From the NCBI GenBank assembly GCA_009840285.1, contig VXOF01000046.1:1-41379 (forward strand): a DNA stretch of 41,379 nt. The letters are read 5' to 3'. The stretch comes from Nitrospira sp. SB0662_bin_26. Lineage in GTDB: Bacteria > Nitrospirota > Nitrospiria > Nitrospirales > UBA8639. The notes beneath the pieces were generated by a model. The model was not told where the DNA came from and did no database searches. It was given only the letters and a program-made list of their open reading frames with translations. Below, piece by piece: positions 1 to 41,379 of this stretch (within the stretch, counting starts at the first letter, position 1; each line of letters starts with the position of its first letter). The translations under genes were made by a program, and so were the position numbers.

Positions 1-1
1 C

Positions 2-841
2 GGATGGTTTTTGCTGAGTTACCATTTCTGGGGCTCCTCGGCCATGGTGGTGATGGTGTTCGCCCACATGTCGCAAGTGTTCCTGTGGGGAGCCTATAAG
101 AAACCCAGGGAACTGATTTGGCTGGTCGGGCTGGCCCTCTTCGGACTGGTCATGGCATTCGGCTTCACGGGCTACCTGCTCCCATGGGATCAACGGGCGT
201 ATTGGGCCACGGTCGTGGGTGTCGAGATCATGGATAAGACCCCGATCGTTGGAGATTTCCTGAGTCGATTTTTGAAAGGGGGACCGACCCCGGGTCAAAT
301 GACCCTGAGCCGGTTCTTTACCATTCACGTGATGATCTTGCCTGCGGCGTTAATGGGTCTGGCCGGTCTCCATCTCTTCCTGTTCCGAAAAGCCGGACCC
401 GCGGGTCCCTTCCGTGGAACTCCCGAACAAATCAAGGCGAAGACGGATTATTTCTTTCCCAGACAAATCTGGAAAGATATCGTGGCCATGGCCACGGTCT
501 TCCTGATTATTTGCACGTTGTCGTTTATCGAGCCGGTGGTGTTGTTGGAAGAGGCCACGCCTGACCCGGGGGACTATCATCCGGAACCGGAATGGTACTT
601 TCTGTTTCTTTTCCAGCTGTTGCGATTAAAGATTTTTGGCGGAGAATTCGGTCAGTTTCTGGGAGCCGTCGCGATTCCCGGAGCATTTATGGGGTTCCTC
701 GCGGCCTTGCCTTTTCTTGACAGGAGTCCTGAACGGAATATTTTCAAACGGCCGATTGCGTTGATCGGTTGGATTGCCATCATGGCGATGATTTTAATTT
801 TCACGGTTTCCGCGATTCTGAATAGAGAATTTCTGGATTAA
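2..841 (+). CDS. Cytochrome b of a bc/b6-type complex III (5' partial)
   Basis: This is the membrane quinol-oxidising cytochrome b of a complex III. The reading frame is open to the left window edge, so the N-terminus lies outside; the first in-frame start-like codon at 11 is inside the protein. Counting from that codon, haem-ligand histidine pairs are visible at 5/19 and 106/121. The 14 and 15 spacing is the b6 pattern. The Qo-site PEWY motif is at 193-196, and the C-terminal (subunit IV-like) helices are fused on the same chain, as in bc1. GFTGYLLPWDQ at 51-61 is typical of the family. It starts an operon-like run, with only 5 bp before the next gene. A Rieske protein would be expected upstream, out of view. 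The family is clear; the partner enzyme is inferred. Confidence 0.93.
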   Translation, partial: GWFLLSYHFWGSSAMVVMVFAHMSQVFLWGAYKKPRELIWLVGLALFGLVMAFGFTGYLLPWDQRAYWATVVGVEIMDKTPIVGDFLSRFLKGGPTPGQMTLSRFFTIHVMILPAALMGLAGLHLFLFRKAGPAGPFRGTPEQIKAKTDYFFPRQIWKDIVAMATVFLIICTLSFIEPVVLLEEATPDPGDYHPEPEWYFLFLFQLLRLKIFGGEFGQFLGAVAIPGAFMGFLAALPFLDRSPERNIFKRPIALIGWIAIMAMILIFTVSAILNREFLD

Positions 842-846
842 CGATC

Positions 847-1788
847 ATGTCGAACGCGAAACTCGGTTTGCTGGTCGCATGGCCAACCTTCTGGACAGGT
901 TTTCCTCTGAAACTGGTCATGGCCTTGCTCATGTTGGCGGCCGGGGTCCATCCGTGGGAGGGCGTTGGGCTTGAGGCGTTGCTGGTTCTTTCCATTCCCA
1001 TTGACATTTGGGCGCTCGGCCTGTGCTCCCGGACCGTTTTTCTCGAACGGTTGAGCGTGGACCCTCCCAAGGGGACGGGCCTTCGCTTGTGGGGGCTGTG
1101 GGCAATTTTTTCCGTGGTCTATCTTCCCCTGTTGTTCATGATCGTAAGCGGAGTCAAGTCCCTGGCTCAATCCGCGGTCCATGCCACGGTGCATTTCGTC
1201 GAAGAAAACGTCATCGTGATTCCGATTGCGGAAAAAATCAGCCTGGAATTGGTGATGTGGGGACTGCCGGCCACCATCGTCCTCATCGTCCTGGTGTATG
1301 GCTGGTTGTTCGGCTTGGGCGCCTTGGCGAACCGCTTTGTTCGCGCGTCTACGCCGGTCGAGGAGGCATTTCAGGACATCGTCTCGAAATGGGATCTCCT
1401 CCGCATTCCTCGAGATCAACCGCTTTTGCTGACGGCCTTTACAGGAACCGGTGTCGTGCTGATCATGTTGTTTTGGGGTTTGCTCCCCGTGAGTACGCCA
1501 CATCCTCATGAAGAATACGAATTCGTGAATGTGAAAAAGGCGGAAGAAAAGATTGTTCCGAAAAAGGTCATCAAAAGCGCCGAGCAGGTCCTGGCTCGTG
1601 CCGAAGCCACGTTGAAAGAGTTGGAAAAAGACAATCCCGCGGGGGAAACGGCGAAAGGGGAGAAAGTAGCGGTGGGCCAGGAGAAGTCGGTGCCCCAGGC
1701 GACACCGGCGGCTGCCAAGAAACCGGCGGCAACGGGTACTACGGGGTCCGACGGGCCTGACCACGACCATGGCGATCATCAGCATTGA
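847..1788 (+). CDS. Unknown multi-helix membrane protein with charged, His-rich tail
   Basis: I do not recognise a named family. The 313-residue protein has about five hydrophobic segments (roughly 12-36, 40-58, 78-105, 135-160 and 193-218). They are followed by a soluble tail of about 95 residues rich in Lys, Glu and Ala that ends in a histidine/aspartate cluster (DHDHGDHQH). The tail could bind metal or pack against a partner, but that is inference. The gene begins 5 bp after the cytochrome b stop and is followed by the small lipoprotein and the bd-like gene, so it is probably an accessory or structural subunit of the same respiratory complex. Confidence 0.85.
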   Translation: MSNAKLGLLVAWPTFWTGFPLKLVMALLMLAAGVHPWEGVGLEALLVLSIPIDIWALGLCSRTVFLERLSVDPPKGTGLRLWGLWAIFSVVYLPLLFMIVSGVKSLAQSAVHATVHFVEENVIVIPIAEKISLELVMWGLPATIVLIVLVYGWLFGLGALANRFVRASTPVEEAFQDIVSKWDLLRIPRDQPLLLTAFTGTGVVLIMLFWGLLPVSTPHPHEEYEFVNVKKAEEKIVPKKVIKSAEQVLARAEATLKELEKDNPAGETAKGEKVAVGQEKSVPQATPAAAKKPAATGTTGSDGPDHDHGDHQH

Positions 1789-1811
1789 GAATCGCCGATG
1801 TTTGAAGAGGG

Positions 1812-2042
1812 ATGATGCGACTGGCGGCGATGTGCTTGGCGATGGCGTTGAGCGCATGTGTGGGCAATCCGACGTTTGATGACGCGCACCTGTTGCTCAA
1901 TAGCGTGTTGGACGGGGCGTGCAATCAACCGTCGTTCAAGCGCCCGTTACAGCCCCATGAGTATGGAACGTACTCGAAGGAAATGATGATTTTGCGGGGG
2001 ACCTGTCAAAGCATCGCGCCGCTGTTACCACACAACTATTGA
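1812..2042 (+). CDS. Small predicted lipoprotein in the respiratory operon
   Basis: This 76-residue protein has a short hydrophobic N-terminus ending in a lipobox-like LSAC (Cys16), so it is probably exported and lipid-anchored. The mature part has two further cysteines (38 and 65) that could form a disulfide. Function is unknown. It lies 23 bp after the His-tail membrane gene and 7 bp before the bd-like gene, in the same direction. A second ATG immediately after the first is an alternative start. Its position suggests a small subunit or assembly factor of the complex. Confidence 0.7.
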   Translation: MMRLAAMCLAMALSACVGNPTFDDAHLLLNSVLDGACNQPSFKRPLQPHEYGTYSKEMMILRGTCQSIAPLLPHNY

Positions 2043-2049
2043 GGGTACG

Positions 2050-3933
2050 ATGAAACGGTTCAATGAGGGCTCACACATGAAAAGCCACGGCATAATCGAC
2101 AATCTGAAGTCCCTAGTGCCAACGGTGAAACCCTCGTCCCTCTTCGGATGGAGTGTCTTTTGGGCGCTCGTGCTTCTCCCGGCGCTTGTCTGGGCCCAGG
2201 ACGCGGCCACCCAAGCGATGTCCGTCGAATATCGGGACATTCCGGGACTCGGAAGCCGCAACGTGGTCTGGGTCGTGGCCCAGCAGCATTTGCTGCTCGC
2301 CGGGTTCGTATTGGGTGTGCCGATTTTTGCCTGGGTGTGCGAAATCGTAGGGTGGAAGACCAAGGAAGCCCGGTACGACAAACTCGCAAAAGAGTTTACC
2401 AAGCTCCTGACGTCCGCGTACGCCACGACGGCCCTGTTTGGAGGCATTCTGCTCTTTTTGCTGATCGGGCTGTACCCGAAGCTCATGGCGTATTTGTCCG
2501 ACATCTTTTTCCCGTCCTTCATCGTGTATTGTCTGCTGTTCCTGTTGGAAACCGTCACGCTGTACCTGTACTGGTACGGATGGGACGCCATGCAGGGGAA
2601 TAAGAAGACGTTCCACCTGTTTTTGGGATTCCTGCTGAACGTCTTTGCCCTGGGTATCATGATCGTCCCCAACGCCTGGGCCACGTTCCAGGCGAGCCCG
2701 GTCGTGGTGGCGGAGGGCACGGCGATCGAGCGGGCATGGGCGGCCACGTGGAATCCCACGTGGTGGCCGGTCAACATTCATCGACTGATTGCCAACGTCG
2801 TCTTGGGCGGGTTTATTTGCGGCGCCTATGCCGGTATCCGGTATCTCCTGGCGGCCAGCCAGGAGGAACGGGAGCACTACGATTGGATGGGCTACGTCGG
2901 AAACTTCATCGGCGTGTTCGGTATGCTTCCCCTTCCCTTCGCCGGGTATTGGCTCATGCGCGAGATCTATCAGTACAACCAGCAAATGGGCATTACCCTC
3001 ATGGGTGGATTTCTGGCCTGGCTCTTCATTCTCCAGGCGATGCTCATCGGGGTGCTGTTCCTCGGAGCCAATTACTATTTCTGGATGGGTATTACTTACC
3101 GGATTCCCGGCTCCGAGCGATCGTACAGACGACCGATCCTTGCCATGCTGGTCGTACTCATGGTGTGCCTGGGCGTCTGGATGACCCCCCACTCTCTGGT
3201 GGCCAGTCTTGAAGAAGCCAGAAAAATGGGGGGGACCCACCACCCGCTGCTTGGGGTGTTCGGAGTGATGTCCGCAAAAATGACAGTCGCGAATCTCATG
3301 ATCCTGGTCACATTCATGAGTTTCATCATGTATTGGCGGGCCGGAAAGCAGGAAACGGCCGGGTGGGCGAAGATCGCCAAATCCGTGATGGGCGCCTTGC
3401 TGGTGATCGCGGGCATCGCGGTCATCGTGCTCGGGGTCTGGGGGTATTTCGTGCCGGCCATCATACGGATCAACTATTTCTCCGTTGCCCAGGTGTTGAT
3501 CGTCTTGTTTGTCATGGTGACCTTCACACCCCTGACGGCCATCCTGATGAAAAGCGCCAAGACCACCACGGAAATGGTGTGGGGACAAATGCCGATCCGG
3601 GCCGGGTATTCATTGGTATCCAACGCGGTCATGGTGATCCTGTTGATGTCGCTGATGGGCTATGCCCGGTCGTCGTCCCGGGTTCACTGGCATATCTACG
3701 GCGTCATGAGAGACACCTCGGATTACGCCTATTCTCCCGCCTTGGGATACGCGGCCGCCTTCATGTCCCTGAACACGTTTGTGTTCTGTTTGCTGGTGGC
3801 GTTTATCTTTTGGGTCGCCACGATGGGGGATAAGGGGAAGAAAACCCCGGACCAGGAACAACCCGAACCAGCCAAGATCCCGGCGGGTGTGACGCCGGCC
3901 ATGGCGGGCGGCGCCCCGCGGGAGCAGGACTGA
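2050..3933 (+). CDS. Cytochrome bd-like 14-helix membrane protein
   Basis: This 627-residue integral membrane protein has about fourteen hydrophobic segments by eye. The first (about 27-47) resembles a signal anchor. It looks like the large bd-like proteins known from Nitrospira, which have been proposed as unusual terminal oxidases, rather than classical CydA, which has about nine helices. Candidate haem or metal ligands include His near residue 75 (QQHLLL), His in NIHR at the start of helix 6, and a VHWH motif near the C-terminus; none is proven. The C-terminal 30 residues are polar and proline-rich. Two starts are possible, ATG at 2050 and ATG at 2077, each preceded by a GAGGG-type ribosome site. 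It could be a quinol oxidase, a cytochrome c oxidase or a quinone-reducing subunit; the sequence does not decide. Confidence 0.85.
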   Translation: MKRFNEGSHMKSHGIIDNLKSLVPTVKPSSLFGWSVFWALVLLPALVWAQDAATQAMSVEYRDIPGLGSRNVVWVVAQQHLLLAGFVLGVPIFAWVCEIVGWKTKEARYDKLAKEFTKLLTSAYATTALFGGILLFLLIGLYPKLMAYLSDIFFPSFIVYCLLFLLETVTLYLYWYGWDAMQGNKKTFHLFLGFLLNVFALGIMIVPNAWATFQASPVVVAEGTAIERAWAATWNPTWWPVNIHRLIANVVLGGFICGAYAGIRYLLAASQEEREHYDWMGYVGNFIGVFGMLPLPFAGYWLMREIYQYNQQMGITLMGGFLAWLFILQAMLIGVLFLGANYYFWMGITYRIPGSERSYRRPILAMLVVLMVCLGVWMTPHSLVASLEEARKMGGTHHPLLGVFGVMSAKMTVANLMILVTFMSFIMYWRAGKQETAGWAKIAKSVMGALLVIAGIAVIVLGVWGYFVPAIIRINYFSVAQVLIVLFVMVTFTPLTAILMKSAKTTTEMVWGQMPIRAGYSLVSNAVMVILLMSLMGYARSSSRVHWHIYGVMRDTSDYAYSPALGYAAAFMSLNTFVFCLLVAFIFWVATMGDKGKKTPDQEQPEPAKIPAGVTPAMAGGAPREQD

Positions 3934-4000
3934 AACGCAAACGGGGCGTGATTGAGAACCTATTGACGTTAGCATTTCCGAACCGGAGCGAGAGGAACCC

Positions 4001-4609
4001 ATGAGTGAAGTCGTATTACTCCAATTGATCGGTCTTACGGTCGTAGGACTCGGAATCTGCATCCTGCTCTTCATCAAGGGAAAATTCCTCAGAGTGGTCG
4101 GCTTCGTGGTGATCGTATTGGGGACGTTTACCCTGATTGCGTTGGGGGTGCCGCAGATGGCCTCCCTGCCTCCGGCAATCGAGACCTTTGATATTGCCGA
4201 AGTCAAAACGCCGGATGACCTGGCCGCGATCGGTCAAAAGATTTTCTTCAGCAAAGGCCAGTGTGCCTTGTGTCATTCCATCGGCCCCAGTGAATCCGCC
4301 AGGTGTCCGGATTTGAAAGGCATCGGGGCGAAACTCGCTCCGGAATTCATCTATGAGAGTCTCACCGATCCTCAGGCCTATATTTATCTGGATTTCAGGC
4401 ATGAAGGCCTGCCCAAGGAATATCCGGCACGGATGCCCTATATCCACAAGAATCCGATTGCCTTGTCGCAACAAGAGATATATTCGGTCATTTCCTTTCT
4501 CCAGAAAATGAGCGGGGAACCCATTAGCGTCAAGATCGAAGACGTGATGAATATCGGCAAGGCAAGCGAGGTGGAGGTCGCTTCCCTCGCGGCCGAAGGA
4601 GCACCTTAA
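4001..4609 (+). CDS. Membrane-anchored monohaem cytochrome c (CALCH)
   Basis: This 202-residue protein has two N-terminal hydrophobic segments (about 3-25 and 31-51) and then a periplasmic class I cytochrome c domain. The haem motif is CALCH at 88-92 and the likely sixth ligand is Met145 in the YPARMPY segment. A GAGAGGA ribosome site precedes the ATG. It lies 67 bp after the bd-like gene and 15 bp before another anchored cytochrome c, so it probably shuttles electrons within the same complex. A short acidic region follows the cytochrome fold. Confidence 0.92.
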   Translation: MSEVVLLQLIGLTVVGLGICILLFIKGKFLRVVGFVVIVLGTFTLIALGVPQMASLPPAIETFDIAEVKTPDDLAAIGQKIFFSKGQCALCHSIGPSESARCPDLKGIGAKLAPEFIYESLTDPQAYIYLDFRHEGLPKEYPARMPYIHKNPIALSQQEIYSVISFLQKMSGEPISVKIEDVMNIGKASEVEVASLAAEGAP

Positions 4610-4624
4610 CCAAAAGGGTGAATT

Positions 4625-5350
4625 ATGAAAGGTCCTCTTGCGAAAACGGCGATCCTGTTGGTGGGCATGTATGTGTTTCTCAAGTTCGTACTCCCGCTGG
4701 TCACGGCACCGCTCCCGGCCAGTCTGATTTTCCTGTACCTGGCCCTGACCCTTGCCTCTGCGATGATTTTCTATACCATGAGCGGGGGCAGTCTCGATGA
4801 ATTCATGGGGCCGGTCGGGCGATTCCTCACCGGCTCGGGACAGGCGGGTGTTGCCGGGACCGCGCGGATTCTGGTGTTTGTGGTGTTCCCCCTGTTGGTG
4901 GGGTGGCAAACGTACACCAGACTCGCCCCGAGCGATATGCCGCCGGCGGAAAATCGAACCATTCATCCCGCGCCTCCGGGCGAGTTTGTCGGGCTGGCCA
5001 ACCCGTATCCGACGACGCCGGAAAACGTCATGATGGGGAAGGGTCTCTATGCGGCGTTCTGTTCGCCCTGTCACGGAGCCAATTTCGACGGGAAAGGCCC
5101 GGCAGCGGTGGGTTTCAATCCACCTCCGGCGAATTTCAGCGATCCGGGAACCATCGCTCAATTGCAGGAATCCTATCTTTTCTGGCGGATCAAAAAAGGC
5201 GGCGTCGGGCTGCCGGTCGAAGCCATGCCCTGGAAATCAGCCATGCCGCGATGGGAAGTGGAATTGCCGGACGAATGGATCTGGAAAATCATCATGGGTG
5301 AATATGACGGCGCCGGCCAGTCTCCACGGACCTGGGAGGAAGAGGAATAA
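4625..5350 (+). CDS. Membrane-anchored monohaem cytochrome c (CSPCH)
   Basis: This 241-residue protein has three N-terminal hydrophobic segments (about 8-28, 30-51 and 80-97), followed by a cytochrome c domain. The haem motif is CSPCH at 146-150, and Met207 in KSAMPRW is the likely distal ligand. The C-terminus is acidic (EEEE). It follows the previous cytochrome by 15 bp. Having two cytochromes with multi-helix anchors side by side suggests fixed subunits of one membrane complex rather than free carriers. Confidence 0.92.
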   Translation: MKGPLAKTAILLVGMYVFLKFVLPLVTAPLPASLIFLYLALTLASAMIFYTMSGGSLDEFMGPVGRFLTGSGQAGVAGTARILVFVVFPLLVGWQTYTRLAPSDMPPAENRTIHPAPPGEFVGLANPYPTTPENVMMGKGLYAAFCSPCHGANFDGKGPAAVGFNPPPANFSDPGTIAQLQESYLFWRIKKGGVGLPVEAMPWKSAMPRWEVELPDEWIWKIIMGEYDGAGQSPRTWEEEE

Positions 5351-5428
5351 GGAACGGGTTGAGGTCGCGCCCTCGTAGGTCCGACAACCGTCGGACGTGT
5401 CGAGGGGAAGGATCCAAGGAGCAGGAAT

Positions 5429-6265
5429 ATGGGATATAAGAAGATCTTCAACGTCGCACTTGGGCTCACCCTCATGGTGACGGGAGTCGGGGCTTCCTGC
5501 GTGTTCGCGAGCGACCCGCCGCCGGAAGGCGGAGCCGGAAGTGTGGCCGTTCGTCTGTTCTTGACTGAGGGAGCCGTCCCTGCGGATGATCCGAACGCCG
5601 CCGTGTGGAACACGATCCAGCCGGCAGAATTCAAGTTGGCTCCACAAGTGCATTGGCCGGACCGCATTCAGGAAGTCACGGTGAAGTCCGTCAATGTCCG
5701 CGGAATCCATAATGGCCAGGATCTGGCGATGCTTCTGGAATATGCCGACCCGTCCGAAGATGCCGCCGATGCCGCCGCCATCGAGTTTATGGTCGGCGAT
5801 AAAATGGCCCACTTCGCCCATGGGCAGGAAATGCTCCAGGTCGAGGGGGGAGACGTCAACATCTGGTATTGGAAAAAAGAACACGGCAAAGCCACCGATA
5901 TGACGGCCAAGGGGTTCAAGACGCTTCGGCCGCAGGAAAACCAGAACGTTTCGGCAACGGGAGCCTGGCAGGATGGAATCTGGCGCGTGGTCTTCTCCCG
6001 GCCCTTGCAAACTGGCGATGAACAGGACGTACAAGTCACGCCCGGTGAATGGCGAAACGTGGCGTTCGCGTTTTGGGACGGGGAAATCGTGGATGGGGCC
6101 GTGAAAGAAAAAGGTTCGCAGAAAGCCGTTTCTTCATGGTGGTATTTTCGGGCCGAACCGCCACCGGACAATTCCATTTATGGATACGTCGTGTTGGGCA
6201 TCGTGCTTGCTGCCGGTTTTGAGTTTTTCCTGGTGAGAAAAATTCGGAGAGGGAACGAATCATGA
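5429..6265 (+). CDS. NxrC/EbdC-like haem-binding subunit, membrane anchored
   Basis: The 278-residue protein has a signal peptide (about 1-28), a central domain resembling the ethylbenzene dehydrogenase gamma subunit family (EbdC/DdhC/NxrC, b-type haem), and one C-terminal hydrophobic helix (about 250-271) followed by basic residues. In the family such subunits pass electrons between a molybdenum enzyme and the quinone or cytochrome pool using His and Met/Lys haem ligands. Here no molybdenum subunit is adjacent; the neighbours are cytochromes c, and the gene overlaps the next one by 4 bp (ATGA). It is therefore probably a haem subunit of the respiratory complex, not of nitrite oxidoreductase itself. 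An AAGGAGCAGG ribosome site precedes the start. Confidence 0.8.
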   Translation: MGYKKIFNVALGLTLMVTGVGASCVFASDPPPEGGAGSVAVRLFLTEGAVPADDPNAAVWNTIQPAEFKLAPQVHWPDRIQEVTVKSVNVRGIHNGQDLAMLLEYADPSEDAADAAAIEFMVGDKMAHFAHGQEMLQVEGGDVNIWYWKKEHGKATDMTAKGFKTLRPQENQNVSATGAWQDGIWRVVFSRPLQTGDEQDVQVTPGEWRNVAFAFWDGEIVDGAVKEKGSQKAVSSWWYFRAEPPPDNSIYGYVVLGIVLAAGFEFFLVRKIRRGNES

Positions 6266-7344
6266 AGGAAGAACGACGCATGCAGCGGGTACTGGGCAAG
6301 GTCGCCGTCGTGGTCGTCGCCGTGTTTGCCGTGACGAGCGGCTGCGCCTTGTTTGAAAATGAACGGACGGCGAAAGGCCGGAAACTCTATAATCATTACT
6401 GCATGCACTGTCACGGGGAAAGCGGACAACAGCAGGAAGGCTTCAATTGGGGACGCATGCCGGACCCCCGTCCGCGCGACCTGTCGGAATCCGAAGCGAT
6501 GTCGACCTTTTCCGACAAGGAAATCTTCGACACGATCTCCCGAGACATGCGGGATACCTCGTTGCAGGAAGTGCTCGACGATGAAAATTACTTCGCGGTG
6601 TCGACGATGCCGACCTTCAAATATACCCTGTCCGAAGAGGAATTGTGGGCCGTGGTCGGCTACGTCCGGACGCTTCACGGCGGGTCGTTGACGTTTGACG
6701 TCGACGGCCGGAAAGCCGAGTTGGAGTCCCGGTTGCAGGCCGTGACGACGGAACACGATCAGGCCAAACAGGTCATGGATGAAGCGCTGGCAAAACAGGA
6801 AGCCGAAGAAGAAGCCAGGGCTGCCGCAGAGGAAGCAGCCGAAGAAGATGACGAAGATATGGATATGGAAGACGACGAGGACGATCTAGAGGACTACGAA
6901 GAGGAAGAAGAGGAAATCGTGCTTCCCGAAGAAGAGGCCTATGAAAAAGTGGCGGAACAATTTGAAGCCGCCAAGGCCGCCGTGGAAAATTTCTCCAAAC
7001 GTCCGAAAATGTCTCAAATCGCCCGTCCGGATCTGACCGTGGCGGAAGAGGAACGGGCCGCCCTGCAGGATAAAGGGAAAAACCTGTACTTCAACAAATA
7101 CGGCTGTAACGGGTGTCACAGTATCGGAGACGTCGGCGGTCTGGTGGGGCCGGCCTTGGACCGTGCTGGCTTCCGTCTCAACGACACCTGGGTCTATCGC
7201 TGGGTCCGTTACCCGCAAGGCATGAAAAAGCACACGCGCATGCCGAACCTGGGTCTTGATGACCCGGATGCGCGAGCCGTAACGGCGTATCTCGACACTC
7301 TGCGCGCACCAAAACCCGACAAACCCATCCCCCCGCCTGAATAA
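6262..7344 (+). CDS. Dihaem cytochrome c lipoprotein with acidic linker
   Basis: The 360-residue protein begins with a hydrophobic segment ending in TSGC (Cys28), a lipobox, so it is probably lipid-anchored outside the inner membrane. Two cytochrome c domains follow. The first has CMHCH at 47-51 with Met116 (STMPTF) as a likely ligand. The second has CNGCH at 282-286 with Met327 (TRMPNL). They are joined by a helical, extremely acidic linker (about 150-245, with runs of Asp and Glu around 194-225). It overlaps the NxrC-like gene by 4 bp, pointing to translational coupling. A second in-frame ATG at 6280 is an alternative start. It is the last gene of the respiratory run. Confidence 0.92.
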   Translation: MKEERRMQRVLGKVAVVVVAVFAVTSGCALFENERTAKGRKLYNHYCMHCHGESGQQQEGFNWGRMPDPRPRDLSESEAMSTFSDKEIFDTISRDMRDTSLQEVLDDENYFAVSTMPTFKYTLSEEELWAVVGYVRTLHGGSLTFDVDGRKAELESRLQAVTTEHDQAKQVMDEALAKQEAEEEARAAAEEAAEEDDEDMDMEDDEDDLEDYEEEEEEIVLPEEEAYEKVAEQFEAAKAAVENFSKRPKMSQIARPDLTVAEEERAALQDKGKNLYFNKYGCNGCHSIGDVGGLVGPALDRAGFRLNDTWVYRWVRYPQGMKKHTRMPNLGLDDPDARAVTAYLDTLRAPKPDKPIPPPE

Positions 7345-7372
7345 CGAAGGCAACGTCGCGTCGCCGCTCCTT

Positions 7373-7438
7373 CTGTCATCCTCGACACCTGTCCCCGACC
7401 TGATCGGGGATCTAATCGAGGATCCAGAGTCTTTGCTT
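7373..7438. repeat. Nested palindromic repeat (CTGTCAT family)
   Basis: An outer palindrome (ATCCTCGA ... TCGAGGAT) contains an inner one (TCCCCGA ... TCGGGGA). Both resemble the CTGTCATCCCCGACTTGATCGGGGATCCAG type found elsewhere in the window. It lies just after the dihaem cytochrome stop and could act as a bidirectional transcription end between convergent genes, although no T-tract follows. Confidence 0.6.
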
Positions 7439-7474
7439 CTTCCTTTGATACAAACCCTGGCTTCCCGGCATTCC

Positions 7475-7674
7475 CGGCGCCTGCGGGCGTGGCTGCGCCC
7501 CGGTCCCGAAACGTCTATTTTGGGGGCGAGGACTGTCTGAGCGAAGCGAGTTCCGCAGCCCAAGCAAACGGGACTGGGGCAAAGGCACCCCTTGGGGCTA
7601 CGCCCGGGCGCCAATGGTTTTGGGTCCTTTTGCCGAAACAAAAGGACCTCGTCGCGCGGGGGCGAAACCCCGCA
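7475..7674 (+). repeat. Dispersed ~200-bp structured repeat, copy A
   Basis: This is nearly identical to copies at 23689-23885 (inverted) and 30615-30814. It contains a perfect 10-bp stem with a 6-nt loop (GGTCCTTTTG/CAAAAGGACC, 7623-7648) and a 6-bp stem GCGGGG/CCCCGC (7656-7673). Short reading frames inside it are translations of the repeat, not credible genes. With the nested palindrome it fills the 337-bp gap between the cytochrome operon and ubiA. Confidence 0.88.
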
Positions 7675-7681
7675 GGCACGC

Positions 7682-8575
7682 CTACAGCGTTCCTACCCAG
7701 ATCCCGACCAGAAGAACGAGGCCGATGATCGTGTGTTGTTTGAACATGGCAAACGCCTCAGCGGGGGAGACCTCACCGCGCAGGCGAAGGACTTGCTGGC
7801 TCAAGAAGCCCGCGACGCCGGCCAGTCCTCCATAAAACGCCGGATTGAGATTTTCCAGCCAACCCGCCGTTGCCAGGAGTCCCAGCATGAGCGTCTCGAT
7901 GATGCCCACGGCGATCCATACGTGAGAACCGAAGAGAATCGCCGATGAGTTCACCCCGATACGAAGGTCGTCCTCAATGTCCTGGAGCGCATAAATGGTA
8001 TCGTAGGCCAAGGCCCAGCAAATCGTGGCGGAAAAGAGGAGCCACGTCGCAGGATCGAGCTGATTGCGAACGGCAGCCCAAGCCATCACGGCGCCCCATC
8101 CGAACGCCAGCCCGAGAAAGAGTTGAGGGACGCGAAAGAATCGTTTCGTAAAGGGATAGATCGCGGCCAATGCCAAGGCGACGGGGCCGAGCCGTATGGT
8201 CAGCGGATTCAGGAAAAACAGGAGGCTCACGGCTATGGCAAGGAGGACGCCGAGGAACAGGATGGCGTGCCAGGGGCGAAGGGCCCCGCTGGCGAGAGGC
8301 CGGGTTTGGGTGCGGGTGACTCGCCGGTCGAATGATCGATCAGCCAAATCGTTCATGATGACTCCCGCGCTTCGCATGATGAACGACCCCGCCACGAATA
8401 GGACAATCAGCAGACCGGCGGGCTGGCCTTTTGACGCCAGGACCAGCGCCCACAAGGTTGGAATCATAAGCAGGAGCGTGCCCGTTTGATTCGAGAGCCT
8501 GATTAGAGAACACAGGTGTGCAAACGAGAACCGGGGAATTGATGCCGAAGCAGATTTGCCACCAGGGGAGGACAT
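7682..8575 (-). CDS. ubiA: UbiA-family 4-hydroxybenzoate polyprenyltransferase
   Basis: This is a membrane prenyltransferase that joins a polyprenyl diphosphate to an aromatic acid in quinone synthesis. Both Mg-diphosphate motifs are visible: NDLADRSFD (about 75-83) and YDTIYALQDIEDD (about 191-203), followed by the family-typical NSSAILFG. About eight to nine hydrophobic helices surround them. I chose ATG at 8575 (297 residues); the frame extends to a TTG at 8611. If the organism makes menaquinone by the futalosine route, as expected for Nitrospira, this could be the MqnP-type enzyme rather than a ubiquinone enzyme. The 3' end abuts repeat copy A. Confidence 0.9.
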   Translation of the reverse strand: MSSPGGKSASASIPRFSFAHLCSLIRLSNQTGTLLLMIPTLWALVLASKGQPAGLLIVLFVAGSFIMRSAGVIMNDLADRSFDRRVTRTQTRPLASGALRPWHAILFLGVLLAIAVSLLFFLNPLTIRLGPVALALAAIYPFTKRFFRVPQLFLGLAFGWGAVMAWAAVRNQLDPATWLLFSATICWALAYDTIYALQDIEDDLRIGVNSSAILFGSHVWIAVGIIETLMLGLLATAGWLENLNPAFYGGLAGVAGFLSQQVLRLRGEVSPAEAFAMFKQHTIIGLVLLVGIWVGTL

Positions 8576-8655
8576 CGTTTCACGGTAGCGTAGCAGAAAA
8601 AATGGTGTCAATCATGCCCGACGCGGGTCTCGTTCGGGCAAGGATTGAACGAAAG

Positions 8656-8684
8656 TTGACACAACTCTTATCAGAAAATAAGAT
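8656..8684 (+). promoter_or_regulatory. Sigma-70-type promoter for tRNA-Thr
   Basis: TTGACA at 8656-8661, a 17-bp spacer, and TAAGAT at 8679-8684. Transcription would start near 8691, about 50 bp before the tRNA. The spacing and the consensus -35 make this one of the best promoters in the window. Confidence 0.7.
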
Positions 8685-8740
8685 GACCGTCGGGTCGGTA
8701 CAGCAGTCTCCCGCCGAATTCACGATCCGTTCTCTCCAAG

Positions 8741-8815
8741 GCCGGCGTAGCTCAGTGGTAGAGCAGCTGATTCGTAATCAGCAGGTCGGTGGTTCAATCC
8801 CACTCGCCGGCTCCA
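8741..8815 (+). tRNA. tRNA-Thr (anticodon CGT)
   Basis: A complete cloverleaf is visible. The acceptor stem GCCGGCG pairs with CGCCGGC, and the D arm holds AGCTCAGTGGTAGAGC. The anticodon stem GCTGA/TCAGC has loop TTCGTAA, giving anticodon CGT, which reads ACG. The T arm contains GGTTCAATCC, and the 3' CCA is encoded. Length is 75 nt. Longer reading frames crossing it are spurious. Confidence 0.97.
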
Positions 8816-8955
8816 TACCGCATCAACGTGGGATATCCCGCCCCGTTGCTTCACAGAAGAAGAACGCTTAAAATATCCGAAAGTATGGCGTAATCAGACA
8901 CGCCGTTTTAGCGGTGGTCAACCTTTGTGCATCGCTGGATGAAGAGGATGTTTCG

Positions 8956-9228
8956 ATGAAATTGAGAGCCGGCAATTTTGTCGTGTATGAGAAAGCAAAA
9001 ACCTCAACACACCCCAGCCCGCGAGCCGAGCGCGTTTTTCCCTCTCGCCACGGCGATACCTATTCTTACGTGATCAAGAAATTCTGGAAGGTCCTCAGGG
9101 TTTTTGAAGATGACACCATCGAAGTCGAAACCCGTCGCGGGAAACGGCACACCTTGTCACCCGGCGACCCTCGTCTGCGCAAAGCCGGACTGTGGCAGCG
9201 GGTATTCTTCAAAGATCGGTTTTTTTGA
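8956..9228 (+). CDS. Small basic protein of unknown function
   Basis: This 90-residue protein is rich in Arg and Lys, with alternating beta-like segments (GNFVVYEKAK, KVLRVFEDDTIEVETRRGKRH) that suggest a small SH3- or KOW-like barrel. That is only an impression. I chose ATG at 8956 because a GAAGAGGA ribosome site precedes it; an upstream GTG at 8914 would add 14 residues. It lies alone between the tRNA and an oppositely oriented gene. No function can be assigned. Confidence 0.7.
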   Translation: MKLRAGNFVVYEKAKTSTHPSPRAERVFPSRHGDTYSYVIKKFWKVLRVFEDDTIEVETRRGKRHTLSPGDPRLRKAGLWQRVFFKDRFF

Positions 9229-9244
9229 AGACCGAGCCCTTGTG

Positions 9245-9272
9245 GCGAGAGATTCTTCCTTCCTACTCTCGC
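9245..9272. terminator. Possible hairpin terminator
   Basis: GCGAGAG (9245-9251) pairs perfectly with CTCTCGC (9266-9272) across a 14-nt loop, 16 bp after the small basic protein. There is no T-tract, so intrinsic termination is uncertain. Confidence 0.3.
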
Positions 9273-9329
9273 AAAGAAGAAACCACGGCTAATCGAGTGT
9301 CCGGGAAATTGAGGGTCGTCCTGCGGTGA

Positions 9330-9584
9330 TTACGTGTCCGCATGTTTCTTGCCGGACCCCAGCGCGGAAAAAACGACGCCTCCGACCAGGACTCCGACGA
9401 CAAACACCATACCGAAAACCAAACCGGCCTGCACTTCCGACCAATTGCGCAGCAGGTTGGTCATCATGGGAGACGGAGGGAGATTGACGTGCCCTTCCCA
9501 GCCCAAGGCTTCATCAAGGGTGGGATGTTCCGCCGATGGTTGACGATCGGCCTGATTCATCGATCCTGAAGTGAAAGAGGTCAT
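9330..9584 (-). CDS. Small single-helix membrane protein
   Basis: This 84-residue protein has a polar N-terminal half and one hydrophobic helix (about 52-76, rich in Val and Gly), followed by a short basic tail. The start at 9584 is supported by a GGAG ribosome site eight bases upstream. No family is recognised. It faces the small basic protein gene at its 3' end and is preceded by the LapA-like gene on the same strand. Confidence 0.65.
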   Translation of the reverse strand: MTSFTSGSMNQADRQPSAEHPTLDEALGWEGHVNLPPSPMMTNLLRNWSEVQAGLVFGMVFVVGVLVGGVVFSALGSGKKHADT

Positions 9585-9695
9585 GATATTTGCTCCATGA
9601 TGGCTGTGGGCATCGTTGAATGGCTGGCTGATATGGTGTCAGTCTCCCGGGTCCGTGTCAAGGTCTCCAGGCGACGTCCGGGGCCGGATTGACGT

Positions 9696-9995
9696 TCAGT
9701 CGAGATATGGAGTCTGGTGTTGCTGTGGTCGGGAAACGTCTGACGGTGGCGTTCCTTCCAATTCCGTCACCCGTTTAGTGAGTTCCGCGATTTCCTTTGA
9801 TTTCCGTATGCGCGCCGGCATGGAAGCCATGATATGAATCACGATGCCCAGGCAAAGGGTGGTCAGCAACACTAGGACGAGCGACCCTTCAAACGTCCAC
9901 TCGAAAAATTGGATGGAAACCGTCTGGTCGTTCTGGAGGGAAAAGGCGACGGTCAAAAAAACGACAACGAGGGTTGCGATGAGTGGAAAGGGCAT
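9696..9995 (-). CDS. LapA-domain membrane protein
   Basis: This 99-residue protein has two hydrophobic helices (about 3-20 and 38-57) separated by a short loop containing the LapA-like pattern QNDQTVSIQFFEW. A basic, helical cytoplasmic tail (ARIRKSKEIAELTKRVTELE) could form a coiled coil. This is the usual LapA (DUF1049/LapA_dom) architecture, which in E. coli is linked to lipopolysaccharide assembly with LapB; no LapB is adjacent here. I chose ATG at 9995 because the frame upstream has no family similarity. An AGGGG-type ribosome site lies about ten bases ahead. Confidence 0.8.
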   Translation of the reverse strand: MPFPLIATLVVVFLTVAFSLQNDQTVSIQFFEWTFEGSLVLVLLTTLCLGIVIHIMASMPARIRKSKEIAELTKRVTELEGTPPSDVSRPQQHQTPYLD

Positions 9996-10221
9996 GGGTC
10001 GGCACCCCTGGCAGTATCGAAGGGTTACTTGAGTATATACCGAATATGCCGTTGACGTACACCCCGCGCCGAAAGCCCGCGGATTCCGGGATGAAAGGCA
10101 CCGTTCTCCACGGACCGTCGGCGGGCAAGTTTCGTTGATGCTGACGAGGCGCATTTGGTAAGCTCGCTTTCCACCTTTTTTCCTTTCATTCACCGTTGCA
10201 GTGACTATCGAGGGACGAACA

Positions 10222-11772
10222 ATGGGCAAGTTGAACCATGCGTTGATCAGTGTGTCTGATAAGACGGGTGTCGTGGAGTTTGCCAGAGGTCTGGTCGAAC
10301 TGGGGGCCACCATTCTTTCAACGGGCGGCACAGCCAACGCCATACGCACGGCCGGCGTTTCGGTGACGGAAGTCGCTTCACATACCGGATCTCCGGAGAT
10401 TCTGGGCGGCAGGGTCAAAACCCTGCATCCCAAGATTCACGGGGGCTTGTTGGGCCGGCGAGGGCTGGCCGAAGACGTCCGGCAAATGCAGGAGCAGGGG
10501 ATTGAGCCCATCGACGTGGTGGTCGTCAACCTCTATCCCTTCGAGTCGACCATTGCCAAACCGGATTGTACCTTCGAGGATGCCATCGAGAATATCGATA
10601 TCGGCGGCCCGTCCATGCTCCGGTCCGCCGCCAAGAATCACGAGGATGTCGTGGTCGTGGTGGACCCGGGCGACTACGGTCGTGTACTTGAAGCCTTGCA
10701 GTCCGGAACGGTCCCCGTATCGTTGCGTCGTGAATTGGCCCGGAAAGTGTTTCAGCATACCTCGCGGTACGACGGTCTGATCGCAAATTATTTAAGCCGG
10801 CAGGGCGAGACGGCCGATAAATTTCCCGCGTCCCTGTCTCTGACATATGAACGGGCCGAAATCCTGCGATACGGTGAAAATCCGCATCAGGAAGGAGCTT
10901 TTTATCGGGAGATCGGCAGTACGGAACCCTCGATTTCCCTTGGCCGGCAGCTGCATGGTAAGGCCATGTCCTACAACAATTACCTGGACGCCAACTCGGC
11001 GTTGGAGTTGGCTAAAGAATTCAGCGACACAGCCGTCGTCATCATCAAACACAATAACCCCTGTGGTGTGGCACTTGGAGCGACGCCGGTCGAGGCCTAC
11101 CGGAAAGCCAGGGAAACCGATCCGGTCTCCGCGTTCGGAGGGGTGATTGCCTGCAACCGCCCCGTGGATGCGGACATGGCCAAAGAAGTGACGTCCACGT
11201 TCGTCGAAGTCCTGATCGCGCCTGCGTTTACCGACGAGGCCCTGGCTGAATTGCAACGGAAAAAGGACTTGCGGTTGTTGACCGTCGGCTCTCTCGAAAG
11301 CCAAACCCGCGACGGGTATGACTTGAAGAAACTTGTCGGGGGATTGATCCTGCAGGATCGGGACCTGGGTGCCCTGGCGGAAGTGAAAGCGCTGGCGGTG
11401 CCGACCCAACGGAAACCCACGGATGAGGAATACGCGGCCTGTGCCTTTGCGTGGAAGGTGTGCAAGCACGTGAAGTCCAACGCCATCGTGTTTGCCAATG
11501 CCACGCAGACCGTAGGAGTCGGGGCCGGCCAGATGAGCCGGGTGGATTCCGTCAAACTGGCCGAGATGAAAGCCAATCTGCCGGTCAAGGGCTGCGTCAT
11601 GGCCTCAGACGCTTTTTTCCCGTTCCGTGACGGGCTCGACGCGGCCGTTCAAGCGGGCGTGACCGCGGTGATCCAACCGGGAGGCAGCATCAGGGACGAA
11701 GAGGTGGTCAAGGCCGCGGATGAACAGGATGTGGCGATGATCTTGACGGGCATGCGCCACTTCCGACATTAA
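10222..11772 (+). CDS. purH: Bifunctional AICAR transformylase / IMP cyclohydrolase
   Basis: PurH carries out the last two steps of purine synthesis, converting AICAR to IMP in the cytoplasm. The N-terminal IMP cyclohydrolase/MGS-like domain (about 1-195) contains STGGTA and [10 protein letters not shown]. The C-terminal transformylase domain contains the hallmark KHNNPCGVA near residue 280. At about 516 residues it is a normal family length. I chose ATG at 10222, which has a GAGGG ribosome site; a GTG at 10201 would add seven residues. It is followed by purD in the same direction, 169 bp away. Confidence 0.98.
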
Positions 11773-11941
11773 GCCGTGATTTATTGCACCATTGGGCGCA
11801 TGGCGGCGTTGTGTCCTCGCTCAACCCTCGACTATCTGATTTGATATGTCTCGGGTCTCGCTACGGGACGCCTTGCCCTGCATCCCGCTATCACAATAAA
11901 TCAGAGGTTCCTTGAGCCGTGTTTCGCAGACGTTGGCTTGA

Positions 11942-13210
11942 ATGAAGATTTTGGTTATCGGCAGTGGCGGGCGCGAGCATGCATTGGCCTGGAAACTCGC
12001 ATCCAGCCTCCGGGTGAGCAAGCTCTATTGCGCGCCGGGGAACGCGGGAATCAGCCAACTGGCCACGTGCGTGCCGATTCCAGCCACGGATCTGGCTAGT
12101 CTGAAAGCGTTCGCCGAGGAGAAGGCCATCGATCTCACCGTGGTCGGCCCCGAAGCGCCCTTGGCGTTGGGGATTGCGGACCTGTTTCGAGAAAGCAAAC
12201 TCAAGGTCTTCGGCCCGACCAGGAACGCCGCCAAGATCGAATCCAGTAAAGCATTTGCCAAGAACCTGATGATGCGCCAGGGGATTCCGACCGCGGAGGC
12301 GAGTACCTTCGAGAACGTCCGTCCCGCGCTGGACTACCTGGAGCAATGCGCGTTCCCCATCGTAGTCAAAGCGGACGGGTTGGCCCAGGGAAAAGGCGTG
12401 GTCGTGGCCCGGACAGCGCAGGACGCCAAGGACGCGGTGGTCAACATACTCGAGCATCGAGCCTTCGGCGACGCCGGTAACCGGGTCGTCATTGAGGAAT
12501 GTCTCGAAGGAGAGGAACTGACCCTGATGGCCTTTGCCGATGGGAAAACTGTCGTCCCCATGCTGGCCGCTCAGGATCACAAGCGCCTCGGGGAGGGCGA
12601 TACCGGCCCCAATACCGGAGGCATGGGGGCCTATGCGCCGGCTCCGCTGGCCACGCCGGCCTTGCGCTATGCGATCATGCGAGACGTGTTGCATCCTGCG
12701 ATCGAAGGGCTGTCGCGCGTGGGCAGTCCGTTTTTTGGGGTCTTGTACGCGGGAATCATGGTCAAGGACGGGACGCCTTACGTACTGGAATTCAATGCAC
12801 GGTTCGGTGATCCCGAGACGCAAGTCGTGTTGCCGTTGTTGAAAACGGACCTCGCCGATGTTCTCGAAGCCGTCGTGGAACATCGGTTGGATCAGATCCA
12901 TCTCGACTGGTCAGAGGAGTCGGCGGTGTGTGTCGTCATGGCGTCAGGCGGGTATCCCGGGAAGTATGTGAGCGGCCTGCCGATCACCGGGCTTCCGGAT
13001 GCTGCCGCCGATGACCGGGTCTCGGTCTTCCACGCCGGGACAGCCTTAAACGGTCAAGACGTCGTAACGGCCGGGGGGCGAGTGTTGGGAGTGACGGCTT
13101 GGGGATCCTCCCTCAGAGCGGCGCATGACCGGGCCTATGATGCGGGGAGGCGCATCGCGTTTGAAGGGCAATATTTCCGCACCGATATTGCCGCGCGAGT
13201 CTTGACGTAA
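11942..13210 (+). CDS. purD: Phosphoribosylamine-glycine ligase
   Basis: PurD makes GAR from phosphoribosylamine, glycine and ATP. The 422-residue protein has the expected order: an N-terminal preATP-grasp domain beginning KILVIGSGGREHALAW, the ATP-grasp core with VVKADGLAQGKGVVVA (about 138-153) and the metal-binding segment LEFNARFGDPETQ (about 280-292), then the C-terminal domain. No strong ribosome site precedes the ATG. With purH it forms a small purine cluster. Confidence 0.98.
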   Translation: MKILVIGSGGREHALAWKLASSLRVSKLYCAPGNAGISQLATCVPIPATDLASLKAFAEEKAIDLTVVGPEAPLALGIADLFRESKLKVFGPTRNAAKIESSKAFAKNLMMRQGIPTAEASTFENVRPALDYLEQCAFPIVVKADGLAQGKGVVVARTAQDAKDAVVNILEHRAFGDAGNRVVIEECLEGEELTLMAFADGKTVVPMLAAQDHKRLGEGDTGPNTGGMGAYAPAPLATPALRYAIMRDVLHPAIEGLSRVGSPFFGVLYAGIMVKDGTPYVLEFNARFGDPETQVVLPLLKTDLADVLEAVVEHRLDQIHLDWSEESAVCVVMASGGYPGKYVSGLPITGLPDAAADDRVSVFHAGTALNGQDVVTAGGRVLGVTAWGSSLRAAHDRAYDAGRRIAFEGQYFRTDIAARVLT

Positions 13211-13236
13211 ACCAGCTCCGCTCGGGTAAGACGTTC

Positions 13237-13902
13237 GTGGCCAAAATCCTTCCGGTTCCAGCAGACCCCTCTCCCTCCTTTTTTGTTCCGATTGCGGATC
13301 TCGTTCATCGAGGCGGCCTGCTGGCCGTCGGGACGGAAAGTTCGTACGCCCTGGCCGCATCGGTGTCCAATCCCACGGCTCTGGACCGCGTGATCGAGGC
13401 GAAAGAACGGCCTTCCGGGAAACCCCTTCTCGTGCTGATCGGGGAACGGAGCCAACTTGATGCCCTGGCCGGGTCCGTTCCATCCTGGTTCCACGCGATG
13501 ATCGACGAATTCTGGCCAGGTCCGTTGACCGTCATCGTTCCGGCCAAACACGGGCTTTCTCCCGTGCTGACGGCCGGGACCGGGACCATCGGGATTCGGG
13601 AACCCGCGCCGGCGTTCCTCAGGGCCTTATTACGTCACACGGGTCCGTTGACCGGGACGAGCGCCAATCGATCCGGGCAACCTTCGTGCCTGACCGCCGA
13701 CGAGGTGGAAGCTTCACTGGGTCACGACGTCGATCTGATCTTGGATGCCGGTCCTGCCCCGGGGAACCGGCCTTCCACCCTGTTGAGCGTGGTGGATGAG
13801 CCGGTCATCCTCCGGGCAGGCCCCGTGTCCGCGGAAGAGATTCAAGGCGTGTTGTCGCAAATCGGGCTTCTTGTTCCCGTCAAGGAGACTGCCGTAGAAT
13901 AA
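13237..13902 (+). CDS. Sua5/YciO/YrdC-family threonylcarbamoyl-AMP synthase
   Basis: This 221-residue single-domain protein is of the Sua5/YrdC type, which makes threonylcarbamoyl-AMP for the t6A modification of tRNA position 37. Family hallmarks are [14 protein letters not shown] near 31-44, KERPSGKPL (about 56-64), [12 protein letters not shown] (about 91-102), [11 protein letters not shown] (about 115-125) and TSANRSGQP (about 140-148). The start is a GTG at 13237, 26 bp after purD. Membership of the TsaC rather than the YciO branch is likely but not proven. Confidence 0.9.
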
Positions 13903-13933
13903 AGAAAGGAACGAGTGTAGAGAAAGGCTTACG

Positions 13934-14965
13934 ATGATCGACCTGCGTAGTGATACCGTTACCAAGCCGACACCGGGCATGCGAGAAGCCATGGCGCAGG
14001 CCGAGGTCGGCGACGACGTGTATGGTGAAGACCCGACGGTGAATGCCCTGGAGGCCGAGGCTGCCCGCGTGTTGGGCAAGGACGCGGCCCTGTTCGTGCC
14101 CACCGGGGTGATGGCGAATCAACTGTGCCTTCGTCTCCATACCCGTCCGGGCGACGAAGTACTCGTGGAAGGCACGGCCCATATCATTCGGTATGAAGGG
14201 GGGTCGGCCTCGGCCTTGTCTCAGGTCCAATTATGCTGCATCGACGGCGACCGGGGCCTTTTGACCGCCGATAGCGTGCTTGCGGCCATCCGGCCTAAAG
14301 ACGTCCATAATCCCCCGACGACGCTGCTGTGCCTGGAACAAACGCACAATTTCGGAGGGGGGTCGATCTACCCCTTGTCCACGATCCGGGAAATCACGAA
14401 GTTGGCCGGAGACCAGGGGCTTGCGTTGCATTTGGACGGCGCCCGGTTGTTCAATGCGGTCGTGGCCACCGGGGTATCCGCCGACGAATTTGCGCAGCCG
14501 TTCGATACCGTGTCGTTTTGCCTGTCCAAGGGGTTGGGGGCTCCGGTCGGTTCATTGATCACCTCGACCAGGGACCGGATTGCCAAGCTTCGGCGTTTGC
14601 GAAAAATGTTCGGTGGTGGCATGCGGCAAGCAGGCATTCTCGCGGCTGCGGGCCTCTATGCTCTGGAGCACCACGTGACCCGGCTTCAGGAGGACCATGA
14701 GAATGCCAAAAGTTTCGCCCTGCAACTGCAACAGATCCCAACGGTGTACGTGGACCCCGACCATGTCGAAACGAATATCGTCGTGTTCGAGGTCGTGCGA
14801 AGCGACCGTTCGACGCAGGAACTCCTGCAAGCGTTCAAGGAAACCGGGGTTTTGTTGAATGCCATCGGCGATCACCTGTTTCGTGCGGTCACCCATTTGG
14901 ACGTGTCGAATGCGGACGTGGAACAGGCGACGCATAAAATCGGCAAAGTGCTGGCGGCCGCCTAG
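13934..14965 (+). CDS. ltaE: Low-specificity threonine aldolase
   Basis: This 343-residue PLP enzyme cleaves threonine or allo-threonine to glycine and acetaldehyde. It begins [13 protein letters not shown], the typical N-terminus of the family. It carries the [10 protein letters not shown] motif (Asp/Arg binding PLP, about 166-175) and the Schiff-base lysine in [13 protein letters not shown] (about 195-207). It follows the YrdC-like gene by 31 bp, so both threonine-related genes may be co-transcribed. A short repeat-like double palindrome follows its stop. Confidence 0.95.
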
Positions 14966-14973
14966 GCTGTATT

Positions 14974-15045
14974 TGTAGCGGCGCCATCTTATGGCGCAGT
15001 CTTCTCTTGGCAGCCTTGCTTGGCCGCATAAGATGCGGCCCTACA
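14974..15045. repeat. Double palindrome bounded by TGTAG/CTACA
   Basis: Two palindromic arms (GGCGCCATCTTATGGCGC and GGCCGCATAAGATGCGGCC) sit as inverted copies of each other between TGTAG (14974) and CTACA (15045). The whole can fold as one cruciform. It lies just after ltaE and may also act in transcript ending. Confidence 0.6.
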
Positions 15046-15124
15046 ACTACGAAGAGGCCGCTTGGCCGTATGACGCAAGTCCCTGGTCGTGAACCGGGAT
15101 GCTGTCGCTACACGGTGTTTGGTT

Positions 15125-15331
15125 ATGGCAACACGTGATCGAGATTGGCCGGGGTATACGGTGTGGTTCTTTTGCCCCGGTTGCGAGCGGCTCTGGACGC
15201 ATCAAGGCCCTGATGTGGTCGCCTTGGACCGGAACATGGCCTTGGGCCCGGCTGTGGCCAGTGAAGGGATTCCCAGCCAAACGTGTGTGAACTGTGACGG
15301 GTCGAAAAAAGCCACGGCTGCAGAGATTTGA
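15125..15331 (+). CDS. Possible small zinc-ribbon protein
   Basis: This 68-residue reading frame has two Cys pairs, CPGC and CVNC, about 36 residues apart, compatible with one zinc site. It begins with an ATG that lacks a convincing ribosome site; a GTG at 15089 would lengthen it by 12 residues. It lies between convergent neighbours, with the repeat element on its left. It may be real, as the Cys pairs are not expected by chance, but I assign no function. Confidence 0.4.
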   Translation: MATRDRDWPGYTVWFFCPGCERLWTHQGPDVVALDRNMALGPAVASEGIPSQTCVNCDGSKKATAAEI

Positions 15332-15368
15332 GTCGCCTACCACGACGGCTGTAGGGGCGGTGTGCGCC

Positions 15369-15794
15369 CTATTCCAGGGGAACGGCTTTGCCCTGCACGT
15401 CGGTTTCCCCTTCCGTCACCGTGGTTTTTTCCAGGGTCCATTCCAATGGCGTAATCGTGAGGGTGTGGCCTTTCAAGGTATAGAACTCGCCCTGTGAAAT
15501 CACGAGCCGACCATTCTCCTCAAGAGTCATGTTGAGGATTTCTTTCCCGCTGTCCTGATGCCGCATCACCAGACTCGTGGGACTTCGGTCGAGTGCATAG
15601 GCCTGGCCTTCATTGATCGCCAACGTGCTGTCCGTGAGTTTGGCCGGCATTTTCCCGCCCGTCTCAAACAAGGCAAAATTCACTTTCGGGAATCCGCCTG
15701 AGGGACGCGGCTCGATATCGATTTGCGGCACGCCTTCGACTTCAATCGTGCCGTTGCTGTTACGGTACAGGTGAGGTCCGATTTGAATGTCCAT
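15369..15794 (-). CDS. Unknown protein co-transcribed with comM
   Basis: This 141-residue soluble protein has alternating beta-strand-like segments and no signal peptide or recognisable motif. It starts seven bases after the comM stop on the same strand and has an AGGA ribosome site six bases before the ATG, so the two genes are very probably in one transcript. The frame runs further upstream into comM, but the ATG at 15794 is the sensible start. Confidence 0.75.
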   Translation of the reverse strand: MDIQIGPHLYRNSNGTIEVEGVPQIDIEPRPSGGFPKVNFALFETGGKMPAKLTDSTLAINEGQAYALDRSPTSLVMRHQDSGKEILNMTLEENGRLVISQGEFYTLKGHTLTITPLEWTLEKTTVTEGETDVQGKAVPLE

Positions 15795-15801
15795 GCAAGT
15801 C

Positions 15802-17325
15802 CTACGTGGTTGTGCGGTCCAGGTTCCGATATTGTATGGCCTCGGCCAGATGCGACGGTTCGATAGCCTCTGAGTCTGCCAAATCCGCAATCGTTCGTGC
15901 AACACGCAATATCCGCCCATAGGCGCGGGCCGAGAGCCCCAAGCGGGTCACGGCCTGATCCAGGAGTTGCTTGCCGGTCTGGTCGAGCCGGCAATGCGTT
16001 TTCATGTGCCGGGGTTTGAGTTGGGCATTGGCAAACAGATGCTCCGTGGCATACCGGTTCGCCTGGATTTGACGGGCATCGGCCACGCGTTTCCGAATGG
16101 CGTCCGAGTGTTCGGCCGGTTGATCGTGCGCTAGGTCGGACACGGGTACCGCGGGCACCTCCACGTGTATGTCGAGCCGATCCCGGAGCGGGCCGGACAA
16201 GCGGCCCCGATACCGCCGGATTTGGTGTGCGCTACAGATGCATTCCCGCGTTCGGTCGCCGTGATATCCGCACGGGCAGGGGTTCATGGCCACGACCAGC
16301 ATGAATCGCGCCGGATATTGGAGCGACGCATTCACCCGCGTGACGGTCACGGTCCCCTCTTCGAGCGGCTGGCGTAAGCCATCCAGGACCGACCGCTTGA
16401 ACTCCAGCACTTCATCCAGAAAGAGCACGCCGTTGTGCGCCAAAGAGACCTCCCCCGGCCTGGGAATGGTGCCCCCTCCGATGAGGCCTGCGTCCGAGAC
16501 GTTGTGATGGGGGGCGCGAAAGGGTCTCGTGGTCATCAGCGATTGGTTGGTCACCAAGGTGCCGGCCACGCTGTGGACCCGGGTGGTGTCCAGAGCCTCC
16601 TGGATGCTGAGGTGAGGCAGGATCCCGGGGAGGCGTTGGGCCAACATGGTTTTTCCCGAACCCGGTGGTCCGATGAGCAGGACGTTGTGCCCGCCGGCTG
16701 CGGCGATTTCCAAGGCGCGTTTGGCGTGGAATTGGCCTCGGACTTCGGCGAAATCTTCTTCCAGTGCGCCGGTGGACCGGAAAAACGATTGCTGGTCGAC
16801 TATGAGAGGGGCGACGCGTTGTTTTCCGGTCAGGAACTCGACGACTTCGGGAAGTGTATGCATGCCGTATACCTCGACGTCGTCGATGACCGCGGCCTCA
16901 TGTGCGTTCTCGGCGGGGAGAATCAGCGGGTGCCGGTTCTGGCATATCATGCCGATGGATAATCCGCCCCTGATGGGTTTAAGGCGACCATCGAGAGACA
17001 GTTCACCCACCAGCACGTAGCGTTGAGCCATTGCCTGGTCGATGATGCCTTCGGCCACCAGCATGCCGACGGCCATACTCAGTTCGAGTCCTGCGCCTTC
17101 TTTTTTCAACCCGGCGGGCGCCAGGTTGACCGTAATCTTTTTCGGAGGGAGGGCGAAGCCGGTGTTTTTCAGGGCCGCGCGGATACGGTCCCGGCTTTCC
17201 CGGACGGTTGCGTCGGGCAGGCCGACGATGGAAAATTGAGGGAGGCCGCCGCCGATATCGACTTCGACCTCGATCAACTGGGCGTCGAGTCCGAGCAGTC
17301 CGGCACTGAAGACTTTGGCAAGCAC
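15802..17325 (-). CDS. comM: ComM/YifB-family AAA+ ATPase (Mg chelatase-like)
   Basis: The 507-residue protein matches ComM, a hexameric helicase that promotes branch migration during natural transformation in some bacteria. The order is an N-terminal S5-like domain (about 1-170), an AAA+ core with Walker A GPPGSGKTMLAQ (about 218-229) and Walker B VLFLDEVLEF (about 300-309), the cysteine-rich NPCPCGYHGDRTRECIC insert (about 350-366), and the C-terminal Mg-chelatase-like domain. The start is a GTG at 17325. A good promoter lies upstream at 17370-17399. No other competence genes are in view. Confidence 0.95.
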   Translation of the reverse strand: MLAKVFSAGLLGLDAQLIEVEVDIGGGLPQFSIVGLPDATVRESRDRIRAALKNTGFALPPKKITVNLAPAGLKKEGAGLELSMAVGMLVAEGIIDQAMAQRYVLVGELSLDGRLKPIRGGLSIGMICQNRHPLILPAENAHEAAVIDDVEVYGMHTLPEVVEFLTGKQRVAPLIVDQQSFFRSTGALEEDFAEVRGQFHAKRALEIAAAGGHNVLLIGPPGSGKTMLAQRLPGILPHLSIQEALDTTRVHSVAGTLVTNQSLMTTRPFRAPHHNVSDAGLIGGGTIPRPGEVSLAHNGVLFLDEVLEFKRSVLDGLRQPLEEGTVTVTRVNASLQYPARFMLVVAMNPCPCGYHGDRTRECICSAHQIRRYRGRLSGPLRDRLDIHVEVPAVPVSDLAHDQPAEHSDAIRKRVADARQIQANRYATEHLFANAQLKPRHMKTHCRLDQTGKQLLDQAVTRLGLSARAYGRILRVARTIADLADSEAIEPSHLAEAIQYRNLDRTTT

Positions 17326-17369
17326 GGCTGCCTCATGTGAAGGGTAAGCGAAAGGGGGAGCGTGCGACG

Positions 17370-17399
17370 ATTATAGTTGTGGATCTTGTGAGTTTTCAA
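17370..17399 (-). promoter_or_regulatory. Sigma-70-type promoter for comM
   Basis: On the minus strand, TTGAAA (17394-17399) and a perfect TATAAT (17370-17375) are separated by 18 bp. Transcription would start near 17363, giving a leader of about 40 nt before the comM GTG. Confidence 0.65.
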
Positions 17400-17436
17400 C
17401 TTAACGGTCTAGTTAGACGTTTCTGAAGGATACGGG

Positions 17437-18990
17437 ATGAAATCTTGGAGACATGATCCACCTCGTATGCTCGACGGCGGTGTATGGTTTTACGCCGTCA
17501 TACTGGTGATACCCTGTTTGCTGTGTGGGGGCGCATCTCGGGTTACAGCCCAGGATGGGGCTCCTGCGGCCGGCGAAGCCGGATTAGGGCATTGGATGAC
17601 CGGGGCCCCGGCGCCGACGGCAAGAACCGAGGTCGCCGTGGCCGCATTGGACGGACTTATCTACGTTGTCGGAGGATTTGAACAATCGAGTTCATGGAGG
17701 AGCCTGCAATCGTCTGCCAGCACCAAAGTCGAAGTGTACGATCCGGTGACCAACCGCTGGTCCTCAAGGCCGGATCTTCCCATGGGGCTGCATCACGCCG
17801 GTGCCGCGGTGCTCGACGGAGCGTTGTACGTTGTCGGTGGGTTTACCGTATCGGATGACACGCTCTGGAATCCTTCCGACCGGGTGTTTCGGTTCAATCC
17901 GGCTGATGAAACATGGACCGAACGGGCTCCGCTACCCACGGCTCGTGGGGGATTGGCCGTGACGACCTTACAGGGGAAATTGTATGCCGTCAGCGGCTAC
18001 GACGGCCAGAGGAATCCCGCGGCCGTGGAAGTCTATCATCCGGCCCGCGACCAATGGACAGCTGCCGCGCCATTGCCCACACCCCGCGATCACCTGGCTG
18101 CGGTCGCGATCAACGAGACCCTCTATGCGATTGGAGGCCGGGTGCGACTCAACTACCTGGAGAACCTGTCCACGGTGGAAGCCTATGATGCGGCGTCGAA
18201 TCAGTGGATTCCCAAGGCCGATATGCCGACGCCCAGGAGTGGTATCGCCGCCGGCGTGGTGAACGGGTGGGCCTATGTCTTTGGAGGGGAATCCGGGGAG
18301 GGGACTTTTCATCAGAACGAACGGTACAACGCGCGTTTGAATCGCTGGCAGACGATGGCGCCCATGCCCACGGCACGCCACGGATTAGGTGCCGCGGCGG
18401 TTGCCGGACACATCTACGTCTTGAGCGGCGGTCCGCAACCCGGAGGATCGTACAGCCGGCTCAATGAAATTTTCATTCCACCCTCTCCGCCCCGCTCGAT
18501 GCGATCCGGACGGACGCCGGCTGCGCATATCGGATCGATCATGGCCCTCCTGGCCACGTTTCACGAAGCCGGCGCGCTGCCGCCGGGATCCAGCCGTGAA
18601 GCCGATCGACTCATCCATGCGTTGATCCAATCGCAGTCGCTGTTTCTCAACAATCGGGATCCAGTTGTGCGGGACATGTTTGTCTCCGCATTGTCCGATA
18701 AATTCGGCGCGAAGAAGGCCGCTACGTTGAGTCAGGCGTTCGCTGTAACGGGCTGGACCTCGGAGACGCTGGAGGCGCTGGTTGATCATACCACGCCACG
18801 AGCAATGGGCGAGGAACCGCGTTTAGAAAACTTGCTTCGCGAGTATAACGTCACCGCAGCCGATTGGGCGTATGTAGAGCAGGTGTTTGCCAAGGCGAGG
18901 GGAGAGCTTCTGAAACAAGGGAAGCACGTGCATGCAGTGTTCGCCACTCAACGCGCATCCATGCCTGGCGCTCGCCAAAACTTGCGCTAA
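17437..18990 (+). CDS. Secreted Kelch-repeat protein
   Basis: The 517-residue protein has an N-terminal hydrophobic signal (about 15-38, with TAQDG as a possible cleavage site). Six Kelch repeats follow between about 60 and 350, each with the pattern of a hydrophobic strand, a double glycine or SG, then E.Y.P....W. This would build a six-bladed beta-propeller outside the cytoplasmic membrane. The C-terminal 160 residues are helical and not Kelch-like; I do not recognise them. Kelch propellers usually bind partners or sugars; no catalytic residues are evident. The gene is divergent from comM. A GAAGGA-type ribosome site precedes the ATG. Confidence 0.88.
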   Translation: MKSWRHDPPRMLDGGVWFYAVILVIPCLLCGGASRVTAQDGAPAAGEAGLGHWMTGAPAPTARTEVAVAALDGLIYVVGGFEQSSSWRSLQSSASTKVEVYDPVTNRWSSRPDLPMGLHHAGAAVLDGALYVVGGFTVSDDTLWNPSDRVFRFNPADETWTERAPLPTARGGLAVTTLQGKLYAVSGYDGQRNPAAVEVYHPARDQWTAAAPLPTPRDHLAAVAINETLYAIGGRVRLNYLENLSTVEAYDAASNQWIPKADMPTPRSGIAAGVVNGWAYVFGGESGEGTFHQNERYNARLNRWQTMAPMPTARHGLGAAAVAGHIYVLSGGPQPGGSYSRLNEIFIPPSPPRSMRSGRTPAAHIGSIMALLATFHEAGALPPGSSREADRLIHALIQSQSLFLNNRDPVVRDMFVSALSDKFGAKKAATLSQAFAVTGWTSETLEALVDHTTPRAMGEEPRLENLLREYNVTAADWAYVEQVFAKARGELLKQGKHVHAVFATQRASMPGARQNLR

Positions 18991-19002
18991 CTCCTGGCCG
19001 GC

Positions 19003-19590
19003 TCAAGAGCTTTGCGGTGCTTCTTCAGGGGCCTCCGTATACGCATCGATGTTAATGCCAGCACCTCCACCGGGATTTCTTGTTTGCCGTTTCATCACAT
19101 CTAGCCACTCTGGGCCGGCTTCGTCCTGCAGTACCGATACGAAATATCTGCGCCACTTGATCAATCTAGCTCTAACAACAATAGGGCTGTCCTGATGCAC
19201 CTCTAGTTCTTCCATCGATGTGTAATAGGCAACCAATGGATCGAGAATTTTGGGACGAAACCCTCTATATGCAGGGTGTTTGGATCTACCATACTCTTCC
19301 TTTTCCACATTATTGAACAGCAATCTGCCTCGATCAATCAATGCAGACAATCGAAAAAGCACCTTGTGCTTCCGAATTTGATAATCTGATTCGCGATGGT
19401 CCATAAGGCATAGATGATCAGCTTCGGAAAGAACGTTTATGCATTCCATACCCCATTCCTGAACCTTAAATACCCATTGTATTTCCATTTTCGTAGAATT
19501 TTGTCGCCAAGCAAGCAGACCAATCACCAGTGCGATCGATGCCTGTGTAAACGCGATAGCGAGACCAATCCACTCAAGAGAGCTTGTCAT
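19003..19590 (-). CDS. Unknown membrane-anchored protein, AT-richer than neighbours
   Basis: This 195-residue protein has a single N-terminal hydrophobic helix (about 7-28) followed by a soluble, charged, mostly helical domain. No family is recognised. A near-perfect AAAGGAGG ribosome site precedes the ATG. The base composition of the gene and its flanks is clearly lower in GC than the surrounding sequence, and its codon choice looks different, which suggests recent acquisition. It is convergent with the Kelch gene. Confidence 0.75.
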   Translation of the reverse strand: MTSSLEWIGLAIAFTQASIALVIGLLAWRQNSTKMEIQWVFKVQEWGMECINVLSEADHLCLMDHRESDYQIRKHKVLFRLSALIDRGRLLFNNVEKEEYGRSKHPAYRGFRPKILDPLVAYYTSMEELEVHQDSPIVVRARLIKWRRYFVSVLQDEAGPEWLDVMKRQTRNPGGGAGINIDAYTEAPEEAPQSS

Positions 19591-19757
19591 TGCAATAGCC
19601 TCCTTTCATACCCCTGAAGGTTTCATAAACTCGCGACCTATGTTCAGCGCGAAATTTCGTGCTACATGCATCATCTGGCACCCTTTACAGCGCGACGATA
19701 AAGATTGGTCCGCTGTGCCCACCTTTGACCACGCGACGCTACTTCGCCTAGGAGACC

Positions 19758-19812
19758 GTAGGTCGGGTTAGCCCTTCGACTAAGCTCAGGACAGGCAGAG
19801 CGTAAGCCGACA
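19758..19812. repeat. Nested repeat: CCTTCGAC...CTCAGGACAGG inside a GTCGGGTTAG palindrome
   Basis: GGTCGGGTTAG (19761-19771) and CGTAAGCCGAC (19801-19811) form an outer inverted repeat that encloses a CCCTTCGACTAAGCTCAGGACAGGC element. Both are recognisable as common bacterial dispersed repeats. Together they fill most of the 228-bp gap between the two minus-strand genes. Confidence 0.5.
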
Positions 19813-19818
19813 GCAGAG

Positions 19819-20547
19819 CTATGCCTTTCCTCTCGCTTTTCTTCCCGGCTCGAGACGGATAAAGCAAAGCGGATCGCCGACGATGGCGGTCGGGTAGAGT
19901 TGTTCTTCCACGTGAAACAGGATCCGATTCCGAGTGAGCCAGTCCTCCATCCACGTGACCTCTTCCACCGTGGTGGAGAGAATTCCCGGACGTGAGAGTT
20001 TGGGCAGGCATGCATCCAACAGTTCCTGGATCCGGGTTCGTTCCCGTTGAAAGGCCACGGGATCGAATCGTACGGGATCGGCCCGGCCATAGGCCAACGC
20101 CGAGGTTTCCTGAAAACATTCGGGATCATTGAGTACGCTGGCGATCCACAGGTGGTCGAAGGTTCCGCGGGCCGTTTGGGCCGCGGTTGCGTGAACGGTA
20201 AACGGCAGACCGTCACACGCCCGGTTCAGAACGTCCACTTCACGTTCTCGAAGATTATGGGCCTGAACGGTCCGGTTCATTTCAAGGGTTTCCAGCACCA
20301 ACAGGGGAAGTTCAGCCACCCCGGCTCCGACGTAGAGACTTTTTCCCTTTTGCGGGAGGTGCTGTTTCAAGGCCTCACCGATTCTGATGCCCATGGTTTG
20401 ACATTTGTTCTTATGGGCTTTCCAAAAGGCCTCGCCGCCTTCCTCGCAATAAATGTCGCCAAGCGCATCATAGTCCAGCCTGGCAAAGACATCCCGGATC
20501 ATCTGCCTGGTTTGAGGTCGCAGGGAATGTTTGTCGGCGTTTCGCAT
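19819..20547 (-). CDS. Rossmann-fold (methyltransferase-like) protein of unknown function
   Basis: The 242-residue soluble protein has a segment SLYVGAGVAELPLLVLE (about 70-86) that resembles the glycine-rich SAM-binding loop of class I methyltransferases. An acidic strand end such as ETLEMNR follows. Conserved catalytic motifs for a particular methyltransferase are not evident, so the substrate is unknown and a non-enzymatic role is possible. It is divergent from kdsD, with 130 bp between them. Confidence 0.75.
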   Translation of the reverse strand: MRNADKHSLRPQTRQMIRDVFARLDYDALGDIYCEEGGEAFWKAHKNKCQTMGIRIGEALKQHLPQKGKSLYVGAGVAELPLLVLETLEMNRTVQAHNLREREVDVLNRACDGLPFTVHATAAQTARGTFDHLWIASVLNDPECFQETSALAYGRADPVRFDPVAFQRERTRIQELLDACLPKLSRPGILSTTVEEVTWMEDWLTRNRILFHVEEQLYPTAIVGDPLCFIRLEPGRKARGKA

Positions 20548-20638
20548 ATATAGTACAATAACTTAGGGTTAAAAGCCGATGTTACGTTGACTCCGATTCA
20601 GGGAATGTGCTGAAGTATTTTCTCTGTCACACATCAAG

Positions 20639-20662
20639 AAGGCAATCTCAAGCCTTTTTTTT
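20639..20662 (+). terminator. Short hairpin plus T-tract in the kdsD leader
   Basis: AAGGC (20639-20643) can pair with GCCTT (20652-20656), followed by a run of T to 20662. It lies only 15 bp upstream of the kdsD start on the same strand. A weak attenuator is possible; the stem is only five base pairs. Confidence 0.3.
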
Positions 20663-20677
20663 CCGAGAGAGTATCTG

Positions 20678-21643
20678 ATGGACGTTCTGGCTGAAATGCG
20701 GCGAGTGATTGATCTGGAGGTGCGGACGATCAATGCGCTCAAGCCGGCCCTGGGCCCGGCGTACGAAGAAGCCGTGCGATGGCTCTTTGACTGTCAGGGG
20801 AAAGTCGTGGTCACGGGCGTGGGCAAATCCGGCATTATCGGGCAGAAAATTGCGGCCACGATGGTATCCACGGGGACTCCGGCCTTGTTCCTGCACAGCG
20901 CCGATGGGCTGCATGGCGGTGTCGGGATCATCAAGCAAGAAGATATCGTGCTGGCCGTCGGCAAATCGGGCGAGAGTGATGAGTTGTTGGCGATTCTCCC
21001 CGTGGCCAGAAAAATCGGCGCCAAGGTCATTTCGATAACGGCCCAACCGCATTCGTCGATGGCCCGGCAGTCCGATCTGGTCCTGCATACGCCGGTAGAG
21101 GAAGAAGCCTGCCCTCTCAACATGGCGCCCACGTGCAGCACGACCGCGGCCTTGGTGGTCGGCGACGCCCTGGCCGTGGCGCTCATGAAATTACGCGATT
21201 TTCAACCCGATGATTTTGCCGTCAATCATCCCGGGGGCCAACTGGGGAAGCGACTGCTCCTGACGGTCGGTGATCTCATGCGTGCCGGTAAGGCCAACCC
21301 CGTGGTGCATGGGGCGAAAGACGTGGGGTTTATGTTGACGGAAATGACGCGGCAGCGGGCGGGAGCCGTGTCGATCATCGATGATGAGCAACGGTTGGTC
21401 GGCTTGGTGACCGACTATGACGTGCGCCGGGTGCTGGAGGCGCACAAGGACGTGTTTGGCCTGGCGATTCGGGACATCATGAACGCGAAGCCGGAGTTTG
21501 TGTTTGAGGACGAAAACGCGTACGCGGCCCTGGAAAAAATGGAAAAACGGGAGAAACCCATTTCCGTGTTGCCGGTCTTGAATCGTCAAAAAGAGGTCGT
21601 CGGGATGATCCATCTCCACGACCTCGTCGCCCGCGGGCTGTAG
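20678..21643 (+). CDS. kdsD: Arabinose-5-phosphate isomerase (KdsD/KpsF family)
   Basis: KdsD converts ribulose-5-phosphate to arabinose-5-phosphate, the first step toward KDO for lipopolysaccharide. The 321-residue protein has the full family architecture: an N-terminal SIS domain with VTGVGKSGIIGQK (about 45-57) and a TPVEEEACPLNMAPTCSTT segment (about 146-164), then two CBS domains (about 205-320). A GAGAG ribosome site precedes the ATG. It indicates a Gram-negative outer membrane. No other KDO genes are adjacent here. Confidence 0.96.
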   Translation: MDVLAEMRRVIDLEVRTINALKPALGPAYEEAVRWLFDCQGKVVVTGVGKSGIIGQKIAATMVSTGTPALFLHSADGLHGGVGIIKQEDIVLAVGKSGESDELLAILPVARKIGAKVISITAQPHSSMARQSDLVLHTPVEEEACPLNMAPTCSTTAALVVGDALAVALMKLRDFQPDDFAVNHPGGQLGKRLLLTVGDLMRAGKANPVVHGAKDVGFMLTEMTRQRAGAVSIIDDEQRLVGLVTDYDVRRVLEAHKDVFGLAIRDIMNAKPEFVFEDENAYAALEKMEKREKPISVLPVLNRQKEVVGMIHLHDLVARGL

Positions 21644-21658
21644 GGAGCAGGATTCCCG

Positions 21659-23596
21659 TTATTTCACCTTCGTGCCGGGCTCAAGGTCGGTGTCCTCGAA
21701 CGTGACCAGGCCTTGGACTTCTTGATCTCCCGCCGCCAAGACCATGCCCTGCGATTCCACGCCCATCAGTTTCGCCGGTTTCAGATTCGCCACCACCACA
21801 ATCGTCTTTCCGACAACGTCGTCCGGGCCGTATTTTTTCCCGATGCCGGCCACTATCTGTTTTTGTTCGTCGCCGAGATCCACCTGGAGTTTCAGGAGTT
21901 TGTTTGACTTGGGGACGCGTTCGGCCGCGATAATCTTGGCGACTTTCAACTCGACTTTTTGGAAGTCCTGTATGCCGATCAGGTTGTCCGCATCCGTCTG
22001 ACTGGAAGCGGATTCCTCGGGTTGAGGCTTTGAAGGAGATTGGGCCGCGGATGCCTCGACTCGCGGGAACAGGGCCTTTCCCTTGACTACGGTCGCGCCG
22101 GATGGCTGGTCGCCCCAGGCGATGGAATCCTTGAGGAGCGGTTGGGAAAAATCATAGGGCAATCCCAGTTGCCTGGCCATTTCACGTGCGGTATCCGGCA
22201 TGAAGGGATACACGGCCAGGCAGAGGAACCTGAGGGTTTCCGCCGCGTAAAAAAGCACGGTCCGGAGTCGTTGAACGTCCTTGGGATTTTTGGCGAGCAC
22301 CCACGGCGCGGTCTTGTCGATGTATTGATCGACGAGTTGAACCAGTCCCCAGATCGCTTCGAGTGTGCGATTGAATTCGATCCGCTGCAAGTGACGGGGC
22401 AAGGTCTCTTGCATCAGGGACCCGGCCGCGGCTTGCAAATCGGTTTCGAGTTCGGTGACTGCGGAAGGATCCGGTGCCGGCACGGCGCCGTGACAAAACC
22501 GGTGGATCAGGGTCACGGTCCGGCTCAACAAGTTGCCCAGTCCATTGGCCAGGTCGGCGTTGATGCGACCAATAAAGGATTCATGCGAAAAGTCTCCGTC
22601 CTGTCCGAACGGGATTTCGCGGAGAAGGAAATAGCGAAACGCATCCGCGCCGAATTGGTTGACCACGGCGTACGGATCGACCACGTTGCCCCGGCTCTTG
22701 GACATTTTCTCACCGTCCACCGTCCACCAGCCGTGCGCGAAGATCGCGTGGGGCAAGGGGATCTCCAGTGCCATGAGCATGGTGGACCAGTACACCGCAT
22801 GCGTCGTCAGAATGTCTTTGCCCACCAGGTGCACGGTCGCCGGCCAGAGGCGATCAACCGAAGGCTGGGGCGGCAGGTATTCCAGCGCCGACACGTAATT
22901 CACCAGCGCGTCGAACCACACGTATGTCACGTACTCGGCATCGAAGGGCAGTTCAATGCCCCAGGACAAGCGGGCCTTGGGACGCGAGATCGAGAGGTCC
23001 TCCAGCGGCTTTTGCAAAAACCCCAGCACTTCGTTGCGACGGGATTCCGGGCGGATGAACGTCGGGTTGGCGTCGAGATGGTCGAGCAGCCGTTGCTGGA
23101 ACCGGCTCATGCGAAAGAAGTAATTGCTTTCGCTGAGCTGCTCCACCGGTCGTTGACAGTCGGGACAGCGGCCGTTGTCCACGTCCTTCTCCGTCCAGAA
23201 CCGTTCATCGAACGTGCAATACCAGCCGGTGTATTCCGCACGATAGATGAGATCGGCGTCATACAGTCGCTGGAGGAATCGCCGGACCACGGCCTGATGC
23301 CGGGCATCAGTGGTGCGAATGAACCCGTCGTTGGAAACGGCGAGCTTCTGCCACAGGGTTTGAAACTGCGGGGTCAACCGGTCGCAATGCTCCTGCGGAG
23401 CAATCCCGGCTTTGGCCGCAGCCTGCTGGACCTTTTGCCCGTGTTCGTCAAGGCCCGTCAGGAAAAAGACCTCGTCTCCGATGAGGCGGTGCCAGCGTGC
23501 CAGCACGTCCGCCGCGATGGTGGTATACGCGTGCCCGATGTGCGGCACGTCGTTCACGTAGTAAATGGGGGTGGTGATGTAGAAGGGGTCAGGCAT
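21659..23596 (-). CDS. metG: Methionyl-tRNA synthetase
   Basis: This class I synthetase of 645 residues charges tRNA-Met. HIGH is at 19-22 (PHIGHAY) and KMSKS near 299-303 (GEKMSKSRGN). The C-terminal 100 residues form the tRNA-binding (Arc1p/Trbp111-like) domain. The zinc knuckle is unusual: the first pair reads CTFD rather than CxxC, while the second is CPDC, leaving three cysteines. In many bacteria metG follows tmk and holB; here the same order is kept but a 428-bp repeat-filled gap separates it from holB. Confidence 0.98.
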   Translation of the reverse strand: MPDPFYITTPIYYVNDVPHIGHAYTTIAADVLARWHRLIGDEVFFLTGLDEHGQKVQQAAAKAGIAPQEHCDRLTPQFQTLWQKLAVSNDGFIRTTDARHQAVVRRFLQRLYDADLIYRAEYTGWYCTFDERFWTEKDVDNGRCPDCQRPVEQLSESNYFFRMSRFQQRLLDHLDANPTFIRPESRRNEVLGFLQKPLEDLSISRPKARLSWGIELPFDAEYVTYVWFDALVNYVSALEYLPPQPSVDRLWPATVHLVGKDILTTHAVYWSTMLMALEIPLPHAIFAHGWWTVDGEKMSKSRGNVVDPYAVVNQFGADAFRYFLLREIPFGQDGDFSHESFIGRINADLANGLGNLLSRTVTLIHRFCHGAVPAPDPSAVTELETDLQAAAGSLMQETLPRHLQRIEFNRTLEAIWGLVQLVDQYIDKTAPWVLAKNPKDVQRLRTVLFYAAETLRFLCLAVYPFMPDTAREMARQLGLPYDFSQPLLKDSIAWGDQPSGATVVKGKALFPRVEASAAQSPSKPQPEESASSQTDADNLIGIQDFQKVELKVAKIIAAERVPKSNKLLKLQVDLGDEQKQIVAGIGKKYGPDDVVGKTIVVVANLKPAKLMGVESQGMVLAAGDQEVQGLVTFEDTDLEPGTKVK

Positions 23597-23642
23597 GGTC
23601 AGTCACATGTCACTCCCTGCTGTCATTCCAGGTTTTCTCTTT

Positions 23643-23674
23643 CTGTCATCCCCGACTTGATCGGGGATCCAGAG
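23643..23674. repeat. Palindromic repeat CTGTCATCCCCGACTTGATCG type
   Basis: A clean palindrome (TCCCCGA ... TCGGGGA) followed by ATCCAGAG. It is joined to the end of repeat copy B, through TCTTTGCTTTTTC, in the same arrangement as at the right end of copy C. It lies upstream of metG. Confidence 0.75.
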
Positions 23675-23688
23675 TCTTTGCTTTTTCA

Positions 23689-23885
23689 TGCGGGGTTTCG
23701 CCCCCGCACGACGAGGTCCTTTTGTTTCGGCAAAAGGACCCAAAACCATTGGCGCCCGGGCGTGGCCCCAAGGGGTGCCTTTGCCCCAGTCCCGCTTGCG
23801 TGGGCTGCGGAACTCGCTTCGCTCAGACAGTCCTCGCCCCCACAGAGTTTTCGGGACTGCGGCGCAGCCACGCCCGCAGGCGCCG
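23689..23885 (-). repeat. Dispersed ~200-bp structured repeat, copy B (inverted)
   Basis: This is the reverse complement of copies A and C with a few substitutions and a 3-bp length difference. It contains the same 10-bp and 6-bp hairpins. It sits inside the tmk-holB-metG gene order, in the 428-bp gap between holB and metG. Small reading frames within it are not credible genes. Confidence 0.88.
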
Positions 23886-23899
23886 AGACTTTGCATGTT

Positions 23900-23955
23900 T
23901 TGTCATTCCCGACGTTTCTCCCTTGCTGGCATTCCTGCTTCCGTAGAGATGACAG
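23900..23955. repeat. Diverged TGTCAT/ATGACAG element
   Basis: TGTCATTCCC (from 23901) and ATGACAGA (from 23949) bound a degenerate member of the palindrome family, so copy B is flanked on both sides by such elements. It overlaps no gene. Confidence 0.4.
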
Positions 23956-24024
23956 AAGGAAAGGGATGGAGAAGACAGAAAAAGACTCGATGGGAGCGCA
24001 TGTCTGCAATACATACCATGTTGT

Positions 24025-25041
24025 TCAGGCGGCGTCACGGTGCATGGTTTGGTGAAAGCGGAACAGGAAATTTTCCAGGCAGAGTTGAAGATTTAAATTC
24101 TGCGTCGGGGCTTGTTCCAGGGTTTGCAGGACGTCCATGAGTTCCACGACATCCGCCGGGGTTAGGGATGCGGCGATTTGTTCAAGCAACGGGATGTGCG
24201 ATTGGTGCAACAGGAGGTCCTGCCGGGTTCCGAGGGTCATCAGCAGCACGTCACGCAGTCCGTGCGAAAGCCAGTCGATCACGTCGGGGAAGGGTTGGGC
24301 TTTCGAGAGTTCCTCAGCTTGCTGAAGCACGGCCGTGGTATGGGCCAGGGTTTCGGATCGGCACAAATCAAAAAACCGGTCGTGGCGGCTGCGGAGTTCC
24401 GCGAGGTCCGTGCGCAGGGCCACGCCAATACGATTTCCGCACACACGGGAAAGAAACCGGGCGTCCTCAGTTGCCGTGGCCTGTTTCAGGGCCAGGGCTC
24501 CTTCGAATTCAGCTGGCGTCGCGGGCGAAAACCTGAGCGTCAAACAGCGGGACCTGACGGTGGCCAACAGACGCAAAGGCCGGCTGGTCACCAGGATGAA
24601 CAGGCTGTGTTCGGGCGGGTCTTCGAGCGTTTTCAAAAACGCGTTCGCGGCATTGGCGTTCAGGCGGTCGGCGTCGTCGATGATGCAGATTTTGCGCGCG
24701 CTCAACAGCGGCCGGTAGATCACGTGACGTTCGATTTCGCGGACCCGGTCGATTTTGATTTGCGGGTTGGCTTTGTCCTGTTCCGGTTCGATGATCAACA
24801 GATCGGGATAGGTGCCTGAGTCGATTTGCTCACATGCGCGACAGTGGCCGCAGGAATCCGGTTGCGATGAGGCGGGCGGGGTTTCACAGGACAGGGCCTG
24901 CGCGAACCGCAGTGCCATGAGGCGCTTGCCGATGCCGTCGTCCCCTGAAAAGAGGTAGGCATGACCGATGGCCTGCTGGGCCAGCGCCGTCCGGATTTTC
25001 TTTTTCGGTCCGTCCTGACCGATGACGTCGGCAAAGGGCAT
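24025..25041 (-). CDS. holB: DNA polymerase III delta' subunit
   Basis: The 338-residue AAA+ clamp-loader subunit has a P-loop position reading GDDGIGKR, lacking the usual Thr/Ser. This fits delta', which need not bind ATP. A four-cysteine zinc module (C-x12-CGHCRAC, about 51-70) is present, as are DDADRLNANAANAFLKTLEDPP (about 121-142) and the arginine-finger SRC motif (about 163-165). It starts six bases after the tmk stop on the same strand, so the two genes are probably translated from one mRNA. Confidence 0.96.
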   Translation of the reverse strand: MPFADVIGQDGPKKKIRTALAQQAIGHAYLFSGDDGIGKRLMALRFAQALSCETPPASSQPDSCGHCRACEQIDSGTYPDLLIIEPEQDKANPQIKIDRVREIERHVIYRPLLSARKICIIDDADRLNANAANAFLKTLEDPPEHSLFILVTSRPLRLLATVRSRCLTLRFSPATPAEFEGALALKQATATEDARFLSRVCGNRIGVALRTDLAELRSRHDRFFDLCRSETLAHTTAVLQQAEELSKAQPFPDVIDWLSHGLRDVLLMTLGTRQDLLLHQSHIPLLEQIAASLTPADVVELMDVLQTLEQAPTQNLNLQLCLENFLFRFHQTMHRDAA

Positions 25042-25047
25042 AGGGAG

Positions 25048-25773
25048 TTACGAACGCGTGACCGTGAGGCGTTGTTTCTTCAGCCCCTGTTCGAGCAGGG
25101 GGGCGATCAACCTGATCAGGTGCCGGGCGATCGCCTGGGTCGACCGGCGGGCGTTGATTGTATGAATCCGTCGCGGCGCTTGTTGGGCCAAGCTCAGGAA
25201 CCCGTTTCGCACGCGTTGATGAAAGGCCGCGGTTTCATGATCCAGGCGATTCACGTCCGTGCTGTTCAGTCGTCGCCGCAATCCTTGGGACACGGGCAGA
25301 TCAAACAAAAAGGTCGCATCGGGAGTCAAGCCCGTGGCGGCCCACCGCGTGAGTGACCGCAGTTCGGCTAATGGGAGTCCTCTGCCGTACCCTTGGTACG
25401 CCAGCGTCGAGTCGGAGAAGCGGTCGCAGATGACCACGGCCCCGTGCTCCAAGGCCGGCAGGAGCCGGTTGGCGACGTGTTGACTACGGGCCGCCAGGAT
25501 CAGGGCGACTTCGCATTCCGGGACCAGCGGGTCGCCCGAGCGCTGTTTGCGCGCAGGCCGGAGAAACACCTCCCTGATGTGCTCAGCCACTGGAGTGCCA
25601 CCGGGTTCGCGCGTTTCAACCACCTCGAAGCCTTGGTCTCGGAGATATTGGGCGAGGGCTTGGGCCTGGGTGGATTTGCCACTCCCTTCGATCCCCTCGA
25701 ACGTGATGAAAAGGCCTTTTCGACGGGGACGGTTCGGTGCGGACGGGGTTCCTTGCGATCGCCTGGTTGCCAC
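25048..25773 (-). CDS. tmk: Thymidylate kinase
   Basis: Tmk phosphorylates dTMP to dTDP. The P-loop FEGIEGSGKSTQ, the TREPGGTP loop, the DRFSDSTLAYQGYGRG motif and the arginine-rich LID are all present. I chose the GTG at 25773 (241 residues), which leaves a basic N-terminal extension of about 24 residues before GLFITFEG; a later start is possible. The longer open frame upstream has no family similarity and runs into the divergent gene. It is the first gene of the tmk-holB pair. Confidence 0.95.
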   Translation of the reverse strand: MATRRSQGTPSAPNRPRRKGLFITFEGIEGSGKSTQAQALAQYLRDQGFEVVETREPGGTPVAEHIREVFLRPARKQRSGDPLVPECEVALILAARSQHVANRLLPALEHGAVVICDRFSDSTLAYQGYGRGLPLAELRSLTRWAATGLTPDATFLFDLPVSQGLRRRLNSTDVNRLDHETAAFHQRVRNGFLSLAQQAPRRIHTINARRSTQAIARHLIRLIAPLLEQGLKKQRLTVTRS

Positions 25774-25843
25774 GGCGCATCGTAATCTAACCCGTTGATA
25801 TTCGCAAGAAAAGGGGTTGCAGGAAGGCCCCCGGCTTTGTAAC

Positions 25844-26530
25844 ATGCCAGTCACTATGTCCAGTACGGTCTTCAAGCGATATTTTCTGACGGGCCTGTTG
25901 GTGGTCACGCCGATTTGGGGGACGGTCCTCGTCCTCAAGACCCTGTTCGTCACCGTGGACAGCATTCTGGGGAACATGCTGGCCGAGGTGGTGACTGAGG
26001 ACTACTACGTGCCCGGGCTGGGGATCCTGATGCTGCTGTTTCTGATCCTCTTTGCGGGGTTCATGGGGACGAATTACATCGGAGGCCGGTTGGTCAAACG
26101 GTGGGAAGAGTCTCTGGAACGGGTGCCCGTGGTGCGGGGGATTTACGCGACCTTGAAATCAATGATGGATATCCTGTCGTTCAAACAGCGGAAAAAGTAC
26201 AACAAGGTGGTGATGATTCAATTCCCCAAGGACGGGAACTACTGTTTGGCCTTCGTGACCGGGGAGACCAGGGAAGAGGTGCAAAGCCTGGCGCCGGAAC
26301 CGCTGGTCCACGTGTACGTCCCGACGTCGCCGAATCCGACGTCGGGGTACTTCCTGTTGGTCCCCGAGCGGGAGGTGGTGTCCGTGGACATGAGCGTGGA
26401 AGAAGCCATGAAATTAATCGTCTCGGGCGGGCTCTATTCTTCCGGGAAACCCATGAACGTGCCGACCTTCGATACGGCACGCGAGTCCTCCGCCTTCCCT
26501 GAGCAAAAGGTCGAAGTCAGGACGGGATAG
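25844..26530 (+). CDS. DUF502-family membrane protein
   Basis: The protein has about 228 residues and two N-terminal hydrophobic segments, roughly 10-35 and 55-80, matching the DUF502 family of membrane proteins. A conserved loop with YIGGRLVKRWEESLERVPVVRGIY follows, and the remainder is a soluble beta-rich domain with PTSPNPTSGYFLLVP. Its function is unknown. Starts at 25844 and 25856 are both possible; a TTG at 25817 is less likely. It is divergent from tmk and 41 bp upstream of glmU. Confidence 0.88.
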   Translation: MPVTMSSTVFKRYFLTGLLVVTPIWGTVLVLKTLFVTVDSILGNMLAEVVTEDYYVPGLGILMLLFLILFAGFMGTNYIGGRLVKRWEESLERVPVVRGIYATLKSMMDILSFKQRKKYNKVVMIQFPKDGNYCLAFVTGETREEVQSLAPEPLVHVYVPTSPNPTSGYFLLVPEREVVSVDMSVEEAMKLIVSGGLYSSGKPMNVPTFDTARESSAFPEQKVEVRTG

Positions 26531-26571
26531 CCTCTACGTTCTTCGCCACGCCTCACCATGAGGCATCATCC

Positions 26572-28038
26572 ATGAAAAAGTTTTCCGCGATTGTCATCGC
26601 AGCGGGCCGGGGAAAACGCATGCGGTCCGGGACGACCAAGGCGTTGCATCCCGTGGCCGGACGCCCCCTGCTCTGGTACATGGTTGCGTTGGCCAGGCGG
26701 GTCGCGGACGCGCGCGTGGTGGTCGTCATCGGACATCAGGCCGACCGGGTTCGGCAGTTTTTGGACCAATCCAAATCGGATTTCGAGCCGTTCGATGTGG
26801 CCCTGCAACCTGAACAGTTGGGCACCGGTCATGCGGTGCGACAGGCTCAAGCCGCCCTGATGCCCAACGGGAAAGCCGCGAGCAAGCATTGTCTCATCGT
26901 GAACGCGGATACGCCGTTGTTGCGTCGCGCGACCGTGCAGCGGTTGTTGACTCGTCATGAAAAAGAAAAAGCCGTTTTGACCCTTTTGAGCGCGGAGTTG
27001 CCCGAGCCCCGGGGCTATGGCCGCGTGGTACGGGGCGACAAAGGGCAGGTGGTCAAGGTGGTGGAGGAAGCGGATGCGACCAGGGCCGAACGCGCCATTC
27101 ATGAAGTGAACGCCGGCACCTACGTCGTCGACACGTCGTTCCTGTTCAAGGCTTTGGCCCGGGTGCGTGCGAAGAATGTGCAAGGCGAATATTATCTGAC
27201 CGACATCGTAGGCCTGGCCGCGGCCGAGGGTCGCAAGGTGGCGGGGTTGAAGACTTCCGACTCCCGGGAATGTCTCGGGGTCAATACCCGTGAGCATCTC
27301 GCCGGTGTCGAAGAAGCGATGCGGGAACGCATTCGGGCGCGATGGCTGAACGTGGGTGTGACCATGCTCGACCCCCGGACCACGTTCATCGATGATACGG
27401 TCACGATCGGCAGGGACACCGTGCTCCATCCGGGCGTGACTTTGGAAGGGCACACGAATATCGGGCCCGGCTGCGTCATTCGCTCCGCTTCCCGGGTGAC
27501 GAACAGCGTGGTCGGGAAGGCCGTCACCATTCAGGACAGTTCCGTTGTGGACCAGGCGGTCATCGAAGACCATGCCACCGTCGGGCCGTTCGCGCATATT
27601 CGTCCCGGCGCGGTGCTGAGAAAGCAAGCTAAGGTCGGCAATTTCGTCGAAGTGAAAAACACGGAACTGGGCGCCGGATCGAAGGCGAATCATCTGACCT
27701 ATCTGGGTGACACGACCGTGGGGAAACGGGTCAATATCGGTGCGGGCACCATCACGTGCAATTACGACGGTTACAAAAAGGACCGAACGACAATCGAGGA
27801 TGAGGCGTTCATCGGCAGCGACACGCAACTGATTGCACCCGTGAAAGTAGGCAAGGGCGCGGTGGTCGGGTCGGGTTCCACGATTACGGAAGACGTTCCC
27901 GCCGATGCGCTGGCGCTATCGCGGAGCCCGCAAGTCACCAAAGAAGAATGGGCCACCCGGCGCCGAGTCGATACTTCGAAAAAGTCCTCGTCTGCTCAGA
28001 AATCTTCCCGTGGAAAGAAAAAAGGAGCTAAGGGGTAG
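26572..28038 (+). CDS. glmU: Bifunctional GlmU (GlcN-1-P acetyltransferase / GlcNAc-1-P uridylyltransferase)
   Basis: GlmU makes UDP-GlcNAc for peptidoglycan and lipopolysaccharide. The 488-residue protein has an N-terminal nucleotidyltransferase domain (AAGRGKRMRSG at about 10-20, EQLGTGHAV at about 82-90) and a C-terminal left-handed beta-helix of hexapeptide repeats ending in GAGTITCNYDG and SDTQLIAP. A Lys/Ser-rich tail of about 20 residues follows. It is upstream of glmS, which supplies its sugar precursor. Confidence 0.97.
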   Translation: MKKFSAIVIAAGRGKRMRSGTTKALHPVAGRPLLWYMVALARRVADARVVVVIGHQADRVRQFLDQSKSDFEPFDVALQPEQLGTGHAVRQAQAALMPNGKAASKHCLIVNADTPLLRRATVQRLLTRHEKEKAVLTLLSAELPEPRGYGRVVRGDKGQVVKVVEEADATRAERAIHEVNAGTYVVDTSFLFKALARVRAKNVQGEYYLTDIVGLAAAEGRKVAGLKTSDSRECLGVNTREHLAGVEEAMRERIRARWLNVGVTMLDPRTTFIDDTVTIGRDTVLHPGVTLEGHTNIGPGCVIRSASRVTNSVVGKAVTIQDSSVVDQAVIEDHATVGPFAHIRPGAVLRKQAKVGNFVEVKNTELGAGSKANHLTYLGDTTVGKRVNIGAGTITCNYDGYKKDRTTIEDEAFIGSDTQLIAPVKVGKGAVVGSGSTITEDVPADALALSRSPQVTKEEWATRRRVDTSKKSSSAQKSSRGKKKGAKG

Positions 28039-28044
28039 CGCTCC

Positions 28045-28078
28045 TTTCCCTTGGGAGAGGGCAGGGTGAGGGGAAATG
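28045..28078 (+). repeat. GGGAGAGGG...TGAGGGG repeat
   Basis: CTTTCCCTTGGGAGAGGGCAGGGTGAGGGG is a compact palindrome-containing dispersed repeat, seven bases after the glmU stop. Related elements are at 36196, 38149 and 39768. It may serve as a transcript end between glmU and glmS. Confidence 0.5.
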
Positions 28079-28105
28079 GTTCCGGCGACAAAAAAGTGAA
28101 AAAAT

Positions 28106-28157
28106 GGTGCAAAACAGAGCAGAAATGAGTCAAAAATGCTCGATTAAGGTGCAAAAC
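28106..28157 (+). promoter_or_regulatory. Paired direct repeat GGTGCAAAAC upstream of glmS
   Basis: GGTGCAAAAC occurs at 28106-28115 and again at 28148-28157. The repeats start 42 bp apart, close to four helical turns, and the second ends five bases before the glmS start. The surrounding DNA is AT-rich for this window. It could be a regulator site, but the second copy may also serve as a ribosome site (AAGGTG). Confidence 0.35.
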
Positions 28158-28162
28158 TGCGC

Positions 28163-29992
28163 ATGTGCGGAATCATAGGATATATCGGAGACGACAATGC
28201 TGCCGGGGTACTCATGCAGGGCCTCAGGCGGCTGGAGTATCGAGGCTATGATTCGGCCGGGATCGCCGTGTTGCAGCACGGCAGGATCGAGATCCGTCGA
28301 AGCGTCGGCAAACTGCTGCACCTGGAAAACGCGCTGAAACAAGAACATCTCGCCGGGACAATCGGGATCGGGCACACGCGATGGGCCACGCACGGCAAAC
28401 CGTCCGAACAGAACGCCCATCCGCACCGGTCCGGCAACGTCGTCATCGTACACAACGGCATCATCGAGAATTACCTGGTCCATAAACGGCGTTTGGAATC
28501 CGCGGGGTACCGGTTCGAATCCGAGACGGATACCGAAGTAATCGCCCATTTGGTAGCGTTTCATATGGAAGGAGGGCACTCCCTGGAGCAGGCGTTTCGC
28601 GCGACGGTGCGGGAACTGCACGGGAGCTATGCCATAGCCGGCATGTGCGTGAGCGAACCCGGGACGCTGGTCGTGACCAAGTCGGGTTGCCCCTTGGTGC
28701 TGGGGCACAGTGAGAAAGCCGCGTTTCTGGCTTCCGACGTGACGCCGTTGCTCGCGCATACCCGAAACGTGACGTATCTGGAAGACGGCGACGTCGGGAC
28801 GTTGACCCCGCTGGGCGTGACGGTGACGGGCGCGGACGGCCGACTCGTCCAGAGGGACGAGGTCCGCATTGACTGGAACGCGGAGGCCGCGGAAAAAGGC
28901 GGGTACCCGCACTTCATGCTCAAGGAAATTCACGAGCAACCACAGACCATTCTGGATACCCTGCGGGGGCGCTACAGTTACGACTCGGGCGAAGCCGACC
29001 TGCCGGATCTGGCCATCACGCCCGACCAGTTACGCGACGCCCGGTCGATCTGGATCGTCGCGTGCGGAACATCCTGGCACGCCGGCCTGGTGGGAAAATA
29101 TCTGTTGGAGGAACTCGTGCACAAACCGGTCCAGGTGGATATCGGCTCGGAGTTCCGGTACCGCAACCCGATGGTGCAGGAAGACGACGTGTTTATCGCC
29201 CTGTCGCAATCCGGAGAAACCGCGGATACGCTGGCTGCCGCCAGGGAGGCCAAGCGCCTGGGCGCGCACGTCCTGTCCATCGTCAACGTGGTGGGTAGCA
29301 CACTGGCAAGGGAATCCGACGGCGTGATCTACACCCGGTGCGGCCCGGAAATCAGCGTGGCCTCGACCAAAGCCTTCACCGGTCAGATCATGGCCTTGTA
29401 TCTCCTCGCCCTGCACGTCGGGAGAGTGCGCGAGGTCCTGAGCGTGGAAGACGGGCAATGGTGGCTGGATCAGTTCATGGCCCTGCCCGGGCACGTGGAA
29501 GGCGTCATCAGGCGGGAAGCCGAATTCGCGGCCATGGCGAAACGGTTCCACGAGAAGAACAACTTTCTCTATCTCGGACGCGGGATCAATTATCCGATCG
29601 CGTTGGAAGGCGCGCTCAAGCTCAAGGAAATTTCCTACATCCACGCGGAAGGGTACGCCGCCGGAGAAATGAAGCACGGCCCCATTGCCCTGATCGACGA
29701 AGACATGCCGGTGGTGGTGCTGGCCCCGCGGGACAGGTTATACGACAAGACCGTGAGCAACCTCATGGAAGTCAAGGCGCGGAGCGCGCCGGTCATCGCA
29801 TTCGTGAGCGAGGGCGAAGAAGAACTGGAAGCCCTGGCCGATTGCGTCTTCCGCATTCCCAACACCCATGCCTTGCTCTCACCGATTCCCTTCACGGCCG
29901 CGCTGCAACTCTTGGCGTATCATATCGCGACCCTCCGCAACATCGACGTGGATCGCCCGCGGAACTTGGCGAAAAGCGTGACCGTGGAGTAG
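28163..29992 (+). CDS. glmS: Glutamine-fructose-6-phosphate aminotransferase
   Basis: GlmS makes glucosamine-6-phosphate from fructose-6-phosphate and glutamine. The 609-residue protein begins MCGIIGYIG, with the catalytic Cys2 of the Ntn glutaminase domain (about 1-225). Two SIS domains follow, carrying CGTSWHA, SQSGETADT and STKAFTGQ. It ends in the typical LAKSVTVE. There is no glmS ribozyme-like leader. It lies 124 bp after glmU. Confidence 0.98.
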   Translation: MCGIIGYIGDDNAAGVLMQGLRRLEYRGYDSAGIAVLQHGRIEIRRSVGKLLHLENALKQEHLAGTIGIGHTRWATHGKPSEQNAHPHRSGNVVIVHNGIIENYLVHKRRLESAGYRFESETDTEVIAHLVAFHMEGGHSLEQAFRATVRELHGSYAIAGMCVSEPGTLVVTKSGCPLVLGHSEKAAFLASDVTPLLAHTRNVTYLEDGDVGTLTPLGVTVTGADGRLVQRDEVRIDWNAEAAEKGGYPHFMLKEIHEQPQTILDTLRGRYSYDSGEADLPDLAITPDQLRDARSIWIVACGTSWHAGLVGKYLLEELVHKPVQVDIGSEFRYRNPMVQEDDVFIALSQSGETADTLAAAREAKRLGAHVLSIVNVVGSTLARESDGVIYTRCGPEISVASTKAFTGQIMALYLLALHVGRVREVLSVEDGQWWLDQFMALPGHVEGVIRREAEFAAMAKRFHEKNNFLYLGRGINYPIALEGALKLKEISYIHAEGYAAGEMKHGPIALIDEDMPVVVLAPRDRLYDKTVSNLMEVKARSAPVIAFVSEGEEELEALADCVFRIPNTHALLSPIPFTAALQLLAYHIATLRNIDVDRPRNLAKSVTVE

Positions 29993-30015
29993 GGCATCGA
30001 ACCCCGTCCGTGACT

Positions 30016-30516
30016 ATGTTTCATCTGTGGATTGTGCCGACGGGTGAGGTATACGACCGGCTCGCCGGCGTGATCGCCGACTTGAGTGCCCGGCATCATG
30101 GCCCGGCGTTCGACCCCCATCTCACACTGCTGGGGAGACTTGAAGGCGAAGAAGAGGTTCTGGTTGACCGCACGCGCCGATTCGCGCGCGCGCTTCATCC
30201 TTTCGAGGTTCGGCTCAAGGAGCCAGGCTATGAGGCGCAATACTTTCGCTGCCTTTTTCTGCCGGCGGAGCCGTCTCCGCCGCTTCTGCAGGTTCATCAA
30301 CGGGCCACGCAGATCTTCAACGCCCAACCGACGAGTCCGTTCGACCCGCACGTCAGTCTTCTGTACGGGCTGTTTCCCGAAAGCGTGAAGCAGGAGATCA
30401 TCAAGGCCTTGCCCCTTGACCTGCCCGGCAGCTTTTCCGTCTCACGCCTCCAACTCATTCGAGCCGAATCAAAGAACCCACAGGACTGGCAGGTCGCGGA
30501 GACTCTGGATCTGTGA
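30016..30516 (+). CDS. 2H phosphoesterase (RNA 2',3'-cyclic phosphodiesterase-like)
   Basis: The 166-residue protein carries two short histidine motifs, PHLTLLG (about 33-39) and PHVSLLYG (about 113-120). These are the HxT/S pair that defines the 2H phosphoesterase superfamily, including cyclic phosphodiesterases and ThpR-type enzymes. The second motif has Ser in place of Thr, which is allowed. Start is ATG 30016, with a GTG six bases earlier as an alternative. It follows glmS by 23 bp. The substrate is unknown, possibly a 2',3'-cyclic nucleotide. Confidence 0.8.
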   Translation: MFHLWIVPTGEVYDRLAGVIADLSARHHGPAFDPHLTLLGRLEGEEEVLVDRTRRFARALHPFEVRLKEPGYEAQYFRCLFLPAEPSPPLLQVHQRATQIFNAQPTSPFDPHVSLLYGLFPESVKQEIIKALPLDLPGSFSVSRLQLIRAESKNPQDWQVAETLDL

Positions 30517-30534
30517 CTCCCTGTGTGTCCTCCT

Positions 30535-30595
30535 CTTGTCATTCTCGATCAGAGCTTGTCCTTGACGTTTGTAATCGAGGATCGGGGATGACAAG
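30535..30595. repeat. Palindromic repeat with 8-bp terminal inverted repeat
   Basis: CTTGTCAT (30535-30542) and ATGACAAG (30588-30595) are perfect inverted ends. Inside are partial copies of CTCGATC/GATCGAG. It is a rearranged member of the CTGTCAT palindrome family and lies 18 bp after the phosphoesterase stop. Confidence 0.55.
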
Positions 30596-30614
30596 AAAGG
30601 CAAAGGGCAGTTCC

Positions 30615-30860
30615 CGGCGCCTGCGGGCGTGGCTGCGACCCAGGCCCGAAACCTCTACATTGGGGGCGAGGACTGTCTGAGCGAAGCGAGTTCCGCAGCC
30701 CAAGCAACCGGGACTGGGGCAAAGGCACCCCTTGGGGCCACGCCCGGGCGCCAATGGTTTTGGGTCCTTTTGCCGAAACAAAAGGACCTCGTCGTGCGGG
30801 GGCGAAACCCCGCATGAAACAGCAAAGACCCTGGTACCCCGATCGGGTGGGGAATGGCAG
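30615..30860 (+). repeat. Dispersed structured repeat, copy C, with attached palindrome
   Basis: Positions 30615-30814 match copy A base for base apart from scattered substitutions. A degenerate palindrome follows, GCAAAGACCCTGG then CCCCGATCGGGTGGGG, to about 30860, in the same arrangement as in copy B. With the element at 30535 it fills the 385-bp gap between two convergent genes. Confidence 0.88.
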
Positions 30861-30901
30861 CAGAGTCAGCGGGGATGATCGCAGAGAAAGTAAGCGCGGG
30901 A

Positions 30902-31477
30902 TTATTGCCGGGTAAAGGCAAACGTGTGGGTCACTTGTTCCCGGCCGTGTTCGAAGACCGTCCATTCATGGTTGATGTGGCGGTCGTCGATAAAGGAAAG
31001 GGTCAATTCGTGCATGTGCTTGTCCTGCAGGGAATGCATGCCCGTGCCGTCGATATAGGACATGGTAATGGAATTGCCCGTCACGGGGCTGCTGGTACGC
31101 ATGCGTGGCTGGTTGCCCAACGCGCAGTAATGCGTCATGACCATCTCGTGCCCGTCCTGCGCATAAACCGAGACCATTTCCTTGGGCGTGCCTGGGAACA
31201 TCCGTTCGATCACTGCCGTGCCTCTTGATGTTAAGGCATATTCCACGGTGATGATTTCCTGCCCGTCGAGTACTTGTCTGCTGCCCTGCCAAGTCCCTAC
31301 CAGTTCTTTGACGAGTTCGAACGGCATGGGAAGTTGGGAAGGATGTTCGGCCAGGGCCTGTCCGGACCAGAGCCCACAGAGGCTTCCTCCCAGCACGAGC
31401 AGGAGGATGTGTGGCCGTAGGCCTCTCGTTTTGGTGGTTTGGATTTCGGATCGGGGTGGGCTATCCTGTCGCGCCAT
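30902..31477 (-). CDS. Secreted protein of unknown function, possibly lipocalin-like
   Basis: The 191-residue protein has a basic N-terminus, a hydrophobic signal (about 22-42) and a possible cleavage after ALA. The mature part begins with KELVGTWQGSRQV, reminiscent of DUF1579- or lipocalin-like beta-barrels. It continues with alternating strands, including SITMSYIDGTG. No catalytic motif is evident. It is divergent from the MOSC gene. Assignment to a family is tentative. Confidence 0.75.
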   Translation of the reverse strand: MARQDSPPRSEIQTTKTRGLRPHILLLVLGGSLCGLWSGQALAEHPSQLPMPFELVKELVGTWQGSRQVLDGQEIITVEYALTSRGTAVIERMFPGTPKEMVSVYAQDGHEMVMTHYCALGNQPRMRTSSPVTGNSITMSYIDGTGMHSLQDKHMHELTLSFIDDRHINHEWTVFEHGREQVTHTFAFTRQ

Positions 31478-31542
31478 AGTTTACTATAAAACGTCGACAT
31501 TGAAGAGTCAAAACCCATTCCGCCTAAATCGGAGGCAGGATC

Positions 31543-32004
31543 GTGTCGAAGCACACGCGGGCGGCAGGAGGCCGGCTGGAAGCCATTTGGATCAAGCGCA
31601 TGAAGCGGGGGCCCATGGATTTCGTGGAGCAGGCTGTTATGCAAGCGGGTGAGGGGCTGGTCGGCAATGCGAACCAAGGCGGCAGGCGACAGGTCACCAT
31701 TCTCGAACGGGAAAACTGGGCGGAGTTGATGACGGAAGTCAACGGCACGTTGCCGCCGTCCGCGCGCCGGGCGAACCTGTTGATCAGCGGTCTCAGCCTG
31801 TACCGGTCTGCGAAACGTATCCTGCGCATCGGATCGTGTCGCATCCGTATCCTGGGTGAAACCAGGCCGTGCGAACGCATGGAAGAAGCCTGGCCCGGGC
31901 TGCAGGCAGCCATGTCCCGTGCCTGGACCGGTGGGGCGTTTGGCGAGGTCCTGGACGATGGCGAGATTCTGGTCGGGGATCCCGTGTGCTGGGAGGAAGA
32001 GTGA
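31543..32004 (+). CDS. MOSC-domain protein
   Basis: The 153-residue protein resembles stand-alone MOSC domains (the sulfur-carrier domain of Mo-cofactor sulfurases, YiiM-like). Family features are an early basic strand, PPSARRANLLISGL (about 75-88) and a CRIRILGETRPCERM segment (about 98-112) with a conserved Cys. The start is a GTG with a GGAGG ribosome site eight bases upstream. The precise substrate is unknown. It is followed 13 bp later by the YqaA-like gene. Confidence 0.85.
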   Translation: MSKHTRAAGGRLEAIWIKRMKRGPMDFVEQAVMQAGEGLVGNANQGGRRQVTILERENWAELMTEVNGTLPPSARRANLLISGLSLYRSAKRILRIGSCRIRILGETRPCERMEEAWPGLQAAMSRAWTGGAFGEVLDDGEILVGDPVCWEEE

Positions 32005-32017
32005 ATGAGCCGATATC

Positions 32018-32440
32018 ATGACCGGTGAGGCGCCGGGCCTCTGGGCCTTGTTCGTGAGCGCGTTCCTTGCCGCTACGCTGCTTCCCGGCGGGTCCGAGGC
32101 CGTGTTGGCAATATTGGCCGTCCGGGATGAGCATGATCCGTGGCTCCTGTTGGCCGTGGCTTCGGCGGGGAATACGTTGGGCGGGATGAGCACGTGGGCT
32201 GTCGGCCGTTTTTTCGGGTGGCGGTTTCCGGCTTCGCGATTCACTCAACCCAAATATGACCGGCCGATTCGGTGGCTGCGGCAATGGGGGAGCCCGGCTC
32301 TGTTGCTATCCTGGATGCCCGTCGTGGGCGATGCGTTGTGTCTGGTCGGCGGGTGGCTCCGCGTGCCGTGGTTTGCCGCGTTGGTGTGGATCGCCGTCGG
32401 CAAAGCCGCGCGATACGGTGTCATCGTGTATGTGCTGTAG
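32018..32440 (+). CDS. YqaA/DedA-like membrane protein
   Basis: This 140-residue protein has about four hydrophobic segments and the pattern of the small YqaA branch of the VTT/DedA (SNARE-associated) family: FLAATLLPGGSEAVL near the start, GNTLGGMSTWAVGR in the middle and RLLSWMPVVGD-like residues later. Such proteins are thought to act in membrane lipid handling. The gene ends immediately before a dispersed repeat. Confidence 0.85.
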   Translation: MTGEAPGLWALFVSAFLAATLLPGGSEAVLAILAVRDEHDPWLLLAVASAGNTLGGMSTWAVGRFFGWRFPASRFTQPKYDRPIRWLRQWGSPALLLSWMPVVGDALCLVGGWLRVPWFAALVWIAVGKAARYGVIVYVL

Positions 32441-32453
32441 CGCCGGCCCGGAG

Positions 32454-32504
32454 CCTGCCCTGAGCGCCCTTCGACTTTGCTAACGCTACGCTCAGGACGA
32501 ACGG
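32454..32504. repeat. CCCTTCGACTTTGC...CTCAGGACGAACGG dispersed repeat
   Basis: A CCTTCGAC ... GCTCAGGAC element with an internal extra GCTAACGC and an extra CCCTGAGC at its left, so it looks like two overlapping copies. It lies between the convergent YqaA-like and Nudix genes and is related to the element at 19772. Confidence 0.5.
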
Positions 32505-32522
32505 CGGAGAAGCCGTTGATCC

Positions 32523-33059
32523 CTACGGTCGCGGAGGACCCGGGATGGTGCCCACGTGAACCGGTGCGTGCGTCCCGTCTTTGCAATAGCGCTCCAGGAT
32601 TTCGTGAATCACCCGGAACGCCAGCTTCGACCACGGTATGTCTTCCCGTTTGAACAGATCGACTTCCAGGCTTTCCGCTCCCGCGCCGAACGCGGCCCGC
32701 TTCATGTTCCCGCGAAACACGACGTACACCTGGCTCACGTGCGGAATGCTGAACACGGCGTAGAGTTGAGAGATTTCCACCTCGGTCTCGGCTTCTTCCA
32801 GGGTTTCACGGGCGGCGGCTTGTTCCAAAGTTTCGTCCTTTTCCATGAATCCCGCGGGAAACGTCCAGAGCCCGGCACGCGGCTCGATGGCGCGTTTGCA
32901 TAGCAGGATCCGATCCTCCCATTCGGGAAGGCAGCCCACCACGATTTTGGGATTTTCGTAATGCACGGCGTGGCAGCGCTCACAGACGAACCGGAGCAGC
33001 GTGTCTCCATCGGGAATCTTCATGACGAGGGATGCGCCGCACGCGCTGCAATAGTTCAT
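32523..33059 (-). CDS. Nudix hydrolase with N-terminal zinc ribbon
   Basis: The 178-residue protein has a zinc-ribbon-like start (CSAC and CERC) and a Nudix domain. The Nudix box GFMEKDETLEQAAARETLEEAETEV has the G-x5-E-x7-RE-x2-EE core but Glu where the box usually has Gly. I chose ATG at 33059, since the 22 residues upstream are unlike the family. It probably hydrolyses a nucleoside-diphosphate compound; NAD-type substrates are possible because of the zinc ribbon. It is divergent from the DegT-family gene. Confidence 0.88.
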   Translation of the reverse strand: MNYCSACGASLVMKIPDGDTLLRFVCERCHAVHYENPKIVVGCLPEWEDRILLCKRAIEPRAGLWTFPAGFMEKDETLEQAAARETLEEAETEVEISQLYAVFSIPHVSQVYVVFRGNMKRAAFGAGAESLEVDLFKREDIPWSKLAFRVIHEILERYCKDGTHAPVHVGTIPGPPRP

Positions 33060-33160
33060 GGTGTCGCTGGTTTGGAGACAACGGGCTGGCAAAGGGCGTG
33101 ACGTCGCCGACTTGCTCGTTCCCATCAGGTATGTTTGAATACGCGGTCCGCAATTGACCC

Positions 33161-34303
33161 ATGATAACAGGAGTGATGCCGTTCGTGAAGGTTCCTTTGT
33201 TGGATTTACAGGCCCAATTCCGGCAGATCCGTGGCGACGTCCTGTCGGCGATCGAAGAGGTCTGCGAGGCGCAGAGCTTCATTCTTGGTCGTCGCGTCGA
33301 AGTCTTCGAATCGGCGATTGCCGGGTATCTCGAGTGCCGTCACGCCGTGGGTGTGGCCTCGGGAAGTGACGCCTTGCTGTTGTCCCTGATGGCGGCGGGA
33401 GTGAAACCCGGTGATGAAGTCATTACCGTGCCGTTTACCTTCTTTTCCACGGCAGGCAGCATCTCGCGCCTGCACGCGGTGCCGGTCTTCGTGGACGTCC
33501 TTCCCGATACCTTTACCATGGATCCCGAACAGCTTGAGCGGAAGATCACGCCTCGCACGAAAGCCATTATCCCGGTGCATCTCTTCGGGCAATGCGCCGA
33601 CATGGAGCGCATCATGGAACTGGCCGATCGACGCGGCCTCAAGGTCATTGAAGACGCCTGCCAGTCCATCGGCGCCAGCCGGCAGGGTCGCAAAGCCGGA
33701 ACCTTCGGGTATTCGGGGTGCTTCAGCTTTTTCCCGTCCAAGAACCTCGGAGGCGTGGGTGACGGCGGGTTGATCGTGACGAATGACGGGGACCTCTGCG
33801 ACCTGCTTTTGGCGTTGCGGGTGCATGGAAGCCGTTCGGATTACCATCACGACCACATCGGACTCAACAGCCGGCTCGATGCCTTGGAGGCGGCGGTGTT
33901 GCGTGTCAAGCTGCAACACCTGGACGAATGGAATGCCAAACGCGCCCGGAACGCGGCGAACTATAATGACCTGTTCACACGGGCCGGGTTGCTGGAGCGC
34001 CTGACGTTGCCGCCCACGGATCCACGCAACGTACACGTCTTCAACCAATACACCCTGCGCGCGCAAAACCGCGATGAATTGATGGCCTATTTAAAGGATC
34101 ACGAGATCGGCCATAAAGTCTATTACCCCGTCCCTCTGCACCTGCAGGAATGTTACCAACCGCTGGGTTACGCCAAGGGTGATCTTCCGGTGTCCGAGCA
34201 ACTGGCGCAAGAAGTGGTGTCCCTGCCGGTGTATCCCGAACTCACCGACGCGCAGATGGAAACGGTCGTGACGCGGATCAGCGAGTTCTACAACAGCCGT
34301 TAA
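33161..34303 (+). CDS. DegT/DnrJ/EryC1/StrS-family sugar aminotransferase
   Basis: The PLP-dependent enzyme aminates keto-sugar nucleotides used in surface glycans or antibiotics. Motifs are VPLLDLQAQF at the start, GVASGSDALLLSL (PLP phosphate binding), EDACQSIGA (Asp on the ring nitrogen) and the Schiff-base lysine in FFPSKNLGG. Length of about 380 residues is normal. Start is uncertain: ATG 33161 lacks a ribosome site, ATG 33176 is too close to AGGAG, and GTG 33185 has AGGAG eleven bases ahead. The sugar substrate cannot be read from the sequence. Confidence 0.93.
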   Translation: MITGVMPFVKVPLLDLQAQFRQIRGDVLSAIEEVCEAQSFILGRRVEVFESAIAGYLECRHAVGVASGSDALLLSLMAAGVKPGDEVITVPFTFFSTAGSISRLHAVPVFVDVLPDTFTMDPEQLERKITPRTKAIIPVHLFGQCADMERIMELADRRGLKVIEDACQSIGASRQGRKAGTFGYSGCFSFFPSKNLGGVGDGGLIVTNDGDLCDLLLALRVHGSRSDYHHDHIGLNSRLDALEAAVLRVKLQHLDEWNAKRARNAANYNDLFTRAGLLERLTLPPTDPRNVHVFNQYTLRAQNRDELMAYLKDHEIGHKVYYPVPLHLQECYQPLGYAKGDLPVSEQLAQEVVSLPVYPELTDAQMETVVTRISEFYNSR

Positions 34304-34316
34304 ACCCGTCTTACCA

Positions 34317-34724
34317 TCATCCGCGTTTTTCTTGCGGGTATGACGCGCGAATGGTGCTGCTGAGCCCGCCGCGTGCGGTAAAGGTGCCGGTGACGACGGC
34401 CCATTCCGGTTTGCAGGCTTTCACGAAATCCTGAAGGATCCGATTGACGGCGTTTTCATAGAAGATGCCGACGTTGCGATAAGCGTGGATGTAGAGTTTC
34501 AGCGACTTGAGTTCGACACAGGCCTTGTGCGGCATGTAGTGAATCGCGATTGTGCCGAAGTCCGGGAGTCCGGTTTTGGGACAGATGGCGGTGTATTCCG
34601 GGATTTCGATCGTGATCTCATAGCCGGGATATTGGTTGGGCCAGGTTTCCAAAGGGGGGAGTGGCGCGGCAATCCCGCTTTCGGCATGCCGTTTCGTATA
34701 TCGCTTTTCCTGCCCCCGTTTCAT
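34317..34724 (-). CDS. queF: 7-cyano-7-deazaguanine reductase
   Basis: QueF reduces preQ0 to preQ1 with NADPH for queuosine in tRNA. The 135-residue protein is the short (unimodular, YkvM-like) type. It has the catalytic Cys in AICPKTGLPDFG (about 46-57) and the QueF motif ELKSLKLY (about 71-78). I chose ATG at 34724, which has a GGAG just upstream; a GTG at 34733 is an alternative. It is convergent with the DegT-family gene, 13 bp from its end. Confidence 0.95.
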   Translation of the reverse strand: MKRGQEKRYTKRHAESGIAAPLPPLETWPNQYPGYEITIEIPEYTAICPKTGLPDFGTIAIHYMPHKACVELKSLKLYIHAYRNVGIFYENAVNRILQDFVKACKPEWAVVTGTFTARGGLSSTIRASYPQEKRG

Positions 34725-34839
34725 GGGCTCCACGCTCCTCGCGACGGGCTGTTCATAGAAGGGAACCGCGCCTCAGAGTCTACCTCGCTACATCAGAACT
34801 CCGCAATCGTGGGAGGCCTTTTCAAAAACCGTCGACGTG

Positions 34840-34869
34840 TTGAGAAGCGGGGGAGGCGTCTGGTATTTT
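34840..34869 (+). promoter_or_regulatory. Possible promoter for the headgroup-pathway cluster
   Basis: TTGAGA (34840-34845), an 18-bp spacer, and TATTTT (34864-34869) lie about 160 bp upstream of the decarboxylase alpha gene. The match is moderate. This is the main non-repeat content of the 307-bp gap after queF. Confidence 0.3.
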
Positions 34870-34912
34870 CTCAGGATTGTCCGTTAGGTGCCGGGTGAGT
34901 TGTGCCTTTGTT

Positions 34913-35009
34913 CTGTCATCCCCGACTCGATCGGGGATCCAGGGCTTTTCTTTTCTCCCTTCGTTTGTGAAGAGAAAGACACGGGCTCTCCACATTCGTG
35001 AGATGACAA
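34913..35009. repeat. CTGTCAT...ATGACAAG palindromic element
   Basis: A clean palindrome (TCCCCGACTCGATCGGGGA, 34918-34936), then AT-rich sequence, then ATGACAAG at 35002-35009. It lies immediately before the decarboxylase alpha gene and could influence its transcript leader. Confidence 0.6.
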
Positions 35010-35031
35010 GAGAGAAAATGGGAACGACGTT

Positions 35032-35535
35032 ATGGCCGTGATCGACAGCGATGATTTTGTGAAAGCGCTCCAGGATATGGGGTTTGATTTTTTTACCGGC
35101 GTGCCGGACACCATCCTTGGCGGGATCATTGAAGTGTTGAGCGACCGCCGGCTCTATACGCCGTCGGTGCGTGAAGACGAGGCGGTGGCCATGGCCGCGG
35201 GGGCGTTTTTAGGCGGGAAAATTCCCGTGGTGCTGATGCAGAATTCGGGGTTGGGGAACGCCATGAACGTACTCATGTCACTCCACCTGATATACAGGAT
35301 TCCGTGCCTGCTCATCGTTTCCTGGAGAGGCTTCGAAGGGAAAGACGCGCCCGAACACCTGGTGATGGGGCAAACCATGCCGCAATTGATGGACACGATC
35401 CGGATTCCGCATCGAACGTTGGCCGCGGAAACCCTGGTCGAGGATCTGCGATGGACCGCGCAGACTTTCATGGATCAACGCGTCCCCGTGGCGTTGTTTT
35501 TGAAAAAAGGCGTGGTCAAAGCGATTCAACCCTGA
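35032..35535 (+). CDS. ThDP-dependent 3-phosphonopyruvate/sulfopyruvate decarboxylase, alpha subunit
   Basis: This 167-residue protein is the pyrimidine-binding (N-terminal) half of a thiamine-diphosphate decarboxylase. It has FFTGVPDTILGG (about 20-31), the ThDP-activating glutamate in VREDEAVAMAAGA (about 46-58) and LMQNSGLGNAMN (about 68-79), all shared by phosphonopyruvate decarboxylase (Ppd) and sulfopyruvate decarboxylase (ComD). The SWRG segment recalls Ppd, while the split two-subunit form and AGAFLGGK recall ComD. It is followed by the beta subunit 68 bp on. It would convert phosphonopyruvate to phosphonoacetaldehyde, or sulfopyruvate to sulfoacetaldehyde. Confidence 0.88.
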   Translation: MAVIDSDDFVKALQDMGFDFFTGVPDTILGGIIEVLSDRRLYTPSVREDEAVAMAAGAFLGGKIPVVLMQNSGLGNAMNVLMSLHLIYRIPCLLIVSWRGFEGKDAPEHLVMGQTMPQLMDTIRIPHRTLAAETLVEDLRWTAQTFMDQRVPVALFLKKGVVKAIQP

Positions 35536-35603
35536 CACCTAATCGCAGGCGGACGAAAAGACCCTCTTCCCTGAAGGACCCGTAACGAGGAAAACCTGAA
35601 ATT

Positions 35604-36188
35604 ATGCGACCTGAAGAAGGAGTGATGCAGAGCAGAGCCCAGGCGATGCAAGCGCTGTTTGACATCGTCGGCGATCAGCCGGTCATCATTTGCAACGGCT
35701 TTCCTTCGCGGGAAGCCCAGAAGATCAAGGACCGGGACGGCAACTTTTACATGATCGGGTCGATGGGCGTGGCCGCGTCCATCGGGTTGGGACTGGCCTT
35801 GGCTCAACCGGACCGGCAGGTCGTGGTGTTTGACGGCGACGGGAACGTGCTCATGGGTATGGGCACGTTGGCTACGGTCGGTGCCTTACGTCCCAAGAAC
35901 CTGACGCACGTCGTGTTCGATAATGAGGTCTACGGGACGACCGGCAACCAGCCGTCCTATTCGCGCATCGTACGGCTGGACCAGGTCGCCAAGGCGGCCG
36001 GGTACGCTACTGTCGAACGGGTCTGGGAACGGGAAGACATCATATATGAATTCAAACACATGCTCGCCAACGACGGCCCGCATTTCCTGCTGATCAAAGT
36101 CAACGAGCAGATTGAAGACGCGGACCGGGTCGCGCTGGATCCGGCTGATCTGACCAAACGATTTCGTGCGGCCGTTGGGCCAGGCTAA
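35604..36188 (+). CDS. ThDP-dependent decarboxylase, beta subunit
   Basis: This 194-residue protein is the diphosphate-binding half of the same enzyme. The GDGN...N motif that binds Mg and ThDP is visible in VFDGDGNVLMGMG (about 74-86), with FDNEVYGTTGNQPS (about 104-117) completing it; MIGSMGVAASIGLGLAL precedes it. The length matches stand-alone ComE/Ppd-beta chains. ATG 35625, eight codons in, has AAGGAG very close and is a weaker start. The substrate remains open, as for the alpha subunit. Confidence 0.9.
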   Translation: MRPEEGVMQSRAQAMQALFDIVGDQPVIICNGFPSREAQKIKDRDGNFYMIGSMGVAASIGLGLALAQPDRQVVVFDGDGNVLMGMGTLATVGALRPKNLTHVVFDNEVYGTTGNQPSYSRIVRLDQVAKAAGYATVERVWEREDIIYEFKHMLANDGPHFLLIKVNEQIEDADRVALDPADLTKRFRAAVGPG

Positions 36189-36195
36189 ACCACCG

Positions 36196-36233
36196 CTCCC
36201 TTTGGGCGAGTGCACGGTGAGGGAAAAAGGAGA
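36196..36233 (+). repeat. Degenerate GGGCGAGTG...GGTGAGGG repeat
   Basis: GCTCCCTTTGGGCGAGTGCACGGTGAGGG is a decayed copy of the element at 28045. It runs directly into AAAAAGGAG, the ribosome site of the transaminase gene. Confidence 0.4.
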
Positions 36234-36244
36234 ATTTCACGCTC

Positions 36245-37339
36245 ATGATACTGCTCAACCCGGGTCCGGTAAACGTCTCGGACCGCGTCAGAAACGCCTT
36301 GATGGGGCCGGATATTTGTCATCGGGAATCCGAATGCGCGGAATTGATCAGCGACATTCGTCGAAAGCTGTTGGAAGCCTTTGTCCCGGGCGCGGAATCG
36401 GATTACACCGCGATTCTGCTGACCGGCTCCGGTACCGCCGCGGTGGAAGCGTCCATCATGTCGTGTCTGCCGCCGGGGAAACGGCTGATTCACGTCAACA
36501 ACGGAGTGTACGGCGCACGGATTTCGTCCATCATTGCGACTCAACGCCTGGGGATCGCAGAAATCAAGTGTAAGTGGGATACCCCGCCCGACCCGGAAAT
36601 GATTCTGAAATCCCTGAAGCAAGAGCCGGCGGCGCATGGGGTGGTCATGGTGCATCATGAAACCACGCTGGGGCTTCTCAACCCGGTTCACGAAATTGCC
36701 GACCACGTCGATAGCCGCGGGGGCGTCTTCATCGTGGATGCCATCAGCGGGTTGGGCGGGGAGTCTCTGGATATTGCCGGTCGGCACATGTACATGGTGG
36801 CCGGGACCGCGGGCAAATGCATTCAGGGATTTCCGGGGGTTTCGTTTGTCCTGGTTCGCAAGGGCTTCATGGAAAACGTGCTGAAGTACCCCAAACGCAC
36901 GTGGTATTTGAACCTGGCCAATTACTACACGGCGCAGGAAAACGGCACGGTCCCCTTTACGCCGGCCGTCCAGGTGTATGCCGCGTTCAACGAAGCCTTG
37001 TCGGAACTCCTGGAAGAAGGCGTGGCCAATCGCATTCAACGATACGCGAAGATGGCCGCTCTGATCCGGGACCGCATGGCCGCTCTTGGGGTGCGAGCCG
37101 TGCTGCCCCCCGAGCGCCAGTCGAATTCGTTGACGGCCTTTCATTTGCCGGAGGGCTTGGCCTATGACGTGTTGCACGACCGTCTGAAGGAGCGCGACTT
37201 CGTGATTTATGCCGGGCAGGGACACTTGGAATCACAGATCTTCCGCGTGGCCAATATGGGGGCCTTGCAGGAATCCGACGTCGAAGGGTTTCTGGGTGCG
37301 TTTGAAGAGGTATTGACGCACGCGAACCGGGCGACATGA
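36245..37339 (+). CDS. Class V aminotransferase, 2-aminoethylphosphonate transaminase-like (AepT)
   Basis: The 364-residue PLP enzyme starts LLNPGPVNVSDRVR and has CHRESE near 25-30, as in 2-aminoethylphosphonate:pyruvate aminotransferase (PhnW/AepT). It also has LTGSGTAAVEA (about 59-69), HHETTLGLLNP (about 141-151), the PLP-binding Asp in VDAISGLGGE (about 169-178) and the Schiff-base lysine in GTAGKCIQGFPG (about 191-202). In a biosynthetic setting it would turn phosphonoacetaldehyde (or sulfoacetaldehyde) into the amine. It overlaps the next gene by 4 bp, matching known AepT-PntC pairs. An AAAAAGGAG ribosome site precedes it. Confidence 0.9.
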   Translation: MILLNPGPVNVSDRVRNALMGPDICHRESECAELISDIRRKLLEAFVPGAESDYTAILLTGSGTAAVEASIMSCLPPGKRLIHVNNGVYGARISSIIATQRLGIAEIKCKWDTPPDPEMILKSLKQEPAAHGVVMVHHETTLGLLNPVHEIADHVDSRGGVFIVDAISGLGGESLDIAGRHMYMVAGTAGKCIQGFPGVSFVLVRKGFMENVLKYPKRTWYLNLANYYTAQENGTVPFTPAVQVYAAFNEALSELLEEGVANRIQRYAKMAALIRDRMAALGVRAVLPPERQSNSLTAFHLPEGLAYDVLHDRLKERDFVIYAGQGHLESQIFRVANMGALQESDVEGFLGAFEEVLTHANRAT

Positions 37340-38082
37340 AAGCGGTTATCCTGGCGGCCGGCCGCGGGCGGCGGCTGGAGGTGTTGACCAGGCATCGTCC
37401 CAAGTGTTTGATCGACGTCGGGGGCAAGCCCCTCCTGTATCGCTATTTTGATGTCTTGGCGCATCTGGGCGTGACCCGCATCTGTATGGTGGTTGGGTAC
37501 AAGCAGGAACACATTCGTGAGGCGGTGGCGTCCTATCCCACCGCGACGGACGTGACGTTCCTGGTCAATCCCGACTTCGAACGCGGCAGCATCGGCTCGT
37601 TGTGGACGGCCCGGGAGGCCATGGATGACGACGTGGTGATCATGGATGCCGATGTGCTGTTTCATCCCGCCGTGCTCGATCGATTGCTGAACTCATCGCA
37701 TGCCAATGCCCTGTTGATGGATGAAACCGTGACGCAACACACGGAAGAATGTATGGTGGTGATGCGGCAGGGACGGGTGACGGCCTTGTCCAAACAGGTG
37801 CCGGACGAGTGTGACCTGGTGGGTGAAGGCGTCGGGTTTTTGCGCGTGGAGCGGGCCGCCGTGCCGCAATTGCTGCGCTCTGTGGAATCGCGCGTGAAAC
37901 AAGGCCTGCTGGACATGGAATACGAAGATGCGTTGATGGATTTTTTTCGTGAGGTCCCGGTCGGCGTCGAGAAAATCGGCGGCCTGCCGTGGATTGAGAT
38001 CGACTTCCCCGAGGACCTGGAACGCGCGAAACAAGAGATTCTGCCCCGGCTGGGAAACCCTGGCGGAAGCGGACCTGGGTGA
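37336..38082 (+). CDS. PntC-like CTP:phosphonate/phosphocholine-type cytidylyltransferase
   Basis: The 248-residue protein has the LicC/PntC nucleotidyltransferase fold. Visible are AVILAAGRGRRLEVLTRHRPK (1 to 23 region) with the GxGxR(L) loop and the RPKCL lysine, DADVLFHP (metal-binding DxD, about 99-106), DMEYEDAL (about 194-201) and WIEIDFPEDLERA (about 220-232). The last is especially like LicC and PntC. It would activate the amino-ethyl headgroup as a CMP derivative. The start overlaps the transaminase stop (ATGA), so the pair is translationally coupled. Confidence 0.88.
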   Translation: MKAVILAAGRGRRLEVLTRHRPKCLIDVGGKPLLYRYFDVLAHLGVTRICMVVGYKQEHIREAVASYPTATDVTFLVNPDFERGSIGSLWTAREAMDDDVVIMDADVLFHPAVLDRLLNSSHANALLMDETVTQHTEECMVVMRQGRVTALSKQVPDECDLVGEGVGFLRVERAAVPQLLRSVESRVKQGLLDMEYEDALMDFFREVPVGVEKIGGLPWIEIDFPEDLERAKQEILPRLGNPGGSGPG

Positions 38083-38097
38083 GGGACGCTTCTTTTT

Positions 38098-38226
38098 CTG
38101 TCATCCCGGACTTGATCCGGGATCCAGCGTCTTTGTCTTTTTGTCGTTTCTCCCTCTCCCCTCGCGGGAGAGGGCAGGGTGAGGGGGACGAAAGACACTG
38201 GATTCCTGCTTTCGCAGGAATGACAG
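38098..38226. repeat. Composite repeat with CTGTCAT/ATGACAG inverted ends
   Basis: Starts with palindrome CTGTCATCCCGGACTTGATC..., contains a CTCTCCCCTCGCGGGAGAGGGCAGGGTGAGGGG element in its middle, and ends with an inverted CTGGATTCCTGC...GCAGGAATGACAG palindrome. It is a composite of at least two repeat families in 129 bp, between the cytidylyltransferase and the next gene. Confidence 0.7.
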
Positions 38227-38241
38227 CACGGGGAATCGGGG

Positions 38242-39723
38242 ATGAAAAGTTTCCTCATGGACGGAACACTCAATAAATCCATAACCGGCACTATCGACAC
38301 GGCCATCGTCCTGGCCTCGTCAGGCGTGTTTGATTTGGGGGGGAGTGACGATAACCCCGTTGCCGGCGCGTTGGTCCGCGTCGGCGGGATGACGCTCTTT
38401 CAACGGACTCTTTTCACCCTTCAGCACGCCGGGATTTCACAGATTCTGACTTTGGTGGGTCAGGAAGAACAATCGCTTCGTGCACTGATTGACGGCGATG
38501 CTCGTCTGCATGCCATGATTCGCTGGCTCCCGATTCGGGAGTTTCCGCCGTTGGATCCGCAGACGTGGGAAACCCTGGCAAACGAGGTGAAGGGGTCATG
38601 TCTCATCCTCGGTTGCCACATGGTGTTTGCGCCATCATTAATCCAATCACTGAGGGAAGTAGGGAGAGAGGGGCAGGCTGTGGTGGCGGTCGGCCGGCCG
38701 GGTGAAGCCGGGTGGAGCGGGAATCCGGGCGTGGTGATGCGGGCCGATCCTCATACGGGGGGACATATTCCTCGAGTCGTTTTTTTTGACCGGCAAAGCG
38801 ACCGGCCCGCGGAGTTTGACGAAGATCAGGGGCTTGCCCGAGCCGCGGACTTGGTCGTCTTGCCGTCCCGGCTGTTGGGGATATCCGGCTCCTGGAGTAC
38901 CCCGGAAACGAGTCCCATCCGGTTGGCACTGGAACAGGCGGCCGCAGAGGGCGTCGTCCAGACCCTGTCCGCGTCGTCCCATGCCTATCAGGACGCGCGG
39001 GGCGTCGAAGGACTCCAAAAGGCGGAACACACCCTGTTTCGTTCGTTGCAAAGCGTGGATGGCACCCTGGATGGCGTCGTTGATCGCTACGTGAACCGGA
39101 AAGTATCCAGGCCGTTGAGCCGGCTGTTCATGCAACTGCGATGCCCTCCCAATGTCATTACCCTGTTGTCGATGATCATCGGCCTCGGTGGGGCCGCGTG
39201 TTTTGCGAAAGGCTCGTATGCGGGAGGGATTGCAGGGGCTCTCCTGTTTCAACTCGCTGTCATTATCGACTGTTGCGACGGAGAAGTGGCGCGGCTCACC
39301 TTCGCGGAATCCCCGTTGGGACAGGCGTTGGACCTTGTCTCCGACAATATCGTTCACGTGGCCGTGTTTGCGGGGATTGCCTGGGGGGCGTACCAGGAGA
39401 ATCTCACGTCTTCCGGCTACCTGCCGTTGCTCTTGGGAGGTATTGCCGTTTTCTCCACCGGAGTGTCTCTGTGGTGCGTGGACCGGGTCAAGTCCCTGAA
39501 AGGCAACACGGTGCGTTGGCGACTTATGCGTCAAGCCGACCGAACCCGTTTCGATTTTATCCTGAGACACGTGGCGAATCGGGATTTTTCCATCGTCGTG
39601 CTGGTATGCGCCTGTTTGGGCGTGCTGCCCTGGTTCTTATGGCTCGTTGCCGCCGGGACCAGTGTGTTTGCGGCCATGATGGTGTGGAGCCTGTATCGGG
39701 TGTCTTGCGTTCATCAATCCTGA
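38242..39723 (+). CDS. CDP-alcohol phosphatidyltransferase with degenerate N-terminal nucleotidyltransferase domain
   Basis: The 493-residue protein has two parts. The C-terminal part (about 270-493) is an integral membrane CDP-alcohol phosphotransferase with a perfect signature, D-C-C-D-G-x2-A-R-x8-G-x3-D-x3-D (about 340-363), and about six hydrophobic segments. It joins a CDP- or CMP-activated group to an alcohol. The N-terminal part (about 13-230) looks like a sugar-nucleotidyltransferase Rossmann domain, but its nucleotide loop reads VLASSGVFDLGG instead of GxGxRL and its KPL lysine is lost. The layout recalls bifunctional inositol-phosphate cytidylyltransferase/DIPP synthases. Together with the upstream cytidylyltransferase it could make a phosphono- or sulfono-lipid; this is inference. 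Confidence 0.88.
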   Translation: MKSFLMDGTLNKSITGTIDTAIVLASSGVFDLGGSDDNPVAGALVRVGGMTLFQRTLFTLQHAGISQILTLVGQEEQSLRALIDGDARLHAMIRWLPIREFPPLDPQTWETLANEVKGSCLILGCHMVFAPSLIQSLREVGREGQAVVAVGRPGEAGWSGNPGVVMRADPHTGGHIPRVVFFDRQSDRPAEFDEDQGLARAADLVVLPSRLLGISGSWSTPETSPIRLALEQAAAEGVVQTLSASSHAYQDARGVEGLQKAEHTLFRSLQSVDGTLDGVVDRYVNRKVSRPLSRLFMQLRCPPNVITLLSMIIGLGGAACFAKGSYAGGIAGALLFQLAVIIDCCDGEVARLTFAESPLGQALDLVSDNIVHVAVFAGIAWGAYQENLTSSGYLPLLLGGIAVFSTGVSLWCVDRVKSLKGNTVRWRLMRQADRTRFDFILRHVANRDFSIVVLVCACLGVLPWFLWLVAAGTSVFAAMMVWSLYRVSCVHQS

Positions 39724-39767
39724 CCGCTTCTTGAGGCGTTGTCCAAGTCGCATCGTCACGTTCTTTT

Positions 39768-39845
39768 CTTCCCCTCACCCCAGCCCTCCGACTAAAAATG
39801 TCGGGGGCTTCGCCTAACAGCAGACTAGGTGGGAGAGGGAGTTGG
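39768..39845. repeat. Rearranged CCCCTCACCCCAGCCCTC...GGGAGAGGG repeat
   Basis: Inverted form of the element at 28045, with an inserted GTCGGGGGC/CCGACTAAA stretch in its centre. It ends in GGGAGAGGGAG just ahead of the flippase-like gene and may contribute to its leader. Confidence 0.45.
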
Positions 39846-39857
39846 AATGGTCATCCC

Positions 39858-40841
39858 ATGATTCGGCTATTGTTTCTTGCCGCGGGTTTCGTTGTCTTGG
39901 GCGGGTTGATCTGGCATATCGGCCTGCCTCAGATCTGGGAGACGGTGGAGCGCGTCGGCTTTGTTGCGTTCTGCATTATTCTCATTCCCCTTCTGGTGGT
40001 GTATCTGCTCGATGCGTATGGATGGTCCCTGACCCTCGGGCAGTGGTCGGGCCGGGTAGGGTATGTCCGGTTGTTCATGGTGCGGATGGCGGGTGAAGCC
40101 ATTAACGTGACGACCCCGACGGCCATGCTCGGGGGTGAGCCCATGAAGGCGCACCTGCTGACGCGCTATGAAGTCCCCATGGTCGAAGGGTTGGCCTCCG
40201 TGGTGACGGCCAAGACGATCATGACCCTTGCTCAGATCCTCTACATGTTGTTGGGGTTGAGTGCGACACTCTGGCTCGTCGGTGGAACCGAATACAATGT
40301 CCTGGTGGCGTTTGTCAGCGTGGGCCTGCTGGGGTTCGGGGTTTTTCTGTTTCTCGTGGTTCAACGCTACGGGATCGGAAGAGGGGTGTTGACAGTGGCC
40401 GACACGTGCCGGATCCGGTCGCAAGGCCTGGAGGCGTATCGACCGCAGTTGTTGGAGCTGGACCGGACGATTCGCACCTTTTACGGACAGCGCCGCCGGA
40501 CGTTCTTCTTGTCGATGGGGGTCCACTTTACCGCGTGGTTGACGGAGTTGTTTGAAGTGTATGCGATTCTCTATTTTCTGGGAGCGGAAGTCGGCTGGCT
40601 ATCGTCTTTGTCGATCGCCGCAATGACGGCGCTGATCAAAGGAAGCGTGTCGTTTGTTCCCGGGGGACTCGGGGTACAGGAAGGCGGGTATCTTGTTTTT
40701 CTGATGGCCTTGGGATACGGCGAGGTGACGGGCATCACCTTTGCCGTGATCCGTCGGATTCGTGAAATCCTCTGGATTCTGATCGGCCTTCTCTTTCTGG
40801 CCGTGCTCCGGGATAAAGCTCGCCTTACTCCGACTTCGTAA
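39858..40841 (+). CDS. Flippase-like membrane protein (LPG synthase TM / UPF0104 family)
   Basis: The 327-residue protein has about eight hydrophobic helices and the features of the lysylphosphatidylglycerol-synthase transmembrane domain family (TIGR00374/AglD-like). These include RMAGEAINVTTPTAMLGGEPMKAHLL (split near residues 75-100) and a C-terminal SFVPGGLGVQEGGY (about 268-281). MprF-type members flip amino-lipids, which fits the neighbouring lipid-headgroup genes, but no catalytic LPG synthase domain is present. I chose ATG at 39858; the upstream 20 codons belong to repeat DNA. Confidence 0.85.
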   Translation: MIRLLFLAAGFVVLGGLIWHIGLPQIWETVERVGFVAFCIILIPLLVVYLLDAYGWSLTLGQWSGRVGYVRLFMVRMAGEAINVTTPTAMLGGEPMKAHLLTRYEVPMVEGLASVVTAKTIMTLAQILYMLLGLSATLWLVGGTEYNVLVAFVSVGLLGFGVFLFLVVQRYGIGRGVLTVADTCRIRSQGLEAYRPQLLELDRTIRTFYGQRRRTFFLSMGVHFTAWLTELFEVYAILYFLGAEVGWLSSLSIAAMTALIKGSVSFVPGGLGVQEGGYLVFLMALGYGEVTGITFAVIRRIREILWILIGLLFLAVLRDKARLTPTS

Positions 40842-40927
40842 GCGAAGTTCCGGTCTCCTCCAATACGTCGAATGCCTGGGATTCGACTTCTCTTGTCCAG
40901 GGTACGGAAATTTTCTCACAAGAAGTC

Positions 40928-40956
40928 TTGACATTATTCGATATTACCATTATTTT
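40928..40956 (+). promoter_or_regulatory. Sigma-70-type promoter for arsR, possibly leaderless
   Basis: TTGACA (40928-40933), a 17-bp spacer, and TATTTT (40951-40956) lie just before the arsR ATG at 40963. Transcription would start about at the ATG itself. The region is AT-rich with partial dyads (ATATTACCA/TGGAAATAT), a plausible ArsR operator. Confidence 0.55.
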
Positions 40957-40962
40957 GGAAAT

Positions 40963-41292
40963 ATGGAAAATAAAGAGGTAATCAGCATACTGGCCGCGTT
41001 GGCCCAGGAGACTCGCCTCGACATTTTTCGACTGCTTGTTCGGGCAGGTCAAGAGGGAATGGCCGCAGGCGCCATCGGAGATGCGCTCAGCATTCCTGCC
41101 GCCACACTCTCTTTCCATCTGAAGGAACTCAAGAATGCGGGGACTGTTCGATGTCAACGCGAGGGTCGCTCCCTTATCTATAGTGCCGACTTCGGAACGA
41201 TGACCGCGTTTCTTGGTTTCTTGACCGAAAACTGCTGCCAGGGAGTCAATGGCGAAAACTCCGGGACGAACAAGCGCGGCGCGTGCTGCTGA
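40963..41292 (+). CDS. arsR: ArsR-family metalloid-responsive repressor
   Basis: This 109-residue winged-helix protein is of the ArsR/SmtB type, with the helix-turn-helix around IPAATLSFHLKELKNAG (about 44-60). The classical CVCDL metal site in the DNA-binding helix is absent. Instead the C-terminus carries ENCCQG (about 89-94) and a final GACC, so paired cysteines there are the likely arsenite site, as in the A. ferrooxidans ArsR type. It would repress itself and the downstream gene until arsenite binds. It is followed 28 bp later by the ArsI/CadI-like gene. Confidence 0.92.
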   Translation: MENKEVISILAALAQETRLDIFRLLVRAGQEGMAAGAIGDALSIPAATLSFHLKELKNAGTVRCQREGRSLIYSADFGTMTAFLGFLTENCCQGVNGENSGTNKRGACC

Positions 41293-41320
41293 TACCGGCC
41301 CGCTACGAAAGGAGTATGCC

Positions 41321-41379
41321 ATGCGATTCCAACTCGCTTTGAACGTTCGCGATCTTGATAAAGCTATTGACTATTACTC
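41321..41379 (+). CDS. ArsI/CadI-like VOC-family protein (3' partial)
   Basis: Only 19 codons are visible: they begin MRFQLALNVRDLDKAIDYY, the usual start of the glyoxalase/VOC fold in ArsI (organoarsenical C-As lyase) and CadI proteins. An AAAGGAG ribosome site lies upstream. The position right after arsR supports an arsenic role. The rest is outside the window, so metal-binding residues cannot be checked. Confidence 0.65.
   Translation, partial: MRFQLALNVRDLDKAIDYY

What the first reader, a model, noticed from the sequence alone, without database searches (positions are those of the whole stretch)
2..7344. Respiratory operon joining bc/b6-type cytochrome b with a bd-like protein and an NxrC-like subunit
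Cytochrome b, a 14-helix bd-like protein, two multi-helix-anchored cytochromes c, an NxrC/EbdC-like haem subunit and a dihaem lipoprotein are tightly spaced, with small overlaps. This would be an unusual hybrid complex. It could run quinol to oxygen, or drive electrons backward from cytochrome c to quinone during nitrite oxidation.
Basis: partly seen in the sequence, partly recalled or inferred. Interest (0 to 1): 0.75.

Follow-up and report, generated by a model that had tools for sequence, protein, structure and literature searches.

The report
Nitrospira combined complex III/IV operon (3' part)
This is the tail of a conserved respiratory operon in nitrite-oxidising Nitrospira that packs the quinone-handling bc complex and the unusual bd-like oxygen reductase side by side; the cluster is already in the literature, but how its machine works has never been shown biochemically.

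Summary
Eight ORFs on one strand (2-7344): truncated cytochrome b, a five-helix protein without a family, a small lipoprotein, a CydA-like protein, two membrane-anchored cytochromes c, an EbdC/NxrC-like haem-b protein and a dihaem cytochrome c. The rest (anchored cytochrome c, second bd-like protein, third anchored cytochrome c, Rieske protein) lies on another contig of the same genome, about 114 bp away by synteny with a complete relative. The full order is kept in 57 of 58 Nitrospirales loci with enough upstream sequence.

It is orthologous to the CIII_1 / bd-like_1 / bd-like_2 (putative complex IV) / alt_NxrC_1 cluster of N. moscoviensis (PMC6606698), where a III-IV supercomplex touching NXR was already proposed. 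In this genome and 12 of 13 same-genus genomes no COX1 or CydB is found, and it holds the only cytochrome b found here.

Most likely it is the cell's combined reversible quinone:cytochrome c oxidoreductase and cytochrome c-dependent O2 reductase. Direct quinol-to-O2 transfer by the bd-like protein is unlikely. New here: the operon is two separable modules; the five-helix protein is an enlarged one-helix complex III neighbour; one relative carries two MrpD-like pumps inside it.

The parts
2..841 (+). cytochrome b (bc/b6 type), C-terminal 279 aa of about 370; 5' end cut by the contig end
   Evidence: Pfam Cytochrome_B / Cytochrom_B_N_2 / Cytochrom_B_C; haem-b His pairs 14 and 15 residues apart and PEWY conserved in 78 sequences; only PF13631 match in this genome
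847..1788 (+). p2: 313-aa protein, 5 predicted helices, His-rich tail; no known family or fold; C-terminal third (about residues 180-275) is homologous to a 91-138-aa one-helix protein that follows cytochrome b in relatives
   Evidence: no Pfam, NCBIfam or PDB sequence match; orthologue at this place in the Nitrospirales loci; short form in G200, G206, G266, G295, G381, G039, G045; model pLDDT 75.7 with no convincing fold match
1812..2042 (+). small lipoprotein (76 aa), lineage-specific
   Evidence: lipobox at residue 13; matched in only one (L060) of the 80 fetched loci
2050..3933 (+). bd1: CydA-superfamily bd-like protein, orthologue of N. moscoviensis bd-like_2 (putative complex IV)
   Evidence: Cyt_bd_oxida_I E=6e-19; Z about 18-21 to ten CydA entries; H80, H189, H244, H381, H397, H398, H548 conserved, H546 in most; two cyt c genes separate it from altC as described for bd-like_2
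4001..4609 (+). cycA: monohaem cytochrome c with 2 N-terminal helices
   Evidence: Cytochrom_C E=2e-7, one CxxCH
4625..5350 (+). cycB: monohaem cytochrome c with 3 helices
   Evidence: Cytochrome_CBB3 E=4e-7, one CxxCH
5429..6265 (+). altC: orthologue of alt_NxrC_1; EB_dh/DMSO-reductase-II gamma-like haem-b subunit with signal peptide and C-terminal helix, no CxxCH
   Evidence: EB_dh E=1e-20, TIGR03477 E=3e-30 but under its curated cut-off; M121, M135, K232 conserved in 76 sequences
6262..7344 (+). dihaem cytochrome c, probable lipoprotein (conserved Cys28), overlaps altC by 4 bp; last gene of the operon
   Evidence: two CxxCH; Cytochrome_CBB3 E=1e-17; C28 conserved

Best explanation
The window holds the 3' two-thirds of the Nitrospirales complex III/IV operon: cycL - bd2 - cyc3 - Rieske - cytochrome b - p2 - bd1 - cycA - cycB - alt_NxrC_1 - dihaem cytochrome. 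SHOWN: gene content, order, conservation, intact cofactor ligands of Rieske and cytochrome b, orthology to the published N. moscoviensis cluster, and absence of other known terminal oxidases and of a second cytochrome b in this genome. INFERRED: the products form one or two associated membrane complexes. Electrons from nitrite enter from periplasmic NXR through cytochrome c and possibly the docking subunit altC. They run down through the anchored cytochromes c to bd1, which with bd2 reduces O2 as a cytochrome c-dependent member of the bd superfamily. The Rieske/cytochrome b part returns a share of the electrons uphill to (methyl-plasto)quinone, driven by proton motive force, for CO2 fixation, and runs forward when low-potential donors are used.
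For: Same order in 57 of 58 loci with at least 7.5 kb upstream and 61 of 61 with at least 4.3 kb downstream. Contigs C78 and C110 abut with about 114 bp missing by synteny with complete genome G010. Rieske C239/H241/C261/H264, cytochrome b haem ligands and PEWY conserved. No COX1 and no CydB in this genome and 12 of 13 same-genus genomes, only one cytochrome b, so the bd-like proteins are the only known candidates for O2 reduction. bd1 has a full CydA-type fold and the haem-type His equivalent to Geobacillus CydA H21/H186. Unlike paralogues bd3 and bd4 it keeps both His residues that Nitrospinae and bd-like_3 proteins replace by Gln and Phe. In N. moscoviensis the whole region is strongly transcribed during nitrite oxidation.
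Against: No biochemistry was found for any part. Operon conservation does not prove a physical complex. In some relatives (G039, G045, G381) bd1, cycB and altC are missing from the operon while bd2 and complex III stay, so the parts are not obligately joined. G039, G042, G045 and G048 lack both a bd1 orthologue and COX1/CydB, so bd1 cannot be the only possible O2 reductase in the order. The nxrA gene was not found in this MAG, though it is present in close relatives.
Confidence: 0.6

Rival explanations
1. Two separate complexes that merely share a transcript: a complex III (Rieske, cytochrome b, p2, bd2 and its cytochromes) and an independent bd1-cycA-cycB-altC complex, linked only by diffusing cytochrome c.
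For: The two gene blocks occur apart: block 1 without bd1/cycB/altC in G039, G045, G381; block 2 has a free-standing paralogue, bd3-cyc-cycB'-altC2, elsewhere in the genome. Trees separate bd1, bd2 and bd3/4 cleanly.
Against: Fixed order and tight spacing across the order and in other families of the class.
Confidence: 0.25
2. The bd1 block is not an oxidase but a reverse-electron-flow device that passes electrons from cytochrome c/NXR to quinone, as proposed for the related bd-like_3 cluster; O2 is reduced by another bd-like protein.
For: The fold is also close to NrfD-type quinone-binding subunits of alternative complex III (Z 14-17); Lucker 2013 suggests an ACIII-like role for bd-like proteins.
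Against: Rieske/cytochrome b in the same operon already supply that function; the residues that differ from bd-like_3 are those argued to be cofactor ligands; published loss of the quinol site.
Confidence: 0.1
3. A quinol:O2 supercomplex in the forward direction, like the actinobacterial bcc-aa3 machine.
For: Complex III and a putative oxidase with wiring cytochromes c are encoded together; Nitrospira also use H2, formate and stored glycogen.
Against: Nitrite electrons enter at cytochrome c level, so this would serve only the minor low-potential route.
Confidence: 0.05

Closest known systems
CIII_1 / bd-like_1 / bd-like_2 (CIV) / alt_nxrC_1 region of Nitrospira moscoviensis (Mundinger 2019, PMC6606698)
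   Same: Same gene set and order (L076): Rieske, cytochrome b, two bd-like proteins, two cyt c genes between bd-like_2 and alt_nxrC_1, alt_NxrC with signal peptide and one helix.
   Different: Nothing of substance; the present genome adds a 76-aa lipoprotein between p2 and bd1 and has a His-rich p2 tail.
N. defluvii NIDE0901-type terminal oxidase, OR-N CydAA' (PMC10579370, PMC12342949)
   Same: Orthologous operon in FP929003 (L091); two CydA-like proteins in one operon.
   Different: Which of bd1/bd2 is OR-N1 or OR-N2 was not tested against the reference tree.
bd-like_3 / alt_NxrC_2 cluster (Nitrospira, Nitrospina, anammox bacteria)
   Same: Same block order bd - cyc - cycB - altC (L053).
   Different: No Rieske/cytochrome b; Gln and Phe in place of His397 and His546; altC2 carries two haem-c motifs.
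Manganitrophaceae terminal oxidase TO_2 (PMC9040806)
   Same: Locus L177 (G295) has cycL-bd2-cyc3-Rieske-cytb-p2short-bd1 with the same order and altC, and two MrpD-like proteins (PF00361) as described for TO_2.
   Different: The window has no MrpD-like subunits; that L177 is TO_2 is inferred from its anatomy, not from a named record.
Canonical cytochrome bd quinol oxidase (CydAB)
   Same: bd1 has the CydA fold (Z about 18-21) and the two N-terminal His ligands.
   Different: No CydB in the genome, no recognisable Q-loop, no GRQPW motif, cytochromes c encoded alongside.

Membership tests
N. moscoviensis-type CIII_1/bd-like/alt_NxrC_1 cluster | Rieske and cytochrome b with two bd-like genes in one region | tested here: met
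   bd2 and Rieske on C78, cytochrome b and bd1 in the window, adjacent by synteny
N. moscoviensis-type CIII_1/bd-like/alt_NxrC_1 cluster | two cytochrome c genes between the putative oxidase (bd-like_2) and alt_nxrC_1 | tested here: met
   cycA and cycB at 4001-5350
N. moscoviensis-type CIII_1/bd-like/alt_NxrC_1 cluster | alt_NxrC_1: signal peptide, one C-terminal helix, no haem-c motif | tested here: met
   helices 9-27 and 250-268, no CxxCH (Table 2 of PMC6606698)
N. moscoviensis-type CIII_1/bd-like/alt_NxrC_1 cluster | products form one supercomplex | not testable with these tools
   needs native gels or cryo-EM; only proposed in PMC6606698
bc1/b6f-type complex III | Rieske 2Fe-2S ligands, four haem-b His, PEWY motif | tested here: met
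   conserved in at least 97% of 75-78 sequences
bc1/b6f-type complex III | b6f-specific haem ci cysteine | tested here: inconclusive
   N-terminus is off the contig; in relative L047 the site looks like Ala by eye; no profile alignment was made
Canonical cytochrome bd quinol oxidase | CydB subunit | tested here: not met
   no PF02322 match in this genome
Canonical cytochrome bd quinol oxidase | GRQPW motif with the Glu haem ligand | tested here: not met
   GRQPW absent from bd1; a low-confidence global HMM alignment pairs it with SRVHW of bd1 and leaves the Glu unmatched
Canonical cytochrome bd quinol oxidase | CydA N-terminal His ligands and CydA fold | tested here: met
   H80 and H244 align with the His of 5doq; all ten top fold matches are CydA (model mean pLDDT only 56)
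Haem-copper oxidase | homology to COX1 (PF00115) | tested here: not met
   no PF00115 match in this genome, bd1 included
OR-N CydAA' oxygen reductase | placement in OR-N1/OR-N2 clades of the Murali tree | not tested
   reference set not available; papers assign Nitrospirales CydA-like proteins to OR-N
DMSO-reductase type II gamma subunit (NxrC/EbdC) | family score above curated cut-off | tested here: inconclusive
   EB_dh above its cut-off (75 vs 33.3 bits), TIGR03477 below (105 vs 170 bits)
DMSO-reductase type II gamma subunit (NxrC/EbdC) | Met and Lys haem-b ligands | tested here: inconclusive
   M121, M135 and K232 are conserved but not mapped onto a solved structure
Manganitrophaceae TO_2 | two MrpD-like subunits in the cluster | tested here: not met
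   absent from the window; present in L177

The most novel reading that the evidence does not exclude
The whole operon encodes a single ion-motive-force-coupled machine that splits cytochrome c electrons between O2 (bd1/bd2) and quinone (Rieske/cytochrome b), so that downhill O2 reduction directly pays for uphill quinone reduction inside one complex. The MrpD-carrying version in a relative would be the same machine with extra ion pumps, and the enlarged p2 would be the element that joins the two halves.
Probability: 0.12. Interest if true: 0.9.

Novelty: already known. Interest (0 to 1): 0.45.

Why it matters
Nitrospira are major nitrifiers, and how they reduce O2 and lift nitrite electrons to quinone is unresolved. 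In this small genome the operon seems to be the only known route for both, so it is a compact target. The comparative anatomy gives concrete predictions: which bd-like protein is the oxidase, which block is dispensable, and where p2 sits.

Tried and rejected
Heme-copper oxidase: rejected, no COX1 homology. Canonical CydAB: rejected. Solved structures of this complex: none; PDB sequence matches to bd1 and bd2 are only canonical CydA, p2 has none. Fold of p2: no convincing match (Foldseek E above 1, best VIA Z 7.9 to unrelated long-helix proteins). The bd1 model has low confidence (mean pLDDT 56), so ligand geometry was not read from it. Global HMM alignment of bd1 to canonical CydA is weak beyond the N-terminal half. 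Promoter/terminator scan gave nothing decisive: promoters 5 against 3.0 expected, terminators 16 against 8.6, none clearly splitting the operon. Lucker 2010 and Murali 2021 are not in the paper library. NxrA was not found in this MAG, taken as a probable gap in a 113-contig assembly because same-genus genomes have it. An early alignment put another residue opposite H381 in bd2; the more careful one shows bd2 keeps it.
Full report
WHAT IS THERE. The window is contig C110 of a 2.2-Mb, 113-contig genome (98.8% complete). Its first 7344 bases hold eight ORFs on the + strand: cytochrome b (2-841, cut by the contig end), a five-helix protein p2 (847-1788), a small lipoprotein (1812-2042), a bd-like protein bd1 (2050-3933), cytochromes c cycA (4001-4609) and cycB (4625-5350), an EbdC/NxrC-like protein altC (5429-6265) and a dihaem cytochrome c (6262-7344). 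Pfam and NCBIfam support each assignment except p2 and the lipoprotein, which match nothing. Gaps are 5-78 bp, with one 4-bp overlap. Against a same-genus genome dN/dS is 0.03-0.13 for the seven genes compared: real genes under purifying selection. A convergent UbiA-type prenyltransferase gene follows.

THE MISSING FRONT END. A Rieske domain and another bd-like gene lie on contig C78 of the same genome. The C78 end and the window start align 114 bp apart in the complete relative G010. The whole operon reads cycL - bd2 - cyc3 - Rieske - cytochrome b - p2 - (lipoprotein) - bd1 - cycA - cycB - altC - dihaem cytochrome. In 80 named Nitrospirales loci, the upstream block is complete and in order in 57 of 58 with enough sequence, and the downstream block in 61 of 61. 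N. moscoviensis (L076) and Ca. N. defluvii (L091) are among them.

IDENTITY. Mundinger et al. 2019 (PMC6606698) describe this region in N. moscoviensis: CIII_1, bd-like_1, bd-like_2 as putative complex IV, two cytochrome c genes and alt_nxrC_1. They propose a III-IV supercomplex that may contact NXR. By gene order bd1 is their bd-like_2 and bd2 their bd-like_1. A residue test agrees. bd1 has histidines at 381, 397, 398 and 546; the paralogues bd3 and bd4 of this genome have Gln for His397 and Phe or Gly for His546. PMC8026999 reports the Gln and Phe changes for the Nitrospinae-type bd-like protein, whereas one Nitrospira variant keeps all residues. bd2 keeps His381 but lacks 397, 398 and 546. 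In the class-level relatives G206 and G266, bd1 has Tyr at 546, so that residue is not universal.

ORGANISM. GC is 58.5%. Same-genus genomes are 1.9-3.0 Mb and named matches include MAGs RHO3_bin_20 and Plut_88904. This fits the sponge symbiont genus Ca. Nitrosymbion (mean 2.36 Mb, 56.9% GC, four bd-like oxidases, no cbb3; PMC11812461). The genus assignment is an inference.

WHY IT IS PROBABLY THE TERMINAL OXIDASE. This genome has no COX1 (PF00115) and no CydB (PF02322); 12 of 13 same-genus genomes also have neither. PF13631 finds a single cytochrome b in this genome, the one in the window. So the operon carries the only recognisable complex III, and two of only four proteins related to any known O2 reductase. 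Caution: G039, G042, G045 and G048, in the same order, have neither COX1 nor CydB and also no bd1 orthologue, so another bd-like protein may serve there.

MECHANISM, WITH STATUS. Shown: Rieske ligands C239, H241, C261, H264, cytochrome b His pairs 14 and 15 residues apart, and PEWY are conserved in at least 97% of 75-78 sequences. Shown: bd1 has the CydA fold; all ten top matches are CydA entries with Z 18-21 over about 345 residues, followed by alternative complex III and polysulfide reductase membrane subunits at Z 14-17, from a model of low confidence. Shown: H80 and H244 match the Geobacillus CydA histidines. Weakly supported: SRVHW of bd1 replaces the GRQPW motif, which would mean the bd active site is rebuilt. 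Published: this family lacks the quinol site and probably takes electrons from cytochrome c. Inferred: electrons from NXR pass altC and the anchored cytochromes c to bd1/bd2 and O2, while complex III lifts a fraction to methyl-plastoquinone (E0' about 50-60 mV by measurement in PMC12324825) at the cost of proton motive force. That the proteins form one complex is not shown.

COMPARATIVE ANATOMY. A phylum-wide search with a p2 profile (396 genomes) finds full-length p2 only within the order; outside it, and in family f4, matches are short. There p2 is a 91-138-aa, one-helix protein matching only the C-terminal third of the window's p2 (some reading frames there are longer). So p2 looks like an enlarged complex III subunit with extra N-terminal helices, not a separate enzyme. 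In G200, G206 and G266 the operon is otherwise the same. In G039, G045 and G381 bd1, cycB and altC are missing from it. The bd3 cluster elsewhere in Nitrospirales repeats the order bd - cyc - cycB - altC. The operon therefore behaves as two modules: complex III plus bd2, and bd1 plus its cytochromes and altC. bd1, bd2 and bd3/4 are separate, fully supported groups, with bd1 next to bd3/4. In G295 two MrpD-like ion-pump proteins (PF00361, E under 1e-44) sit inside the operon, as reported for the TO_2 complex of manganese-oxidising Manganitrophaceae (PMC9040806). That TO_2 belongs to this operon family is an inference from anatomy.

VERDICT. What remains open, and testable, is whether it is one machine and which way electrons run.

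Noticed in passing
L177 (G295:C16) 10040-16623: Two MrpD-like proteins (PF00361) lie between a bd1-cytochrome c fusion and cycB inside the same operon: probably the TO_2 cluster of Mn-oxidising Manganitrophaceae, hence a homologue of the Nitrospira complex III/IV operon with added ion pumps.
   Followed up: partly
L064 (G022, bin371) about 9625-14159: The only locus without cytochrome b, Rieske and bd2 upstream: just a p2 remnant before bd1. PF13631 finds no cytochrome b in this 78%-complete single-contig genome.
   Followed up: partly
window 7682-8611 (-): UbiA-family prenyltransferase gene convergent with the operon; a candidate for (methyl-)plastoquinone synthesis.
   Followed up: no
window 35032-38082 and 38242-39723: A row of genes that reads like phosphonate synthesis: split phosphonopyruvate-decarboxylase-like ORFs (from the first residues only), class V aminotransferase, nucleotidyltransferase-like ORF, CDP-alcohol phosphotransferase. 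A 2-aminoethylphosphonate pathway is possible.
   Followed up: no
L043 (G000:C78) 9153-10097: The operon's Rieske protein has about 100 extra N-terminal residues that look PRC-barrel-like (by eye; no Pfam hit) before the helix and Rieske domain.
   Followed up: no
G039, G042, G045, G048 (family f4 of the order): No COX1, no CydB and no bd1 orthologue, yet bd2 plus complex III are present in G039 and G045 and a bd-like protein with His at the 546 position but Gln at 397 in G039 (L055). Their O2 reductase is unclear.
   Followed up: partly
G002 (same genus), C1:61559-62896: The only same-genus genome with a COX1 match (805-aa frame).
   Followed up: no
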